DNA from: Alphaproteobacteria bacterium
Lineage (GTDB): Bacteria; Pseudomonadota; Alphaproteobacteria; UBA8366; GCA-2717185
Assembly: GCA_021774435.1 (NCBI GenBank)
Contig: JAJFJB010000478.1
Location: 1-60,063, forward strand
Reading direction: 5' to 3'
Length of the DNA: 60,063 nt
The notes under the pieces were generated by a model. That model was not told the origin of the DNA and ran no database searches. It saw nothing but the letters and a program-made list of their open reading frames with translations. Numbering within the stretch: the stretch's first letter is position 1; the number at the start of each line of letters is the position of its first letter. Made by a program: the position numbers and the translations under genes. Positions 1-60,063 of this stretch are shown piece after piece.

Positions 1-308
1 CGGACAAAGGCAAACGCCTGCTGAATGGGCTCAAGGATACGCTCGGCGATCACCCGAATGTCGGCGACATTCGCGGCCTCGGCATGATGTGTGGCATCGA
101 GTATGTGAAGGATCGTTCAACCAAGGAAATGTTCGATAGCGCCGACGGCGTTGGCGCGAAAATCCACAACGAAACCATGGCGCGCGGCATGTTCAGCCGC
201 GTACGCGGCGACGTCTATTGTCTCGCGCCGCCAATCGTTACAGGCGAGGACACGGTCGATCAGATCGTCGACATCATGGCCGAGTCGACCAAGGCCGTGC
301 TGGGCTAG
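1..308 (+). CDS. Class III (omega) aminotransferase, C-terminal fragment
   Basis: This is the last roughly 100 residues of a PLP-dependent class III aminotransferase; the 5' part lies outside the window. The visible part has the family's C-terminal small domain, with a DIRGLGMM motif followed by GIEYVKD, and ends with the usual SSxITEADVD-like helix, here VTGEDTVDQIVDIM. The catalytic lysine and cofactor residues are not in the window, so the substrate cannot be judged. Its stop codon interlocks with that of the convergent M20 peptidase: both stops lie in the four bases CTAG at 305-308. The class assignment is good; the subfamily is open. Confidence 0.8.
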   Translation, partial: DKGKRLLNGLKDTLGDHPNVGDIRGLGMMCGIEYVKDRSTKEMFDSADGVGAKIHNETMARGMFSRVRGDVYCLAPPIVTGEDTVDQIVDIMAESTKAVLG

Positions 309-1447
309 CGGTTCCGGTCAGAGAGCGCTTCCAACAAGCCTGCGAATAAGCGGGCGCGTGGCACCAGGGAGGATATCAGCAGATGCTCCTGCTTGGTATG
401 CACCCCATCGCCACAGACGCCAAGCCCGTCCAGGGTCGGAATGCCTAGCGCACCGGTGAAATTCCCATCGCTGCCGCCGCCGAATTGACCGTGGCCAAGT
501 TCCAGCCCGACCTCGCGCGCGACGCGCTGGGCGACCTCCAGGAGTTCGAGCGTTGCCTCCTGCGCCTTGAACAACGGCCGCACCGCGCCGGGCTCGACCT
601 CAAGACTTACCTCGGGGTCGAGCGATTCTAACGCCCCCATGCGCCGTTGCACTTCTTCAAAGTCAGCCGGAGTCGGCGCGACGCACAGCACTTCGGCGTG
701 ACATTCGGTCGGGATGACATTGACGAAATTGCCGCCGTTCACCACGCCGACGCGAAACGTCAACTCCCGCTCGATATCGCTGAAACTTTCTACCTGAGTG
801 ATCAACTGCGCCATCACGCTGATCGCACTGCGCCCCACGCCCTTGGCGACGCCGGCGTGCGCCGGCCGGCCATAGGTGTGTAGCTTGTAGCGCAGAAAGG
901 CGTGCCGGCCGGTGACGAACTTGCCCGGTTTGCCGGGCTCCGGCACCAGAACATAGCGGTTCGCGCGGGCTTCCGCCTCGATCAAGGCGCGGGTCGAGGG
1001 ACTGCCAATCTCCTCGTCCGGAATGAACAGAAAGGTCACCGGTAACGAGAGCTGTTGCCGCGCCGCGATCACCTTCTCGATCGCGTGCACGGCCAGAGAC
1101 ATGCCGCCCTTCATATCGAGAACGCCCGGCCCGAAGAGCTGATCGCCGTCACGCCGAATCGCCAGTGTCTCCGCCAATGTGCCGACAAGATGCACGGTAT
1201 CGAGATGGCCCAGGACAAGAATTCCCGGCCCCTCGCCCCATCCAAAGCGGGCGCGGACCGCATCGCCAAACCCGTCGGCACCCGGAATACGCTCAACCGC
1301 CGCACCAAGCGCCGTCATGGACTCTTCCGCAAGATCCATCATGCGATTCACCGCGGCCGCATCGAAACTCGGGCTTTCGATAGCGGCCCATTCGGCAATA
1401 CCCGTGGCGATCTCCTCCGCGTCGAAAGCGTCAGCGTATTTGTCCAT
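305..1447 (-). CDS. M20 family metallopeptidase (carboxypeptidase G2-like)
   Basis: This is a zinc-dependent M20 hydrolase that probably cleaves an amide bond in a small N-acyl amino acid or dipeptide in the cytoplasm. The expected dizinc motifs are visible in order: GHLDTVH, a downstream catalytic DEE in IPDEEIGS, a glutamate in VPEPGKPG, GGGSDGN, and a C-terminal GVHTKQEH. Length (about 380 residues) is normal. I prefer the ATG at 1447 because an AGGG sits six bases upstream, inside the end of the regulator gene. A GTG at 1474 would overlap that gene. It is translated directly after the ArsR regulator, so the pair likely forms an operon. The natural substrate cannot be told. Confidence 0.85.
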   Translation of the reverse strand: MDKYADAFDAEEIATGIAEWAAIESPSFDAAAVNRMMDLAEESMTALGAAVERIPGADGFGDAVRARFGWGEGPGILVLGHLDTVHLVGTLAETLAIRRDGDQLFGPGVLDMKGGMSLAVHAIEKVIAARQQLSLPVTFLFIPDEEIGSPSTRALIEAEARANRYVLVPEPGKPGKFVTGRHAFLRYKLHTYGRPAHAGVAKGVGRSAISVMAQLITQVESFSDIERELTFRVGVVNGGNFVNVIPTECHAEVLCVAPTPADFEEVQRRMGALESLDPEVSLEVEPGAVRPLFKAQEATLELLEVAQRVAREVGLELGHGQFGGGSDGNFTGALGIPTLDGLGVCGDGVHTKQEHLLISSLVPRARLFAGLLEALSDRNR

Positions 1448-1454
1448 TAGTGCC

Positions 1455-2168
1455 CTATTGAATGCCGGAGACACCGAACATCACACGCAGGGCACGCGTT
1501 CCCGGCGGCGTAATCTCCAGCGCCCGTGTCCCGTTGCGGCGCCGGACATAGCCCTTTTCGAAATAGTGCGTGCAAATCGCCGCGCCCAGCTTACCGGCGA
1601 TATGTGGGCGCCGCTCACTCCAATCGAGGCAGGGGCGGCAGACAGGACGCGATGATTTTCGTTTCCCGGAAGCGTTATCGAACAGTTCGATCCCGCGTTG
1701 CTCCAAGAATGACGCACCATCCGCCGTCAACAAGCCGGACTCGCTATCCAGCTCGACGACGCCTTCTTCCACGAGTTTGTCCGCAATCGCAACGCCAAGC
1801 CGGCCGGCGAAATGATCGTAACAAGTTCGGGCCTGCTGCATCGCCACGTCGCGCGGGCCCGTGACCAGTTTGCGTCTTGGTGTGCCATCACCGGTCGACG
1901 CAATTTGCATAATACCTTCGAGCATGCGCGCGACTTCCGGCCTTGCGAGGCGATGGTAGCGATGCCGACCCTGCTTTTGTACCTCAACGAGATTGGCGGA
2001 GGTCAACCGTGCGAGATGACTGCTCGCCGTCTGCGGCGTTACACCGGCGATACGGGAGAGTTCCGTCGCCGTAAGGGCGCGCCCATCCATCAACGCGCCG
2101 AGGATTGCCGCGCGAGCCGGTTCGCCAACGAGCATGCCTATTTCCGCGATCTGATTTGTGCTAACCAT
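1455..2168 (-). CDS. ArsR-family HTH transcriptional regulator, long form
   Basis: This is a winged-helix repressor-type protein with an N-terminal ArsR domain in roughly residues 8-90: a GEPARAAIL start, the recognition region TPQTASSHLARL, and the wing QGRHRYHRLA. At 237 residues it is about twice the usual ArsR length. The extra C-terminal region carries a CRPCLDWSERRPHIAG motif seen in a recurring long ArsR subfamily. A strong ribosome site (GGAGG) precedes the ATG. It is divergent from the MFS gene at 2287 and upstream of the M20 gene, so it probably controls one or both. The effector is unknown; the two cysteines might sense metal or thiol, which is speculative. Confidence 0.85.
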   Translation of the reverse strand: MVSTNQIAEIGMLVGEPARAAILGALMDGRALTATELSRIAGVTPQTASSHLARLTSANLVEVQKQGRHRYHRLARPEVARMLEGIMQIASTGDGTPRRKLVTGPRDVAMQQARTCYDHFAGRLGVAIADKLVEEGVVELDSESGLLTADGASFLEQRGIELFDNASGKRKSSRPVCRPCLDWSERRPHIAGKLGAAICTHYFEKGYVRRRNGTRALEITPPGTRALRVMFGVSGIQ

Positions 2169-2286
2169 ATGTCTTTTCCTCCAGCTACAACCCTAACAGA
2201 AAAAGCCCTCCAGTGCTTCGATACGGATCGAAGCGTTCCCTGTTGGAAAAGACCTAACGTCCGCTGCATGATTCAGGAGGAAAGTG

Positions 2287-3573
2287 ATGAAGATGCAGCA
2301 GCGTTTTTTTGGTTGGCGGGTTGCGTGGGCGGCATTTGTCGTGGCGATTTTTGGCTGGGGCTTCGGGTTTTATGGTCCGCCCATCTTTCTGCATGCGGTC
2401 ATCGAGCGGACGGGCTGGCCTCTGACCTTGGTCTCCAGCGCCGTCACGCTGCATTTCCTGAGTGGCGTTCTCGTCATCGCCAATTCCGCGCGTTTATACC
2501 AGCGCTTCGGTCTGCCAACCGTTACCTTGACCGGCGCGGTCGGCCTTGCGATAGGGACGACCGGTTGGGCCTTGGCGGCAGAACCCTATCAGCTGTTTGC
2601 CGCAGCACTCTTCACGGGCGCCGGATGGGTCACAATGGGCGCGGTTGCCCTGAACGCCATGGTCGCACCCTGGTTCGAAAAGAAACGTCCGGCCGCATTG
2701 TCTTTGGCCTATAACGGCTCAAGCATCGGCGGCGTGCTTTTCTCGCCGCTATGGGTCGGTCTTATCGCCGCTCTCGGTTTTGCCTTTGCGGGACTTCTGG
2801 CCAGCCTAATCATGATCGCGGTCATTGCTATTCTTTGCCGCCTTTACTTGTCCAAGACACCTGCGTCCCTGGGTCTGTTACCAGACGGGGCACTATGTGA
2901 CGATTCACTCGAAAACTCAGCGGAACAGAGCGTGTCGGCAAATTCCGATATCTCGTTGTATCGCGATCGTTCATTCTTATCGTTAAGTGCAGCGATGGCC
3001 TTTGGCCTCTTCGCGCAAATTGGCCTCATCGCACATCTGTTCGCCGTTCTGGTGGTACCGCTTGGCGCGCAGGCCTCAGGTCTCCTCTTAAGCGCCGCGA
3101 CGTTGAGCGCCTTGATCGGCCGCACCGCAACCGGGTTCCTGATGCCGGCAGATATGAGCCGCCGTTATGCGGCCAGTGCAAGCTATGCAATTCAATTGCT
3201 CGGCGCGGCCCTGTTGCTCCTTTCGACCGGCGCCAATGTACCGCTCCTTGTAACTGGCGTCCTGCTGTTCGGTTTCGGGATCGGTAATGCGACCTCCTTG
3301 CCGCCCCTTATCGCACAGCAGGAATTTGCGAAAGCGCAAGTCCAGCGCGTCGTATCCCTTATCGTTGCGGCCGCACAAACGACCTACGCCTTTGCACCAG
3401 CTATTTTCGCGGCAGTCCAAGCACTCATGCCTGAACTCCTGGGATTGTCGCCGGACAGTGCGGCCCCGTTTTTTGCCGTTACCGCCCTATTCCAGGCACT
3501 CGCCATAGCCTGCATGCTCTTCGGCAAACGAAAGGCCGCGCAAAAAAGTGGCCTAGCTGCTGCCATCCGCTGA
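2287..3573 (+). CDS. MFS transporter
   Basis: This is a twelve-helix major facilitator protein of about 428 residues in the inner membrane. It starts with FFGWRVAWAAFVVAIFGWG and has the monocarboxylate/oxalate-formate-antiporter look of the family (FYGPPIFLHAV, then a central charged loop around residues 200-225). An AGGAGG at 2275-2280 favours the ATG at 2287 over the GTG at 2284. It is divergent from the ArsR gene and likely under its control. Its 3' end overlaps the convergent enolase-superfamily gene by 21 bases. The substrate is probably an organic acid or related small molecule, inferred from the neighbouring catabolic genes. Confidence 0.85.
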   Translation: MKMQQRFFGWRVAWAAFVVAIFGWGFGFYGPPIFLHAVIERTGWPLTLVSSAVTLHFLSGVLVIANSARLYQRFGLPTVTLTGAVGLAIGTTGWALAAEPYQLFAAALFTGAGWVTMGAVALNAMVAPWFEKKRPAALSLAYNGSSIGGVLFSPLWVGLIAALGFAFAGLLASLIMIAVIAILCRLYLSKTPASLGLLPDGALCDDSLENSAEQSVSANSDISLYRDRSFLSLSAAMAFGLFAQIGLIAHLFAVLVVPLGAQASGLLLSAATLSALIGRTATGFLMPADMSRRYAASASYAIQLLGAALLLLSTGANVPLLVTGVLLFGFGIGNATSLPPLIAQQEFAKAQVQRVVSLIVAAAQTTYAFAPAIFAAVQALMPELLGLSPDSAAPFFAVTALFQALAIACMLFGKRKAAQKSGLAAAIR

Positions 3574-4758
3574 GTTCTGGATACCGATCGGGGGATGTTC
3601 ACGGATGGCATCCTCGTTCAACTCGACACCCCAGCCCGGCCCTTTGGGCAGTTTGAGGTAGCCATCCTCGATCTCCGGCACATAGGTGACGATATCGTCC
3701 TTCCAGGGCACATCGTCGACATCAATTTCCATAATGCGGAAATTAGGCAGCGCGGCGCAAAGATGCGCGCTCATGATGGTCGAGAGATGGCCATAGAAAT
3801 TATGCGGCGCGCAATTGATCTCGTAGGCTTCCGCCATCGCCGCAATCTTCATGCTTTGCCAGGCGCCGTTCCAGGGCAGATCGATGATCGCGACATCCAT
3901 CGAATGATGCTCGAAGAAGGGGCGGAATTCGCGCAACCCATATAGCGATTCGCAGGATGCAATCGGCGTCCGGTTCGAATTGCGGATATGACGCAACGCC
4001 GCGGGGTCGTACATATCGATCTCGAACCAGGTCAGCCCCAGATCGTCAAGCGCTCGTGTCATCTGGAGATAACCTTCGGTCTTACAATTGAAATTGATGT
4101 CGAGGTGGATTCCCATATTGGGCCCGGCGCCCTCGCGAAAGGCTTCGAGCTGATCCCGTAACCCGTCGATAATGTTTTTTTCGACATTCAATTCGGGACC
4201 GCCGCCGCCGCGCGCGAAGCCGGGCATATAGAGGCCCGGATCCCGGTCAAACAGGAAGATATTCGTCTTGAGCGCCTTGAACCCCGACTCCTTCACCCGC
4301 CGCCCCAAGGCGACGACGTCGTCGAGCGAGCGCATGCGTGGCAGATCCATCGCGGCCGCCGCATTGTCGTTCATCAAATAGGTCCCGCAATGCGACCAAT
4401 AAAGTTTGAGGCGATCCCGAACCGCACCGCCCAGCAATGCGTAGACCGGCACGTCCAAAGCCTTGCCCGTGATGTCCATCATCGCGTTTTCAATCGCGGC
4501 AATCGCCTGCTGATTGATCCCGCCCGGCGCCTGACGCGTCATGGCATAGAGCTGCTGGCTGACCGGCTCATGATCCCGCGGATCGAGGCCGACAATCGAC
4601 GACACCAGAGCCTGAATGACCCCGGTCAGCCCCTTGCTGCCGTAGCTCTCGTTATATTCTGCGATCCCGGTCAGCCCTTCATCGGTCTGCAATTTCAAGA
4701 ACGAGAAATTGCGCCAGCCGGCACCGCAATGCAGCGCCTCGCAGCCCGTAATTTTCAT
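3553..4758 (-). CDS. Enolase-superfamily enzyme, mandelate racemase-type
   Basis: This is a cytoplasmic Mg2+-dependent enzyme that abstracts a proton alpha to a carboxylate, as sugar-acid dehydratases and racemases do. The metal ligands are visible as D220 (HLDIN), E246 (WFEID) and E270 (SCESL). A mandelate-racemase-type His319 (CAPHN) is paired with D293. On the opposite face the K-x-K motif appears as K164-T-N166, so one base is replaced. Length (401 residues) is typical. It lies 12 bases downstream of the TauD/TfdA dioxygenase stop and probably shares its transcript. The substrate is unknown; a hydroxy or sugar acid is the family norm. Confidence 0.85.
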   Translation of the reverse strand: MKITGCEALHCGAGWRNFSFLKLQTDEGLTGIAEYNESYGSKGLTGVIQALVSSIVGLDPRDHEPVSQQLYAMTRQAPGGINQQAIAAIENAMMDITGKALDVPVYALLGGAVRDRLKLYWSHCGTYLMNDNAAAAMDLPRMRSLDDVVALGRRVKESGFKALKTNIFLFDRDPGLYMPGFARGGGGPELNVEKNIIDGLRDQLEAFREGAGPNMGIHLDINFNCKTEGYLQMTRALDDLGLTWFEIDMYDPAALRHIRNSNRTPIASCESLYGLREFRPFFEHHSMDVAIIDLPWNGAWQSMKIAAMAEAYEINCAPHNFYGHLSTIMSAHLCAALPNFRIMEIDVDDVPWKDDIVTYVPEIEDGYLKLPKGPGWGVELNEDAIREHPPIGIQNSADGSS

Positions 4759-4770
4759 CTCTTTTCCTCT

Positions 4771-5877
4771 CTAAACCCGGTAAATCGGCGCATTGAGCAT
4801 CGTGTCGGGACCCACAATGCCGCCGGGCCGATCCACTGTTTCGCGGGTACCGTGACGTTCGTAAAAGGCGTCCGGCAAGGGCCGTCCATCGAGCGCCTTC
4901 AACCAGATGCGCAACAGGTGGCGTTTGCGGTCCGGATCGTCATGGTCGACATAGCCGCGCCGCGTATGGAAGGCGACGTGATTGTTGAGGAACTGCATGT
5001 CGCCGCGGCTGAAGCCCATGTCAAACCGCATTTCCCGCGCGAGGTTCTGGTGAACCTCCATCGCTTCCTTTTGCAGCGGCGTCATCTCCGCGACCTCATC
5101 GAAGCGGTGCGCCGAACCGATATAGGTCGGTTCGACATTGCCGCTGAAATAGCCCTGATGCGCATTGAAGATAGGGATATTGTAATAGGGTTCCATGCCA
5201 GGCGGCACTTCGTCCCGACGGTCGCGGTAGTAGGGTTTGGTCATGACCTCGACCAAATCGGGCCGCCGCCGGAGCAGCTCGTTATACAGGGCGACCGAGC
5301 TTACGATACTGCTCTCTCCACCGGACACAGGCGTTTCCATGCACAGCAAACCCACGATGTCACAGCAATCGACATGAAAGGGAATTTCCTCGCGCGAATA
5401 GGGGCCGCGCTGCGAGGGATTGGAGCGGCTTTGGCCAAGGTCGGTGACATGGCCTAGGACATGGCCACGGTCGTTCTGCGAGAACACACCGTCACCCAAA
5501 TGCTGACTGATCGCCCAAAACGCAACCGCCGTGCCGCGTTTGCCAAATTCGTCGACCGGAAAACCCCGGAACATGACGAACCCGCGCCCATATAGTATTT
5601 CGCTGCGGATGTCCTTCAGTACCTTACCTAGCCGCGGCAGTGGCAAGTCGTCCGCGCCGACCGGCATGAGGTCCACATCGTCTCTGTCGTAGGGCGTTAT
5701 CGCCTTTCGCAGTTCCTCGATCTCGTCATCGTTGAAGCGGTAGAGCCACGCCTCGCTATCCGCCATTTCCGAGGCGGTCCAAGCTGCGGGGTCGACCACC
5801 GGATCCATCAGAACCGCTGGTTTCCGCTTATCATTATAGGGGTCGGTTATCTTTACGTGTTCATCTGTGATGGCCAT
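4771..5877 (-). CDS. TauD/TfdA family Fe(II)/2-oxoglutarate dioxygenase
   Basis: This is a non-haem iron dioxygenase that hydroxylates a small organic substrate with 2-oxoglutarate and O2. The iron triad is readable: H168-V-D170 in IPFHVD, and a distal His304 in a NNHVAFHTRRGY stretch, followed by the arginine-rich RKRHLLRIW segment that binds the cosubstrate. I choose the ATG at 5877, giving 368 residues. The longer upstream reading has no family match and would overlap the amidohydrolase extensively. Even so, the start overlaps the end of the amidohydrolase gene by 17 bases, implying translational coupling. It probably works with the flanking amidohydrolase and enolase-superfamily genes. 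Confidence 0.85.
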   Translation of the reverse strand: MAITDEHVKITDPYNDKRKPAVLMDPVVDPAAWTASEMADSEAWLYRFNDDEIEELRKAITPYDRDDVDLMPVGADDLPLPRLGKVLKDIRSEILYGRGFVMFRGFPVDEFGKRGTAVAFWAISQHLGDGVFSQNDRGHVLGHVTDLGQSRSNPSQRGPYSREEIPFHVDCCDIVGLLCMETPVSGGESSIVSSVALYNELLRRRPDLVEVMTKPYYRDRRDEVPPGMEPYYNIPIFNAHQGYFSGNVEPTYIGSAHRFDEVAEMTPLQKEAMEVHQNLAREMRFDMGFSRGDMQFLNNHVAFHTRRGYVDHDDPDRKRHLLRIWLKALDGRPLPDAFYERHGTRETVDRPGGIVGPDTMLNAPIYRV

Positions 5878-6865
5878 CGCATCCACCGTCGAGTTGAAAC
5901 AGTCGCGCCGCGGTCCCGCCGAGAATAGCAGTTGTATCGATTTCGCTAAATACCGCCTTATGCACGATGTCGCATGGCGCCATATCGCCAATCGGGAAGG
6001 GATAATCGGATCCCATCATCAGCTGGCTCGCACCGGTTTTGCCATGCAGGAACCTCAAGGCTTCCGGATCCAGCAAAACCGTGTCGTGGTAGAGCCGAGA
6101 GAACCCTTCGACCGGATCGGCAAACTGTCCCGGATGAATATCGGCGTTGTGTTTCAAGCGGCCCAGCATGAAGGCGAGAGCGCCGCCGCCATGGGACAGC
6201 ACGATCTTCATCCCAGAATATTTCAGAAAATGCCCCGAAAACAGGAGACGCGCGACAGCCGTCGTCGTGTCGAGGCCGCGCCCGACAGCGTTGATCATGG
6301 CGAAGTCCGCGAGCCGCGGGTCGCCGCAGCCAAACATCGGATGAATATAGAGCACCGCTTCCAGATCGGATGCCATCTCCCAGAACGGGTCGAGCATCGG
6401 ATCGTCGAGATTACCGGAACTGCCGTATTGTTGCGTGCCAATCATCGCGCCCTTATGCCCTGCATCAATAAGCTCTTTCAGCACTTCCGCGGCACGAGTG
6501 CCATCCTGCAAGGGGACGCTGCCCAGCGGCGCCAGGAATGGATTGGCCTCCGTCGCTTCCTTGAGATGCTCGTTCAGAAACCGACTCCACGCAACGCCTT
6601 CGTCCGGCGGCAACTCGTAGCCGAACGCGTCGAGCCACCCACCGGTCACCTGAATATCGATCTTGTTTTCCTGCATCCAGGCATGGCGATTGTCGGCAGC
6701 GCGCAATTTTGGGTTCACGGCGCGCGTGAGTGGTCCTCCCGCAAAGCCTAATTTGAAGCTGTCCCCTTCATGCAGGAGCTCTACATTCGGGAACGCGGTG
6801 CGGCCGCTGGCAAGCGCGTCGAGCATTTTTTGCGGAACGAAATGCGCATGGACATCGACGATCAA
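5861..6865 (-). CDS. Amidohydrolase family protein, ACMSD-like
   Basis: This is a TIM-barrel metal-dependent hydrolase or decarboxylase resembling 2-amino-3-carboxymuconate-6-semialdehyde decarboxylase. The N-terminal metal motif is DVHAHF. A further histidine follows in LYIHPMFG, then LSHGGG, and the conserved aspartate is in MGSDYPFP. The best start is TTG at 6865, seven bases after a perfect AGGAGG, giving 334 residues. An upstream ATG at 7036 would add 57 residues without family resemblance and run into the divergent gene's promoter. It heads a leftward operon with the dioxygenase and the enolase-superfamily enzyme. Ring-fission acid decarboxylation or hydrolysis is the likely chemistry. 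Confidence 0.85.
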   Translation of the reverse strand: MIVDVHAHFVPQKMLDALASGRTAFPNVELLHEGDSFKLGFAGGPLTRAVNPKLRAADNRHAWMQENKIDIQVTGGWLDAFGYELPPDEGVAWSRFLNEHLKEATEANPFLAPLGSVPLQDGTRAAEVLKELIDAGHKGAMIGTQQYGSSGNLDDPMLDPFWEMASDLEAVLYIHPMFGCGDPRLADFAMINAVGRGLDTTTAVARLLFSGHFLKYSGMKIVLSHGGGALAFMLGRLKHNADIHPGQFADPVEGFSRLYHDTVLLDPEALRFLHGKTGASQLMMGSDYPFPIGDMAPCDIVHKAVFSEIDTTAILGGTAARLFQLDGGCDGHHR

Positions 6866-7007
6866 GGCGCGGCCTCCTTTGGTGCCTGGGTGTACATTGC
6901 GGGCTCGACAAGTACCATCGTTCCCACAGAACCGAAACGTTATCGATTGACGCGTCGGCGGACAACACGCTTGATAACGGAAAAATGCCCAAAGGGAGAG
7001 AATCATC

Positions 7008-7835
7008 ATGCATGTCGGCGTCGCAATGTTTTGCACCGATTATTCGATGCCACCGACCGAGTTGGCCGTCGCGCTCGAAGAACGCGGGTTCGAATCCTAT
7101 TGGTTTCCCGAACACAGCCATATTCCGTTGTCGAGAGGTTCCGAATTTCCAAAAGGCGGCGAGTTACCGAAAAAATACTACGACGTGATGGATCCCTTCG
7201 TGGTGATGGGTGCTGCGGCGGCCGTAACGACAAAACTGAAAGTCGCAACGGGTATCTGCCTGGTCCCACAACGCGATACGATCCAAACGGCTAAGTCCGT
7301 TGCCTCGATCGATCAGATTTGCAATGGCCGCTTCTTGTTCGGAATTGGATCGGGCTGGAATGCCGACGAAATGGAGAATCATGGCACGGTCTTCAAGACA
7401 CGCAACAAGGCCATGCGCGAGAAGATCGAGGCGATGCAACGGATATGGACGGAAACGAAACCGGAATACCATGGCGAGTTCGTCAATTTTGACCCGATGA
7501 TGACATGGCCCAAACCAGTCCAGAACCCGCATCCACCGATTATTGTTGGCGGCGGCATCCCGCATGCCGCAAAGCGCGCGCTGGCGTATGGTGACGGCTG
7601 GCTGCCGCACGCGCACCGGCCGACCTATAAGCTGCTGGACCGCCTGCCGGAATTCCGAGAATTGGAAAAGAAAGCCAGACGTTCGGTTCCGATTTCCGCC
7701 TTTGGTGTGGAACATGACGCGGATGCCTGGCCGGCTTACGAAGAAGCCGGCATTGAGCGGATCGTCATCAGCATGGAATCGGAAAGTTCCGATTTGGTGT
7801 TGCCGAAGTTGGACGCGTGGGCAAAGCGGCTATAA
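7008..7835 (+). CDS. LLM-class F420-dependent oxidoreductase
   Basis: This is a luciferase-like (beta/alpha)8 barrel of 275 residues, the length of the short F420-type subgroup. Supporting motifs are the N-terminal MHVGVAMFC strand, WFPEHSHIP, ATGICLVPQRDT, RFLFGIGSGWN and HPPIIVGG. Either F420 or FMN could be the cofactor; sequence reading cannot decide. A GGGAGAG ribosome site precedes the ATG. It is the first gene of a rightward catabolic run and is divergent from the amidohydrolase. It may oxidise or reduce an intermediate together with the isomerase and decarboxylase-like genes just downstream. Confidence 0.8.
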   Translation: MHVGVAMFCTDYSMPPTELAVALEERGFESYWFPEHSHIPLSRGSEFPKGGELPKKYYDVMDPFVVMGAAAAVTTKLKVATGICLVPQRDTIQTAKSVASIDQICNGRFLFGIGSGWNADEMENHGTVFKTRNKAMREKIEAMQRIWTETKPEYHGEFVNFDPMMTWPKPVQNPHPPIIVGGGIPHAAKRALAYGDGWLPHAHRPTYKLLDRLPEFRELEKKARRSVPISAFGVEHDADAWPAYEEAGIERIVISMESESSDLVLPKLDAWAKRL

Positions 7836-7873
7836 TCCCCCCAAATATCATCCACAGGGAAAGATACAAAAAC

Positions 7874-8485
7874 ATGACGACCATCGAATTCTTCTTCGAC
7901 TATTCCAGCCCTTGGACCTACTACGCATTCGATCGCGTGGAGGATTTCGCCGACAAGAACAATGCCGAGCTAATCTGGAAACCCTTCCTTGTCGGCGGGG
8001 TCTTCAACAAGGTCAATCCCAGCGTCTATCTACGGCGCGAAAATCCGGTACCGCCCAAAGACGCCTATTATCAAAAGGATATGGTTGATTGGGGTCTCTA
8101 TCAGGGCATCAAGATGATCAAGCCAAGCATTTTCCCGCTGAACAGCGTGAAGGCCTTACGGGGCGCATTTGTTGCGATCGAAGAGGGCATGATTTCACAC
8201 TATTCGCGAGCTTGCTTCGAGGCCTATTGGTGCAACGACCAAGATTTGTCGCAGGAAGAGGTACTGGGTGAAATCGTCACCTCTGTCGGCATGGATGCGG
8301 ATAATTTCTTCGAACAGATCGGCGACGACCGAATCAAAAAGAAACTTTTCGAAACCACCGATGAGCTGATTGAACGCGGCGGTTTCGGCTCTCCGACCTT
8401 CTTCCTCAACAAGACCGATATGTATTTCGGCAACGACCGCCTGGAACTGATGCAGGCTGCGATCAACCGCAGCAAAGCCGCCTGA
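7874..8485 (+). CDS. DsbA-family protein, 2-hydroxychromene-2-carboxylate isomerase-like
   Basis: This is a thioredoxin-fold protein of the GST-kappa/HCCA-isomerase group, 203 residues from the ATG at 7874. It opens with the strand TIEFFFDYSSPWTYYAF, where a serine occupies the place of the redox cysteine. A conserved GSPTFFLN follows at the C-terminal end of the fold, then the FGNDRLELM tail. The longer upstream reading from 7817 overlaps the previous gene and lacks homologous sequence. HCCA isomerases act with glutathione in naphthalene-type degradation; here the true substrate is unknown. It lies between the LLM gene and the dihydroxyphthalate-decarboxylase-like gene, 38 and 10 bases away. 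Confidence 0.82.
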   Translation: MTTIEFFFDYSSPWTYYAFDRVEDFADKNNAELIWKPFLVGGVFNKVNPSVYLRRENPVPPKDAYYQKDMVDWGLYQGIKMIKPSIFPLNSVKALRGAFVAIEEGMISHYSRACFEAYWCNDQDLSQEEVLGEIVTSVGMDADNFFEQIGDDRIKKKLFETTDELIERGGFGSPTFFLNKTDMYFGNDRLELMQAAINRSKAA

Positions 8486-8495
8486 CCACTTCGCG

Positions 8496-9485
8496 GTGTC
8501 GAAATTAACACTCAGCCTGGCCGGAGTCGCTTACGACCGCACGCGGGCGATCTTTGACGGTCGCGTGCCGGTTGACGGCTGTGAGATTATCGCCTCGCCG
8601 ATGACCCCCGAAGAAGCGTTTCACCGCGCCTTCAAGTTTCAGGAATTCGATATCACAGAACTGTCGATGTCGAGCTATATGAGCCAAGTATCCCGCGATG
8701 GTAGTCCCTATATCGGCATCCCGGCCTTTGTATCGCGGATGTTCCGGCATTCTTCAATCTATATTCGGACCGATAAGGGCATCGATACACCGGAAGATCT
8801 CAAAGGCAAGATCGTCGGCGTGCCGGAATACCAAATGACGGCAGCAATGTGGATCCGCGGTATCCTGCAGGATGAGTACGGTGTGGCACCAGCCGATATG
8901 CGCTGGCGTAGCGGCGGCCTGGAGGAAGCAGGCCGAAAGCAAAATGTGTCGCTTCATCTTCCCGACGATGTAGAGTTGAGGTTTATTTCCACGGAAGAAA
9001 CACTCAACGCGCAATTGGACCGGGGTGAGTTGGATGCCTTGATATCGGCGCAGGCGCCATCCTGTCTTGATACTAATGACAAGGTCAGCCGGCTCTTTCC
9101 CAATTACCGGTCGGACGAAGAGGCCTATTTCAGCAAGACCAGGTTGTTTCCGATCATGCATCTCGTCGGTATCCGCCGCAGCATCGTCGAACAGCATCCC
9201 TGGCTGCCAGTCAATGTCTTCTACGCCTATCTGAAAGCAAAGCGGATTTGTTATCAAAACTTAGGACAAGTCGGGCATCTGCATACCACACTCCCCTGGC
9301 CCGTCGATGAGTTTGACAAGGCACGGGCACTCATGGGCGAGGATTTCTGGCGTTACGGCGTGGCCGAAAACAAAGCGGAAATTGACGCGATGACCCGCTA
9401 TTCATTCGAACAGGGATTGACGGCGCGCAAACTCGAGCCAGCAGACTTGTTTGCTGCGCCGACATTTGATCTGCCAAAAGTTTAA
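8496..9485 (+). CDS. 4,5-dihydroxyphthalate decarboxylase-like protein
   Basis: This protein of 329 residues belongs to the periplasmic-binding-protein-fold family that includes 4,5-dihydroxyphthalate decarboxylase. Readable family features are the N-terminal AGVAYDRTRAIFDGRV, the DITELSMSSY strand, the hinge DLKGKIVGVPEYQMTAA and a GVRR-like VGIRRSIVEQHP. No signal peptide is present, so a cytoplasmic enzyme is more likely than a transport protein. The start is GTG at 8496, ten bases after the previous stop. With the neighbouring isomerase and molybdenum hydroxylase it suggests breakdown of an aromatic or heteroaromatic carboxylate. Many homologues are uncharacterised, so the reaction is inferred. 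Confidence 0.75.
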   Translation: MSKLTLSLAGVAYDRTRAIFDGRVPVDGCEIIASPMTPEEAFHRAFKFQEFDITELSMSSYMSQVSRDGSPYIGIPAFVSRMFRHSSIYIRTDKGIDTPEDLKGKIVGVPEYQMTAAMWIRGILQDEYGVAPADMRWRSGGLEEAGRKQNVSLHLPDDVELRFISTEETLNAQLDRGELDALISAQAPSCLDTNDKVSRLFPNYRSDEEAYFSKTRLFPIMHLVGIRRSIVEQHPWLPVNVFYAYLKAKRICYQNLGQVGHLHTTLPWPVDEFDKARALMGEDFWRYGVAENKAEIDAMTRYSFEQGLTARKLEPADLFAAPTFDLPKV

Positions 9486-9524
9486 TGCCGTCGAGACTGG
9501 GATATTTCTGAAAAGGCGCGGTCA

Positions 9525-11861
9525 GTGAGCGAAGCGATATTCGGAGTCAGCGTTCCCAGGCTTGAAGACCGCAAGCTCCTGCGCGGCGAAGGACGTTTTG
9601 TCGACGACATCAAACTGCCCGGAATGTTGGAAGCCGCGTTCGTCCGCAGCGCGCACGCGCATGCCAAAATTCGTAAAATCGATAAGTCATCGGCGCTCGA
9701 TATACCGGGCGTCCATGCGGTCCTGACACTCGACGATCTGCTGCCCCACCTGCGTACAGACCAGCTGGTCGTGGGCCTTCCGAGCCCGAGCTACAAACAA
9801 GACCGAAACCGGCCGGCACTCGCGGCAGCCGAAACGGTTCATGTCGGTGAAGCGATTGCTCTCGTAGTAGCCGACGACCGTTACATAGCGGAAGACGCGG
9901 TCGCGCTCATCGATGTGGATTATGATCCGCTTCCCGCCGTCGCGGACGCCCAAAACGCACTCGCAGAGGATGCCCCGCCGGTGCACCACGGCGCGCCACA
10001 CAATCTGCTCGCCGAATTCGACATGGCTTATGGCGATATAGATGCGGTGTTCGCCGCGGCACCACATGTGTTTCACGAGCGCTTTCATCAGCACCGGGGT
10101 TGCGGTCATTCCATCGAATGTCGCGGCAATGTGGCCGCCTACGATCCGATAGAGGACAGGCTGACTCTTTGGAGTTCGACGCAAACGCCGCACACGGCCA
10201 TGCGTCAGCTTTGCGACATGCTCGGGCGCAACGAAGACCAGGTCCGTGTCATCGCGCCAGACCTCGGAGGGGGATTCGGACCGAAACTAATATTTTACCC
10301 GGAAGATATCGTGATTTCTGCCGCGGCGCTGATCCTTCGGCGTCCAGTCAAATGGATCGAAGACCGTCGCGAACATTTCATTGCAACCACACAGGAGCGC
10401 GATCAGTTCTGGGAGACCGAGATCGCCGTTGATGACGACGCCCGCGTTCTTGGGCTACGGGGAACGCTAATCCATGATCATGGCGCCTACACCGCGCGGG
10501 GCGTCAATCTACCCTACGAATCCGCGATTACGGTCACACTGCCCTACAATGTTCCCGCCTATCAGATGAATGTGCGTCTCGCCCTGACCAATAAGGTCCC
10601 CGTCACGCCGATACGCGGCGCAGGACAACCGCAAGGCGTCTTCGTCATGGAGCGTCTGCTCGACCGCGCGGCCCGCGAGCTGGGTCTCGACCGTGCGGAG
10701 GTGCGCCGGCGAAATCTTGTTGCCGGCGAAGCCATGCCACATACAAAACCGCTCAAAACCCGAGGCGGCGGGGCGGTCGTTCTGGATAGCGGCGATTACC
10801 CAAAATGCCAGGCAGACGTTTTAAAGCATGCGGATTGGGACGGCTTCGCCGCTCGACAGGCCGCGAAACGCGAAAAAGGTCGCTATCTCGGAATCGGTCT
10901 CGCCAATTTTGTCAAAGGCACTGGGCGAGGACCGTTTGAGTCCGCGACGATCCGCGTCAGTCAAACCGGCAAGGTTCACATCTACACGGGCGCCACGGCA
11001 ATGGGGCAAGGCACCGAGACCATGCTAGCACAGATTGTCGCCACGCAACTCGGAGGCGACTTATCGAATATTGTCGTCACGGCGGGCGATAGCGCGGGCA
11101 CACCACTTGGCATTGGCGGGTTCAACAGTCGGCAGGCTGTTACTGCCGGGTCATCGGCCCACGTTGCGGCTTGCAAGGTACGGGAAAAAGTGTTGCAGAT
11201 CGCGGCCCATCTGCTGGAGGCCTCCGAAGCGGATCTCGAAATAGTCGGCCAAGACGTCCGCGTAGCAGGCGTTGCGGATATGAAAGTCAATCTCGGTCAA
11301 CTGGTGCGTGCCGTCGCCGGCACACCTGGCTACGGCTTGCCTGGCGGCGCCGATCCCGGCCTTGAGGCAACCGAAAGCGTTGTCATCGACGATCTGACGT
11401 ACGCTAACGGTTCGGCTGTTGTCGAAGTCGAGGTCGACCCGGAAACCGGTCAGGTCGACATTCATCGTTTTGCCATCGCACATGACTGTGGCGCTGTAAT
11501 TCATCCAATGATCGTCGACGGACAAATCGTCGGCGGTGCGGCGCATGGGCTCGGCAACGCACTATTCGAATGGATGAGCTTCGACGATCACGGTCAGCCG
11601 CTCACGACGACATTGGCGGACTATCTTCTCATAACCGCCCCGGAAGTGCCGCGCATCGACGTCATTCACCACGAGTCCCCAACGCCCTTGAACCCGCTCG
11701 GGGTCAAAGGGGTCGGTGAGTGCGGTGTCTTCCCTGGACCCGCCGCAATCGCCTCCGCAATCGAAGACGCGCTGTCACCATTTGATATCCGTATCAATCG
11801 GGTACCAATCGGTCCGGCGGACATTGTAGCCTTGCTCGGAGAGAAAGAGGCGGGCGAATAA
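9525..11861 (+). CDS. Molybdenum hydroxylase (xanthine dehydrogenase family) large subunit
   Basis: This is the molybdopterin-binding catalytic subunit of a xanthine oxidase-type hydroxylase, 778 residues. An N-terminal aldehyde-oxidase a/b hammerhead domain (VPRLEDRKLLRGEGRFVDDI) is followed by the cofactor domain with GGGFGPK at 248-254, RGAGQPQGVF, GQGTETM and the catalytic glutamate E732 in KGVGECG. The CO-dehydrogenase AYRCSFR loop is absent, so a heterocycle or aldehyde substrate is more likely. The start is GTG at 9525. The usual 2Fe-2S and FAD subunits are not encoded next to it. The gene overlaps the XRE regulator by one base (TAATG). Confidence 0.9.
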   Translation: MSEAIFGVSVPRLEDRKLLRGEGRFVDDIKLPGMLEAAFVRSAHAHAKIRKIDKSSALDIPGVHAVLTLDDLLPHLRTDQLVVGLPSPSYKQDRNRPALAAAETVHVGEAIALVVADDRYIAEDAVALIDVDYDPLPAVADAQNALAEDAPPVHHGAPHNLLAEFDMAYGDIDAVFAAAPHVFHERFHQHRGCGHSIECRGNVAAYDPIEDRLTLWSSTQTPHTAMRQLCDMLGRNEDQVRVIAPDLGGGFGPKLIFYPEDIVISAAALILRRPVKWIEDRREHFIATTQERDQFWETEIAVDDDARVLGLRGTLIHDHGAYTARGVNLPYESAITVTLPYNVPAYQMNVRLALTNKVPVTPIRGAGQPQGVFVMERLLDRAARELGLDRAEVRRRNLVAGEAMPHTKPLKTRGGGAVVLDSGDYPKCQADVLKHADWDGFAARQAAKREKGRYLGIGLANFVKGTGRGPFESATIRVSQTGKVHIYTGATAMGQGTETMLAQIVATQLGGDLSNIVVTAGDSAGTPLGIGGFNSRQAVTAGSSAHVAACKVREKVLQIAAHLLEASEADLEIVGQDVRVAGVADMKVNLGQLVRAVAGTPGYGLPGGADPGLEATESVVIDDLTYANGSAVVEVEVDPETGQVDIHRFAIAHDCGAVIHPMIVDGQIVGGAAHGLGNALFEWMSFDDHGQPLTTTLADYLLITAPEVPRIDVIHHESPTPLNPLGVKGVGECGVFPGPAAIASAIEDALSPFDIRINRVPIGPADIVALLGEKEAGE

Positions 11862-12745
11862 TGGCAATACGGTTCGATGACATTGGCAACCGGCTACGCG
11901 CATTCCGTCTCGGCTCCGGCCTCAGCGCGGACGAGATCGCAAAGAAAATCGATATCTCTCGGACGGCGCTCTACCGGTTCGAGAAGGGCGAACTGGCTAA
12001 GATCGATACCTTGGAGAAGCTTGCGGAGCTGTTGGATGTCTCGATCCCGACATTGCTGGGTGTCGGAGTCGAATATATTGCGTCGGCGGTCAGCTATTTC
12101 GAGCGTACACGCCAAATTGAGGAAACTGCAGAACATATCGTCGTGCTGGCAGGACCTATCTCCTACCTTCTCGCTTCCGACGGTTTCGATGAAACACTGT
12201 CGAAAATTTTGCGCGAAAATATACCTGACGATTTGCCGGATCGGGACCAGGCGTTGGAGCAGGCCGGAGACCTGATGGCTGTCTTGAGCGCCCGCAAGGC
12301 AACGTTCCGGAAGCGACAACCCGGTGTGCTCAACCTGCTGTCGGCGACGGAAATGGACGGCTTTCTCCGTAATGGTCTTGTTGGCCGATTGGATCTATCG
12401 GAACCGGAACGCGCTGCGCGCCGGCAATTGGCCATCGCCGAGGCAACACATCTTGCAACCTTGATGGACGAAGAGCCCATAGGTGTGCAAATCGGCATCG
12501 TCCCTGACACTCTGCCGCATACCGGATTTCAGATTTTCCGCCAACCGGATCGCAAAGTTCTGACCGTAAGCCCCTTTCGTCTCGGCGCGCAACCGAACGT
12601 TCGCGTAGGCGTCGCGATGATTACGTCTGCGCCGGAAGCGTTGAGTCTGCATGAAAAAATGGTTGCCGATATGTGGCGTCGGGCCCTCAAAGGCGCAGCA
12701 GCCGGTAAATACATGCGAAAACTTATCGCAAGGCACAAAAGTTAG
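11861..12745 (+). CDS. XRE-family HTH transcriptional regulator
   Basis: This is a DNA-binding regulator of 294 residues with a Cro/C1-type helix-turn-helix in residues 9-60 (GNRLRAFRLGSGLSADEIAKK, then ISRTALYRFEKGELAKI). A long C-terminal region has no domain I can name; it includes LIMDEEPI-like hydrophobic stretches and may bind an effector. The ATG overlaps the stop of the preceding hydroxylase gene, so the two are translationally coupled. The spacer after it contains a perfect 10-base inverted repeat (12766-12804), a candidate binding site ahead of the PyrK-like gene. It probably regulates the surrounding operon. Confidence 0.85.
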   Translation: MAIRFDDIGNRLRAFRLGSGLSADEIAKKIDISRTALYRFEKGELAKIDTLEKLAELLDVSIPTLLGVGVEYIASAVSYFERTRQIEETAEHIVVLAGPISYLLASDGFDETLSKILRENIPDDLPDRDQALEQAGDLMAVLSARKATFRKRQPGVLNLLSATEMDGFLRNGLVGRLDLSEPERAARRQLAIAEATHLATLMDEEPIGVQIGIVPDTLPHTGFQIFRQPDRKVLTVSPFRLGAQPNVRVGVAMITSAPEALSLHEKMVADMWRRALKGAAAGKYMRKLIARHKS

Positions 12746-12765
12746 GCTAGCATTGTAATATTTTT

Positions 12766-12804
12766 GGGATTATTATCTAATTTTGAACTTAACTTAATAA
12801 TCCC
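12766..12804. promoter_or_regulatory. Inverted repeat between regulator and pyrK-like gene
   Basis: Perfect 10-base arms, GGGATTATTA at 12766-12775 and TAATAATCCC at 12795-12804, are separated by a 19-base AT-rich spacer. The whole 68-base spacer is far richer in A+T than its surroundings. Three readings are possible: an operator for the XRE protein encoded just upstream, a promoter for the downstream PyrK/PyrD genes, or a transcript hairpin. There is no T-run after the second arm on the + strand, so a classic terminator is less likely. Confidence 0.5.
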
Positions 12805-12813
12805 GGATCCTAA

Positions 12814-13692
12814 ATGTCCCAGCTGGCAAACACCGTATTCTCAACCAAAGCGCATATTGTGGGCGACAGGAATGCCGTCGACCACGCGCCCAAGGCCCCT
12901 GTCGAAGAAGCCCTATCGACGGTCCTGGCCAATGACTGGATCAACGACGAATACAAGCATCTGGTCGTGACGGCCTCGCCGAAATCTCTGGCAGCCAAGC
13001 CTGGGCAATTCTTTCACTGGCTTTGCCCTTCGCCCGATGAAGGCGATTTGTGGCTGCGCCGGCCGCAAAGCATTTACCTCGTCGACAGAGAACGGGAACG
13101 GCTTGAGTTTCTGTACAAATGCGTTGGTCGCGGCACGAACGGCGCCGCGACTCTGACCCCGGGCGACACGTTCAATATGGTCGGTCCCTTGGGTGTCGGC
13201 TTCACTCTACAACCGGACTGGGAAAACATCGTCGTGCTGGGTCGAGGTGTCGGGCTCGCCACGCTGGCGCCAATCTCTCAACTCATCGCCGAAAACAATA
13301 TCGGCGCCACAGTCATCCTAAGCGCCCGCAGCCCCGAACTAGCAATGTCCGGCGACTTATTTGAGAAAGCGGGTGCGGAGGTTCTGACGGTTACGGACAC
13401 GGATGGCACCAGCGCGGTCGAAAACGTCGAAGGCATAATCGAAGACAGGGTTGTGCAAGGCCGCGCGGACGCCTTCTTCACTTGCGGGTCGAACCGGCTG
13501 TTCATGTTAATGAAGCGGCTCGGCGCGCAACACGGTATACCCGGCCAAGTGGCGATGGAACAGATTATGGCGTGCGGGCTTGGCCCTTGTTATGTCTGCG
13601 TCCGCACTTTCGTAATCGACGGTGAAAAAACGCTTAAGCGGGTTTGTATCGACGGACCCGTCTTTGACATGCAGGAGGCGATGGGATGGTAG
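12814..13692 (+). CDS. Dihydroorotate dehydrogenase electron-transfer subunit (PyrK-like)
   Basis: This is an FAD and 2Fe-2S ferredoxin-reductase-type protein of 292 residues. The FAD-binding RPQS motif is at residues 83-86, the NAD-binding GRGVGLATLAPI segment starts near 144, and the cluster cysteines are C254, C259, C262 and C278 in C-x4-C-x2-C-x15-C spacing, as in PyrK. The first 45 residues are an extension relative to ordinary PyrK. The gene overlaps the PyrD-like gene by seven bases, so the two proteins should form a complex that passes electrons between NAD(H) and the FMN of PyrD. Its position between two molybdenum hydroxylases suggests a catabolic role. Confidence 0.88.
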   Translation: MSQLANTVFSTKAHIVGDRNAVDHAPKAPVEEALSTVLANDWINDEYKHLVVTASPKSLAAKPGQFFHWLCPSPDEGDLWLRRPQSIYLVDRERERLEFLYKCVGRGTNGAATLTPGDTFNMVGPLGVGFTLQPDWENIVVLGRGVGLATLAPISQLIAENNIGATVILSARSPELAMSGDLFEKAGAEVLTVTDTDGTSAVENVEGIIEDRVVQGRADAFFTCGSNRLFMLMKRLGAQHGIPGQVAMEQIMACGLGPCYVCVRTFVIDGEKTLKRVCIDGPVFDMQEAMGW

Positions 13693-14630
13693 ATCTTTCG
13701 GTCAAAATCGGCGCTTTCGAGATGGCCAACCCAGTCATGCCAGGATCCGGTACATTTTCGCCCGAAATGGCGCAGGTCATCGATATTAATCGGCTCGGTG
13801 CGACTATGACGAAGACCGTTAGCCGAGAGCTTCGTGATGGCAATCCACCCCCACGCGTTGCCGAAGTCGAATGCGGTATGATCAATTGCATCGGTCTCCC
13901 CGGTAAAGGCATCGAATATTTCTTGAGTGATCTGTTGCCCGAGTATTTGCAATACAGCCCTCCCGTAATTGTCAGCATCACCTCGACGACTCAGGACGAT
14001 TTCGCGGCTATGGCGCGTGACGTTACGGTTCCCGGCGTGAAAGCGCTTGAGATCAACATCTCCTGTCCGACACGCGATCCAAATGGCGGCAATTTCGCAC
14101 TGCATGCCGAGCATACGGCGGACACGGTGCGCGGCGTCCGAGCAGCCACGGATCTTCCTATTTTCGTTAAACTGTCACCAAATGCGGGCGACATTGTCAG
14201 CATAGCGCGCGCTGCGGAAGAAGCGGGCGCCGATGCTCTGACGATCGCAAACACAATTCTGTCTATGCGGATCGACACAAACAGCTTCAGACCGTCGCTC
14301 GGCTTCAAAACCGGCGGCATGTCCGGCCCTGCCGTCAAACCCATCATCATGCGAATGGTCTACCAGGTCTCCAATGCGGTCTCGATTCCGATCATCGGCT
14401 GCGGCGGTATCGTGAAAGCCGAAGACGTTGTCGAATATATGCTGGCGGGTGCGAGCGCCGTACAAATCGGGTATGCCTCGTTTCGCAATCCGACCGCCAT
14501 GATTTCAATTATCGAAGACCTAAAGGAGTGGTGTGAGCGCCGTGGGATTGCCTGCGTCGCCGATCTGACGGGCGCGGTACAGGATGATTTGGAAACCGAC
14601 ACCTACATCGCCGCAGCGGCCGGCATCTGA
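13686..14630 (+). CDS. Class 1B dihydroorotate dehydrogenase-like protein (PyrD-like)
   Basis: This is an FMN-binding TIM barrel of 314 residues. It has the class 1 catalytic cysteine C127 in the NISCP motif, the FMN lysine K43 in TMTKTV, KLSPNAGDI, and the C-terminal phosphate-binding segment GCGGI to GASAVQIG. Together with the overlapping PyrK-like gene it matches the heteromeric NAD-dependent class 1B enzyme rather than the membrane class 2 enzyme usual in proteobacteria. It could oxidise dihydroorotate or reduce or oxidise a related dihydropyrimidine-type compound. The molybdenum hydroxylases on either side favour the latter, which is inference. Confidence 0.85.
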   Translation: MVDLSVKIGAFEMANPVMPGSGTFSPEMAQVIDINRLGATMTKTVSRELRDGNPPPRVAEVECGMINCIGLPGKGIEYFLSDLLPEYLQYSPPVIVSITSTTQDDFAAMARDVTVPGVKALEINISCPTRDPNGGNFALHAEHTADTVRGVRAATDLPIFVKLSPNAGDIVSIARAAEEAGADALTIANTILSMRIDTNSFRPSLGFKTGGMSGPAVKPIIMRMVYQVSNAVSIPIIGCGGIVKAEDVVEYMLAGASAVQIGYASFRNPTAMISIIEDLKEWCERRGIACVADLTGAVQDDLETDTYIAAAAGI

Positions 14631-14638
14631 GCCAAGCT

Positions 14639-16975
14639 TTGTGTGCCGCGCAAGATTCCAATGCTAATCGCCAGTATGTTGGCCAATCGATCCGCCGCAT
14701 CGAAGATCACCGCCTGCTGACTGGACGAGGCCGTTTCATTGCCGACCTGCCATTCGCGGCGACCTGCAATATGGCTGTTGTCCGGTCTGTCTATGCTTAT
14801 GCAGACATCATCGCAATTGAAACCGACGACGCGCGAACAATGCCCGGCGTACTAGGTATCTGGACCGGCCGAGACGTTAACGCCGACGAATTGGGTGGCA
14901 TCCCGTGGGAACGATTGCCACCAGCACCGCAAAGTGAGCCCCGCATTTCCGCGCCGTCGCCAGGCGACCCCACAATCGGGCAGCCGCAGCCGATCCTGCC
15001 CGAAACGAGGGTCCGGTATCTCGGGCAGCCCGTTGCCGTAATTGTCGCGGAGACCATAGCGCAGGCCAAGGATGCCGCAGATGTTGTTTCTATCGACTAC
15101 GAAGAACGCTCGCCAATAATTACCGTACGCGACGCGGTAGAAGCTGAGCCGCTATGGGAACAAGCGCCAGGCAATCTGTGTTTCAGAACCGATGCCGGTG
15201 ACCGGGAAGCAGTGGCGGAAGCCTTCGCACGGGCAGCCCATATTACCGTAATATCCGTCGACAATGAACGCCTTGTTCAAAATCCATTGGAAACGCGCGG
15301 CTATGTCGGTCAATACGACTCAAAGACTGAGCGCTACACATTACATGCGGCTGCCGGCAAACCACAGACGGTCGGGCGCGCGCTCGCCCGCGATATTTTC
15401 CATTTGCCGGAGGATCATGTCCGTGTGGTCACCAAGGATGTTGGCGGCGGGTTTGGAGCCAAGAACCCGCTCTATCCGGAACAGGCACTCGTGCTTTGGA
15501 CAGCCCGGAAGCTTGGCCGCCCCGTGCGCTGGCAGGCTGATCGAACCGAATCCTTCCTCTCCGATTACCAGGGCCGCGGACAAGCGACGGACGCCGAAGC
15601 GGCATTCGACGCGAGCGGCCGTATTCTAGCCCTCAGGGTCCGTGCACTAGCTGATTTGGGCGCGTTTCTAGGGCCGCGCGGTTCCACCGCAGCCAACATG
15701 TGGCGAATCATGGGCACCAGTGTCTACGATATTCCCCTTATCGATTTTGACCTTCGTGGCATCCATACCAACCGCATGCCGACCTGCCCATATCGGGGTG
15801 CGGGTGCTCCCGAAGCGGTGTTCGCTTTGGAGCGGCTGCTCGATACGGCTGCGCGGGAATTGGGTCTCACACCTACCGAGATTCGCCGCCGCAATCTCGT
15901 TCCAGCCTCAAAGATGCCTTATAAATCGGCAGCCCTTTCGACCTATGACAGCGGCGACTTCAGTGCGGCCATGGATGCAGCGGAGCGAATTGCCGACATC
16001 GGCGGCTTTGCGCAGCGCCGTACAGAAAGCGAAGCCAAGGGGCTCAAGCGTGGGCTCGGATACGGCAATCTTCTCGAAGCGTGCGGCGCCGGCATCGCCG
16101 ACCGGGCTGACATTTCCTGCACGCCTGAAGGTGATATCGTCGTGCGCATCGGCACTATGTCCAACGGACAGTCGCACGAGACCGTTTATGCGCAAATGCT
16201 CGCCGACCGGCTTGGCGTCGAATTGGCGCAAATCAAAATTATCCAGGGCGATACCAACGAGACACCGTGGGGCATGGGCACCGGCGCCTGCCGCTCCATG
16301 ACGATTGGCGGCAGCGCCTTGGTGCTCGCAGGCGACGCACTGATCGAAAACGGCCTCGGCATCGCCGCGGAACTTTTCGAAGCCGCACCGCAGGATATCG
16401 AATACGAAGCGGGTCAATATCGTATTCAAGGCACCGACCGTGTCCTCTCTTTTGCGGATATCGCGCAAGAAAAGAACCTCAAATCGACACATCATTACGA
16501 ACCTTTGAACAGCACTTACCCCAACGGCTGCCATATTGCCGAAGTAGAAATCGATCCGGAAACTGGCGTTGTTACCCTGTCGCGCTACAGCATGGCGCAG
16601 GATGTCGGCCGAGCACTCAACCCGATGGTCGTCGAAGGACAGCTGGCCGGCGGCGTCGCACAAGGGATTGGTCAGGCACTACTTGAACGCAACTATCACG
16701 ATCCGGAGTCCGGACAGTTACTGACGGGATCCTTCATGGATTGCGCCCTGCCCCGGGCAGACGATCTGCCGTTCTTCGCAACTGACATTTTAGAGGTCCC
16801 CTGCACGCACACGCCGACCGGTGTTAAATCTGTTGGCGAAGCAGGTCCGACGGCAGCGCCCGCCGCCGTAATTAATGCGATCGTCGACGCGCTTTCACCG
16901 CTCGGGGTTCGGCATATCCCCATGCCAGCGACGCCGGAAACCGTTTTCCGCGCCATACAAAATGCCGAGCCTTAG
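14639..16975 (+). CDS. Second molybdenum hydroxylase large subunit
   Basis: This is a xanthine dehydrogenase-family molybdopterin subunit, also 778 residues and a clear paralogue of the one at 9525. It has the hammerhead start SIRRIEDHRLLTGRGRF, GGGFGAK near residue 270, PYRGAGAPEAVF and the catalytic glutamate E734 in KSVGEAG. The CO-dehydrogenase active loop is absent. The only plausible start is TTG at 14639, eight bases after the PyrD-like stop, with no clear ribosome site. Coupled translation from upstream is likely. No iron-sulfur or FAD subunit gene adjoins it. The stop interlocks with that of the convergent CoxG-like gene (TTAG, 16972-16975). Confidence 0.88.
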   Translation: MCAAQDSNANRQYVGQSIRRIEDHRLLTGRGRFIADLPFAATCNMAVVRSVYAYADIIAIETDDARTMPGVLGIWTGRDVNADELGGIPWERLPPAPQSEPRISAPSPGDPTIGQPQPILPETRVRYLGQPVAVIVAETIAQAKDAADVVSIDYEERSPIITVRDAVEAEPLWEQAPGNLCFRTDAGDREAVAEAFARAAHITVISVDNERLVQNPLETRGYVGQYDSKTERYTLHAAAGKPQTVGRALARDIFHLPEDHVRVVTKDVGGGFGAKNPLYPEQALVLWTARKLGRPVRWQADRTESFLSDYQGRGQATDAEAAFDASGRILALRVRALADLGAFLGPRGSTAANMWRIMGTSVYDIPLIDFDLRGIHTNRMPTCPYRGAGAPEAVFALERLLDTAARELGLTPTEIRRRNLVPASKMPYKSAALSTYDSGDFSAAMDAAERIADIGGFAQRRTESEAKGLKRGLGYGNLLEACGAGIADRADISCTPEGDIVVRIGTMSNGQSHETVYAQMLADRLGVELAQIKIIQGDTNETPWGMGTGACRSMTIGGSALVLAGDALIENGLGIAAELFEAAPQDIEYEAGQYRIQGTDRVLSFADIAQEKNLKSTHHYEPLNSTYPNGCHIAEVEIDPETGVVTLSRYSMAQDVGRALNPMVVEGQLAGGVAQGIGQALLERNYHDPESGQLLTGSFMDCALPRADDLPFFATDILEVPCTHTPTGVKSVGEAGPTAAPAAVINAIVDALSPLGVRHIPMPATPETVFRAIQNAEP

Positions 16976-17577
16976 GACGCCGCAGAGCGACCTGTCAACA
17001 ACCTCAATACCGCATTCCAAAGAACCTTGAACATGAGCGATAGTCCCGAAACGGGTTTTACAGCTGCCGATGTGGATGTGGATGCGGCTTCACGTTCGGG
17101 CTCCGTTTCGACAGCGACGGCGGGAGCCATCGCGAGTTCCGCCTTGAGGCTCTCTGCGAATTGGCCAATGAGTTGCGCCGCAAGATCTTGCACCATGCCA
17201 ACGCCTCGCCCGTACTGGGCTACGGGACCTGACAACATCAAGTTGGTATGTATCAGCACCTTGGAGTGGCCGTCCGAGGGGTCGACGTGGAAATCAACGA
17301 CGGCGTTGGCGCCGCCACGTCCCTTGGCATCCTTGCCGTCCGCCTTGACCCGCGCTTTGAGTTCGGCATCGTCGACATCCTCAAAACGCGCTTGCCCCTT
17401 GAATGTCAGCGACACGGGACCAAGCCGCACCGCGACCTCTCCCTTGAACGTATTAATGTCGATGGCTTCCGTCAGTTTTGCGCCCGGCATACAAGGCGCA
17501 ATGCGCTCGATATCACGCAAGAGCACCCAGGTTTCATCGGGTGGCAACGGCACGTCGAACGAATTATCGAACTCCAA
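16972..17577 (-). CDS. SRPBCC / CoxG-like protein
   Basis: This protein of 201 residues has an N-terminal START/SRPBCC domain (about residues 1-145: MEFDNSFDVPLPPDETW, PGAKLTEAID, VRLGPVSLTFKGQARF, GRGVGMVQDLAAQLIG), like carbon monoxide dehydrogenase subunit G. A low-complexity linker and a hydrophobic C-terminal segment (LMFKVLWNAVLRLL) follow and may dock on the membrane. CoxG proteins anchor or mature molybdenum hydroxylases. The position beside two such enzymes fits that role, although it is on the opposite strand and presumably has its own promoter in 17578-17705. Confidence 0.85.
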   Translation of the reverse strand: MEFDNSFDVPLPPDETWVLLRDIERIAPCMPGAKLTEAIDINTFKGEVAVRLGPVSLTFKGQARFEDVDDAELKARVKADGKDAKGRGGANAVVDFHVDPSDGHSKVLIHTNLMLSGPVAQYGRGVGMVQDLAAQLIGQFAESLKAELAMAPAVAVETEPEREAASTSTSAAVKPVSGLSLMFKVLWNAVLRLLTGRSAAS

Positions 17578-17705
17578 GGGGCCTCCAAATTCCGTACTTT
17601 ACCTAATGCCCATCGTAGGGGATCAGCCACGGCCCGTATAGGGACCGAAACCGCTCTGGCGTTGATAGGCCCGTTACTTTTAGACTGTCGCGAAGAGGAT
17701 TGAGT

Positions 17706-18437
17706 ATGCCGGATTATGAACAAATATTGGCGGATGCCGCATGGCCCTATTGGGAAGCGGAGGCGGAAATCGCCAAGCGTTTCTTCGCCAAGGCCACAGA
17801 CGAAGATCACCTCTTCTATCTCCGGGCGCAGCTCTGGAAGGAACTCAATCCCGTAGACGGATATTTCAACGGACTGCACCGCGAATTATCCCGCCTCGTC
17901 GATATTTTTCCAGAGGTGGATAAGGAAATCGATCGGCACGACTATCACTTCCTGCTCACCCAATTGACCGAAGAATTCAATCACTACGTCGTTCTCGCCG
18001 ATATTTTCGAGCACCTCATGGGCCGGCCTATTTCGCCGGACGATACCGTGCAGCTTTCCGAGGAGAAGAAGCTTGGCGATCTGCGGCGGGACTTTATGGA
18101 AAAAAACGATCCGCTTTTGAAAGCGGCAGTCGGGTTCACCGAAGGCGGTGGAGCTAGGCTCTTTCGCGAAGGCGCGAAACTGAGCGGCAGCACCGTAAAC
18201 GATATGACCGCAAAAGCGATGCAAACGATTTTCGACGATGAGGAAGATCACTATCGTGTTCAAGCACAAGAAGCGATCCGTCACATTAAAACCGAAGACG
18301 ATCTGATCCACATGACCGATGCAATCCGTGCGGTCAGCCTGCAACGGGTTTGCATGCGCGCCGAAATGTTCCGGGATACGATGACGGATGCCGAGATTGA
18401 TGCATTTATCGCCGAAAACGAACGGTTACCAAGCTAA
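17706..18437 (+). CDS. Ferritin-like diiron protein, unknown function
   Basis: This is a mostly helical acidic protein of about 243 residues. Two E-x2-H metal-binding motifs are visible, EEFNH near residue 95 and EEDHY near residue 180, with further acidic residues on the first helices (WEAEAEIAKRF and the LHREL helix). This is the pattern of a ferritin-like four-helix carboxylate-bridged diiron centre. It could be an oxygenase, an oxidase or a peroxide-scavenging protein; I do not recognise a named family. A GAAGAGG at 17692-17698 fits the ATG at 17706 better than the TTG at 17700. It is divergent from the CoxG-like gene and converges on a glutathione transferase. Confidence 0.6.
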   Translation: MPDYEQILADAAWPYWEAEAEIAKRFFAKATDEDHLFYLRAQLWKELNPVDGYFNGLHRELSRLVDIFPEVDKEIDRHDYHFLLTQLTEEFNHYVVLADIFEHLMGRPISPDDTVQLSEEKKLGDLRRDFMEKNDPLLKAAVGFTEGGGARLFREGAKLSGSTVNDMTAKAMQTIFDDEEDHYRVQAQEAIRHIKTEDDLIHMTDAIRAVSLQRVCMRAEMFRDTMTDAEIDAFIAENERLPS

Positions 18438-19073
18438 TTAAGCCGCGGGCGTTTCCTTCGGTTCGGTGTCGCGCATGGCAGGCCGCTTGGCAAATTCATC
18501 ATACCAGACCGATAGACGGCCATGCCCTGGTCGGAAATCGTCAAGCCACTCGCGCCAATCCTGATAGCCGCAGGCAATGCCAACGGTAATCTGTGCCAAA
18601 TCAAGCGGCCCGTCCAATTCGTCGGAATGGGCCTCGATGTGATCGAAGCACCTGGTAATCCGATCGCGCTGTTTGTTGAGAAAGCCTTCCGAGCGAATTG
18701 ACCCAGGCCGCAGCATTTCAGCCCGCATCGCGATCTGCGCTTCCAACAATCCGTCCGCGACCGCATAAAGCGACCACATGTGCGCCTTCGCTTCTCCCTC
18801 AGGGATAATGCTGGAAGACGGAGCAACCTCATTGAGGTGCTGGCAAATCAGCGTCGAGTCACCGAGGGCAACACCGTCATCGGTGACCAGCGTCGGAATT
18901 CTCGCGACGGGATTCGCCTCGGCCAGTCCCTTGGTAAACTCAACAGTCGCGTACCCCCAGTCCAGGGGCCAGACAGTCGGCACCACTTCGATCCTTTCCC
19001 AAAGGCCTAATTCACGCGCTGTCACGACGACTTTGCGCGTGAACGGCGACGCCGGGGTCCAGAACAACTTCAT
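18438..19073 (-). CDS. Glutathione S-transferase family protein
   Basis: This is a soluble GST-fold protein of 211 residues. The N-terminal thioredoxin-like domain (KLFWTPASPFTRKVVV) has a serine in the usual activating region and the cis-proline loop ARIPTLVTDDG, followed by the ES-like DSTLICQHL. A helical C-terminal domain starts near residue 90. The start overlaps the end of the upstream YfcG-like gene by four bases (ATGA), so both are translated from one message. It probably handles electrophilic intermediates or a glutathione-dependent step in the neighbouring pathways. The substrate cannot be told from sequence. Confidence 0.85.
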   Translation of the reverse strand: MKLFWTPASPFTRKVVVTARELGLWERIEVVPTVWPLDWGYATVEFTKGLAEANPVARIPTLVTDDGVALGDSTLICQHLNEVAPSSSIIPEGEAKAHMWSLYAVADGLLEAQIAMRAEMLRPGSIRSEGFLNKQRDRITRCFDHIEAHSDELDGPLDLAQITVGIACGYQDWREWLDDFRPGHGRLSVWYDEFAKRPAMRDTEPKETPAA

Positions 19074-19777
19074 GCGCCACCTTGCGTCTGCGCAGTCTCT
19101 GCCGTCTGATTGAAAAGGTTCTTGCGTTCTGCGTCGCTCGGCGGTCCAGAACGCCTGAGTTCCTTACCGACATCCACACCACGCTGCACCGCAGGCCGTT
19201 CCTTGATGACGTTGCGCCAGCGCGACACGTTGGGGAAGTTACCCAAGGACTGGCCCAACGGTTTCGCAATCAGGACCCAGGGCCAGCAGATCATGTCAAC
19301 TATGGAATAGTCGCCCAGAATAAACGCCCGGCCCTCCAGCCGCTTTTCGAGCACGCCCAGACAGCGGTTATATTCGTTGCCGTAGCGGTTCTTGCCATAT
19401 TCGATGCCGCCATCGGCATAGTTCACGAAATGACTCAACTGACCCGCCATCGGCCCCTGATTGCCAACCTGCCAGAAAAGCCATTCCAGAACTTCCTTGC
19501 GGCTGCGCCAATCGTTGGGAATGTATTTTCCCGTCCGTTCCGCCAGATAATATAGAATGGCGCCTGACTCAAAGACGGCAACGGGTTCCTCCCCTTCCAC
19601 GTCATTATCGACGATCACGGGCATGCGGTTGTTCGGGCTGATCTTGAGGAAATCAGGCTTGAACTGATCGCCTTTCCCAATGTTGACCGGGATCAAATTG
19701 TATGGGAGATCGCATTCCTCCAACATAATGGAGACTTTCCAGCCATTGGGCGTCGGCCAGTAATAAAAATCGAGCAT
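19070..19777 (-). CDS. Glutathione S-transferase / disulfide-bond oxidoreductase, YfcG-like
   Basis: This is a Nu-class GST-like protein of 235 residues. It closely follows the remembered E. coli YfcG pattern: LDFYYWPTPNGWKVSIMLEE, LIPVNIGKGDQF, ISPNNRMPVIVD, FESGAILYYLAE, and EWLFWQVGNQGPMAGQ. These enzymes use glutathione in disulfide or peroxide reduction rather than classic conjugation. It is the first gene of a two-gene leftward operon with the GST at 18438. Its promoter should lie in 19778-19914, shared head to head with the class II aldolase gene. Confidence 0.87.
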   Translation of the reverse strand: MLDFYYWPTPNGWKVSIMLEECDLPYNLIPVNIGKGDQFKPDFLKISPNNRMPVIVDNDVEGEEPVAVFESGAILYYLAERTGKYIPNDWRSRKEVLEWLFWQVGNQGPMAGQLSHFVNYADGGIEYGKNRYGNEYNRCLGVLEKRLEGRAFILGDYSIVDMICWPWVLIAKPLGQSLGNFPNVSRWRNVIKERPAVQRGVDVGKELRRSGPPSDAERKNLFNQTAETAQTQGGA

Positions 19778-19914
19778 AGTTTTCCTCCGGGTACGTCAAC
19801 GCCATCATAATGCTGGCCATAGACAACGGCCATGGCCTGAATCGACACGATGTTCGTGTCGCGATATCCTCCCCGTCAAATGTATAGACGATTTCGCTGA
19901 GTGGAGGACGCCCC

Positions 19915-20709
19915 ATGGCGACGATAGCCAGTATCGCAACGCAATCGACAACGGCCCCGGCGGGCATGCCGGAAAACGAATGGGCGGCCCGGTGCGACCT
20001 CGCCGCTGCCTACCGCCTCGCGGCACTCTATGGCTGGACAGACCTCAACAACACGCATTTCTCACTACGGGTGCCAGGCACGGAAAATCACTTCCTCATC
20101 AATCCGTTCGGCATGTTCTTCGATGAAATTACCGCCTCCTCGCTCATCAAGGTCGATGACAAGGGCAACGTGATCGGCGACAGCGACTACCCCGTCAATC
20201 CAGCGGGTTTTGTCATTCACGGCGCCGTCCATATGTCTTCGCCCGATCTGCATTGTGTGATCCATACGCATAGCCGGTTCGGCGCCGCGGTGGCGATGCA
20301 AAAACAAGGCCTGCTGCCGGCCAGCCAAAAAGCACTAACGGTGATGGGCTGGGTCGGCTATCACGATTTTGAGGGACCTGCCGTCGATGCCGGTGAACAA
20401 CCGCGCATCGTCAGCGACCTAAGTGACAAGCGCATCCTGATCCTGCGCAATCACGGGCTGCTCAGCGTCGGCAACACGGTTGGCGAAGCCTTCGTGTGGA
20501 TCTATCGGATCGAGACTGCCTGCCGATTGCAAATCGACGCCCTGTCCGGCGGCAGCGAGCTTCAGTCTCTGTCACAAGAAACGCAGGACAAATCCATCCA
20601 GATGGGCCTGAAGATGTACGCCAAGGGCGGGTTCATTGAAGTCGGCCGCGAATGGCCGGCCCTGCTGCGTCAACTTTCTAGGGCCCACATGGACGATTAC
20701 GCCCGATGA
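19915..20709 (+). CDS. Class II aldolase/adducin family protein
   Basis: This zinc-dependent aldolase or decarboxylase-type protein of 264 residues resembles the L-fuculose-phosphate aldolase fold. The metal histidines are readable as H117 and H119 (VIHTHSRFG) and H180 (RNHGLLS), with an acidic catalytic candidate in the FFDE loop near residue 70. A clear GGAGG precedes the ATG. It is the first rightward gene ahead of the grdC and grdA genes, 124 bases upstream of grdC, so a common transcript is possible. In that case it may prepare or process the substrate of the reductase. Close relatives in proteobacteria are mostly uncharacterised. Confidence 0.85.
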   Translation: MATIASIATQSTTAPAGMPENEWAARCDLAAAYRLAALYGWTDLNNTHFSLRVPGTENHFLINPFGMFFDEITASSLIKVDDKGNVIGDSDYPVNPAGFVIHGAVHMSSPDLHCVIHTHSRFGAAVAMQKQGLLPASQKALTVMGWVGYHDFEGPAVDAGEQPRIVSDLSDKRILILRNHGLLSVGNTVGEAFVWIYRIETACRLQIDALSGGSELQSLSQETQDKSIQMGLKMYAKGGFIEVGREWPALLRQLSRAHMDDYAR

Positions 20710-20833
20710 GAGCGAGCTGAATCAGAGACTAAAGCGCCGTTTCGGCGAGAAAGCGCCCGGAGGCTCTTGAAAAACGTCACCAAATCCCCTTTTCAGAGCG
20801 ACACCGAATTGTCAGCAGCGCGGGGGGTATGGA

Positions 20834-22321
20834 ATGCGGGGAACCGAGGGTAATATCGAGTGTGACAATCCCGTCATCCGCAATTGTTCGCACTGTCTCA
20901 TCCATGTCCCCGATCTCGTCCGGTATGGCTCCAAACCGCGGCGCGAGATTGCCAAGGATCCTGCGACACAGCGACACCTTTCTGACTCGCTGAGATCCTA
21001 TGCCGACGCCGTGAACTACCCACCCAACCAGACCGTAATCGGCAACCTTACGCCCGACGCACTGTCCGGTATCCCGCGCCCGTGGTTCGATGCGGGTGAA
21101 AAAGCAGTCCCATCAACGGGCCCCTTCGGCGAAATCGTCTCACAGGACGTTTTCTACGCGCTGCTCAAGGCAGCGAATGTTCTAAAGCCTTCTTTGGTCG
21201 AACTTGCCGCCGAAGGCCGTGAAACCTTGGAAGGCTGTCTGCAAGCACACCCCGTGTTTTCGAGCTTGGCAACTGTCGATTTCACGCCCTTGGAATCTCT
21301 GCAGGCGGAAATCAACACGGGTGGCGCGCTTGCACTGCGGTCGGGAACGGAACTACGCGGCTGCGTTCGCCGCGACGACCGTGCCGAGGGCCGCGAAGAC
21401 GAAAATCTCGATGCGCATACCTTGCTTGAGGCCCTGTGCACCAAGGCCTCCGGCGCGGTTGCCCTGCAGTGGCTGCTGCACCGCGAGGGGATCGATGCAG
21501 CGGAGATCGACTACGTAATCAGTTGCGGTGAAGAGGCGACGGGCGACCGATACCAGCGCGGCGGCGGCGGCATGGCAAAGAGCATCGCCGAGATGTGCGA
21601 CTGCACACGAGCGTCCGGGATGGACGTCAAAAATTTCTGCGCCGCACCCGCATCGGCCCTGGTTACAGCCGGCGCGCTCGTCAAGGCGGGGCTTTATCGG
21701 CGTGTCGCGGTCGTCGCGGGCGGGTCGCTGGCGAAGCTCGGCATGAAATTCCAGGCCTATCTGCGGCTCGGCATGCCGATGCTTGGCGACTGCCTCGGTG
21801 CCACTGCCTTTCTTGTCGCGCCGGACGATGGTGAAAGCCCTATACTGCATCTCGAACCCGGCAGTGTAGGGGTAGCCACCGTCGGCGCCAGTACATCCGA
21901 CGAGGCGGTATATCGCGACCTCATTCTTGCACCACTCAATGCCCTCGGCTTGACCATGGGCGATATCGATAAATTTGCACCGGAACTGCACAACCCCGAG
22001 ATCATGGAGCATTCCGGTTCCGGCGATGTCGTCCATAAGAATTATCGCCTGATCGCCGCAATGGCGGTGATGGCTGGCGAAATCGGTAAAGCGGATATGG
22101 AAACTTTCATAGCCCGAACCGGCATGACGGGTTTCGCGCCGCCCCAGGGTCATATACCGTCCGCCATTCCGTATATGGGACATGCGCTTGCCGCCATGCG
22201 GCGGGGCGAGCTGCACCGGGCAATGTTCCTGTGCAAGGCGAGCCTGTTCCTAAACCGGTTGACGGAGCTCTATGATGGCGTTTCATTCCTCCTCGAAGCG
22301 AACCCGAGGGCGGAAACCTGA
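20834..22321 (+). CDS. grdC: Glycine/sarcosine/betaine reductase component C, beta subunit
   Basis: This is a 495-residue protein matching GrdC. It shares the N-terminal NYPPNQTVIGNLTP block, the FGEIVSQDVFYALLK segment, GCVRRDD, the QRGGGGMAKSIAEM block and the cysteine-bearing FCAAPASAL (C269) of its thiolase/FabH-like fold. The C-terminal YKMIAA-like HKNYRLIAAMAV, FAPPQGHIPS and LFDGVSF-like YDGVSFLLE are also there. In clostridia, component C takes the carboxymethyl group reduced on selenoprotein A and releases an acyl product with help of GrdD. GrdD is not found in the window. The ATG at 20834 is the only start that preserves the conserved N-terminus. grdA follows after 19 bases. Confidence 0.9.
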   Translation: MRGTEGNIECDNPVIRNCSHCLIHVPDLVRYGSKPRREIAKDPATQRHLSDSLRSYADAVNYPPNQTVIGNLTPDALSGIPRPWFDAGEKAVPSTGPFGEIVSQDVFYALLKAANVLKPSLVELAAEGRETLEGCLQAHPVFSSLATVDFTPLESLQAEINTGGALALRSGTELRGCVRRDDRAEGREDENLDAHTLLEALCTKASGAVALQWLLHREGIDAAEIDYVISCGEEATGDRYQRGGGGMAKSIAEMCDCTRASGMDVKNFCAAPASALVTAGALVKAGLYRRVAVVAGGSLAKLGMKFQAYLRLGMPMLGDCLGATAFLVAPDDGESPILHLEPGSVGVATVGASTSDEAVYRDLILAPLNALGLTMGDIDKFAPELHNPEIMEHSGSGDVVHKNYRLIAAMAVMAGEIGKADMETFIARTGMTGFAPPQGHIPSAIPYMGHALAAMRRGELHRAMFLCKASLFLNRLTELYDGVSFLLEANPRAET

Positions 22322-22340
22322 ACTAAAAGGAAGCATTGCG

Positions 22341-22796
22341 ATGCTAAGCGGAAAAAAGGTAGCGGTATTTGGCGAACGCGACGATGTCAGCGGACTCGCC
22401 GTACGAAAATGTATCGAAGCGGCAGGTGGTGAGGTCGTCTACGAAGCGACGTCCTGCTTCGTCTGAACCGCCGCCGGCGCCGCAGGTCTTGCGGAGCAGG
22501 AGGAAGTCAAGAAGTTGGCCAAACGCTATGGTGCGGATGACCTCATCATCGTGTTCGGCCTGAACGAACCCGCCAATTTGCGGATCATGGCCGCCACCTT
22601 CAAGGACGGCGACCCCAGCTATGCCGGCGCGCTTGGCGGCATCGCACTGGGGCTGGCGAGCTATCACATCTTCGAGCTTAAAGATGAAATTCCGCCTAAA
22701 GTCTGGGACAGCGAAATGGCGATCAAGGAACTTCAGATCGAAGACGAACTTATCGAGCGCATCTGCGGTATCATGCAGGAGATCCGCGGCGACTAA
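22341..22796 (+). CDS. grdA: Glycine/sarcosine/betaine reductase selenoprotein A (Sec at codon 42)
   Basis: This 151-residue selenoprotein is read through an in-frame UGA at 22464-22466. The sequence around it is the GrdA signature: C39-F-V-U42 followed by TAAGAAGL, a C-x2-U redox pair. It is preceded by the SGKKVAVFGERDD flavodoxin-like start and followed by IIVFGLNEPANLRIMAATFKDGDPSYAGALGG. GrdA carries the carboxymethyl-selenoether intermediate between components B and C and is re-reduced by thioredoxin. Length matches the family (about 155). An AAAGGAAG site precedes the ATG. A SECIS-like hairpin lies directly after the UGA. Conservation on both sides of the codon argues strongly against a pseudogene. 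Confidence 0.93.
22464..22497 (+). promoter_or_regulatory. Sec UGA codon and SECIS-like hairpin of grdA
   Basis: The UGA is at 22464-22466. Bases 22480-22484 (CCGCA) pair perfectly with 22490-22494 (TGCGG) around a GGTCT loop, and two more pairs (22477-22478 with 22496-22497) follow after one mismatch. The octamer GCAGGTCT occupies positions 19-26 counted from the U of UGA. From memory, the E. coli fdhF SECIS has the same octamer at the same distance, and its G23 and U24 contact SelB. The hairpin is part of the coding sequence, as usual in bacteria. Confidence 0.85.
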
Positions 22797-22801
22797 CCAC
22801 T

Positions 22802-24115
22802 CTATTCAAAAACACATTGCGCGGAAATTTCCGCTTCCAGCGCTTCCAGCGCCTTTTCCACGAGTGCCCGACGAATCGCCTTTTCTTCCGACGCCGACTT
22901 GTCCGGATCGCCGAGAGGATGTGGAATCGCGACACTGGGCACAATCCGGTTGGCTCCAACGGTCTGCGAAATCGGAATGATCGAGCAGATATGCGCCGTC
23001 GGCAGCCCCGCCCTTTCCAATTCCTTGACGATCGTTGCCCCGCAACGCGTGCAGGTGCCTCACGTCGAGGTTAGGATGACGGCCTGGACACCGACATTCA
23101 CCAGCTTGGCCGCTATCTCCGCGCCAAACCCGACCGCGCGCTCTACCGACGTCGCGTTGCCGACAGTGGCGTAATAAGTCTCATGCAGGCAGCCAATCCG
23201 CCCCTCGCGTTCCAAATCCCGAACAACGTCGAGCGGCAGCACACGGTTTGGGTCTTCGTTCGCATAAGTCGGATCGTAACCGCCATGCACGCTTTGAAAC
23301 GTTTCGGACGAAGCTTCCCGCAACCCTGCAAGCGAATATTCTCCATAGCGGCTCGCATTGGCGGACTCGATTCTGTCCGGATTGCCGCGCGGCACGACGC
23401 CGCCGCTGGTGACCAACGCCAGCGTGGCACGCGACATATCGGCCACAGGCGACGCCGGGGGCACGCGGTCAAACACAGGCATCGCATATTCGGTCGCGGG
23501 GTCATTACCGCTTACCTTGCGGAGCAGCATTTCAACGGCGCGTTGCGCGCCCGTCGTCTCCGCAAAGAAATTTTGACGCAGGCCACGCGGAATGGTTTCG
23601 TCCTTCTCCGCCGAAATTGCCGCACCCGCAACAAGTTTACGGCCGACGCGCACTATACGGGACACCGCGTCTCGCATACCCATCACATCCGCCGCCGCGA
23701 TTGCGATCGTCACATCTCGGCGAAAGAGTTCCACGGCCGGGTTTTCGGGGTAGAGAGCGGTCACAGCAGGAGCATCTAGGCGTTCAGCGACGGCACGGCA
23801 GACCGCCGCACACCACATACCATAACGCCCGGCATTGAAAGCCGGACCGGCGATAACAAGGTCTATCCCCGCACCACACCGTTCCGTGACGAGCGCAACA
23901 ATCTCTGCAGCAGCGTCCTCCGGTTCATCGGCCTTGTAGTTGTCCCCCATGACGACGGTGCCGACAATTTCAATCTCGGGCGCAAGTGATTGTATCAACG
24001 CGCCCGGTCCCTTCGCCCCGTCGAACCAAAGCGGGGACGCGTCTGCTTTCTCCTCGCCGCCAAGCCCACCGAAAAACTGGTTGAGGCAATGAACCGTTCG
24101 CACCTTCTGCGCCAC
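22802..24115 (-). CDS. grdB: Glycine/sarcosine/betaine reductase selenoprotein B (Sec at codon 352)
   Basis: This is the component B selenoprotein (GrdB/GrdF/GrdH type), 437 residues when the UGA at 23060-23062 is read as selenocysteine. The codon sits in the diagnostic TST-U-GTCTRCGATIVKE context near the C-terminus, and the reading frame continues 85 conserved residues to a TAG at 22802. It starts with VRTVHCLNQFFGGLGGEE and contains VAGPAFNAGRYG-like and LVTSGGVVPRGNP motifs. The GTG at 24115 lies one base after the grdE stop, behind GGGAGGT, and fits the family's N-terminus. Component B binds the amine substrate and presents it to SeCys. Whether that is glycine, sarcosine, betaine or another amine cannot be read. 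Confidence 0.93.
23033..23062 (-). promoter_or_regulatory. Sec UGA codon and SECIS-like hairpin of grdB
   Basis: The UGA is at 23062-23060 on the minus strand. Fifteen bases into the following coding sequence, CGTTG (23047-23043) pairs perfectly with CAACG (23037-23033) around a CGGGG loop. The loop begins 21 bases from the U of UGA and has G at its second and third positions, which satisfies the general bacterial SECIS consensus as I know it. The structure need not resemble that of grdA for SelB to use it. Confidence 0.78.
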
Positions 24116-24116
24116 G

Positions 24117-25355
24117 TCACACCTCCCGGCAACTGAGGTGGCTAAAGCCAAGTTCGTTCGTCGCGCCGATTATGGCCTGTAGTTCGACTTCAAGTGAGCC
24201 GTCTTCACGCAAGGTATGGGGATAGCCGCCGGCGAGGCGTGATACATCGGGGAGAGGCCCAATTGTCTTCGCCAGAGCCGGCAAAACGATGCGTTCATTC
24301 GCGTTCCCGGTCGAGACGATTGCATTCGCTTCGGCCACCGTATCGGCGAGCGATTGGGACCCGCCGTCATTTCCGGCGAATTCGTCGGTGATGGCGACGG
24401 TAACGATCCCGGATTTTTCCAACCTTTGCAGGAGCATCATCAGGTCCGCATCCGGGTTGCCGAACCCTTCCTTGCTGACAATAGCGCCGCTCGCCTGCAT
24501 TTCCGTCACCAGCGTTACGGCAGCTTCCGCCGATCGCTCTTTCTCTCCCAGCCGAACCGCTGCATTGGTGATCACGATCCCGGCGAAATTCCAGCGGTTG
24601 CCGTGTCCGCGCAACAGTTCGGCGATGATGGGATTGTTCTGATGATGAAACGTCGTGGTTTTATCGCACGCGCTGACGCAATTGCCGGACACGATTCCGT
24701 TGTCGTAGACCTGTCCCGGATTGGCTAAGACCGGCAAACCATCCTTAGCATCGCGGCCAAAGACATAGGTGTCGTGCAACAAGCCCTGACTGAGGACCAT
24801 GTAGACATATGCTACACGCGGGAGTCTGGGGTCGACCGGACTTTCCTCAAGGGCAATCTCTTCGACAGTATCGGGTTCGGCGTCAATGCAGACCGCCGCG
24901 ACGAACTCTGCAGCATTCAGCCCCGCGGCGCGAACCGCAGCCTCGTGCTCGTGGGGACCAAGACCATGCGCGGCTTCGATTCGCAACACAAAGAGCGGCA
25001 TCCGCGAGAACGGTGTGTAGTCGGCGCCCCTGCCCGACATGTCGATAATGCCTTCCTGAAACCCCACTATGGGGCCACAAGTAACAACTGCCACATCTTC
25101 CAGAATGCCCAGGACGCCCATTCCCTGTATCGAGCCGGTTTTTTTTATGCGCGGCTGAACGACATCTTTGACGCAGACAATGCGCGTGCTGTCGCCAGGA
25201 CGAGCCATTTCAATTGAAACATTTCCGAGGCGATCGTCGGCCATCAGTTGCGCCCGCAGCGTACCAGCGTCGATGGTCAAATGCCCAGCGTCTATACGGC
25301 TCTCGGCACCAAGGCTGACGGACAAAACCTTATGCCTGTGCATCGTCAACGACAT
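24117..25355 (-). CDS. grdE: Glycine/sarcosine/betaine reductase component B proprotein (pyruvoyl type)
   Basis: This 412-residue proprotein of component B belongs to the GrdE/GrdG/GrdI family. It shows ARPGDSTRIVCVKDVVQPR, CGPIVGFQEGIIDMSG, LSQGLLHDTYVFG and the processing motif SGNCVSACDK, followed by TTFHHQNNPII. In characterised enzymes the chain is cut between the Asn and Cys of this motif, here N225 and C226. The cysteine becomes an N-terminal pyruvoyl group that forms a Schiff base with the substrate amine. An AGGTGAG precedes the ATG. It is 35 bases downstream of the LLM gene and one base upstream of the grdB start codon, so LLM-grdE-grdB look like one operon. Confidence 0.92.
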   Translation of the reverse strand: MSLTMHRHKVLSVSLGAESRIDAGHLTIDAGTLRAQLMADDRLGNVSIEMARPGDSTRIVCVKDVVQPRIKKTGSIQGMGVLGILEDVAVVTCGPIVGFQEGIIDMSGRGADYTPFSRMPLFVLRIEAAHGLGPHEHEAAVRAAGLNAAEFVAAVCIDAEPDTVEEIALEESPVDPRLPRVAYVYMVLSQGLLHDTYVFGRDAKDGLPVLANPGQVYDNGIVSGNCVSACDKTTTFHHQNNPIIAELLRGHGNRWNFAGIVITNAAVRLGEKERSAEAAVTLVTEMQASGAIVSKEGFGNPDADLMMLLQRLEKSGIVTVAITDEFAGNDGGSQSLADTVAEANAIVSTGNANERIVLPALAKTIGPLPDVSRLAGGYPHTLREDGSLEVELQAIIGATNELGFSHLSCREV

Positions 25356-25390
25356 ACTTGGCTCACCTAAAGTGTGATTGAAAGCGGGCG

Positions 25391-26581
25391 TTACTCCGCC
25401 GCCTCGCCCTTTTTGCGGTCCTGGTAGCGGTCGATTTCCGTCTGAATGGCCTGCGCCGCCTGACCGACAAACGCATCGCGGTTCTTGTGGCTGTAATCGT
25501 AACTAATATCGCGCAAGCGGTTGCTGTTCTGGAAATGCGGGAACACATAGCGCGAGAGTAATTCGTAGCTTTCTTTGGTATTTTCCCAGCTGGCCCAGTT
25601 GTGGGCGAGCTGCATCAACGCACCGAAGCCCCCAGCGCCTTCCAAGAGGGTTTCGATATAGGTGATGGCGTCATCCGGCGTGCCGATCAGCGCCATCTTG
25701 TTCTCGGTTAGATAGGTATAGGGATCGTCGATATCGGCCGGAACAATTGGGAACGTCGCGATCTCGCGGAAATATTTAGCCCATTCCTCAAGCCCGAATT
25801 GGACATTCTCTCGCGCTTTCTCGCGTGTCTCCGCGACATGCATCAGCGTCACCAGGCGCCATTTGTCACGGGTGACGGTCTGGCCATTCTCCGCCGCCGC
25901 CTCTTCGCACATGCGCCAATTGTTCGCGTGCGCAGCCAGAGCATCGTCGCTGGTGCCGCCGATCGAGAGCATCCCGATGCCATGCTTGCCCGCCGCAAGC
26001 GCACCAGACGGCGAGCGCGCGCAGGCCACCGCCATCTCGACGCGGGGCTGCTGGAAGGATGGGATTTGAATGCGCGCATCCTGGAGATGGAACCAGTCCG
26101 TCTTCATGTTGACCATCTCGCCATCGAGTAATTTGACAACGACATCAAGAGACTCGTTCATCATACGGCGCTGTTCCGCCGGGTCGATGCCCATGCGGTA
26201 GGCGTCACCTGTCAGCGCACCGGGACCAACGCCGAACATGAACCGGCCACCCGTCATATGATCGAGTTGTGTCACGCGCCCGGCGACGGTAAACGGGTTA
26301 TGATATGGCAACGAGACGACGCCGGTACCGAGCCGAATATGCTTGGTGCGTTCCGCAGCACCGGCGATGAACATTTCTGGACAGGCGATAATCTCCATAC
26401 CACCAGAATGGTGCTCGCCGATCCAGGCTTCGTGATAGCCCAACCCATCGAGATGCTCGAGCAACAGCATGTCCCGGCGCATCGCCTGGGTCGGATTCTC
26501 GTTCATAGCATGGAACGGTGCTAGAAATATGCCAAATTTCAAATAGTTATTCGGAATCAGTGAAAGCGCGGACGTGGTCAT
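25391..26581 (-). CDS. LLM-class flavin-dependent oxidoreductase
   Basis: This is a bacterial luciferase-like flavoprotein of 396 residues, the long FMN-type subgroup (limonene or alkanal monooxygenase-like). Motifs are LKFGIFLAPFH, GYHEAWIGEHHSGG, RLGTGVVSLPYHNPF, GGRFMFGVGPG and the C-terminal GTPDDAITYIETLL. It would use reduced FMN and O2, or act as an oxidoreductase, on a small organic substrate. It lies 35 bases upstream of grdE on the same strand, so it may be co-transcribed with the reductase genes. An oxygen-using flavoenzyme beside an anaerobe-type reductase is unusual and may hint at the substrate. Confidence 0.87.
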   Translation of the reverse strand: MTTSALSLIPNNYLKFGIFLAPFHAMNENPTQAMRRDMLLLEHLDGLGYHEAWIGEHHSGGMEIIACPEMFIAGAAERTKHIRLGTGVVSLPYHNPFTVAGRVTQLDHMTGGRFMFGVGPGALTGDAYRMGIDPAEQRRMMNESLDVVVKLLDGEMVNMKTDWFHLQDARIQIPSFQQPRVEMAVACARSPSGALAAGKHGIGMLSIGGTSDDALAAHANNWRMCEEAAAENGQTVTRDKWRLVTLMHVAETREKARENVQFGLEEWAKYFREIATFPIVPADIDDPYTYLTENKMALIGTPDDAITYIETLLEGAGGFGALMQLAHNWASWENTKESYELLSRYVFPHFQNSNRLRDISYDYSHKNRDAFVGQAAQAIQTEIDRYQDRKKGEAAE

Positions 26582-26667
26582 GAAAAGGTATTCCTAAAGT
26601 GTCCAGGGATCTGTTCACATTGTGAAGCTTGAGAACGGACTCGGCAACTAACGTCTACCCTGCGGCC

Positions 26668-27843
26668 TCAACGACGAAAATGAGCTTCAATCCGGTCGAA
26701 TGCCGAGTTGATAACATCTTCAGCAACGCAATAAGCCATGCGAACGTGATGCTCGCCTGCGGGCCCAAACGCACGACCCGGTGTCACAGTTACGCGCGCG
26801 TCCTCCAGCAATCGTATCGAAAAATCGCGCGAATCCGAATGCGCCATCAGCAGCTTTGGGAAGACGTAGTAAGCACCCTCGGGCTTTATATAAGAAAACA
26901 GTTCAGGGACAGCGTCCAGCCGCTCGCAAATCAGGGATCGACGCTGGCCCAAGATCGTTTCGAATGCTTCCAGATGCACCGGTTCTTCCGTCAAGGCCGC
27001 GAGACCAGCAACCTGTGAAATGCGCGGCGTGCAAATAATGGTCGCATCATGCACCTTCAGCACCGCCTGTTTCAGCCCTTCCGGAAGAATCATATAAGCG
27101 AGCCGCCATCCGCTCATCGCATAGGCCTTCGAAAACGTAAACAGATAAACGAGATGATCGCGAAGGGCTGGAACAGATGCGAGGTTAAAGTAACGCGGCC
27201 GATTTTCGTACAGGAAATGGGAATAAGGATCGTCTACCAGGATCAAAAAATCGTGGTCGACGGCGATCTGGCCAATCCTTCGCAATTCCGCTTCCGAAAA
27301 AATTGTTCCCGTCGGGTTTGACGGCGACACCAGGATCAGCGCCTTGGTTTTATCGGATACCAAGTCAGGCAAGGCCTCGACATCAAGGCTCCAGCCTTTG
27401 CTTTCATCCATTCCCCAAAACACCGTTTCGCCGCCACAAAGCCGAACTTGTTGCATATGCGACGCGAACCCTGGGTCGGTTAGAATGACCTCGTCACCGG
27501 GGTCGAGAAGCACGTGCAGCAGTGCATTCATACCCTGCGTATTGCCCGCCGTAATCATCACACTCCGGTCTGGATCGACTTCAACACCCGTTTTGGCCAA
27601 GTGTGTCTTTGCCGCCGCCTCGCGCAGAGCCGGCAGTCCATCTGGTAACGCGTACTTGCCGATCTCGAGATCGGCCTCAAGCCGTTCCGCCACGGCACGG
27701 CGAATATGTTGCGGGGTCCTGAACGAGGGAAGCCCCCACGCGAGAGAAGCGGCCCCTTCGACCCGCGCACTTCGCATTGACATTTCTTTGATGGCCGAAA
27801 GTTCGATATTCTCGACAGCCCGTGAAACGCGCGGGTTTGTCAC
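26668..27843 (-). CDS. Class I/II pyridoxal-phosphate aminotransferase
   Basis: This fold-type I aminotransferase has 391 residues. The Schiff-base lysine is K239 in TFSKAYAMSGWR, the SPSNPTG loop is at 173-179 (N176), and the conserved aspartate is in LVDDPYSHF. The AGNTQGMNALL helix binds the phosphate. It would interconvert an amino acid and its oxo acid in the cytoplasm. The start is GTG at 27843, overlapping the host-attachment gene's stop by four bases. The gap to the downstream LLM gene is 86 bases, so it may or may not belong to the reductase operon. Confidence 0.88.
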   Translation of the reverse strand: MTNPRVSRAVENIELSAIKEMSMRSARVEGAASLAWGLPSFRTPQHIRRAVAERLEADLEIGKYALPDGLPALREAAAKTHLAKTGVEVDPDRSVMITAGNTQGMNALLHVLLDPGDEVILTDPGFASHMQQVRLCGGETVFWGMDESKGWSLDVEALPDLVSDKTKALILVSPSNPTGTIFSEAELRRIGQIAVDHDFLILVDDPYSHFLYENRPRYFNLASVPALRDHLVYLFTFSKAYAMSGWRLAYMILPEGLKQAVLKVHDATIICTPRISQVAGLAALTEEPVHLEAFETILGQRRSLICERLDAVPELFSYIKPEGAYYVFPKLLMAHSDSRDFSIRLLEDARVTVTPGRAFGPAGEHHVRMAYCVAEDVINSAFDRIEAHFRR

Positions 27844-28301
27844 AGTGCGGACCTAGCTGTGATGACATCTTTAAGTTGAATCGCAAGCTGATGCGGCGCA
27901 AGTTTCGACAGATCTTTATTTACCTCCGCGACAATCAAGTCTTGCACGGGTTTCGACATCGCCGCGCGCAAATCACCCAAAAATTGCGGTGGCGCTACGA
28001 CAACGAGACGATCGAAAGTTTGTTTTTTTCGTTCATCATCCAGAATATGACCGATTTCATGCGCGAGTTCGGCCTTGGCGTGCCGCTTAGGATCAGTGTG
28101 AGGTTCCTTAGCGTGTCGCCCGCCGCCACTGCCCCGATCAAACGTGCGCCCGGGACGGTCACTGGCAATTTCACGGCTTGGCAACAATTCGCTGATCAGC
28201 TCGTGCTTATAGGCCGGCACCAACTCACGCTTTTCGGATAGTTTGAAAAACCGGCCCCGCGCGGCGTCGGAAACGAGTACCCATGTGATCGGTTTTGGCA
28301 T
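27840..28301 (-). CDS. Host attachment family protein
   Basis: This small soluble protein of 153 residues is of the family named after plant-attachment mutants (protein required for attachment to host cells). Typical features are the N-terminal KPITWVLVSDAARGRFF, the glycine- and histidine-rich central stretch around GSGGGRHAKEPHTDPKRH, and LVVVAPPQFLGDLR. I choose the ATG at 28301 because the family starts at this strand; the reading from 28334 adds 11 unrelated residues. The true function is not established, and a role in attachment here should not be assumed. The stop overlaps the aminotransferase start (GTGA). Confidence 0.82.
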   Translation of the reverse strand: MPKPITWVLVSDAARGRFFKLSEKRELVPAYKHELISELLPSREIASDRPGRTFDRGSGGGRHAKEPHTDPKRHAKAELAHEIGHILDDERKKQTFDRLVVVAPPQFLGDLRAAMSKPVQDLIVAEVNKDLSKLAPHQLAIQLKDVITARSAL

Positions 28302-28412
28302 TCGTACGCTCCAAAGATTCTGTTTGAAAGCCAATAAATCACATCGCCCAATCCATGGTCGTGATTCAGATCAAACTAGTACGGAATTGCCACTTTAAGT
28401 TCCAAAAATTCT

Positions 28413-28428
28413 ATTGATGAGTATCAAT
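28413..28428. promoter_or_regulatory. Short inverted repeat in divergent promoter region
   Basis: The 256-base spacer 28302-28557, the longest gene-free stretch here, separates the leftward host-attachment gene from the rightward NfeD gene and must hold promoters for both. It is AT-rich relative to its flanks. ATTGAT and ATCAAT form a perfect 6-base dyad with a GAGT centre at 28413-28428, a possible operator. No RNA gene or small reading frame with a convincing ribosome site was seen in the spacer. Confidence 0.3.
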
Positions 28429-28557
28429 GTGAGGTTGGTCTCAAACATCTATCTTGTCGCAATGGCTGCGAAAATTTCACAATACGTTTGGTTTTGAGAG
28501 CCGGAATCGAAGGGGGCAATTTCGGTTAAATAATACTAGCTGGAAAAGAACAAACTA

Positions 28558-29973
28558 ATGCCGAAGACCGCGAGAGCAGGATACGATGCGAGGCTGCGAT
28601 TTTTCGTACCGCTAATCGCGCTAATTTTTGTGTTCCTAGGCGGACCGGTGCAGGCCGATGATTCAAATTTTGTTTTAGTTTTAGATATCAAAGGGGCTAT
28701 CGGCCCGGCGACAAGCGATTATGTGCGCAGAGGCCTGGAGCAAGCGAAATCAAGCGGGGCGTCATTCGTCATCTTACGCATCGATACGCCTGGCGGCCTG
28801 GATCTATCAATGCGCGAAATAATCCAGGATATTTTAGCGTCCTCACTTCCCGTAGTGGGTTTCGTTGCACCAAGCGGTGCACGGGCCGCGAGTGCGGGTA
28901 CCTATATTCTCTACGCAAGCCACATCGCCGCGATGGCGCCCGGCACAAATCTCGGCGCCGCGACACCGGTCGCGATTGGCGTTCCGACAAGACCACTCCC
29001 CATACCGCAAGCTGAAAACCCTCCCAAACCTGAAAGTGGGAAGGACGCACCGGCCGACACCAAGCCAAAAGTCGAAATGCGCGACAAGCTCATCAACGAT
29101 GCCGTCGCGTATATTCGCAGTTTGGCCGAGATGCGTGGCCGAAATGTGGATTGGGCCGAAAAGGCGGTGCGGGAGGCAGCGAGCCTCCCGGCCGAAGAAG
29201 CGCAAAAAGCTCAGGTAATCGATCTGGTCGCGCGCAATATCGACGAGTTAGTTAAAAAACTTGACGGCAAAACCGTTTCCGTTGACGGCAAAACGGCGGA
29301 ATTCAAGACCGGCATATTAAGGATCGAAACACTGGCGCCCGACTGGCGTACGAAACTTCTCGGCATTATCACAAACCCAAACATCGCCTACGTGCTAATG
29401 CTGATTGGTATCTACGGTCTGGTTCTTGAATTCTATAATCCGGGAATATTGCTTCCCGGGATTACCGGTGCGATCAGTCTTCTGGTGGCGCTGTACGCCT
29501 TTCAACTTCTTCCTGTGAATTACGCTGGGCTTGCCCTGCTTGCGCTGGGTCTCGCGCTCATGATCAGCGAAGCGTTTGTGCCCAGTTTCGGTGCGCTGGG
29601 TATCGGTGGTGTAGCCGCATTCGTAATCGGATCGGTCATGTTGCTGGATACTGAAATTCCTGGCTACGGCATTTCCTGGACATTGATCGGTTCGGTCGCA
29701 CTGGTCAGTGCCGGCGGCTTCCTGTTCGTGATGATCATGCTCATGCGTGCACGCCGTCGCGCGGTCGTGACCGGCCCGGAGCAAATGATCGGGAGTCAAG
29801 GTGAAGTCGTTGCTTGGAGCGGAGACAGCGGACGGATCAGAGTCCATGGTGAAATTTGGCAGGCTCGATCTGCGAACAAGCTCGAGCCGGGAGCTGCCGT
29901 CCGAGTGAACAGCCTCGACGGACTAACGCTGGTCGTCGAACCGGACGGCGAGACGAAGGAGAAAATTCAATGA
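28558..29973 (+). CDS. NfeD family membrane-bound serine protease (ClpP class)
   Basis: This long-form NfeD protein has 471 residues. A signal-anchor or signal peptide at 12-32 ([20 protein letters not shown]) precedes a ClpP-like domain with nucleophile S112 in [10 protein letters not shown] and a probable general-base lysine K177 in MRDKLINDA. Four to five membrane segments follow at about 280-400, and a C-terminal OB-fold NfeD domain near 410-465 contains GSQGEVVAW. It lies in the cytoplasmic membrane and is thought to cleave or regulate stomatin-like partners. Its stop overlaps the start of the slipin gene by four bases (ATGA), the classic NfeD-slipin pairing. Confidence 0.9.
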
Positions 29974-30746
29974 CCTGGATCTTCGACCAAGCCTGGATCG
30001 GCATCGCGATCATACCGATGCTAATCCTCATATACTCGTTTCGGATACTCCGCGAGTATGAACGCGGCGTCATATTTCTCTTGGGCCGGTTCTGGAAGGT
30101 AAAGGGTCCGGGTCTCATCATTGTCATCCCCATTATTCAAACGATCGAGCGGGTCGATTTGCGAACGCGCGTCTTGGACGTACCGGAACAAGACGTCATT
30201 TCGCGGGACAACGTGTCGGTCAAGGTCAACGCTGTCGTCTATTTTCGGGTTATCGACGCCGAAAAAGCGATCATCCAGGTTGAAGATTTTATGATCGCCA
30301 CCAGCCAACTTGCACAAACCACGCTGCGCTCCGTGCTCGGGCAGCACGAACTTGACGAGATGCTGGCGGAGCGGGAACGGCTCAACGCAGATATTCAGCG
30401 TTCGCTCGACGAGCAAACGGACGCGTGGGGTATAAAGGTCTCAAATGTGGAGCTAAAACATGTCGATCTCGACGAGACCATGATCCGGGCAATCGCCAAA
30501 CAAGCGGAGGCGGAGCGCACACGTCGCGCTAAAATCATCGACGCCGAAGGCGAGCAGCAAGCCGCGACGAAGTTTCTCGAAGGTGCCGAAATCCTTTCCA
30601 ACAACAGTCAGGCAATGCAACTACGTTACCTGACTGCACTCCAGGAAATTGCCGGAGAAAAAAGCTCAACGATCATCTTCCCCTTTCCGTTGGAACTGAT
30701 CAACGCGTTCACAGGCATGCCAGGCAAACGTCCGGGGGACGATTGA
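29970..30746 (+). CDS. Slipin (SPFH/stomatin-like membrane protein)
   Basis: This SPFH-domain protein has 258 residues, with one N-terminal membrane segment ([18 protein letters not shown]) followed directly by the stomatin core: [49 protein letters not shown]. The coiled-coil region carries the typical [19 protein letters not shown], and the [10 protein letters not shown] tail closes the protein. It forms oligomers in the cytoplasmic membrane and is partnered with NfeD. The ATG at 29970 inside the end of nfeD is the natural start. Its stop overlaps the next gene's start codon (TGATG), so three genes are translationally linked. Confidence 0.9.
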
Positions 30747-31687
30747 TGCGAAGGATACTCGTAACGGGATCACTCGGCCAAATAGGGTCGGAATTGGTGC
30801 CAGCGCTGCGTGAACGGCACGGCGCTCAGTCCGTTGTCGCGTCCTACCACCGCACAAAGCCCGACGTTGACGATGGGCTTTCGGAATATCTCGACTGCAC
30901 CGACCCACAACAGATCGAAGATGTTGTACAGCGTTACGATATCGGCGTGATCTACCATCTGGCCGCCCTGCTGTCCGCGGTGGCGGAAGCGAAACCGCAG
31001 GCCGCATGGGACGTCAATATGGGAAGCCTGCATAACGTATTGGAAGTGGCGCGCCGTAACGGCTGCGCGCTGTTCTTTCCCAGCTCGATTGGCGCCTTTG
31101 GTCCCAACACCCCGAAACAGGGCACGCCGCAGGATACGATACAGCGGCCCAACACGATATACGGCGTGACCAAGGTGAGTGGCGAATTGCTCTGCGACTA
31201 TTACACAACGCGCTACGGCATCGATACGCGGGGGCTACGGTTCCCCGGCCTTATATCCCATGTCACGGTGCCAGGCGGGGGCACGACGGATTATGCGGTG
31301 GATATCTTCTATCAAGCGATCCAGCATCGGCGCTATACCTGCTTCCTGCGGCCCGACACCAGGCTCGACATGATGTACATGCCGGACGCGGTTCGCGCGG
31401 CCTGCGACGTGATGGAAACCGACCCCACCGCCTTAAAGCACCGCAACGCCTTCAATGTCACGGCAATGAGTATCACACCAGAAGAACTCGCCGTGGAAAT
31501 CCGCAACCACATACCCAACTTCGTCATGGAATATGAGGTCGATCCGGTACGTCAGGCGATTGCCGACTCATGGCCACAATCGATGGATGACAGTGAGGCG
31601 CGCGCGCAATGGCGATGGTCCCCTGAATTCGACCTCTCCCGAATGACGGCAGAGATGCTAAAAAAACTAAGAATTAAGCTCACGTAA
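30746..31687 (+). CDS. NAD-dependent L-threonine 3-dehydrogenase, epimerase type
   Basis: This short-chain extended-SDR protein has 313 residues and resembles bacterial epimerase-type threonine dehydrogenases. It has the Rossmann motif VTGSLGQIGSE, the HLAALLSAVAE strand, the active-site serine in PSSIGAFGP (around S113-S114), and the Y139-x3-K143 catalytic pair in IYGVTK. It would oxidise L-threonine to 2-amino-3-oxobutyrate with NAD. The next gene encodes the enzyme expected to cleave that product, which supports the call. Its ATG overlaps the slipin stop, an odd partner for a metabolic gene. Confidence 0.85.
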   Translation: MRRILVTGSLGQIGSELVPALRERHGAQSVVASYHRTKPDVDDGLSEYLDCTDPQQIEDVVQRYDIGVIYHLAALLSAVAEAKPQAAWDVNMGSLHNVLEVARRNGCALFFPSSIGAFGPNTPKQGTPQDTIQRPNTIYGVTKVSGELLCDYYTTRYGIDTRGLRFPGLISHVTVPGGGTTDYAVDIFYQAIQHRRYTCFLRPDTRLDMMYMPDAVRAACDVMETDPTALKHRNAFNVTAMSITPEELAVEIRNHIPNFVMEYEVDPVRQAIADSWPQSMDDSEARAQWRWSPEFDLSRMTAEMLKKLRIKLT

Positions 31688-31697
31688 AGGACAGAAC

Positions 31698-32924
31698 ATG
31701 CCCTATGACCGGATCGAGGGAATACTGGCAGCTGAGCTTACAACACTTTCGGAGACAGGGCGCCGGAAAGGCGCGGAAACGGTATTTGATGGCATCGTTG
31801 AACCAGAAGGTGGGAAAGGCCCTCGCTATAGGATAGCGGGCGAAGACGACAGGGCATTCCTGCGAATGAACGCCAACGGCTATCTCGGCATGGCGAGACA
31901 GCCTAGCGTTATCGCCGCCGAAGAGGCGGCAGTCCGGCATTTTGGCGCTGGTCCCGGGGCGGTTCGCTTTATCAGCGGCACCTGGACACCGCATGTCGAG
32001 CTCGAAAACAGGATCGCCAATTTCCATGGCCGCGAGGCCGCGATGATTTTCAGTTCCGCCTATGCCACGATCATGGGACTGTTGCCGCCATTAATCGACG
32101 ACAACACCGTGGTTATCAGCGACGCGCTTAATCATAACTGCATCATAAACGCGGTCCGACTGGCGCAGCCCAAAGAAAAACGCGTTTACCCACACCTCGA
32201 CATGGGCGCGCTCGAAACCGAGCTCACGAACGCCGCAATATCCTGCGACCGAGCCATTATCGTGACCGACGGCGTTTTCAGCATGCGCGGCGATCACGCG
32301 CCCCTGAGGGCGATAATGGCACTCGCTCAGCGCTATGATGCACTTTACGATCAAAACGTCATGGTGATCGTGGACGACTCGCACGGCGTGGGCGCTTTCG
32401 GCGCGACGGGGCGCGGAACCGAGGAAATCGAACACAGCGAACCGGTTGACTTGCTTGTCGGCACGCTTGGCAAGGCATTCGGCGTCAATGGCGGTTACGT
32501 CACAGCAAGCCGTACTATGATCGATTACCTACGGGAAACATCTCCCTTCTATATTTATTCCAACCCCATCACTCCCGGCGAGGCCGCAGCCGCCAAGGCT
32601 GCTATTGACCTGCTCGACAGTGCGTCAGGGGTCGCGTTGCTCGACCATCTACGTTCCATGATGGAACGGTTCCGATCTGGGTTGACAGAAATCGGGTTCG
32701 AGTCTGTTGCCGGGGCGCACCCCGTCATTCCCTTGATGGTTCGGGATTCAGAGCGCACCGCGGATTTGGTGCGGCATTTGAAACAGTGCGGCATATTGGC
32801 AACCGGGCTCGGCTACCCGGTCGTGCCGCGCGGCGATGAAGAAATACGGTTTCAGATTTCCGCCGACCACACGGCCGTCGATATCGATGAAGTGCTTGCC
32901 GCCTTGAAGTCGTTCAATATCTAG
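31698..32924 (+). CDS. 2-amino-3-ketobutyrate CoA ligase-like alpha-oxoamine synthase
   Basis: This PLP enzyme of the alpha-oxoamine synthase group has 408 residues. The PLP lysine is K259 in GTLGKAFGVNGG, with H229 in DDSHGVGAFG, H99 in GTWTPHVELE, and the catalytic loop SDALNHNCII. With the threonine dehydrogenase ten bases upstream, the likely reaction is cleavage of 2-amino-3-oxobutyrate with CoA to glycine and acetyl-CoA. Its family also contains 8-amino-7-oxononanoate and 5-aminolevulinate synthases, which the context makes less likely. The N-terminal 35 residues are longer than in E. coli Kbl. Its stop interlocks with that of the convergent gene (CTAG at 32921-32924). Confidence 0.82.
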   Translation: MPYDRIEGILAAELTTLSETGRRKGAETVFDGIVEPEGGKGPRYRIAGEDDRAFLRMNANGYLGMARQPSVIAAEEAAVRHFGAGPGAVRFISGTWTPHVELENRIANFHGREAAMIFSSAYATIMGLLPPLIDDNTVVISDALNHNCIINAVRLAQPKEKRVYPHLDMGALETELTNAAISCDRAIIVTDGVFSMRGDHAPLRAIMALAQRYDALYDQNVMVIVDDSHGVGAFGATGRGTEEIEHSEPVDLLVGTLGKAFGVNGGYVTASRTMIDYLRETSPFYIYSNPITPGEAAAAKAAIDLLDSASGVALLDHLRSMMERFRSGLTEIGFESVAGAHPVIPLMVRDSERTADLVRHLKQCGILATGLGYPVVPRGDEEIRFQISADHTAVDIDEVLAALKSFNI

Positions 32925-34513
32925 CGCGCCGCGACCTGACCGTCGCTGCGGGGGTCGGCGGCCCCTTCAAGCAATCCATCGGCATGACGGACAAGGGCGC
33001 CGGCATGTCCCATGACTTCGTCGAAGGGGCCGATTTCCTCAACATCATGACCGGCTTCACGCAACGCGGCGATCACTGCGGGGTCGACGCGGTTTTCAAC
33101 TCGGAGGCTCGTCGTATCGGCACCCCAGGTGCGGCCGAGCAGCCATCGTGGCGCCGTCACCGCCTGTTGCAGGTCCTGCCCAAAGAGAACATGGCGTGCG
33201 AACAACATCGCCTGTGTCTGCGGTTGACCCTCGCCACCCATGGTGCCATAGGGCATCACCCGGCCATCCGTCATCTGGGCCAGCGCCGGCTGGATCGTAT
33301 GGAAGGGTCGGCGGTGCGGGCGCAACGCGTTGTGATGCCCCTCCTCCAGGCTGAAACTGGTACCCCGGTTCTGCCAAGTAATCCCGGTTTCGTCGAGCAC
33401 AACACCTGACCCGAATTCCCAATAGATACTTTGGATAAAGCTGACGGCGCGTCCCTCACTATCGATCGCGCCGAGCCAAACCGTATCCCCTCTCGAGGCC
33501 GCATCAGGCCATGGCAAGGCCCGCGCGGGATCGATATCCGCCACCATGGTATCCAGAACAGCGCTGTCCAGAAATGACATGGGATCGACATCCATATAAG
33601 CCGGATCGGTAACATGCCGGTCGCGCACCCGAAACGCCTGTTTCGTCGACTCGACGAGTCCGTGGATGAAATCGAAACCCTCGGCCTCGGCAACGCCCAA
33701 TCGCGCAAAAACGCCCAGGAGTATCAGAGACGCGAGCCCCTGTGTCGGTGGCGGCATGTTAAAGATTTTATGACCGGCGATATCCGCCGCCAGCGGTGCG
33801 GCACGAAGGGCTTTATGCCGCTCCAGATCGGGGAGGCGAAGAGGCGTCCCCGCGCGTTCCAAATCCGCCGCAATCGCGCGCGCAAGTTTGCCGCGATAGA
33901 AGTCGTCAGGACCACGTTGCCCAAGCGTCTTCAATGTCTCCGCAAGCCGAGGCTGACGGAACAGCGCGGCTTCAGCATAGGGCTCGCCTTTATCGAGATA
34001 AGTTACCGCAAAACCCGGCGCGCCTTTCGTTTCGCCCTGTTTGGCCGCTGTATTTAACGCTTGAGTGCGCGTGACCGCGATCCCATCCTGAGCCAGAAAC
34101 GCCGCGTCCTCCAACAACCGGGACAGCGGCAAAGTACCACCCCAATCGTCGGCGCTTATGCGCAGTGCTTCCTGCCAACCCGAAACCGCACCACCGACCG
34201 TCAAGGCCGCCAACGGGCCACGCGATGGTATCGCTTGGAAACCCTGGTTTCGATAAAAGGGAATATCCGCCTTCGACGCGGCGGCACCGCACGCATCAAT
34301 GCCGATAACATCTCGTCCGGGCGTATGGATCAGCCAAAAATTGTCGCCACCCAGCGCGTTCATATGCGGATAGGCGATGGCGATCGCACTGGCCGCCGCG
34401 ACCATGGCTTCGATAGCGTTACCGCCTTCTTCCAGAACCCGCAATCCGGCTTGCGACGCCAGATGATGCGGTGCGACGATCATGCCGCGACGAGACCGTA
34501 CCGTTTGCAGCAT
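32921..34513 (-). CDS. Gamma-glutamyltransferase family protein
   Basis: This Ntn-hydrolase homologue of gamma-glutamyltranspeptidase has 530 residues. The N-terminal block GGNAIEAMVAAASAIAI and the ALGGDNFWLI block are typical. The autoprocessing and catalytic threonine is T344 in SRGDTVWLGAIDSEGRAVS, and the GGEGQPQTQ segment is the usual glycine-rich site near the C-terminus. There is no signal peptide, unlike the periplasmic E. coli enzyme, so a cytoplasmic amide or gamma-glutamyl hydrolase is likely. After T344 the usual T-H/S is replaced by V-W, which sets it apart from true transpeptidases. It starts two bases after the FdrA-like stop. Confidence 0.83.
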   Translation of the reverse strand: MLQTVRSRRGMIVAPHHLASQAGLRVLEEGGNAIEAMVAAASAIAIAYPHMNALGGDNFWLIHTPGRDVIGIDACGAAASKADIPFYRNQGFQAIPSRGPLAALTVGGAVSGWQEALRISADDWGGTLPLSRLLEDAAFLAQDGIAVTRTQALNTAAKQGETKGAPGFAVTYLDKGEPYAEAALFRQPRLAETLKTLGQRGPDDFYRGKLARAIAADLERAGTPLRLPDLERHKALRAAPLAADIAGHKIFNMPPPTQGLASLILLGVFARLGVAEAEGFDFIHGLVESTKQAFRVRDRHVTDPAYMDVDPMSFLDSAVLDTMVADIDPARALPWPDAASRGDTVWLGAIDSEGRAVSFIQSIYWEFGSGVVLDETGITWQNRGTSFSLEEGHHNALRPHRRPFHTIQPALAQMTDGRVMPYGTMGGEGQPQTQAMLFARHVLFGQDLQQAVTAPRWLLGRTWGADTTSLRVENRVDPAVIAALREAGHDVEEIGPFDEVMGHAGALVRHADGLLEGAADPRSDGQVAAR

Positions 34514-34515
34514 GG

Positions 34516-36003
34516 TCAGTTGCCTTCTGGAAGCGAGTTAACGGCGAACGAGGCCGCATCCGCATTCGATGAAGCAACGATCACCCCGGCAGCCTCAAGT
34601 TTTTTCATTTGCGCAGCCCTGTTTTGCGGATCTTGATCCGTACCCGTAACAGAGGCAACGACAAGCGGTCTGTTAGCGGGAGCTGATCCAAGAACGCTGG
34701 CAAGGTGACCGGCAGGATCTTCGTGGCTGCCGAAGCCGATGACGATATCGATTAAAACAACCCCAACCGCCGGATCGCCGAGCGCCGCGAGCAGGGCCTC
34801 ATCGCGGACACCAGGGTCGATCATGGGGTGCGGCCGGCCTTGCGTGTACTCGTCGTCACCGAGATCGATAAAGATGTGGCTTGACGTCTCACCCGCCACA
34901 GCCGCCACCCCGGGAATGGGCGCGTTGGATTCGATGGGAAATTTGGCCGCGCGGAAGATAATTTGCGCTTCGGCGCACAATGTCCCGCCGGAATACAGCC
35001 CTACCACCCGCGAGCGTTCTTGCTCGACAGTCGTCACGGGTAATGAGGCGCCCTTCAGACGTTCGAGGCCAAGCGCTTGCTCCGCCGCCGCTTGCAAGGT
35101 GCCAACAGCAACGGCATTTTCAGGCAACTCGATTTCGTCCGCACCGATGAAACAAACGGTATATGGCTTCTTGCTTTTTCCGATCTGCTCAACGATTGAG
35201 CGCACGACATCACCTGCCGGCGGCTTCGAAATTAAAACGACCTGCTTGGTGCTCTCATCATCTTCAAGCAGTTCCATCGCCATCAGCGTCGTAATACCAC
35301 CCACCTCACGCGAAAGATCGCGTCCACCGACGCCGATAGCGTGCGAAACTCCGCCGCCGTTCTGCGCAATCAGGCAGCTTACTTCCTGAATCCCCGTACC
35401 GGACGCGCCGACGATCCCAATATCGCCGCGCAGAACCGCATTGGCGAAGGCGAGAGGGACGCCGCCGATAATCGCGGTACCGCAATCCGGTCCCATGACC
35501 AAACGCCCTAATTCGCGCGCTTCCTCCTTAAGCTCACGCTCCGCATTAACCGGAACGTTATCGCTAAAAATCATGACATCGAGGCCAAGCCGGATCGCCT
35601 TTCGCGCTTCGGCAATCGCATAATCGCCGGGCACCGAGATCAAGGCGAGATTGCTATCCGGCGCGGACCGCACCGCTTGCCGCAAGGTTTTCGGCCGCCA
35701 GGACGTGGTTTCACTTTGCGTTCTAGGTTGATCGAGTTGCCGGACCGCTTCGGAAATGGCCTCCATTGCGGAAGATTGATTCGCGGCACGGACACCGATC
35801 ACGAGATCGTTTGCTTCCGCGCCCTCGCCCGATGCATCGAGAACACGCGCATCGCGCATAATTTGGCGATTGGCCGCCGTACCCATCATGAGGGCCGATT
35901 CTTCAACACCGGGCATCAACCCAATCGTCCGCGCAACCCGCATCAATGCCACGGAATCGAGATAGAATCCTTGTCTCACTTCGTTGATCGTTACCGACCC
36001 CAT
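34516..36003 (-). CDS. FdrA-like acyl-CoA synthetase family protein
   Basis: This protein of 495 residues has the succinyl-CoA-synthetase-like architecture of FdrA: an N-terminal domain, a CoA-binding domain with GIVGASGTGIQEVSCLI, then GVSHAIGVGGRDL, VLISKPP, and a ligase-like C-terminal domain with GLYSGGTLCAEAQI and FIDLGDDEYTQGRPHPMIDP. FdrA is associated with the last steps of allantoin catabolism, where it works with YlbE- and YlbF-type partners; neither is recognisable here. It is followed immediately by the gamma-glutamyltransferase homologue, so the two may form a small operon with a different job. Identification of the family is good; the function is open. Confidence 0.8.
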   Translation of the reverse strand: MGSVTINEVRQGFYLDSVALMRVARTIGLMPGVEESALMMGTAANRQIMRDARVLDASGEGAEANDLVIGVRAANQSSAMEAISEAVRQLDQPRTQSETTSWRPKTLRQAVRSAPDSNLALISVPGDYAIAEARKAIRLGLDVMIFSDNVPVNAERELKEEARELGRLVMGPDCGTAIIGGVPLAFANAVLRGDIGIVGASGTGIQEVSCLIAQNGGGVSHAIGVGGRDLSREVGGITTLMAMELLEDDESTKQVVLISKPPAGDVVRSIVEQIGKSKKPYTVCFIGADEIELPENAVAVGTLQAAAEQALGLERLKGASLPVTTVEQERSRVVGLYSGGTLCAEAQIIFRAAKFPIESNAPIPGVAAVAGETSSHIFIDLGDDEYTQGRPHPMIDPGVRDEALLAALGDPAVGVVLIDIVIGFGSHEDPAGHLASVLGSAPANRPLVVASVTGTDQDPQNRAAQMKKLEAAGVIVASSNADAASFAVNSLPEGN

Positions 36004-36132
36004 GAATCGCCTTTCGCCAACACACCGCGCAACAATCTTAGGCGCAATGTACCCGATTGCTGACGCTTTGACAGCGGGCCCATAAAACGTTTGAGTAAGA
36101 CGTGAAAATCACGAACCAAAGGGGCGTACATC

Positions 36133-37152
36133 ATGGGCAAACATGACGATTGGCTGGCATTGACGGTCGAGGAGACCCTGGAACCGGACTTGCCGATTTG
36201 CGACCCGCATCACCATCTCTGGGAGTTCAAAACCGAGCATACACAACCGCGCTATCTGCTCGACGAAATTCTCGACGATCTCAGCAGCGGCCATAACATC
36301 GTCTCCACCGTATTCATCGAATGCGGTGCGATGTTCAAGACGGACGGCCCCGAATCGATGCGCCCCCTTGGCGAAACCGAGTTTGTCCGTGGTATCGCGG
36401 CGATGAGCGCGTCGGGCCTGTATGGCAATTGCCGGGTCGCCAAAGGCATCATCGGGACCACGGACCTCAAGATCGGCGACGCCGCCGCCGATGTCCTGGA
36501 CGCGCAGATCGAAGCGGGGGGCGGCCATTTTAAGGGCATTCGCCTGGGTATGGCATGGGACAAGCACGACGAAGTCGGCAACCACCGCACAAATCCACCA
36601 GGCGACTTGGTTCTACGCGACAATTTCCGCACCGGGTTCAAACATCTTGGACCTCGCAATCTCAGCTACGAGGCATGGTGCTATCATCCGCAAATCCCCG
36701 ACGTCGCCGATCTGGCCCGCGCCTTCCCGGATACGACGATCATTCTCGATCACTTCGGCGGCCCAATCGGTATCGGCCCCTATGCCGGCAAATCGGACGA
36801 GGTCTATACCACCTGGAAGGCTTCCATCGATGAGTTGTCGACGTGCCAGAATGTCATGGCCAAACTTGGCGGCATCAATATGGAGGTGAACGGCTTCGCC
36901 TGGCACGAAAAGCCGAAACCGCCGACAAGCCAGGAATTGCTCGATGCAACGCGGCATTATTATGAATATACGATCGAGAAATTCGGCGTCGACCGTTGCA
37001 TGTTCGAATCGAACTTCCCCGTCGATAAACTGAGTTGCAGCTACAACGTGCTTTACAATTCCTTCAAGCTGCTGACCGCGGGGTACTCCGCCGACGAGAA
37101 AGCCAAGCTTTATCACGACACGGCAACGCGCGTTTACAAGCTCGACGATTAG
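36133..37152 (+). CDS. Amidohydrolase family protein, pyrone-dicarboxylate hydrolase-like
   Basis: This TIM-barrel hydrolase has 339 residues. The metal-binding CDPHHHLW motif is near residue 23, a lysine-containing FKGIRLGMAWD strand follows, then a histidine in ILDHFGGP, and the catalytic aspartate region MFESNFPVDK lies near the C-terminus. It belongs with 2-pyrone-4,6-dicarboxylate lactonase-like and other small-lactone hydrolases in the amidohydrolase superfamily. It is divergent from the FdrA-like gene and 13 bases ahead of the acyl-CoA dehydrogenase gene, with which it is probably co-transcribed. The substrate is not predictable. Confidence 0.85.
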   Translation: MGKHDDWLALTVEETLEPDLPICDPHHHLWEFKTEHTQPRYLLDEILDDLSSGHNIVSTVFIECGAMFKTDGPESMRPLGETEFVRGIAAMSASGLYGNCRVAKGIIGTTDLKIGDAAADVLDAQIEAGGGHFKGIRLGMAWDKHDEVGNHRTNPPGDLVLRDNFRTGFKHLGPRNLSYEAWCYHPQIPDVADLARAFPDTTIILDHFGGPIGIGPYAGKSDEVYTTWKASIDELSTCQNVMAKLGGINMEVNGFAWHEKPKPPTSQELLDATRHYYEYTIEKFGVDRCMFESNFPVDKLSCSYNVLYNSFKLLTAGYSADEKAKLYHDTATRVYKLDD

Positions 37153-37165
37153 GGGCCGCGCCGAC

Positions 37166-38299
37166 GTGTTGCTCACTGAGGACCAAGAGCTCATCCGAGA
37201 AACCGCGATGCGGTTTGCGCGGGACCACCTGACGCCCTACGCCGCCGAATGGGACCGCGCATCCACCTTTCCCCGGGATACTTTTGCCGCGATGGGGAAG
37301 CTTGGCTTCCTGGGCATGCTCGTCCCCGAGGAAATGGGTGGTATCGGCGCCGATCACGTCGCCTATGCCGTTGCCTTGGAAGAAATCGCGGCGGGGTGCG
37401 GTGCCGTCTCGACCGCTATGAGCGGCCATAACTCGGTCGGCTGCCTGCCGATTATCCAGTATGGCAGTGAATCGCAGCAGAACCTTTACCTGCCTCAACT
37501 CGCGAGCGGAGAGATGCTGAGTGCGTTCTGCCTCACCGAACCGCATGCGGGTTCCGACGCGTCAACCTTACGCACGACAGCAGAACGCAAAAACGGCAGC
37601 TATGTGTTGAATGGGACAAAGCAATTCGTGACGACCGGCGCTAACGCCGATGTCGCCCTAGTCTTTGCCCGTACCGGTCCCGACCAAGGCAAGCGCGGCA
37701 TCAGCGCCTTCATCGTGCCGACGGATCATCCCGGCTACATCGTCGCCCGCATCGAGGAAAAACTCGGCCAGCGCGCCTCCGATACCTGCCAAATCGTACT
37801 CGAGAATGTCGACGTGCCGGAGGCGAACCGGCTGGGTGCGGAAGGCGAAGGCTACCGTATCGCCCTCGCCAATCTGGAAAGCGGCCGGATCGGGATCGCC
37901 TCGCAAGCGGTCGGCATGGCACGGGCCGCTCATGAATTAGCGGTAGCCTATGCCAAGGAACGGGAGAGTTTCAACACGCCGATCATCAATCATCAGGCCG
38001 TCGCCTTCCGCCTTGCGGATATGGCAACTGAAATCGAAGCGGCGCGGCAACTGGTCCGGCACGCCGCGGCCCTGCGCGATGCGGACCTTCCCAGCCTGCA
38101 GGAAGCGTCCATGGCCAAACTCGCCGCGTCGGAAATGGCGGAAACTGTGTGCTCAGACGCCATACAGACTTTGGGCGGATACGGATATCTCACCGACCAC
38201 CCGCTGGAACGCATCTACCGCGACGTCCGGGTCTGCAAAATCTACGAAGGCAGCAACGACATCCAACGCCTCGTCATCAGCCGGGCTCTGGCCGAGTAA
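37166..38299 (+). CDS. Acyl-CoA dehydrogenase
   Basis: This FAD-dependent acyl-CoA dehydrogenase has 377 residues. The family signatures are FCLTEPHAGSDAS, FVTTGANAD, RIGIASQAVGMA, the C-terminal QTLGGYGYLTDHPLERIYRD and the probable catalytic glutamate in KIYEGSNDIQR. It would introduce a double bond into an acyl-CoA thioester and pass electrons to ETF. The GTG at 37166 gives the normal N-terminus. It follows the amidohydrolase gene closely and converges on the VOC gene, with three bases between the stops. The substrate is probably a short or branched acyl-CoA; this is unproven. Confidence 0.9.
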   Translation: MLLTEDQELIRETAMRFARDHLTPYAAEWDRASTFPRDTFAAMGKLGFLGMLVPEEMGGIGADHVAYAVALEEIAAGCGAVSTAMSGHNSVGCLPIIQYGSESQQNLYLPQLASGEMLSAFCLTEPHAGSDASTLRTTAERKNGSYVLNGTKQFVTTGANADVALVFARTGPDQGKRGISAFIVPTDHPGYIVARIEEKLGQRASDTCQIVLENVDVPEANRLGAEGEGYRIALANLESGRIGIASQAVGMARAAHELAVAYAKERESFNTPIINHQAVAFRLADMATEIEAARQLVRHAAALRDADLPSLQEASMAKLAASEMAETVCSDAIQTLGGYGYLTDHPLERIYRDVRVCKIYEGSNDIQRLVISRALAE

Positions 38300-38302
38300 C
38301 TC

Positions 38303-38713
38303 TTAGGGGCCGGTAAATTTCTGGCCAGAAATCGCCGGATGGAATATCGGTTGAATGACGTTGCCCGCCGGGTCCTTGACATGGAAGCTGCGCGCACCGT
38401 CGGCATGATCATGCGGCTGATCCATGACATCGACTCCCTCGGCCTTGAAGTAGTCGAACCAGTCCTGCAACTCATCCTTGGTCCGAACGATAAAGCCGTA
38501 ATGGTCGAAGCAGCTATCGCCATCCGTCGGCTTCTTCGCACGCGCCAAGGATAGATTGTCGTTTCCGCAGGTCAGGTAGACGAGGTTCTCGTTGGCGCGG
38601 TTCAATATCTCCATACCCATAATCTCGGTATAGAACTTTTCGCATTCCTCCAGGTTCGGTACGGCAAATGCGACGTGGCGAATACCGCTAAAGGGCGTCG
38701 GGCGTGCAGACAT
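38303..38713 (-). CDS. VOC family protein (glyoxalase/dioxygenase fold)
   Basis: This vicinal-oxygen-chelate protein of 136 residues has two beta-alpha-beta3 modules. The metal-binding candidates are the histidine in IRHVAFAVPNLEE, the histidine in FDHYGFIV and the C-terminal glutamate or aspartate in FHVKDPAGNVIQP. Such proteins act as lyases, isomerases or extradiol dioxygenases; the sequence alone does not choose. A GGAG site precedes the ATG. It is divergent from the amidase gene, so both share the 112-base spacer 38714-38825. Confidence 0.82.
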   Translation of the reverse strand: MSARPTPFSGIRHVAFAVPNLEECEKFYTEIMGMEILNRANENLVYLTCGNDNLSLARAKKPTDGDSCFDHYGFIVRTKDELQDWFDYFKAEGVDVMDQPHDHADGARSFHVKDPAGNVIQPIFHPAISGQKFTGP

Positions 38714-38825
38714 CAGTCAAGCTCCGGTTGGTTGCGCTTGCCTTAACCTTAGTAAATTGTTGCGCCACATTGAAGCCCAGCGGCGAAACTGCCAAGATCG
38801 GCCAAAGACACAGGGAGACGGACCC

Positions 38826-40223
38826 ATGACAGAGACCTATGATCCCAAAACCTTCAAGGCACTCACCTTCCACGACAAGGTGCCCGCCTTTCGCGACGGA
38901 TCCGACACGCCGCGTGCCTATCTGGAGCGTTGCCTTGAAACCATCGCCGAGCGCGAACCGGTCGTAAAGGCCTATGTAACTCTAAACGAAGACGGCGCCC
39001 GTGAAGCCGCCGATGCGAGCAGCGCGCGCTATAAGGATGGTCGTCCGCTTTCCGCCATCGATGGCCTGCCGATCAGCATCAAGGATTTGCTGGAGACCAA
39101 GGATATGCCGACGCAGATGGGTTGCGAGGCCTATGCGGGCAATTTCCCAAAGAATGACAATGCCGCCGTCTGGGCGCTACGCGAATCCGGCGCGGTCGTG
39201 CTCGGCAAGACCGTGACAGCCGAACTGGGCGGCTCGCATCCCGGTGCGACAACCAACCCTTTCGACACCACCCGCACACCGGGCGGCTCATCCTCTGGAT
39301 CGGCAGCGGCCGTAGCGTCCCGGATGGTGCCCGCCGCAATCGGGACCCAGGTTGGCGGATCCATCATTCGCCCTGCGGCCTATTGCGGCAACGTCGCCTT
39401 GAAACCAACACAAGGCGGCATCAATCGGGGTGAGCGCCAGGCCACGAGCATGAGCACCCACGGCGTTCATGCCGGCTGCATCGAAGATATGTGGCAGACC
39501 GCCATTGAAATCGCGCAACGCGCCGGCGGCGACCGCGGCTGCTTAGGCCTCTTCGGCCCGGCGACACCGCCGGCAGCGGTCATGCCCGAGCGTCTCATCG
39601 TTCTGGAAACTGCGGGCTGGGCGGTCCTCGACGATGACAGCAAGGTTGCTTTTGAAGGCTTGCTGGAAAACCTGCAACAAGCCGGTGTGACGCTGCTGCG
39701 CCGTGCGGATCATCCGCTGGTCGAGAAGCTCGAACAGGCGGTCGTCGATGCGCCCGGCATCACGGGCAATATCACGCCGTGGGAAAACCGGTGGGCGCAG
39801 CGCAATCTGGTCAACCTGAAAGAGGAATTCGTCAGCGAGCGCGCCAAAGCGACCTTGGCAAAAGCCGAAGCCATGAGTCCCGACGATTACCGCGCGGCGC
39901 TCTTGGCGCGGGACTCGGCGCAACGCTGCCATGCGGCCATCGGTAACCTTGCCGATGCCATGATTACGCTGTCCTGTCCCGGACCGGCGCCACTCTGGCC
40001 CGGCGATATCCAAGGCCAACCCTTGGCACCCCGTCCGACGGGTGACGCCATCTTCAACACGGCAAGCTCGATGCTGTTCGCCCCCTGCGTGACGATGCCA
40101 TTGATGAGCGTCAGCGGCATGCCGGTCGGTGCGCAAGTCATGGGCCAACAGCACCAGGACGCCCGCATGACGGCACTCGCGCGCTGGATCATGGACCAAA
40201 TCGCGCCCGTGGCCGTCGGATAG
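38826..40223 (+). CDS. Amidase signature family hydrolase
   Basis: This Ser-cisSer-Lys amidase has 465 residues. The triad is visible at family spacing: K86 in PISIKDLL, cis-S155 in PGGSSSGSA and nucleophile S179 in TQVGGSIIRPA. Such enzymes hydrolyse amides of small acids to ammonia and the carboxylate in the cytoplasm. I take the ATG at 38826, behind GGGAGACGG; the ATG at 38757 would add 23 residues overlapping the promoter region. It stands alone on its strand between the VOC and hydroxyacid dehydrogenase genes. The substrate is unknown. Confidence 0.9.
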   Translation: MTETYDPKTFKALTFHDKVPAFRDGSDTPRAYLERCLETIAEREPVVKAYVTLNEDGAREAADASSARYKDGRPLSAIDGLPISIKDLLETKDMPTQMGCEAYAGNFPKNDNAAVWALRESGAVVLGKTVTAELGGSHPGATTNPFDTTRTPGGSSSGSAAAVASRMVPAAIGTQVGGSIIRPAAYCGNVALKPTQGGINRGERQATSMSTHGVHAGCIEDMWQTAIEIAQRAGGDRGCLGLFGPATPPAAVMPERLIVLETAGWAVLDDDSKVAFEGLLENLQQAGVTLLRRADHPLVEKLEQAVVDAPGITGNITPWENRWAQRNLVNLKEEFVSERAKATLAKAEAMSPDDYRAALLARDSAQRCHAAIGNLADAMITLSCPGPAPLWPGDIQGQPLAPRPTGDAIFNTASSMLFAPCVTMPLMSVSGMPVGAQVMGQQHQDARMTALARWIMDQIAPVAVG

Positions 40224-40225
40224 GA

Positions 40226-41281
40226 TCAGTCGGTCTCGACGACCGGCGTTCCCATGATTCGCTCAAACCGTTCCTTATAGGCTGGCCAGACGGCAGGATT
40301 GGCCAATCGGGGCGGTCTTTTGCCAGAGAGAATGGTCCGCCATTGCTCGGCCGCGCCGGTCATTGCCTTGAGTGCGCTTTCAGGCGTGATGGCTGCAATA
40401 TGCGGCGAAGCCAACACATTGTCGAAATCGAGCAGCGGATGGCCAAGCGGCGGCGGTTCCTCCATCCACACATCAAGCCCCGCGCCGGCGATTTGGTTCT
40501 CCGTCAGCGCCTTCGCCAACGCCGCTTCATCGTGAATGCCGCCTCGGCCGATGGTGATGAAATACGCCGTCGATTTCATCCGGGCAAAGGCCTTTTCGTC
40601 AAACATACCGCGCGTCTCATCGTTCAGGCCACAGGCGACCAAGACAAAATCGGATTGCACCAACAGCTCATCGAACGAAACCAGCCGCGCGCCGCGCCGT
40701 TCCGCTTCTTCCTTATTAATTCGCGGATGATAGGCAATGACATCCATACCGAAGGCGAGTTTGCAAATCTCCGCAACCCGCGCGCCGATTTGACCGAGAC
40801 CAACGATACCCAACCGCTTTCCGAAAATGTCGTTATTGATGTAGTCGCGACGCACCCAATCCCGGTCGCGCCGGAGGGCCTGATTGACCTGCGCGATCTT
40901 TTTCGTCAGGCACAGCATCATGCCGACGGCATGCTCCGACACGGCTTCGGCGTTCATCCCGGCTTGATTGACGACCAAGATGCCGGCATTCGTGCAATCG
41001 TCGACATGTATCGTGTCATAACCCGCACCGCCCGTCGAAATGGCCAGCAAATTTGGGCAACGCGCGATAAGGTCCACATGACCACGATACGCGTCCGGCA
41101 CATCACGCCAATTACCGCGAATTTGATAGCCGTGAGCACGTTTCAGAGTCTCTTCGATTTTCGTTTCCGGCATCGAATGTTCGAGCCGGGTCAAACCAAT
41201 ATTGCCGTCTTGCGTCAGGGTTTTCTCAAACGCCTCGGGGTTGGTCAAAAAATCAAAATAAAATATGTTCTTTTTCGACAT
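40226..41281 (-). CDS. D-isomer-specific 2-hydroxyacid dehydrogenase
   Basis: This NAD(P)-dependent dehydrogenase has 351 residues. It has the Rossmann motif GLGQIGARVAE at 161-171 and the catalytic residues R246 (IGRGG), E275 (WMEEPP) and H294 (ASPHIAA). It would interconvert a 2-hydroxy acid and the 2-oxo acid in the cytoplasm. The upstream 50 residues include an RLEHSMPET stretch that is less conserved. It converges on the amidase gene with a two-base gap and is divergent from the universal stress gene. Family call is strong; the substrate (for example glyoxylate, hydroxypyruvate or phosphoglycerate) is undecided. Confidence 0.88.
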   Translation of the reverse strand: MSKKNIFYFDFLTNPEAFEKTLTQDGNIGLTRLEHSMPETKIEETLKRAHGYQIRGNWRDVPDAYRGHVDLIARCPNLLAISTGGAGYDTIHVDDCTNAGILVVNQAGMNAEAVSEHAVGMMLCLTKKIAQVNQALRRDRDWVRRDYINNDIFGKRLGIVGLGQIGARVAEICKLAFGMDVIAYHPRINKEEAERRGARLVSFDELLVQSDFVLVACGLNDETRGMFDEKAFARMKSTAYFITIGRGGIHDEAALAKALTENQIAGAGLDVWMEEPPPLGHPLLDFDNVLASPHIAAITPESALKAMTGAAEQWRTILSGKRPPRLANPAVWPAYKERFERIMGTPVVETD

Positions 41282-41410
41282 AGTGCTTTGATTCCTATGA
41301 TTGAGCTCGACTTGATTATGCCGCCGAATTGATCCATGTCTTTTGTAGCGGCGTACCGCGCAGCCATATTAGCGTCACGGTTCGAATTCGTGGAAGAGTG
41401 AGACAGTAAA

Positions 41411-42232
41411 ATGACTCTCAAGAACATTCTGGTGCATGTGACCGAAACAGCGCAATCCAAATTGCGCCTCGAAACCGCTGTTGCTCTATGTGTTGCTCAC
41501 GATGCTCATCTCACAGGGCTGGCAGTACGTGCTGTCCCGGAACTGCCGCCTTATAGCGTGGGACCAATACCGGACATCATCCTCGAACCGTTTGAAGCAC
41601 AACAGAATGCAGCAATCGCCGCAGCCAGCAATCTCTTTACTTCCACAGTCCAGCGCGCCGGGTGGACAGACCGCAGTAGCTGGACAATAACCGAAGGAAA
41701 CGCCACCGATATCGTTGGTATATTCGCACGTTGCGCTGACCTTACCGTAACCGGCCAAGATGTTTCTGACGAAGATCAATGGGAAATAAGCACAATCGAC
41801 CTTGTCCTCCGGTCTGGCCGGCCGGTCTTGGTCACACCGCATGGCATTGAAAGCGCCCCCGTTGGTAAACGTGTCGTCGTTGCTTGGAATGCAAGCCGCG
41901 AATCCGCACGTGCCATTTCCGATGCGATGCCGCTTCTCGAAACCGCCGACTCTGTCGATATCCTGACAGTTGCGCCGGATGCGAGTGGCGAAATTCCTGG
42001 CGCGGATATTGCGCGGCACCTCGCCCAACACGGCGTTGCGGCAAATTTGAAGCTGCTTGGTGATATGGGTGGTGAAACGGGCTCTGCTTTATTGAACTAT
42101 GTGAGCGATACTGACGCTGATTTGCTTGTCATGGGTGCCTACGGACATTCACGGCTCCGCGAGTATGTATTCGGTGGCGTCACGCGCCACGTCCTGGAAG
42201 CAATGCAAACGCCGGTCTTAATGTCCCACTGA
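41411..42232 (+). CDS. Universal stress protein, two UspA domains
   Basis: This cytoplasmic protein of 273 residues contains two tandem UspA domains, about 1-135 and 150-273. The first begins LKNILVHVTETAQSK; the second begins GKRVVVAWNASRESARAI and ends in the ATP-binding-type GAYGHSRLREYVFGGVTRHVL. The second domain's G-x2-G-x9-G(S/T)-like pattern suggests nucleotide binding, while the first lacks it. It is expressed alone from a short spacer (41282-41410) shared with the divergent hydroxyacid dehydrogenase gene. A stress or energy-limitation role is family knowledge, not shown here. Confidence 0.88.
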   Translation: MTLKNILVHVTETAQSKLRLETAVALCVAHDAHLTGLAVRAVPELPPYSVGPIPDIILEPFEAQQNAAIAAASNLFTSTVQRAGWTDRSSWTITEGNATDIVGIFARCADLTVTGQDVSDEDQWEISTIDLVLRSGRPVLVTPHGIESAPVGKRVVVAWNASRESARAISDAMPLLETADSVDILTVAPDASGEIPGADIARHLAQHGVAANLKLLGDMGGETGSALLNYVSDTDADLLVMGAYGHSRLREYVFGGVTRHVLEAMQTPVLMSH

Positions 42233-42236
42233 GCTG

Positions 42237-42965
42237 TTATTCAATTCCGCGCTCTTTCTTCCAATCGACCACACGGCCAATTTCAGGGTTGTCGGGCCGT
42301 TCCCGATAGTAGGGTACCAGCGGGTGCAGCTTCTCGAACAAGCGCCAAAGTTCTTTCATCGGGGCATCGTGATCGTCGACCCGCAAATTGACGATTGTAT
42401 AGCCCTCATTCTCATGCACAACGACGGCCGCCGCACGTTGGCCATCCGGCTGTCCGCCAGCCTCGGTGCCCGCGCTGATCGCGTGCATCAGTCGGGTTTC
42501 AATATCTTCCGCTTCGTATTCTTCCATGGCGCGGCCCATCGCACCGACCACATCCTCATTGATGACCGCGTTGCCCATAACGACCCAGCCATCGCCCGTG
42601 ATATGGCCTGCCCATGCCGTATTGCGTGCACCGGTCCGAACGGCGGTACGCCCGTATCGGTCAACAATGCCAAGCTGCCGCCATTCGATATGAGGATCGC
42701 TGGATTCAAGCTCCGCCATAACCCGCGCTGCCGGATATCCCAGTTCAAGCAAGCGGATCGCCAGCGGACCCAGCCGTGGATCGGTATAAGCCTGCGTTCC
42801 CACCGCCCCGACATTGGCCATCACCGAAGGCACTCTTCCGCCCGTGCCGATCTCCCCTGTCGTCACCGACACGCCGAGCCGGCCAGTGCGGGGACAGCGC
42901 CCAATAGCCGTGAATGTATGCGTCTCGGTACCCAACTCAAAAATAATGTCTTGCAAGATATCCAT
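42237..42965 (-). CDS. DUF1028 family protein
   Basis: This Ntn-hydrolase-like protein of about 242 residues belongs to DUF1028. It shows the typical N-terminal TFTAIGRCPRTGRLGVSVTT, GGRVPSVMANVGAVGTQAYTDP, WAGHITGDGWVVMGN and the C-terminal VNLRVDDHDAPMKEL. The biochemical activity of the family is not established. I choose the ATG at 42965, behind GAGGACGAG; the listed upstream codon would add only five residues. It is 35 bases downstream of the ketopantoate-reductase-like gene on the same strand and is probably co-transcribed. Confidence 0.85.
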   Translation of the reverse strand: MDILQDIIFELGTETHTFTAIGRCPRTGRLGVSVTTGEIGTGGRVPSVMANVGAVGTQAYTDPRLGPLAIRLLELGYPAARVMAELESSDPHIEWRQLGIVDRYGRTAVRTGARNTAWAGHITGDGWVVMGNAVINEDVVGAMGRAMEEYEAEDIETRLMHAISAGTEAGGQPDGQRAAAVVVHENEGYTIVNLRVDDHDAPMKELWRLFEKLHPLVPYYRERPDNPEIGRVVDWKKERGIE

Positions 42966-43000
42966 AGGCTCGTCCTCCACGGCTTGGTTGAATTAGGCAG

Positions 43001-44008
43001 TCACGCCGGCACCTCGATCTTCGGTGCGCCCGGCAGCAGTCCGCTCATTTGCGCCCGAACGCGGACAAGTGCCAGAACAGTATCAATCGTCGGCGTCTCG
43101 ACTCCAGCGAGTGCCGCCAATTCAGCCGCCGCGCCGACAATCGGATTAATTTCCATCGGCCTCCCACGTTCGAGATCCTGCAGCATTGATGTTTTATGAA
43201 AGGCCGCACCTTTGCGGGTCCCGTCAATCCGCGCATCAATCGATGCTTCCGGGTCTGAACCCAGTGCCGTCGCAATCGCAATCACCTCTGCCATGAGACG
43301 GCGCAACAGCGCCTCTGAAGCGGGGTCATCCACCAGGGCACCGCTATGCGCCATGGTAAGTGCGCTGGTCGGATTATAGGCCATATTGCCCATCAGTTTG
43401 ACCCAGATGTCCTTGCGGATTTCCGGCCGGACCAAACACTCGATGCCACATGCATTGACCGCTTCCTGGAATTTCAGACAGCGATCCGACTCGGAACCAT
43501 CCGGCTCACCGATCAGATAGCGAAAACTGCCTCCGGATTTGACGACACCAGGCTTTATTACCTCGCTCGCAACATAGGTAATGCAGCCGATCGCCCGCTC
43601 AGGCCCGACGCCCTCCCACAATTTTCCATCGGGATCGACCGCTTTGACCCGGCGATTTTCAAAGGGTCCCGGCAGCTTGTAGAAATACCACCAGGGAACC
43701 CCGTTCATGGCATTTGCCACTGTCGTATTGGGACCCAGCAGCGGCTGCATCGACTCGACAGCGTCCGGCGCCTGATGCGATTTCAGAGAGACAACGACGT
43801 AATCCTGTGGGCCGAGCGTGCTTGGGTCATCCGTGACGCGAGGGTGGGTTACAAACTGACGGTCACCCGTGATGAGTTTAAGACCATTCTTACGCATGGC
43901 CTCCAGATGTGCGCCGCGCGCAACGAGGCTGACATCGTATCCTTCGCGGCTCAACAACGCGCCAAGGTGACCGCCGATCGCACCGGCGCCATAAACGGTA
44001 ATCTTCAT
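43001..44008 (-). CDS. Ketopantoate reductase family protein
   Basis: This NADP-dependent 2-dehydropantoate 2-reductase-like protein has 335 residues. It has the N-terminal Rossmann motif YGAGAIGGHLGALL, VSLKSHQAPDAV, NAMNGVPWW and a helical C-terminal domain whose catalytic lysine candidate lies in RKDIWVKLMGNMAYNP. Two further family members lie at 49765 and 50987, and none sits with pantothenate genes. These are therefore more likely dehydrogenases for other branched oxo or hydroxy acids. It follows the HpaI-type aldolase gene by 97 bases and precedes DUF1028. Confidence 0.87.
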   Translation of the reverse strand: MKITVYGAGAIGGHLGALLSREGYDVSLVARGAHLEAMRKNGLKLITGDRQFVTHPRVTDDPSTLGPQDYVVVSLKSHQAPDAVESMQPLLGPNTTVANAMNGVPWWYFYKLPGPFENRRVKAVDPDGKLWEGVGPERAIGCITYVASEVIKPGVVKSGGSFRYLIGEPDGSESDRCLKFQEAVNACGIECLVRPEIRKDIWVKLMGNMAYNPTSALTMAHSGALVDDPASEALLRRLMAEVIAIATALGSDPEASIDARIDGTRKGAAFHKTSMLQDLERGRPMEINPIVGAAAELAALAGVETPTIDTVLALVRVRAQMSGLLPGAPKIEVPA

Positions 44009-44105
44009 GTTTCTAGACCTTCATTGAAAATAAACTTCCGGCCCACCCATAAGCCTCACGGATTATGGACTGACGCTTCGCGCACGCCAAACCACCTCTA
44101 TGAGA

Positions 44106-44921
44106 CTACACGGTCTCGACCGTATCCTTCGCCGCCGCCGCCGTCGCACCAGCAACCTTCCGCAGGGCGTTCATTTCATTCTGGATTATCCGCTGCAACA
44201 TCCGGCCATCCGTGGAGTGCAACACGAAGCGTGCGCCAAGTTTGATCGCCTTGGTCGACGTGTCGATAGTTTGTTGATGCACCATGACAGGGATCTTGCG
44301 AGCCTCGCACCGTTTGATGATGTCCTCGATCACGCGCAAATATTTCTTGTTCGCGTAATCGTCCGGAATACCCAGTGAGGTCGACATATCGTTGGGACCA
44401 ATGAACACGCCATCGATTCCACCGACATCCAGGATCGCATCAAGGTTTTTATAGGCCGGTTCGGATTCAATTCCGATGATGACAAACGATTCCTTGCGCC
44501 GGTTTTGCAGATATTTTTTGGTTCCCGGGCTCGGCAACACATTCTCTTCCACCGCGCGGCGCAAATACTCGCCCTTCAGCGGATGCCATTTAGCCGTTGC
44601 GACCACGGCCTGCACTTCTTCGACCGTCTCGCAATAAGGAACAAGAACACCAGCGGTACCCGCATCCAGCGCCATAGCTACCCATTCGGATTTCGGGATC
44701 GGAATCCGCACGATGGGGGTGATGTCCGCACGGCGCAGCATGCCGGTCAGTTGCTGAATTTCCGTCCGGTCGCGCGAACCATGCTCGGAATCGATAATAG
44801 CGTAGTCCAAGGTGCTGCCCGACAGCACTTGTTCGAACCGGGTTGAGGCCATCTGTGACAACATGCAACCGAAAACATGGCCGCCTGATTTAAGAGTGCG
44901 TCGAAGTTTGGTCGCGTTCAT
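44106..44921 (-). CDS. HpcH/HpaI family aldolase
   Basis: This metal-dependent class II pyruvate aldolase-like protein has 271 residues. It shows the active-site DSEHGSRDRTEIQQL loop (His near 47), RIPIPKSEWVAMALDAGTAG, metal ligand candidates in GIESEPAYKN, and the GVFIGPNDMSTSLG block. It would cleave or form a 2-oxo-4-hydroxy acid from pyruvate and an aldehyde. A GGGAG precedes the ATG. The order aldolase, ketopantoate-reductase-like, DUF1028 on one strand suggests a small catabolic operon. Confidence 0.88.
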   Translation of the reverse strand: MNATKLRRTLKSGGHVFGCMLSQMASTRFEQVLSGSTLDYAIIDSEHGSRDRTEIQQLTGMLRRADITPIVRIPIPKSEWVAMALDAGTAGVLVPYCETVEEVQAVVATAKWHPLKGEYLRRAVEENVLPSPGTKKYLQNRRKESFVIIGIESEPAYKNLDAILDVGGIDGVFIGPNDMSTSLGIPDDYANKKYLRVIEDIIKRCEARKIPVMVHQQTIDTSTKAIKLGARFVLHSTDGRMLQRIIQNEMNALRKVAGATAAAAKDTVETV

Positions 44922-45007
44922 AAGATTTTATCTCCCTGTTACAGCCACAGGTGATAGCCTCCCGGCGCGCGACATGCAAAAATCATTTGCCTTTAGAGGA
45001 AACCAAA

Positions 45008-45637
45008 ATGGCCGAGATCGAGTATTTCTATTCCGCCCATTCGGCATACGCCTATATCGGCTCGGCGAAATTCATGGACATCGTCCGCGCCGCGGGACAG
45101 GAAATTATTCACAAACCTTTCGATCTCCGTGCCGCGGTTGCGGTAACGGGGCCTGGCCCGACAAATGGTCTGACCCCGCAACGACGCGCCTATTTCTCCG
45201 GGCGGGAGATCGAGCGCTGGGCGGAAGCGCGCGGCGCCGCGATCATGCAAGGCCGCCACCCGACCTATCATAGCAACGGAATCGCGCTGTCGAACGGCAT
45301 GCTGATCGCCGGGCTGCAGCAAGGCATCGATATCGATCAGTTGGCGCATGGCATGCTGGAAGCGCATTGGCGCGACGACGCGGATCTCGACGACCGGGAC
45401 ACGCTGGCGATAATTGGCAAAGCAGCCGGTGTCGACCCCGTACCCCTTCTGGACGCGGCGATGTCACCGGAAATTCAGGCTATTTACGACGTGAATACGA
45501 AGGAAGCGATCGAACGCTCCGTCTTTGGATCGCCGACTTATTTCGTCGATGGCGACATGTTCTACGGCCAGGACCATCTGGAGTTAGTGGAACGGGCGAT
45601 TGCAAAGCCATTTTCGGGTACTTGGCCGCGCGACTGA
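45008..45637 (+). CDS. DsbA-family protein, HCCA isomerase-like
   Basis: This thioredoxin-fold protein of the GST-kappa/HCCA isomerase type has 209 residues from the ATG at 45008, placed behind GAGGAAA. The N-terminal EIEYFYSAHSAYAYIGS has serines where the redox cysteines would be. The C-terminal FGSPTYFVDGDMFYGQDHLELVE block is the family hallmark. It is only about a third similar by eye to the copy at 7874, so the two probably act on different substrates. It is followed 30 bases later by the lactonase-like gene. Confidence 0.85.
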   Translation: MAEIEYFYSAHSAYAYIGSAKFMDIVRAAGQEIIHKPFDLRAAVAVTGPGPTNGLTPQRRAYFSGREIERWAEARGAAIMQGRHPTYHSNGIALSNGMLIAGLQQGIDIDQLAHGMLEAHWRDDADLDDRDTLAIIGKAAGVDPVPLLDAAMSPEIQAIYDVNTKEAIERSVFGSPTYFVDGDMFYGQDHLELVERAIAKPFSGTWPRD

Positions 45638-45667
45638 GGCTCCATCGCATTTCCGGAGAACTTCAAT

Positions 45668-46684
45668 ATGTACCATGTCTATATCAGTGTTTCGGGGGAT
45701 GACCGGATCGCCCGCTTCACGATGAATCCTGAAACAGGTGCGCTCATCCCCGGCGACGATATCGCGCTATCCGGTAGGCCCGCCTATGCCACGGTCAGCC
45801 CGAATGGACAGTTCATGCATGTCGCGCGCAAAGGGTCGTTACAGATCACAAGTTTCGCTATCGAAACCAGCAGCGGGGACCTTACAGAGATCGGCACGAT
45901 CCCCATTGGCGCCGATCCGGCCTATGTTTCAACTGACAAGACCGGCCGTTACCTGTTCTCCGCATCCTATTTCGACGGCATAACGGCGGTGCATGGGATT
46001 GGGGAAAACGGTGCCGTACAGGAAAAGCCAATCGAGTGGCTTGCGACGGGCATGCGCGCGCATTGCATTGAATCCGATCCGACGAACCGGTTCGTCTTTG
46101 TTCCGCACATCTTTCGAGAGGACGCGCCAAACACGACATTTCAGTTCCGTTTCGACGAAACGTCGGGTGCGTTGACGCCCAACACACCGGACCGGTGCGA
46201 CCCGCCCGGACCCGACGGGCCACGCCATTTTTGCTTTCACCCGAATATACCCATCGTCTATTTCTCAAACGAACAGGGCTGCAGCATTGGCACTTATACA
46301 TTGGATGTGGAAGCGGGCACTCTGTCTCATATCCAAACAAAATCAACGCTGCCGGCTGGCTGGTCGGGAGACAGCAAATGTTCACAAATTCGTATGACGC
46401 CCGATGGCCGATTTCTCTATGCGCCCAATAGGGGACACGACAGTATTGCCGAATTCGCGGTTGAAGCGGACGGCACCCTACGCTGGCTTGGCTACGTGCC
46501 GGCGGAAAAGATACCACGCGCCTTCCAGATCGACCCGGCGGGACGATATCTTCTATCCGCCGGTCACGGGTCCGGCCGCCTCGGCATCTTTCGAATAGAC
46601 CAAGAGACGGGACGGCTGGAACGCCGCTCGACCCATCCGCTTGGCAAATTACCGATGTGGATTACAATCCTGCCGGTGAATTAG
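45668..46684 (+). CDS. Lactonase family beta-propeller (6-phosphogluconolactonase-like)
   Basis: This seven-bladed propeller protein of the YbhE type has 338 residues. Repeated blades are visible as YATVSPNGQFMHVA, YVSTDKTGRYLFSASY, GPRHFCFHPNIPIVYFSNE, IRMTPDGRFLYAPNRGHDSIAEF and FQIDPAGRYLLSAGHGSGRL. Relatives hydrolyse lactones such as 6-phosphogluconolactone or muconolactone-type rings. There is no signal peptide. Following an isomerase-like gene, a role in a ring-cleavage or lactone step is plausible. Its stop codon interlocks with that of the convergent cytochrome gene (TTAG at 46681-46684). Confidence 0.85.
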   Translation: MYHVYISVSGDDRIARFTMNPETGALIPGDDIALSGRPAYATVSPNGQFMHVARKGSLQITSFAIETSSGDLTEIGTIPIGADPAYVSTDKTGRYLFSASYFDGITAVHGIGENGAVQEKPIEWLATGMRAHCIESDPTNRFVFVPHIFREDAPNTTFQFRFDETSGALTPNTPDRCDPPGPDGPRHFCFHPNIPIVYFSNEQGCSIGTYTLDVEAGTLSHIQTKSTLPAGWSGDSKCSQIRMTPDGRFLYAPNRGHDSIAEFAVEADGTLRWLGYVPAEKIPRAFQIDPAGRYLLSAGHGSGRLGIFRIDQETGRLERRSTHPLGKLPMWITILPVN

Positions 46685-49581
46685 CGCGCCGACGCTGCTG
46701 TCACCACATCGAACCCCCATCCCCTGAAGGGCGTTTCCGCCAAATTCAAATGATTGACCATGTATTTGAGTCGCTCGCGGCTTGGTCCCTTGCCACTTGT
46801 ACCATCGGCGCCAAACCGATCTTTAAGATAGAAAGGCGGAATCGATTGATATACAAGCGTTGCTTCAAACCGAACGGCGTTAGCAACTTGGGCTAGTGGC
46901 ATACGATAGGAAACAATCTTCCCGCCTGGGTTCTTCGGGTTCAAAATCTGCTTACCGCCTTTGGCGTACGGCGCGGTTATTTTCGCATTGGGACCATTCG
47001 GCTTCCAGCCCAGGGGTAACATCCGATTGTCCTTACAGTGTGTCTTTATGCCCAGGAAACTGGTTGTAAGTTTGCCCTCGTTATTGGCGACTCGTTCCGA
47101 AAATATCTGAACCTGTGATTCTGAGGAAACCACCTTATAGTCCGGCTGGATTTTATCGCAGGTTTGGGCGAACTCGCTCGGCAGTGGCTTGGCGTCGGGT
47201 CCCAGGATAACGCCCGCGGCGTCCGTACTGCCGGATTGCCACAAAACCGAACCGCCGGCATCAAACGCGCCGAAGCGGATAAAGGCACGCCGGAACCCAA
47301 CACCTGAGGGGAATTTGTGGCCGGCTAAGTTCTCTATCTGAACGGCAACTTCAAGGTTGCCATCAACGGTTTCCGGTTTCCCAACCGCAAGGCGTACAGT
47401 TTGATCGCGACCCATGCGAATGGTCTCCTCCGCCGCGAGTTGCAAACGCGGAACCGCTGTCAGTACGGTTCCTGGGTTCGTGTTGGTGACACCAAGTTCG
47501 GTTGCGAATTGCTGGAACATGTTTTGCGCTACACCATTGAGCGCGACCAAGGTGTGGCGCCGATAGCCTTTCTTCGGTACCGGTGTAATCAAGGAACCTT
47601 CTGCCCGGTTGGGCACGGGCGGGAAATTCTCGTCCTCGACATTCGCGATGGTGAATTCCAGCGGCTGTTTTGGATTGGTTTCGAACGTCGCCGGCATATG
47701 GCAATCGGCACAGCTGCGCCCCAGCGGATTGTCGGGCCTTTCGTCATTGTAGTCGCTGTTCAACCACTCGAGGTAAGTGGTTTGTTCATGCGCGGTACCC
47801 AATGGGGGGTTCTTGAAATCTTTGGGTGTGGCGCCATGGCGCGGCAAGATTGGAAGCACGATAGTGTGGCAGGATCCACAAAGAGCGCTCGACGTGATCT
47901 GTGCGCCTTGCTTTGGCTTAATACCAAGCGCCTGCTCCATATAATATGGTTTGATATCCGCGTCGGCGAAAGGGCCGAAGACACTGCCAGGCGCGGCAAC
48001 GTTAAATTTTCCGGTAAAGGTACTGGAATCACCGAGGCCTTCCGGAGTTACCTGGTGGCAGACAAGGCAGGAGACACCATCCCGCGCCAGGCCACCCCAT
48101 CGCGCCGGGCTTTGATTTTCGGGCGCCAGAAAAGTCGAACTTGGACTTACATAGGTGTATTTCGACGTGAAGAGCTTGTCGCTGCCCTTGTTATCGAGAT
48201 GGAACTGGCGTTGGCCCATAACCTGATGGCAGCTCAGGCAAAGATTGGAAATATTGTCGGCAATTTCAGGCCGCATCGCGCGTTCCGATTCCAGCTGTGC
48301 ATGAAAAATCGGATCGCGTCCCGCCAGCCCCATAATAGAGGCACTCCATTCACCGTAAGGTGACAGATTATATTGTTTCGCCGTCGCGGGATCCGTCGCC
48401 AGCATCGCCGGGTCGCGGCCGCCAAGAAGCGCCGAGATATCATGACACCCGCGACAGGAATCGCTGGCTTCGAACTGCGCAGGCCCGTCGGGACCAGGGA
48501 CGACATGATCCGCGAAGAGGCTCCCTGGAAAGTTTTTGAACGAACTCTTGCCGCCGCTCGTCCCATAGAGAGCAACGGTCGCTGGATTTGGGGCCGCAAG
48601 CGGTAACGTGAAGACCGAAGGTCCCCCCGCTTTCGTCGCCGCGAGAGTCGCGACCATCTCCTCAATCGCCTTGATTAGCTTCGGGTCTTTGACCTTGACA
48701 GCTTTAAGCGCGGCAAGCGACGCCTTCAAATCATTGGCGGAGTTGATATCAAGCGTTCCGTGGCCGGCATAGAAGGCCTTTTTATCGCTTGTCGCGATAA
48801 TGCTGGGGGACGGCCCCACATAGGTATACTGCTCCCCCTTGCCTTCGATATTGGATATATCCGCGAAAGTCATCTGGTTGATTTGACCAGGGTCGTGCTC
48901 GGTCCCCGCGTGACACGAAAGGCAAAATGAAAGGCCATATTGTGCGGCGACGAATGGCACGCCGAAGGTGGGGTTTCCCGGCAAGAAATAGAGAAACCAC
49001 AGCCAACCATCCTTAGTAACGCGACTGTCCTTGAACATGACGGCCCAGCCGGCAATCTGTGTTGGCGGTACACTTGGCGAGGCAGGATTATCGAAATACA
49101 TTTGCTTGACGATCATCTCGCCATCCGGAATGGCGCCCTTACGCCCCCCTTCCAGCCAAGATACGACGCCGGGGCTGTAATACAGCCGGACTCGGGAATG
49201 GGTCATATAGCCAACACCCGCCGTCGCCGCGAATGTCGCGACTTGAGCGGCATCAGCGGGTTTGCCGTCAGCCATACTCGGCACCGCCGAGAGATCGACA
49301 TAAGGACCAGTCATACGGATGTCGCCGGACCGAGGCGCCTTATCGTGCACCCAGCCCTCGAATCCTCCCGCGCCCGTGAATAACATCAAGGCGGCAACTT
49401 TTGCTGCCGGCACGGATTGCGCGTCCGGACGAAACAGGAGGTACTCCTTGAGCACATCGTATGTCCAATCGATATGCGCGAGGTCCTCGATCGCAACTTT
49501 CGCCCAATCTTTTCCGGTTTGGGCCTGGAGTTGGAACGACGCAAAAAGGACCAGAAGGAAAGTGACTGCGCGAAAGGTCAT
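46681..49581 (-). CDS. Large multihaem c-type cytochrome (six CxxCH)
   Basis: This secreted protein of 966 residues starts with a signal peptide (RAVTFLLVLFASFQLQA, cleaved near residue 20). Six C-x2-C-H haem-attachment sites lie at 220, 376, 448, 505, 568 and 624, all in the first two thirds. The last 330 residues have no haem site and look beta-rich (VQIENLAGHKFPSGVGFRRAFI). That arrangement resembles periplasmic or outer-membrane multihaem proteins of the cytochrome c554/hydroxylamine-oxidoreductase sphere, but I do not recognise a named member. It stands alone on its strand. Electron transfer or a redox-enzyme function in the periplasm is inferred from the haems. Confidence 0.85.
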   Translation of the reverse strand: MTFRAVTFLLVLFASFQLQAQTGKDWAKVAIEDLAHIDWTYDVLKEYLLFRPDAQSVPAAKVAALMLFTGAGGFEGWVHDKAPRSGDIRMTGPYVDLSAVPSMADGKPADAAQVATFAATAGVGYMTHSRVRLYYSPGVVSWLEGGRKGAIPDGEMIVKQMYFDNPASPSVPPTQIAGWAVMFKDSRVTKDGWLWFLYFLPGNPTFGVPFVAAQYGLSFCLSCHAGTEHDPGQINQMTFADISNIEGKGEQYTYVGPSPSIIATSDKKAFYAGHGTLDINSANDLKASLAALKAVKVKDPKLIKAIEEMVATLAATKAGGPSVFTLPLAAPNPATVALYGTSGGKSSFKNFPGSLFADHVVPGPDGPAQFEASDSCRGCHDISALLGGRDPAMLATDPATAKQYNLSPYGEWSASIMGLAGRDPIFHAQLESERAMRPEIADNISNLCLSCHQVMGQRQFHLDNKGSDKLFTSKYTYVSPSSTFLAPENQSPARWGGLARDGVSCLVCHQVTPEGLGDSSTFTGKFNVAAPGSVFGPFADADIKPYYMEQALGIKPKQGAQITSSALCGSCHTIVLPILPRHGATPKDFKNPPLGTAHEQTTYLEWLNSDYNDERPDNPLGRSCADCHMPATFETNPKQPLEFTIANVEDENFPPVPNRAEGSLITPVPKKGYRRHTLVALNGVAQNMFQQFATELGVTNTNPGTVLTAVPRLQLAAEETIRMGRDQTVRLAVGKPETVDGNLEVAVQIENLAGHKFPSGVGFRRAFIRFGAFDAGGSVLWQSGSTDAAGVILGPDAKPLPSEFAQTCDKIQPDYKVVSSESQVQIFSERVANNEGKLTTSFLGIKTHCKDNRMLPLGWKPNGPNAKITAPYAKGGKQILNPKNPGGKIVSYRMPLAQVANAVRFEATLVYQSIPPFYLKDRFGADGTSGKGPSRERLKYMVNHLNLAETPFRGWGFDVVTAASAR

Positions 49582-49720
49582 CGCTCTATCCCTAGAATGG
49601 AAAATGCGATGCCATTTTAGCTCTTAGTTAGAGAAAACCATATACTTAAGATTGCATTTTTTCTTTTTTGCGATTCAGCCTACCGCCGTTGCCGCAACAG
49701 TTAGACAAGATGAGAATAGC

Positions 49721-49748
49721 CGGTCGCGCATTTCGCCCCACGCGACCG
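49721..49748 (-). terminator. Stem-loop downstream of ketopantoate-reductase-like gene
   Basis: A perfect 8-base stem, CGGTCGCG (49721-49728) with CGCGACCG (49741-49748), encloses a 12-base loop. It lies 16 bases past the stop at 49765 on the minus strand. No T-run follows in that direction, so it may be a factor-assisted terminator or an mRNA-protecting hairpin rather than a classic intrinsic terminator. The rest of the 183-base spacer 49582-49764 is AT-rich near the cytochrome gene and holds no gene I can see. Confidence 0.4.
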
Positions 49749-49764
49749 CGATCTTGCCGGCAGC

Positions 49765-50817
49765 CTAAATATCCGCCAGCAAATCCGGGCTAGCGTCGCG
49801 CTCGCCGCGTTCGACCATTTTGACCGCCGCGATCAGCGCTTCGTTGGCCGGTGTCGCGATTCCGGTCTCCCGGCCTTTTTGCACGACCAGACCGTTCATA
49901 TAGTCGATCTCGGTACGGCGGCCCTTCATCATGTCCTGTCCCATTGACGGGCGTGCGTTCGGATTACCCTTGCCGGCCGTGGTAATGTAGTTGTCTTCGA
50001 CGATCTTGCGCGCCTCACTGTCGCCGTCCGCAGCCGCGACATAGACGTCGCTTTCGAGCCCACCGAGCTTCTCCAGCTTGAAACCGGAGGCGCGGCCGAC
50101 GCGTATACATTCCGAAATCAGTTTCATTTTCACGTCGCGCAAATGTGGGTCGGCGGCAATCGCGGCACCGCCAAGTCCGGTGCTCGCCGACACACCGTTA
50201 CTACTACCGTTGAGGCAGAGCTTACTCCAGCGCTCACCCCAGATGTTGGTCGTCACCATGGCGCTGTCGGTAAAGCCGCAGAGCCGGGCCACTTCCTGCG
50301 TCCGCGGCGTTTCCTCGCCATGCACCTCACCGGCGCGGAACACAGTGTGTGCGTTGCCATGCACCGGCACGTTGCGGTTGACATGGGCCGGACCACGCAG
50401 TTCGACCGAAATCTTCGCCGCGATGCAGCCGACCACCTTGCCCCAACCGACGATCCCGGCGATGAACTCCTCATTCATGCAGTTCTGCAGCGAGACGACG
50501 AACCCGTCCGGCGCCAGATACGGCTTGATCAGGTAGGTTGCCATCTCCGTCTCGTAGGATTTCATGCAGACGAAGGCAATATCAACTGGCCGGCCCTTCG
50601 ACAGGGCCTGCACGTCGGAGAAATGCATGGCGTTGACCGGCACGGTGAATTCCTCCGCCTCGGTCACACCGGTCAGGTGCAGCCCGTCGCTGCGCATTTT
50701 CTCGACATGTTCGGGCCAGCCATCGATGAAGACGACATCCTCGCCATTCTTCGCCATAAAGCCCCCGACCTGGGCGCCGACCGCGCCAGCGCCGACGATT
50801 GCAATTTTCAAACCCAT
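49765..50817 (-). CDS. Ketopantoate reductase family protein
   Basis: This 2-dehydropantoate 2-reductase-like protein has 350 residues, with a Rossmann start LKIAIVGAGAVGAQVGGFM, VCMKSYETEMATYLI, VVSLQNCMNEE and the C-terminal catalytic region NIWGERWSKLCLNGSSNG. I prefer the ATG at 50817, five bases after GGAGG, over the GTG at 50829. It is closely similar to the next gene upstream (50987), evidently a tandem duplicate pair. The 169-base spacer between the two contains repeats that look like operators. It likely reduces or oxidises a branched hydroxy or oxo acid rather than making pantothenate. Confidence 0.87.
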   Translation of the reverse strand: MGLKIAIVGAGAVGAQVGGFMAKNGEDVVFIDGWPEHVEKMRSDGLHLTGVTEAEEFTVPVNAMHFSDVQALSKGRPVDIAFVCMKSYETEMATYLIKPYLAPDGFVVSLQNCMNEEFIAGIVGWGKVVGCIAAKISVELRGPAHVNRNVPVHGNAHTVFRAGEVHGEETPRTQEVARLCGFTDSAMVTTNIWGERWSKLCLNGSSNGVSASTGLGGAAIAADPHLRDVKMKLISECIRVGRASGFKLEKLGGLESDVYVAAADGDSEARKIVEDNYITTAGKGNPNARPSMGQDMMKGRRTEIDYMNGLVVQKGRETGIATPANEALIAAVKMVERGERDASPDLLADI

Positions 50818-50889
50818 CTCATCCTCCACTTCGTGTCCCGTGATCCGCTCGTGTCCTGATCGTGAAATTCAAAGGATTGAATTTTGCAT

Positions 50890-50980
50890 GAATCAGCACA
50901 CTACTATAATTGATTCTAGTGTGATTCAGCTCCTAAAGTTCGTCGCATTGAATGCGACAAACTTCGGAATCATCACACTA
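50890..50980. promoter_or_regulatory. Repeat-rich operator-like region
   Basis: The spacer upstream of the 50817 start holds two direct copies of GAATCAkCACACTA at 50890-50903 and 50967-50980 (13 of 14 identical). An inverted partial copy (TAGTGTGATTC, 50917-50927) lies between them. A near-perfect 29-base palindrome centred on GTCGCATTgAATGCGAC sits at 50936-50964. The palindrome half sites are 14 bases with one mismatch. The arrangement suggests two kinds of regulator site controlling the downstream reductase gene. No matching regulator gene is adjacent. Confidence 0.5.
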
Positions 50981-50986
50981 TGTCGC

Positions 50987-52039
50987 CTAAAGATTGGCGA
51001 CATGTTTGGGATCAGGTTCAATTTCCCCGCGCTCACAGCGCTTTACCAGATCGACCATTGCCGCGTTCAACGGCGTCGCAAGACCGACTTCGGCGGCCTT
51101 CTCGACGACGAAACCGTTCATTGCGTCGATCTCCGTCTTGCGGCCCTTGAGCATGTCCTGGCCCATGGACGGACGCGCGCCATCGCTGCGGTTCGCGATC
51201 TCGGCGAACAGACCGTCCTCGATTTCCTGCAACGCCTTTTTGTCACCCTCGGCAGCCGCGTACCATTGCTCGGCGGTCGTGCCCTTCTTGGTTCCCACGA
51301 CGAAGCCCAAGGCCTTGCCGACCTTAAGGGTTTCCGCCGTAAGCCGGATATTCACCGAACGCGCACCGTCGTCGCGAACCATGTCGTTGCCGCCAAGGCC
51401 CGTGCACGCCGATAGGCCGTTATGGCTGGAATTGATCACCAGCTTGGTCCAGCGTTCACCCCAAATATTCTTGGTCACCATCGAACTGTCGGTATGACCG
51501 GCCAATTCCGCAACTTCCTCTACCCGGTCCGTCACCCGCCCGTGCAGTTCGCCGGCCCGGAAGACTGTGTAGCTGTCGCCGCGGATCGGCACATGGCGTC
51601 GGACAAGGGCCGGCCCTTCGAGACCGCAGCTGATGCTGCTGGCGATACAGCCGATTACCCGATGCGCGCCGACAACGGCGGCGATGGCTTCTTCGTTGAT
51701 CGCATTTTGCAGCGAAACGACATACCCATCAGGCGCCAGATAACTTTCGATCAAGGCCGCCGCAAACTGCGTCTCGTAAGATTTCACGGAGATGAAAGCG
51801 ATATCGATCGGCCCTTCCTTAGGCAGGTTGGACACTTCGCAGATGTTGATCGCCTTGACCGGAACGTTATGGCTCTCCGCCTCGGTCGTACCCCGCAGGT
51901 CGAGCCCGCTTTTATTCATTTTGGTGACATGATCGGGCCACGCATCGATCAAGGTCACGTCGGCGCCATTGCGCACCATATTGCCGGCGACATAACCACC
52001 AACCGCGCCGCTTCCGACCATTGCTATTCTTTTACTCAA
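50987..52039 (-). CDS. Ketopantoate reductase family protein
   Basis: This protein of 350 residues is a paralogue of the gene at 49765. It has KRIAMVGSGAVGGYVAG, the ISVKSYETQFAAALI helix, VVSLQNAINEEAIAAVV, and the catalytic region NIWGERWTKLVINSSHNG. The TTG at 52039, six bases after GGGAGGAA, is a better start than the GTG at 52054, which overlaps that ribosome site. The two paralogues differ most in the loop after the Rossmann domain, so different substrates are possible. It follows the hot-dog hydratase gene by 74 bases on the same strand. Confidence 0.87.
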   Translation of the reverse strand: MSKRIAMVGSGAVGGYVAGNMVRNGADVTLIDAWPDHVTKMNKSGLDLRGTTEAESHNVPVKAINICEVSNLPKEGPIDIAFISVKSYETQFAAALIESYLAPDGYVVSLQNAINEEAIAAVVGAHRVIGCIASSISCGLEGPALVRRHVPIRGDSYTVFRAGELHGRVTDRVEEVAELAGHTDSSMVTKNIWGERWTKLVINSSHNGLSACTGLGGNDMVRDDGARSVNIRLTAETLKVGKALGFVVGTKKGTTAEQWYAAAEGDKKALQEIEDGLFAEIANRSDGARPSMGQDMLKGRKTEIDAMNGFVVEKAAEVGLATPLNAAMVDLVKRCERGEIEPDPKHVANL

Positions 52040-52113
52040 GAGACTTCCTCCCACATCTGACTCTTAATTCTTGCGCGCAGCTTAACCGCACGACACCACT
52101 TCATCCAAATCCG

Positions 52114-52971
52114 TCAGTCGCGAAACAGCGCACGGCCATCGCTGATCGCTTTCGACCCGTCCGCCGCCAGCACTTCATATACAGTCCCCGTGGCGGTGGC
52201 GGCATGGCGTACGGTGATATCCGTGCCGGGAATGACCATCCCGGTAAAGCGTCCCGTGAAGCGGGCCAGCCGTCCCGGTTCGCCGCCCAGCCGGTTCGCC
52301 ACAATCTCGCGCACCGCCAAAGCCCAGGTCGCCGTTCCATGCAAAATGATATCCGGCAAGCCTGCCGCGAGCGCGACCTCGCGTTCGGTGTGAATGGGAT
52401 TCCAGATATCGGCGCATTCCGTATAGACATGCGGCAGCTCGCGCGCGATCGGGATCACCATCTCCGTCCAACCAGTGGTCACTGGATCGTCAGACCACGG
52501 GGGCGCTTCCTCGATGACCCGATCCTCTCCCTCCACTTCGACGCCGCGGGTGATGCCTGTTGTGTATGTGGTAGATACGGGCTCGCCCTCGACTGTCGTT
52601 AGATCGATCCGCGTCATCGTCAGCGCGCCGGGCCTAATCCTTCTGATCGCGACGATCTGCCCGGTTACGCGTAGCTTATCTCCCGGCCGCATCAAGCGAT
52701 GAAACTGCGTATCTTGTACGGCATGAACACCGCGCCGACTCTCCTCAGGCGTGGCCCCGAATTCCGGTATCGTCCGAATATCACGCGAGGCGGGCCACTC
52801 CGGCGTAACGACCATCGCCGGTGGCGCGACAATCCCACCCGGCCTTGCATCATCAAAATAGATATCGGCGATCTCCCCCATCCCGGCGGCATAGGCGAGA
52901 CATTTACGGACATCGACATCGTAGTCATAAGGTTCGACATCGCGCCCAGCAACAGCGGATCGAATCGGCAT
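52114..52971 (-). CDS. MaoC/FAS1-type hot-dog dehydratase-like protein
   Basis: This double-hot-dog protein has 285 residues. The N-terminal hot-dog (residues 10-140) is followed by a MaoC-type half with the active-site pattern IWNPIHTEREVALAAGLPDIILHGTATWAL. In this pattern the aspartate of the usual D-x4-H motif is asparagine, but the histidine and the HGT loop are intact. Such proteins hydrate or dehydrate 2-enoyl-CoA-type thioesters. The asparagine makes catalysis uncertain. It is upstream of the paralogous reductase pair and may share their transcript. Confidence 0.8.
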   Translation of the reverse strand: MPIRSAVAGRDVEPYDYDVDVRKCLAYAAGMGEIADIYFDDARPGGIVAPPAMVVTPEWPASRDIRTIPEFGATPEESRRGVHAVQDTQFHRLMRPGDKLRVTGQIVAIRRIRPGALTMTRIDLTTVEGEPVSTTYTTGITRGVEVEGEDRVIEEAPPWSDDPVTTGWTEMVIPIARELPHVYTECADIWNPIHTEREVALAAGLPDIILHGTATWALAVREIVANRLGGEPGRLARFTGRFTGMVIPGTDITVRHAATATGTVYEVLAADGSKAISDGRALFRD

Positions 52972-53030
52972 GGCAGGCTCCTTGTTGGCTCACACCAGCT
53001 TAAAGGACAGCGAACCAAGCTGCCAAACGA

Positions 53031-53840
53031 CTAGTCCGCGTCAACCCGCTGCAGTAAATTGCGAAGACCCATTATTTCAGTACGCAACTCGGCGATTTCC
53101 CCGCGCAACGCGCTGGTTTCATTATCGACATGCTGTTCGATTTCTTCGGCTTCCTGCCGATGTTGCGTCTGCATCGCGTCGACGATCACGCCGATGAACA
53201 GATTGATGACCGCAAAGCTCGTCACCAAAATGAAGGGGATAAAGAACGCCCAAGCGTAAGGGAACTCCGCCATGACAGGACGTACGATACCCATCGACCA
53301 GCTTTCCAATGTCATGATCTGGAACAATGAGTACATCGAGGCACCCACATTGCCGAACCATTCAGTGAATTGTGCACCATAGAAGTTCGTCGCGAGAACC
53401 GCCGAGACGTAAAAGATGAGACCGATCAACCCAACGATCGACACCATTCCGGGCACCGCCGTTATCAACGCTTGGATCACAACGCGCATTTGCGGCACAA
53501 TCGACATCAAACGCAGAACGCGCAGCACCCGAAGCGCGCGCAGAACCGCCAATGGCCCGGATGCCGGAACAAGCGCGATACCGACGATCAGCAAGTCGAA
53601 AACGTTCCAACCGTCCTTGAAGAATCCAAGACCACGTCCAAACAATTTTGCCGCGATTTCCACGACGAAAACACTGAGAACGAAGGTGTCGAAAGCGTAA
53701 AAATAACTTTCGCGGCCTGCCATAATGGCTGGCGACGTTTCCATGCCAAGCGTGATTGCATTAACGATGATAAGGGTTGTGATAAAGGCTTGGACCTTGA
53801 CGTGTTCGATAAACGCCACGACCCGCTTTCTGACTGACAT
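53031..53840 (-). CDS. Voltage-gated sodium channel-like ion transporter (NaChBac type)
   Basis: This is a one-domain six-helix channel of 269 residues, the length of NaChBac. The voltage-sensor S4 carries arginines at 101, 104, 107 and 110 (LRALRVLRVLRLM). The pore has the selectivity sequence T177-L-E179-S-W181, matching the sodium-selective bacterial channels. S6 is followed by a coiled-coil tail (about 225-265) that assembles the tetramer. It sits in the cytoplasmic membrane, where relatives affect motility or pH homeostasis. It lies alone between the hydratase gene and the divergent dioxygenase gene. Confidence 0.9.
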   Translation of the reverse strand: MSVRKRVVAFIEHVKVQAFITTLIIVNAITLGMETSPAIMAGRESYFYAFDTFVLSVFVVEIAAKLFGRGLGFFKDGWNVFDLLIVGIALVPASGPLAVLRALRVLRVLRLMSIVPQMRVVIQALITAVPGMVSIVGLIGLIFYVSAVLATNFYGAQFTEWFGNVGASMYSLFQIMTLESWSMGIVRPVMAEFPYAWAFFIPFILVTSFAVINLFIGVIVDAMQTQHRQEAEEIEQHVDNETSALRGEIAELRTEIMGLRNLLQRVDAD

Positions 53841-54036
53841 GCTTGGAAATCCAAAATTACTGACGTGAACAACGCACCACGGCAGATGGTGTCAGGGCAT
53901 ACCGAGGTCAATACGGGTAAAGGCGCGAAACATCCCAATTTCTGCGGATTTTAGGCAAAATCTCGAGTTGCATTGGCAGCAAACGATCGAATAAGCAATA
54001 ATAAGAATGCTTTGAGTAAACGACCGGAGTGAAAAC

Positions 54037-54927
54037 ATGGCCGACATTGCCGCTGCCGCACCTCAAGACCAAGCTTATAGCCGGATCAACGTTAAACCGA
54101 TTGCCGGTGCCTTGGGTGCTGAAATCGAAGGCATCGACATCGCCGACGGCATCGATCAGCAACTGTTTGACGAGATCTATAGAGCCTGGCTGGAAAACAA
54201 TGTGATCTTTTTCCGCAACCAGAGCATCACCCCGGCCCAGCAAATCGAATTCGCAAAACGCTTCGGCGAGATTCATGTTCATCTCTTCAACAAGGCAATG
54301 GATGACCATCCCGAAATCACGGAAATTCTGAAGACGCCGGACATGAAGGCGAACGCCGGCGGGCGTTGGCATTCGGATCAGATGTATACGCCAAAGCCGG
54401 CCAAGGCGACCATGCTCTATAGCCGCGAGATGCCGGAAGGGCGCGGCGATACGATGTTTTCGAACATGTACCTCGCCTATGAAACGCTATCGGAAGGCAT
54501 GAAGGCGTCGCTTCAGGGACTCAAGGCCGTACATAATGGCGACAGCAAGAACCATCCGTCCGGCATGACCCGCATGGAGCGCGTGCAAGCGGGCACGATC
54601 CATATGCCGCAAATCAATCCCGGCGATGCAAAAACGATATCCGCGCACCCGGTCGTGCGGACTCATCCCGAGACAGGCCGCAAGCTCTTGTATATCGGCG
54701 GGCACACTGATTATTTCGAAGGCTGGACGGAAGAGGAGAGCGAGCCGCTGCTCGACTTTCTCAAGGCGCATGCGACCCGGCCGGAATTCACCTGCCGGTT
54801 CCACTGGACCGAAAACGCCATGGCCATGTGGGACAACCGCTGCTGCCAGCATTTCGCGATCAATGATTACGACGGCTATCAGCGACGCATGCACAAGATT
54901 ATGGTGAAGGGCGACGCGCCATTTTAG
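54037..54927 (+). CDS. TauD/TfdA family Fe(II)/2-oxoglutarate dioxygenase
   Basis: This non-haem iron dioxygenase has 296 residues. The iron ligands are H112 and D114 (GRWHSDQMY) and H272 (CCQHFAIND), and the 2-oxoglutarate arginine is R283 or R284 in QRRMHK. The SITPAQQIEFAKRFGEIHVH start is typical of TauD-like enzymes. A CGGAGTG site precedes the ATG. It is the classic taurine/2,4-D dioxygenase architecture, unlike the longer dioxygenase at 4771. Its tail meets the LysR gene tail. The substrate could be a sulfonate, an ether-linked acid or a related compound. Confidence 0.9.
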   Translation: MADIAAAAPQDQAYSRINVKPIAGALGAEIEGIDIADGIDQQLFDEIYRAWLENNVIFFRNQSITPAQQIEFAKRFGEIHVHLFNKAMDDHPEITEILKTPDMKANAGGRWHSDQMYTPKPAKATMLYSREMPEGRGDTMFSNMYLAYETLSEGMKASLQGLKAVHNGDSKNHPSGMTRMERVQAGTIHMPQINPGDAKTISAHPVVRTHPETGRKLLYIGGHTDYFEGWTEEESEPLLDFLKAHATRPEFTCRFHWTENAMAMWDNRCCQHFAINDYDGYQRRMHKIMVKGDAPF

Positions 54928-54948
54928 TGCAAACATAGGCTGCCCCAT

Positions 54949-55887
54949 CTACGGTCTCGCCTCTTCCGGCTCGATCGAGGACCAATCCCGGCTACCGAAG
55001 GCGGTGACTAGGTAATCGATGAAAAGGCGTGACTTCGCCGATAGGTAACGTTTGCTGAGATAGACAGCGTAAATTCCGAAATCGAGATCCGTTGCGGTGG
55101 CAACGTAATTCTCCAGCACACGCTCCAACCCGCCATTGAGCAAATCGTCCTTGATTGACCACGCCGGCAGTAACGCCACGCCGAGCCCGGACAGCGTCGC
55201 AACGCGGAGCGCTTCGGCATTGTTCGATTGGAAATTGCCGGCCACGCGCATCTCCGTCGATGCCTCTTCTGCATCGCGGAACTTCCAAAGCGCCGGTGCC
55301 TCGCCAAACCGATAAATCAGGCAATTGTGGTCAACAAGTTCATCCGGCGTCGAGGGACGGGCGTTGCCCTGCCAATAGGCGGGGCTGGCACAGACGACAC
55401 GCGGGCTCGAGGAAATACGCCGGGCGATAAGAGATGAATCGGACTGGTTCCCGGTACGGATGGCCACGTCGATCCCATGTTCGGCTAGGTCCAGATCCGT
55501 ATCCGTCAACCAAAGATCGATGTCCAGTTCTGGATATTGCGCCAGCAGATCCGGGATCAGCGGCGCGACATGTTGCGTGCCCAGCGATATTCTGGATTGC
55601 ACGCGTAAGCGTCCGCGGGGGCGTACCGCGAGTTCCGAGACCTCATCGCGCATCTCATCCAGGTCCTGAAGCCAGCGCTCCGCCCGCTGGAAATAAATTT
55701 GCCCGGCTTCAGTCAGCGAAAGCCTGCGGCTCGTTCGATTGAGCAGACGCACGCCCAGATCATCTTCGAGGTTCGAAATCTGCCGCGATACACTGGCCGG
55801 CGACAAACCATATTCCCGGCCCGCTGCAGACAGGCTGCCGATTTGGGCCGCCTGAATGAACAAACGAACCGCTTTCACATTATCCAT
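54949..55887 (-). CDS. LysR-family transcriptional regulator
   Basis: This LysR-type regulator has 312 residues. The N-terminal winged helix (VRLFIQAAQIGSLSAAGREYGLSPASVSRQISNLEDDLG) is followed by a linker helix and a substrate-binding domain beginning RLRVQSRISLGTQHVAPLI. It is the usual tetrameric activator/repressor layout. It is divergent from the LLM gene at 56091, and the 203-base spacer 55888-56090 has AT-rich dyad-like stretches of the kind LysR proteins bind. It most likely controls the LLM gene and possibly itself. The dioxygenase at 54037 is a second candidate target. Confidence 0.9.
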   Translation of the reverse strand: MDNVKAVRLFIQAAQIGSLSAAGREYGLSPASVSRQISNLEDDLGVRLLNRTSRRLSLTEAGQIYFQRAERWLQDLDEMRDEVSELAVRPRGRLRVQSRISLGTQHVAPLIPDLLAQYPELDIDLWLTDTDLDLAEHGIDVAIRTGNQSDSSLIARRISSSPRVVCASPAYWQGNARPSTPDELVDHNCLIYRFGEAPALWKFRDAEEASTEMRVAGNFQSNNAEALRVATLSGLGVALLPAWSIKDDLLNGGLERVLENYVATATDLDFGIYAVYLSKRYLSAKSRLFIDYLVTAFGSRDWSSIEPEEARP

Positions 55888-56090
55888 TCTATCTTTCCGT
55901 TTTTCGTAAAGCTGGTACCCGGAATTTACGGATTATCATCATAAAACGAGGATTATACTATTGTTGAAAGAACCTTGGCGGAAAGAACGCCTCGCGAGAG
56001 ACCAAATTTGGGAAGCCTCTAATCGCCAGAACCGCCATAATGAAGCTCCCCTTCCCCCCAAAGACCGACTGGACTTGAGGACGCGACACG

Positions 56091-57329
56091 ATGAAATTCG
56101 GCATCTTCTATGAACATCAACTGCCCCGGCCCTGGAACGAAAACTCCGAATATCAACTGCTGCAAGATTCCCTGACGCAAATCGAAATGGCCGATCAGCT
56201 CGGTTACGACTACGCGTGGGAGGTTGAGCATCATTTTCTGGAAGAATATTCGCATTCCTCCGCGCCGGAAGTTTTCCTAGGCGCCGCCAGTCAGCGAACC
56301 AAGAATATCCGGCTGGGCCACGGCGTCATTCAATTGCCGACCAACCAACCGCACCGCGTCGCGGAAAGGGTCGCAACGCTGGACCTGCTATCCGGCGGAC
56401 GGGTCGAACTCGGCATGGGCGAAGGAGCGGGTCCAGCAGAACTTCACCCCTTCGGCACCCAGGTGCGCACCAAACGCGACCGTTGGGAAGAGGCCGTCAA
56501 GGCGATCATTCCCATGTTTACGAAGGATAGCTGGGAGTTTCATGGCGAATTCCATGACTTCCCTGCCCGAAACGTCCTCCCGAAGCCCTATCAAAAACCG
56601 CATCCGCCCCTATGGGTCGCCTGCTCCAACATCAATACGATCGGACAGGCCGGCGAATGGGGCATGGGCGCACTCGGTTTCACTTTCGTGTCGCCGGCAG
56701 CCGCCACGGCGTGGGTCAACAAGTACTACAACAACCTGTTGAACCATCCGAACCGTCTCGCGGATTACCCCGTCAATCCCAACATCGCCATGGTGTCTGG
56801 ATTCATGTGTGCGGAAACCGACGAAGAAGCCTACGAAAAGGCGTCCGGCTGGACATTCTTTATCTTCGCCTTGTCGTATTACGGTCGGAAGGGCGTCGAC
56901 GCGCCGGGCGAAGGGAACCTTTGGGAGGAATTCCAGGATTGGCGTCACAGCAAAAAGGCGCAGGACGCCTTCAAGGGCGCATTAATCGGCTCACCGAAAA
57001 CGATCCGCGAGAAACTGCATCAGTTCCAGGACGCCCATGTCGATCAGGTCATTCTGCTGAACCAGGCAGGCAAGACATCGCACGAGGATATCTGCGGTAG
57101 CCTCAAAATGTTTGCCGAGGAGGTCATGCCCGAGTTCCACGCCAAGGAAGCGGAGCATGCGCAATGGAAAGAGGAAGTCCTGGCGCGGAAAATCGTCCTC
57201 GAGGATCTAGAAACGCAGCCCTATGACATCTTCAGCCACCAGAACGCCGATATCGTCCGGCTGACACCGGAGCAGTTGAAGGCACAGATGGCCGCCAAGG
57301 ATGCCGCGCGAAAAGAAGCGTCGGACTAG
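56091..57329 (+). CDS. LLM-class flavin-dependent oxidoreductase
   Basis: This luciferase-like flavoprotein has 412 residues. The motifs are MKFGIFYEHQLPRPW, YAWEVEHHFLEEYSHSS, NIRLGHGVIQLP, GGRVELGMGEGAGP, HPPLWVACSN and IGSPKTIREKLHQF. The long C-terminal region puts it in the FMN-dependent monooxygenase or dehydrogenase subgroup. A GAGGACG site precedes the ATG. It is divergent from the LysR gene, which probably regulates it, and is convergent with the ThDP-enzyme gene with seven bases between the stops. The substrate is unknown. Confidence 0.9.
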   Translation: MKFGIFYEHQLPRPWNENSEYQLLQDSLTQIEMADQLGYDYAWEVEHHFLEEYSHSSAPEVFLGAASQRTKNIRLGHGVIQLPTNQPHRVAERVATLDLLSGGRVELGMGEGAGPAELHPFGTQVRTKRDRWEEAVKAIIPMFTKDSWEFHGEFHDFPARNVLPKPYQKPHPPLWVACSNINTIGQAGEWGMGALGFTFVSPAAATAWVNKYYNNLLNHPNRLADYPVNPNIAMVSGFMCAETDEEAYEKASGWTFFIFALSYYGRKGVDAPGEGNLWEEFQDWRHSKKAQDAFKGALIGSPKTIREKLHQFQDAHVDQVILLNQAGKTSHEDICGSLKMFAEEVMPEFHAKEAEHAQWKEEVLARKIVLEDLETQPYDIFSHQNADIVRLTPEQLKAQMAAKDAARKEASD

Positions 57330-57336
57330 ATCGACG

Positions 57337-59067
57337 TTAGGGCGCCGCGCAGACGATGTGGAGAAGCGCCTGGCGTTTCTCCACCGTCACCGCATGAACG
57401 GCGCGTGCCAGCGCCTCAGGCAATGAGGCCGGGTCTTCGACCCGCTCGCCATAACCGCCGCTTGCTTCGCACCCTTTCTCGAACGCGACCATCGGCTCCA
57501 GGCTGGTCAGCGGCATGTTGTTCGACCGCACTGCATTACCGTCCGGATACATATCCCGCACCGCCCGGCGCACCGCGCCCCAGGCCGAATTGTCGAGGAT
57601 GAGGTAGAGCACCGGCAGGTCGTAGGCCCGTGAACAATAATGTGCGGAAGGCGGGTTCCCGAAATAATAAGACCCGTCCCCGATGGCGGCGATCACGAGC
57701 TTTTCTGGGGCGGCGAGCTTCGCGCCAAGCGCCGCGCCGAGTCCCCACCCCAGTCCGCTTACCGGACTCGCGGCAAAGAAACTGCCTGGGGTCTTCAGTG
57801 TCGTATGCGGCAAAGCCACACCCATCTCGTTCAGCAGAATTGAATTCTCATCCATGACCTCACTGACGCAATGCGCGAGCCAGGACGGCTTGATCGGCGC
57901 CGCCGCTTCCATGCCCTCTTCCGCTTTACACCAGCGCCCGCGCACGCCATCGCGCGCCGCAATAGCCCGCTCGCGCCGCGCGGCAATCCGTTCTTCATTC
58001 GCCGCAAACCCTTTCTCCATCGCCGCCGACAGCAAGGGCAGCGACGTGCCGGACTCGGCAGTGATCGCAACATCGCAAGGGTAGCCGCGGACCGGATAGC
58101 GGTCGTAGAGCGGATCGGTTCCCATATGGATGACTTTCGCGTCGGCGGGCTGACCGTCTTTCGCCGGTATCCAAGGCACGTCGCTATCGAGCACCAGCAC
58201 CGCATCGGCATTTTCGATATGGGATGCCACGGCATAGTCGAGCAGCATCGGGTGGTCGCTCGGCAAGTTCAAATAACGCGGATAGGCCGAAATGACGGGC
58301 AACGCGAAACGGTCCGCGAGGTCGCCCAGATAGCCCATCGCTGCCGGGTCGCGGCCGGTGTCCGCGGTAATGATGAGTGGGTTTTCCGCCGTAAGTAGAA
58401 TTTCCGCCGCCTGCGCGATCGCGTCGGGATTGGGATGCGGTGGCGCCGCCGTAGCGCGCACCGGGCTTTTCGCCGGCACCGGCGCAACAGAGCCCAGCAC
58501 CTCGCGCGGCAGGGACAAGTAAGAGATCCCTTTCGGAATTGATTGCGCCATGTTGAGTGCACGGTCGATGACTTTGTCCACCTCGTCCGGCGCACGCAGC
58601 TCGTAATCCCATTTTGCGATCTCGCGCACCATCGCGCCCTGGTCGAACATCTCCTGCGCCCAATGGACATAGACCGTGCGGGCGCCCTCCGACGCAGACC
58701 GGTCTTCCGTAATCGGCGTGCGGCCAGCCATGAAGATCATGGGAATTTCCAGCCGGCTCGCATTCATGACGGCGCAAAGCGCGTTCGCCGTGCCGACGCT
58801 GACATGCACCATGACGGCTTGCGGTTCGCCGGTAACCATCGTGTAGCCATGCGCCATGGCGACAGCAACGCTTTCATGTGGCACGAGGATTGGCTCAATC
58901 ATCTTGTCGCTATCGCCACTGGCCATCGATTCAACGATCGACGCGAAATCCGTACCCGCATTGGCAAAGAGATAGCGCACACCCGCATCGCGAAGCCGCG
59001 TCAAGATGGCGTCTGCCGCTGTCCGTTCTTCGGTGATAGATGCCCGGCTTTCGATATCCGTGTTCAT
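57337..59067 (-). CDS. Thiamine-diphosphate enzyme, acetolactate synthase-like
   Basis: This ThDP-dependent enzyme has 576 residues. The N-terminal pyrimidine domain has VPHESVAVAMAHGYTMVTG with the cofactor-activating glutamate. The central domain follows, and the C-terminal PP domain has the GDGSYYFGN start of the ThDP motif and ends it with LILDNSAWGAV. It resembles acetolactate synthase catalytic subunits but also benzoylformate decarboxylase and oxalyl-CoA decarboxylase relatives, so a 2-oxo acid decarboxylase or carboligase is the safest call. The ATG at 59067, behind GAGGGCAGC, gives the normal N-terminus. It has no regulatory ilvN partner here. The neighbouring MFS gene is probably co-transcribed. 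Confidence 0.85.
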   Translation of the reverse strand: MNTDIESRASITEERTAADAILTRLRDAGVRYLFANAGTDFASIVESMASGDSDKMIEPILVPHESVAVAMAHGYTMVTGEPQAVMVHVSVGTANALCAVMNASRLEIPMIFMAGRTPITEDRSASEGARTVYVHWAQEMFDQGAMVREIAKWDYELRAPDEVDKVIDRALNMAQSIPKGISYLSLPREVLGSVAPVPAKSPVRATAAPPHPNPDAIAQAAEILLTAENPLIITADTGRDPAAMGYLGDLADRFALPVISAYPRYLNLPSDHPMLLDYAVASHIENADAVLVLDSDVPWIPAKDGQPADAKVIHMGTDPLYDRYPVRGYPCDVAITAESGTSLPLLSAAMEKGFAANEERIAARRERAIAARDGVRGRWCKAEEGMEAAAPIKPSWLAHCVSEVMDENSILLNEMGVALPHTTLKTPGSFFAASPVSGLGWGLGAALGAKLAAPEKLVIAAIGDGSYYFGNPPSAHYCSRAYDLPVLYLILDNSAWGAVRRAVRDMYPDGNAVRSNNMPLTSLEPMVAFEKGCEASGGYGERVEDPASLPEALARAVHAVTVEKRQALLHIVCAAP

Positions 59068-59164
59068 GCTGCCCTCGCCTGCAATGTCATTTCGGCCTAG
59101 TTTAGACCCTTGTTGGCGCATAACGCGAAGAAGATATCGCTAGCAATGACCGTATCGACGGAAA

Positions 59165-60063
59165 TTAGACCTCCGCCAACCTCGGGATAGGCCGCTCTGC
59201 GATGGGCCAGTGCAATAGAGCGGAGAGCAATCCCAACCCGATACTGAGCCACCACATCGCATCGTATGTCCCCAGCAGATCGTAGAAATGGCCCGCGAGC
59301 CAAGCGCCGAGAAAGCCACCAAACTGGTGCCCGAGAAAAACCATGCCGAAGAGCATGGACATGTAGCGGGTGCCGAAGATCGTGGCGACGAGGGCGCTGG
59401 TGAGCGGCACAGTGCCAAGCCAGAGAAAACCCATCGCGGCGCCAAACGCGATCACCGTAAATTCGGATATGGGGAAAACGAGAAACCCCGCAAAGATCAA
59501 GGCGCGTCCGATATAAAGGAGACTTAGGACATTCTTCTTTGCAAACCGGTCGCCGAGCCAACCGCAGCCATAGCTGCCGACAATATTACAAATACCGACC
59601 GCCGTGAGCGCCGCCGTGGCGAGCCACGGTTCAAATCCCTTATCCGCAAGATAGGCCGGCAAATGCACGATGACAAAAGCCAGATGAAACCCGCAGACGA
59701 AGAACCCGGCATTCAGAAGCCAAAAACTATGATTGGCGCACGCTTCGTTGAATGCCTGCCGCATTGTCTGGCTGCTCACACCAACTTCCAATACCGGCTT
59801 ACCGGATATGCCCTTCGCCAGCGGCACTATCAGTAACGTCGTCACCGCGAGGATCAGAAGACTGGCATACCACCCGAACTGTTCGATGGTGACGTATGTA
59901 TAAGGTAGCGCCGCGAGTTGGCCGATCGACCCGCACATGGCGACAGCCCCAAGCGCCATACCACGCTTTTCCTCCGGCGCCGCACGGCCAACGGTCCCGA
60001 GAATAACGGAGAAGCCCGCGCCACTTAGGCCGAAGCCGAGTAGGGTGCCGCCAACAAGGAGTT
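59165..60063 (-). CDS. MFS transporter, partial (N-terminus outside window)
   Basis: This is the C-terminal three quarters of a major facilitator protein; the frame runs open to the window's end, so the start is not included. Visible features are LLGFGLSGAGFSVILGTV, the cytoplasmic EEKRGMALG loop of motif A type, and the C-terminal helices including GMVFLGHQFGGFLGAW. It resembles the oxalate/formate or monocarboxylate antiporter branch. It lies 97 bases upstream of the ThDP enzyme on the same strand, so it may import that enzyme's substrate. Confidence 0.85.
   Translation of the reverse strand, partial: LLVGGTLLGFGLSGAGFSVILGTVGRAAPEEKRGMALGAVAMCGSIGQLAALPYTYVTIEQFGWYASLLILAVTTLLIVPLAKGISGKPVLEVGVSSQTMRQAFNEACANHSFWLLNAGFFVCGFHLAFVIVHLPAYLADKGFEPWLATAALTAVGICNIVGSYGCGWLGDRFAKKNVLSLLYIGRALIFAGFLVFPISEFTVIAFGAAMGFLWLGTVPLTSALVATIFGTRYMSMLFGMVFLGHQFGGFLGAWLAGHFYDLLGTYDAMWWLSIGLGLLSALLHWPIAERPIPRLAEV

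Follow-up and report, generated by a model that had tools for sequence, protein, structure and literature searches.

The window, a stretch of 60,063 nucleotides of alphaproteobacterial DNA, carries four genes of the Grd selenoprotein reductase superfamily, in which the grdC-grdA pair converges with the grdB-grdE pair (Table 1). This tail-to-tail arrangement had been proposed in the initial annotation, and all four genes lie at the proposed places with profile scores far above chance. The Pfam and NCBIfam scores confirm that the motifs belong to the Grd families and not to another family, and the family-defining motifs and both UGA codons predicted to encode selenocysteine (Sec) are present as described: the CxxU of selenoprotein A, the UxxC of selenoprotein B and the Asn-Cys motif of the GrdE proprotein, at which cleavage is predicted. 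The GrdE motif SGNCVSAC is found in 117 of 120 GrdE-type proteins among the matches listed, the one from the window counted in. FarE, a fluoroacetate reductase protein, is a distant relative of GrdE, and the GrdE of the window stays far below the cut-off of the FarE model (NF053623, 110.3 bits, cut-off 675). The profile scans of grdA began at 22338, one codon ahead of the gene start in Table 1, and the start codon of grdB, which falls in the overlap with grdE, is uncertain. The predicted Sec residues are number 42 of GrdA and number 364 of GrdB, the latter when numbering begins with the TTG at 24151. Differences between the window and its nearest relative, locus L017, are concentrated in third codon positions (0.48-0.57, versus 0.14-0.29 in first and 0.07-0.17 in second positions), which fits purifying selection on all four Grd frames.

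Table 1. Features of the Grd island and its flanks (window coordinates)
Feature	Position	Strand	Description and evidence
Class II aldolase gene	19915..20709	+	native left flank; PF00596 158.2 bits; aligned stretches 77-82% identical to same-genus genomes
Inserted Grd island	20710..25390		flanked by native genes that converge; site empty in G413, G414, G415
grdC	20834..22321	+	component C beta-type subunit, GDRY type; NF040746 536.5 bits (cut-off 450)
grdA	22341..22796	+	selenoprotein A; NF040748 147.3 bits (cut-off 130); motif CFVU; UGA 22464-22466
Hairpin after grdA UGA	22464..22510	+	weak SECIS candidate; -18.7 kcal/mol; z -1.01 vs shuffled sequence
grdB	22802..24151	-	selenoprotein B; PF07355 444.7 bits (cut-off 22); TIGR01918 549.3 bits (cut-off 65.45); motif STUGTCTRC; in-frame UGA 23062-23060
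SECIS_4 (RF01990)	23022..23059	-	45.9 bits, gathering 38 (Rfam); directly downstream of grdB UGA
grdE	24117..25355	-	component B proprotein; PF09338 484.1 bits (cut-off 22.2); motif SGNCVSACDK
Luciferase-like monooxygenase (LLM) gene	25391..26581	-	native right flank; PF00296 140.8 bits; 81-84% DNA identity to same-genus genomes

Sec decoding is represented in the same assembly by selA, selB, selD and tRNA-Sec (selC), all located elsewhere, so that a genome without any Sec machinery, envisaged beforehand as a reason to reject the cluster, is not what was found; selB and selD are broken by contig ends, and the start of selB was recognized by eye. The SECIS_4 element that follows the grdB UGA was also found in 6 of 6 Grd loci of relatives scanned. 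For the grdA UGA, no SECIS match was obtained in Rfam, even at E-values of up to 1, and the hairpin listed in Table 1 folds hardly better than shuffled sequence.

The genes flanking the island lie side by side in 3 of 3 same-genus genomes, all of which lack the cluster and show only 44, 86 and 86 bases between the aligned stretches (G413, G414 and G415, respectively), so that the cluster can be described as a clean 4.7-kb insertion that was likely acquired. PF09338 exceeds its cut-off in the window's own genome only, both among 43 genomes of the order and among 385 genomes of the class (own genome included in each). Judged from the empty site and this distribution, transfer from another species is likely, in line with the earlier suggestion. 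With respect to mobile elements, no transposase or integrase is encoded by the four genes of the island, only short, imperfect repeats were found between 20650 and 25450, and no plasmid record of the collection contained a GrdE closer than 47% identity. Organism-named homologues of GrdE and GrdC, which are few among the matches listed, belong mostly to metagenome-assembled genomes (MAGs) of Alphaproteobacteria and Gammaproteobacteria. An assembly chimera or a set of dead genes is largely refuted and highly improbable: although the genome is a bin (95.6% complete, 6.3% contaminated, 527 contigs) whose 7.3 Mb exceed the 4.8-6.3 Mb of the three same-genus bins, the two flanks are 77-84% identical in DNA to same-genus genomes, where the site that separates them is empty, the frames are open with TGA read as Sec and show the third-position bias, and in L017 the Grd cluster and an oxidase gene share one contig of 2,499,363 bases. 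A chimera with Firmicute sequence in particular is ruled out by the empty site and by the trees.

The substrate class can be approached through GrdB. In the accessible text of PMC9751293, a GrdB loop separates glycine from sarcosine enzymes, and the glycine motif runs from YxN to TxGNxTxV. Measured against this published motif, the loop TVGNATSV of the window is of the glycine kind and HGGYDPx8RVLPxD fits as well, but the whole motif is not matched, with three deviations (Cys22 for Tyr, Met68 for the Cys of CGD and Val for Ala before HGG). The cysteine of CGD is kept in 0 of the 12 rows of the window's GrdB+GrdE clade compared to 66 of 66 other rows, and it is retained in L029 and L075. Furthermore, GrdB remains below the equivalog cut-off of the glycine-specific model TIGR01917 (522.7 bits, cut-off 602.2) and below those of the sarcosine reductase model GrdF (NF040794, 552.5 bits, cut-off 800) and the betaine reductase model GrdH (NF040795, 460.4 bits, cut-off 775). 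Both the three low scores and the loss of the CGD cysteine, a residue present in all rows outside the GrdD-less set discussed below, could reflect another substrate, be it sarcosine, betaine or some other alpha-substituted acid. This explanation is considered unlikely, as the loop reads GNxT (here GNAT) like that of glycine enzymes, whereas L114, the annotated reference for GrdF, has GTGT, and as HGGYDP and RVLPLD agree with the glycine motif in the accessible text of PMC9751293, in a comparison that contained no betaine-specific motif. The new amine substrate suggested in the initial annotation is thus not supported so far by the glycine-type loop, though other parts of the motif deviate.

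In known glycine reductases, acetyl phosphate is linked to GrdD, a subunit of component C. The search for grdD that had been recommended yielded none in the cluster or in the whole assembly (NF040747, best match 25.7 bits, cut-off 350), i.e. no component C alpha subunit of the classical acetyl phosphate-forming complex; this absence and the insertion site had both been overlooked initially. Likewise, 13 of 13 relatives' genomes gave no GrdD match over the cut-off. The resulting set of 14 GrdD-less genomes (own genome and 13 relatives) consists mostly of metagenome bins, and two of the relatives (L028 and L029) are not part of the 12-row clade or are absent from the tree. The 25.7-bit match was read as a PlsX-like protein encoded beside a KAS III-like gene. 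The GrdD model gave similarly weak matches in 7 of 14 control genomes, so that housekeeping genes seem to be behind them. Clustering of flanking ORFs from the loci of the 13 relatives and a 28-kb stretch of the window revealed no common partner gene that might replace GrdD: apart from the Grd genes, no set occurred in more than four loci, and some smaller sets were annotated, with no shared partner. An LLM gene adjoins grdC in L017 and is not similar to the LLM gene of the window at the threshold used.

The absence of GrdD goes along with a GrdC of the GDRY type (versus GDMN), whose type residues are R239-Y240 in the window, as 11 of 11 GDRY loci show no GrdD, and six GrdC columns, compared between 11 and 47 rows, change together with this absence, as does one GrdB cysteine. 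L029 and L075 also carry a GDRY GrdC, yet fall outside the 12-row GrdB+GrdE clade. The GrdC alignment indicates a predicted active-site Cys269 and a conserved His440, and structure prediction yields a thiolase-superfamily fold with the active-site cysteine in place, a fold that does not discriminate between CoA, ACP and phosphate; single-sequence searches with GrdB and GrdC gave no PDB match at E 0.001. Because no GrdD was found, the product is likely delivered in another way, probably as acetyl-CoA, and the modelled fold together with the absences makes CoA the likely acetyl acceptor of GrdC. Alternatively, acetyl phosphate could still be made if phosphorolysis were carried out by GrdC, either alone or together with a phosphate acyltransferase (PlsX-type or other) borrowed from elsewhere, so that merely a gene was swapped. 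The PlsX-like protein of the own genome might stand in for GrdD in this way, six of the 14 GrdD-less genomes, including G002 and G013 of the oxidase subclade described below, contain an acetate kinase match above the cut-off, and acetyl phosphate is the product given in the accessible texts of PMC13188914 and PMC9469722. Such a swap nevertheless appears improbable in view of the joint change of six GrdC columns and the GrdB cysteine, the apparent housekeeping character of weak GrdD matches and the acetate kinase search, which was negative for the own genome and for three others of its subclade (G001, G003 and G009).

In the GrdB+GrdE tree (36 rows), the window falls in a clade of 12 rows with support of 100/100; the GrdB tree used 43 of 82 extracted rows. 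The description of the system as best known from Firmicutes holds for the classical form, but the trees place the present form in a separate clade outside Firmicutes. The six-row subclade that includes the window comprises exactly the six genomes with a heme-copper oxidase (PF00115) among the 24 searched and spans at least three labelled host phyla. Its sister subclade contains genomes without PF00115, the row labels being Thermodesulfobacteriota in five cases and Pseudomonadota in one. GrdD-less clusters are thus present in such genomes as well, so that the loss of GrdD has no fixed link to oxygen. In the GrdA tree, the GrdD-less rows are not all on one side (two changes, with long branches for L029, L075 and L085), which counts against one clean joint history. 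L085 combines a GDRY-type GrdC with GrdB and GrdE placed among Halanaerobiales, so that the C-A and B-E pairs can have separate histories. The GrdC tree contained 61 of 67 rows, as rows below 400 residues were dropped, and six over-long rows were cut to their last 505 residues, leaving L036, L053 and L095 less than 36% filled.

The oxygen-using surroundings noted in the initial annotation (TauD, LLM and molybdenum hydroxylases) were borne out, and the assembly additionally encodes heme-copper oxidases. The cluster could serve a facultative anaerobe as an ordinary electron sink that works only without oxygen, with the oxidases present alongside and without further meaning, a plausible explanation that is held at somewhat under even odds. 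It agrees with the sister subclade hosts that lack PF00115 and with the interpretation of the Shewanella sp. MTB7 operon by its authors (PMC10059138, accessible text), though grdD is present there. The exact match between the six-row subclade and the six genomes with an oxidase, which come from at least three labelled phyla, argues against it, but speaks to the habitat and not to the timing of the enzyme.

Several known systems allow for comparison. The clostridial and synergistete GrdABCDE systems share the GrdA, GrdB, GrdC and GrdE families, both Sec positions and the SGNCVSAC of GrdE with the window, in which, by contrast, no GrdD was found, GrdC is of the GDRY type, GrdB is devoid of the CGD cysteine, the genes form two convergent pairs instead of running in one direction and the assembly contains heme-copper oxidases. 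The same four genes occur in GrdEBCA clusters of Lost City MAGs and in L029 and L075, with GrdD not named in the accessible text of PMC9469722 or not seen in the locus; that text gives acetyl phosphate as the product without a remark on GrdD. L029 and L075 differ from the window in their one-direction gene order and in a GrdB that keeps the CGD cysteine. Within Pseudomonadota, the Shewanella sp. MTB7 operon, for which transfer is suspected in the accessible text of PMC10059138, and the Photobacterium locus L115 resemble the window in host phylum. The former differs by containing grdD according to the same text, and the latter by a GrdD detected with tblastn, a non-GDRY GrdC and a position with Halanaerobiales rows in the GrdB+GrdE tree. 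The reductive glycine pathway of Desulfovibrio desulfuricans, in which glycine is reduced toward acetyl-CoA for assimilation, resembles the route proposed here, but its glycine reductase uses component C alpha and beta and proceeds via acetyl phosphate (PMC7547702, accessible text). In the accessible portion of the open-access literature, neither a Grd system from an alphaproteobacterium nor the loss of GrdD was found to be addressed.

The cluster is best read, with a probability of about 0.5, as encoding a variant reductase, predicted to contain Sec and with no GrdD found in the assembly, that was likely transferred, likely reduces glycine and likely moves the acetyl group from GrdC to CoA and not to phosphate. 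In the proposed mechanism, GrdE would cleave itself at Asn225-Cys226 to generate a substrate-binding carbonyl, the selenol of GrdB would take the substrate carbon and hand it to GrdA as Se-carboxymethyl, and GrdA would give rise to an acetyl thioester at Cys269 of GrdC. The acetyl group would then be removed from Cys269 by a thiol acceptor, for which CoA is the most likely candidate, and acetyl-CoA would feed into central metabolism without a direct gain of ATP, presumably while the cell respires oxygen. A wider scenario, more speculative and rather doubtful, is that of a glycine reductase lineage outside the Stickland world, which dropped the phosphate subunit, re-tooled GrdC for CoA and spread by transfer among oxygen-respiring members of several phyla as an assimilatory, ATP-independent route from glycine to acetyl-CoA on two selenoproteins.

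What is known of glycine reductase is an enzyme of anaerobes by which ATP is gained via acetyl phosphate. A GrdD-less clade, one branch of which is found exactly in the oxidase-bearing genomes searched, would mean that glycine reduction can be separated from the ATP step. The question of the acceptor, phosphate or CoA, is directly testable with four proteins. Such a clade would also mean that pipelines may wrongly annotate acetyl phosphate and Stickland fermentation in such hosts, and that respiring cells may make use of two selenoproteins that are sensitive to oxygen.

Profile searches of the window confirmed that the selenocysteine-type Grd cluster proposed in the initial annotation is real. 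All four families were identified: GrdC and GrdA each exceed their NCBIfam cut-offs, GrdB passes those of the broad models TIGR01918 and PF07355, and GrdE that of PF09338. GrdB falls below the glycine-specific (522.7 vs. 602.2 bits), sarcosine-specific (552.5 vs. 800 bits) and betaine-specific models (460.4 vs. 775 bits). Two genes contain an in-frame UGA codon (Table), and Rfam detects a SECIS_4 element (45.9 bits) directly 3' of the one in grdB, as well as in all six of the relatives' Grd loci that were scanned; a SECIS element after the grdA UGA is an unproven candidate. The selenocysteine machinery, for which the initial annotation had suggested looking, is present in the same assembly: selA (528.8 bits), behind which the contig ends in an ORF taken to be the start of selB, the end of selB on a different contig, tRNA-Sec (selC) with anticodon UCA, and a SelD fragment above its cut-off. 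The SelD motif HGGGUGCK (contig C325 of this genome, G000; locus L012, 1-594, minus strand) itself contains an in-frame UGA, so that SelD appears to be a selenoprotein as well. The available text of PMC1794560 lists one selenoprotein family in Alphaproteobacteria as of 2006.

Table. Coordinates of the Grd island and other features of the window
Feature	Position	Strand	Remark
Molybdenum hydroxylase large subunits (two)	9525-11861, 14639-16975		
Dihydroorotate-dehydrogenase-like pair	12814-13692, 13686-14630		between both large subunits
CoxG-like gene	16972-17577		after the large subunits
Class II aldolase gene	19915-20709		left flank of Grd island
Grd island	20710-25390	grdC, grdA +; grdB, grdE -	four genes, tail to tail
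In-frame UGA of grdA	22464	+	
In-frame UGA of grdB	23062-23060	-	
Luciferase-like monooxygenase gene	25391-26581		right flank of Grd island
Epimerase and aminotransferase genes	30743-31687, 31698-32924		about 5 kb from island
Open frame of 966 residues	46681-49581	-	no Pfam match at E 1e-10

The suggestion that the cluster had been transferred held up. It sits exactly between the aldolase and luciferase-like monooxygenase genes, which adjoin each other in all three same-genus genomes (G413, G414 and G415), where the aligned flanks, with 77-84% DNA identity to the window, are separated by 44, 86 and 86 bases, respectively; in G413, the stop codons of both genes are 9 bases apart. PF09338 exceeds its cut-off in this genome only, both among 43 genomes of the order and among 385 of the class (own genome included in each), with weak matches of 20.1 bits in two others of the order. 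At 0.57-0.62 per kilobase, the island's GC content slightly exceeds that of most flanking sequence (0.51-0.59). Arrival by transfer is likely, loss from all other genomes being the less simple alternative. A contig or bin mix-up is largely ruled out for the window by the match of the flanks to same-genus genomes. The epimerase and aminotransferase pair near the island also occurs in L023, a relative's locus, where it adjoins grdC directly (13996-14952 and 12708-14030); the empty-site relatives retain at least the epimerase region nearby.

In a tree of concatenated GrdB and GrdE (36 rows), the window belongs to a 12-row clade (support 100/100). One subclade comprises the window, L017 (the nearest relative's locus), L018, L019, L025 and L076 (100/98); the second (100/99) likewise has six rows, of which five bear the label Thermodesulfobacteriota and one Pseudomonadota. 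Host taxonomy is not mirrored in the Grd tree, since those labelled in the window's subclade span Pseudomonadota, Planctomycetota and Myxococcota. With the caveat that genome bins may be mixed, a heme-copper oxidase (PF00115) was found in six of 24 genomes searched, exactly those of the window's subclade, and in none of the eight other GrdD-less or ten GrdD-type genomes; at L017, the Grd cluster and an oxidase gene share one contig of 2,499,363 bases. The tail-to-tail order is common to the window, L017, L019, L023, L024, L025 and L076, to L026 as far as its contig reaches, and to L020, with 5.5 kb separating the two pairs. L018, L021 and L022 present the E-B pair alone, with no grdA or grdC in the available stretch and no GrdD found in their genomes. 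L020 and L022 have five gene families in common around this pair, unlike other loci, including a CDP-alcohol phosphatidyltransferase.

A whole-genome search with NF040747 (component C alpha, cut-off 350) detected no GrdD above the cut-off in the window's genome. The best hit was a partial match of 25.7 bits, comparable to weak matches in seven of 14 control genomes, in an ORF that looks PlsX-like and adjoins a KAS III-like ORF. GrdD above the cut-off was likewise not found in 13 of 18 related-locus genomes (L017-L026, L028, L029 and L076); four of the remaining five, which served as controls, carry it, and the fifth contains two contig-edge fragments. The decisive cysteine is carried by GrdD. 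By the title of a 1989 study from Stadtman, protein C is said to accept an acetyl group and to decompose acetyl phosphate with arsenate. Acetate kinase (TIGR00016) exceeds its cut-off in six of 14 GrdD-less vs. all ten GrdD-type genomes; of the six oxidase-subclade genomes, G002 and G013 yielded it, and the window's genome, G001, G003 and G009 did not. This absence is consistent with a product whose use in the window's genome does not run via acetyl phosphate, an argument that is weaker for the whole clade. As far as acetyl-GrdC, the chemistry would follow the classical scheme, known generally and from parts of PMC13188914. In the absence of GrdD, the acetyl group would have to exit by another route, the simplest being transfer to CoA by the thiolase-fold GrdC. 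The available portion of PMC9469722 names GrdEBCA clusters without D for Lost City MAGs and does not discuss the lack of this subunit.

The new amine substrate considered in the initial annotation is so far not supported. Compared with the substrate-type motifs in the accessible part of PMC9751293, GrdB carries the glycine-type HGGYDP-x8-RVLPLD and TVGNATSV, the latter in contrast to GTGT in the annotated sarcosine reference of L114. Despite three departures from the glycine motif (Tyr22 to Cys, the CGD cysteine to Met68, and Ala before HGG to Val), these motifs make glycine the most likely substrate. The CGD cysteine is lost in all 12 rows of the clade, in L028 (from a genome without GrdD) and in L085 (GDRY-type GrdC), and retained in L029, L075 and 66 of 66 other rows. 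Since L085 falls among Halanaerobiales in the GrdB and GrdE tree, the loss probably happened twice, each time with a GrdD-less component C.

Public names of P0020, P0127 and other listed proteins vary between beta-aspartyl-peptidase, betaine reductase, sarcosine reductase and glycine reductase, and therefore name-based annotation searches miss the clade or assign an unproven substrate. The cluster encodes a known enzyme in variant form and not a new kind of enzyme. L085 (Halanaerobiaceae) combines a GrdC of the GDRY type and a GrdA with GrdB and GrdE of the Halanaerobiales branch, and its stretch contains no GrdD; together with the CGD cysteine loss in its GrdB, this points to separate movement of the C-A and B-E pairs and to mutual adaptation between them.
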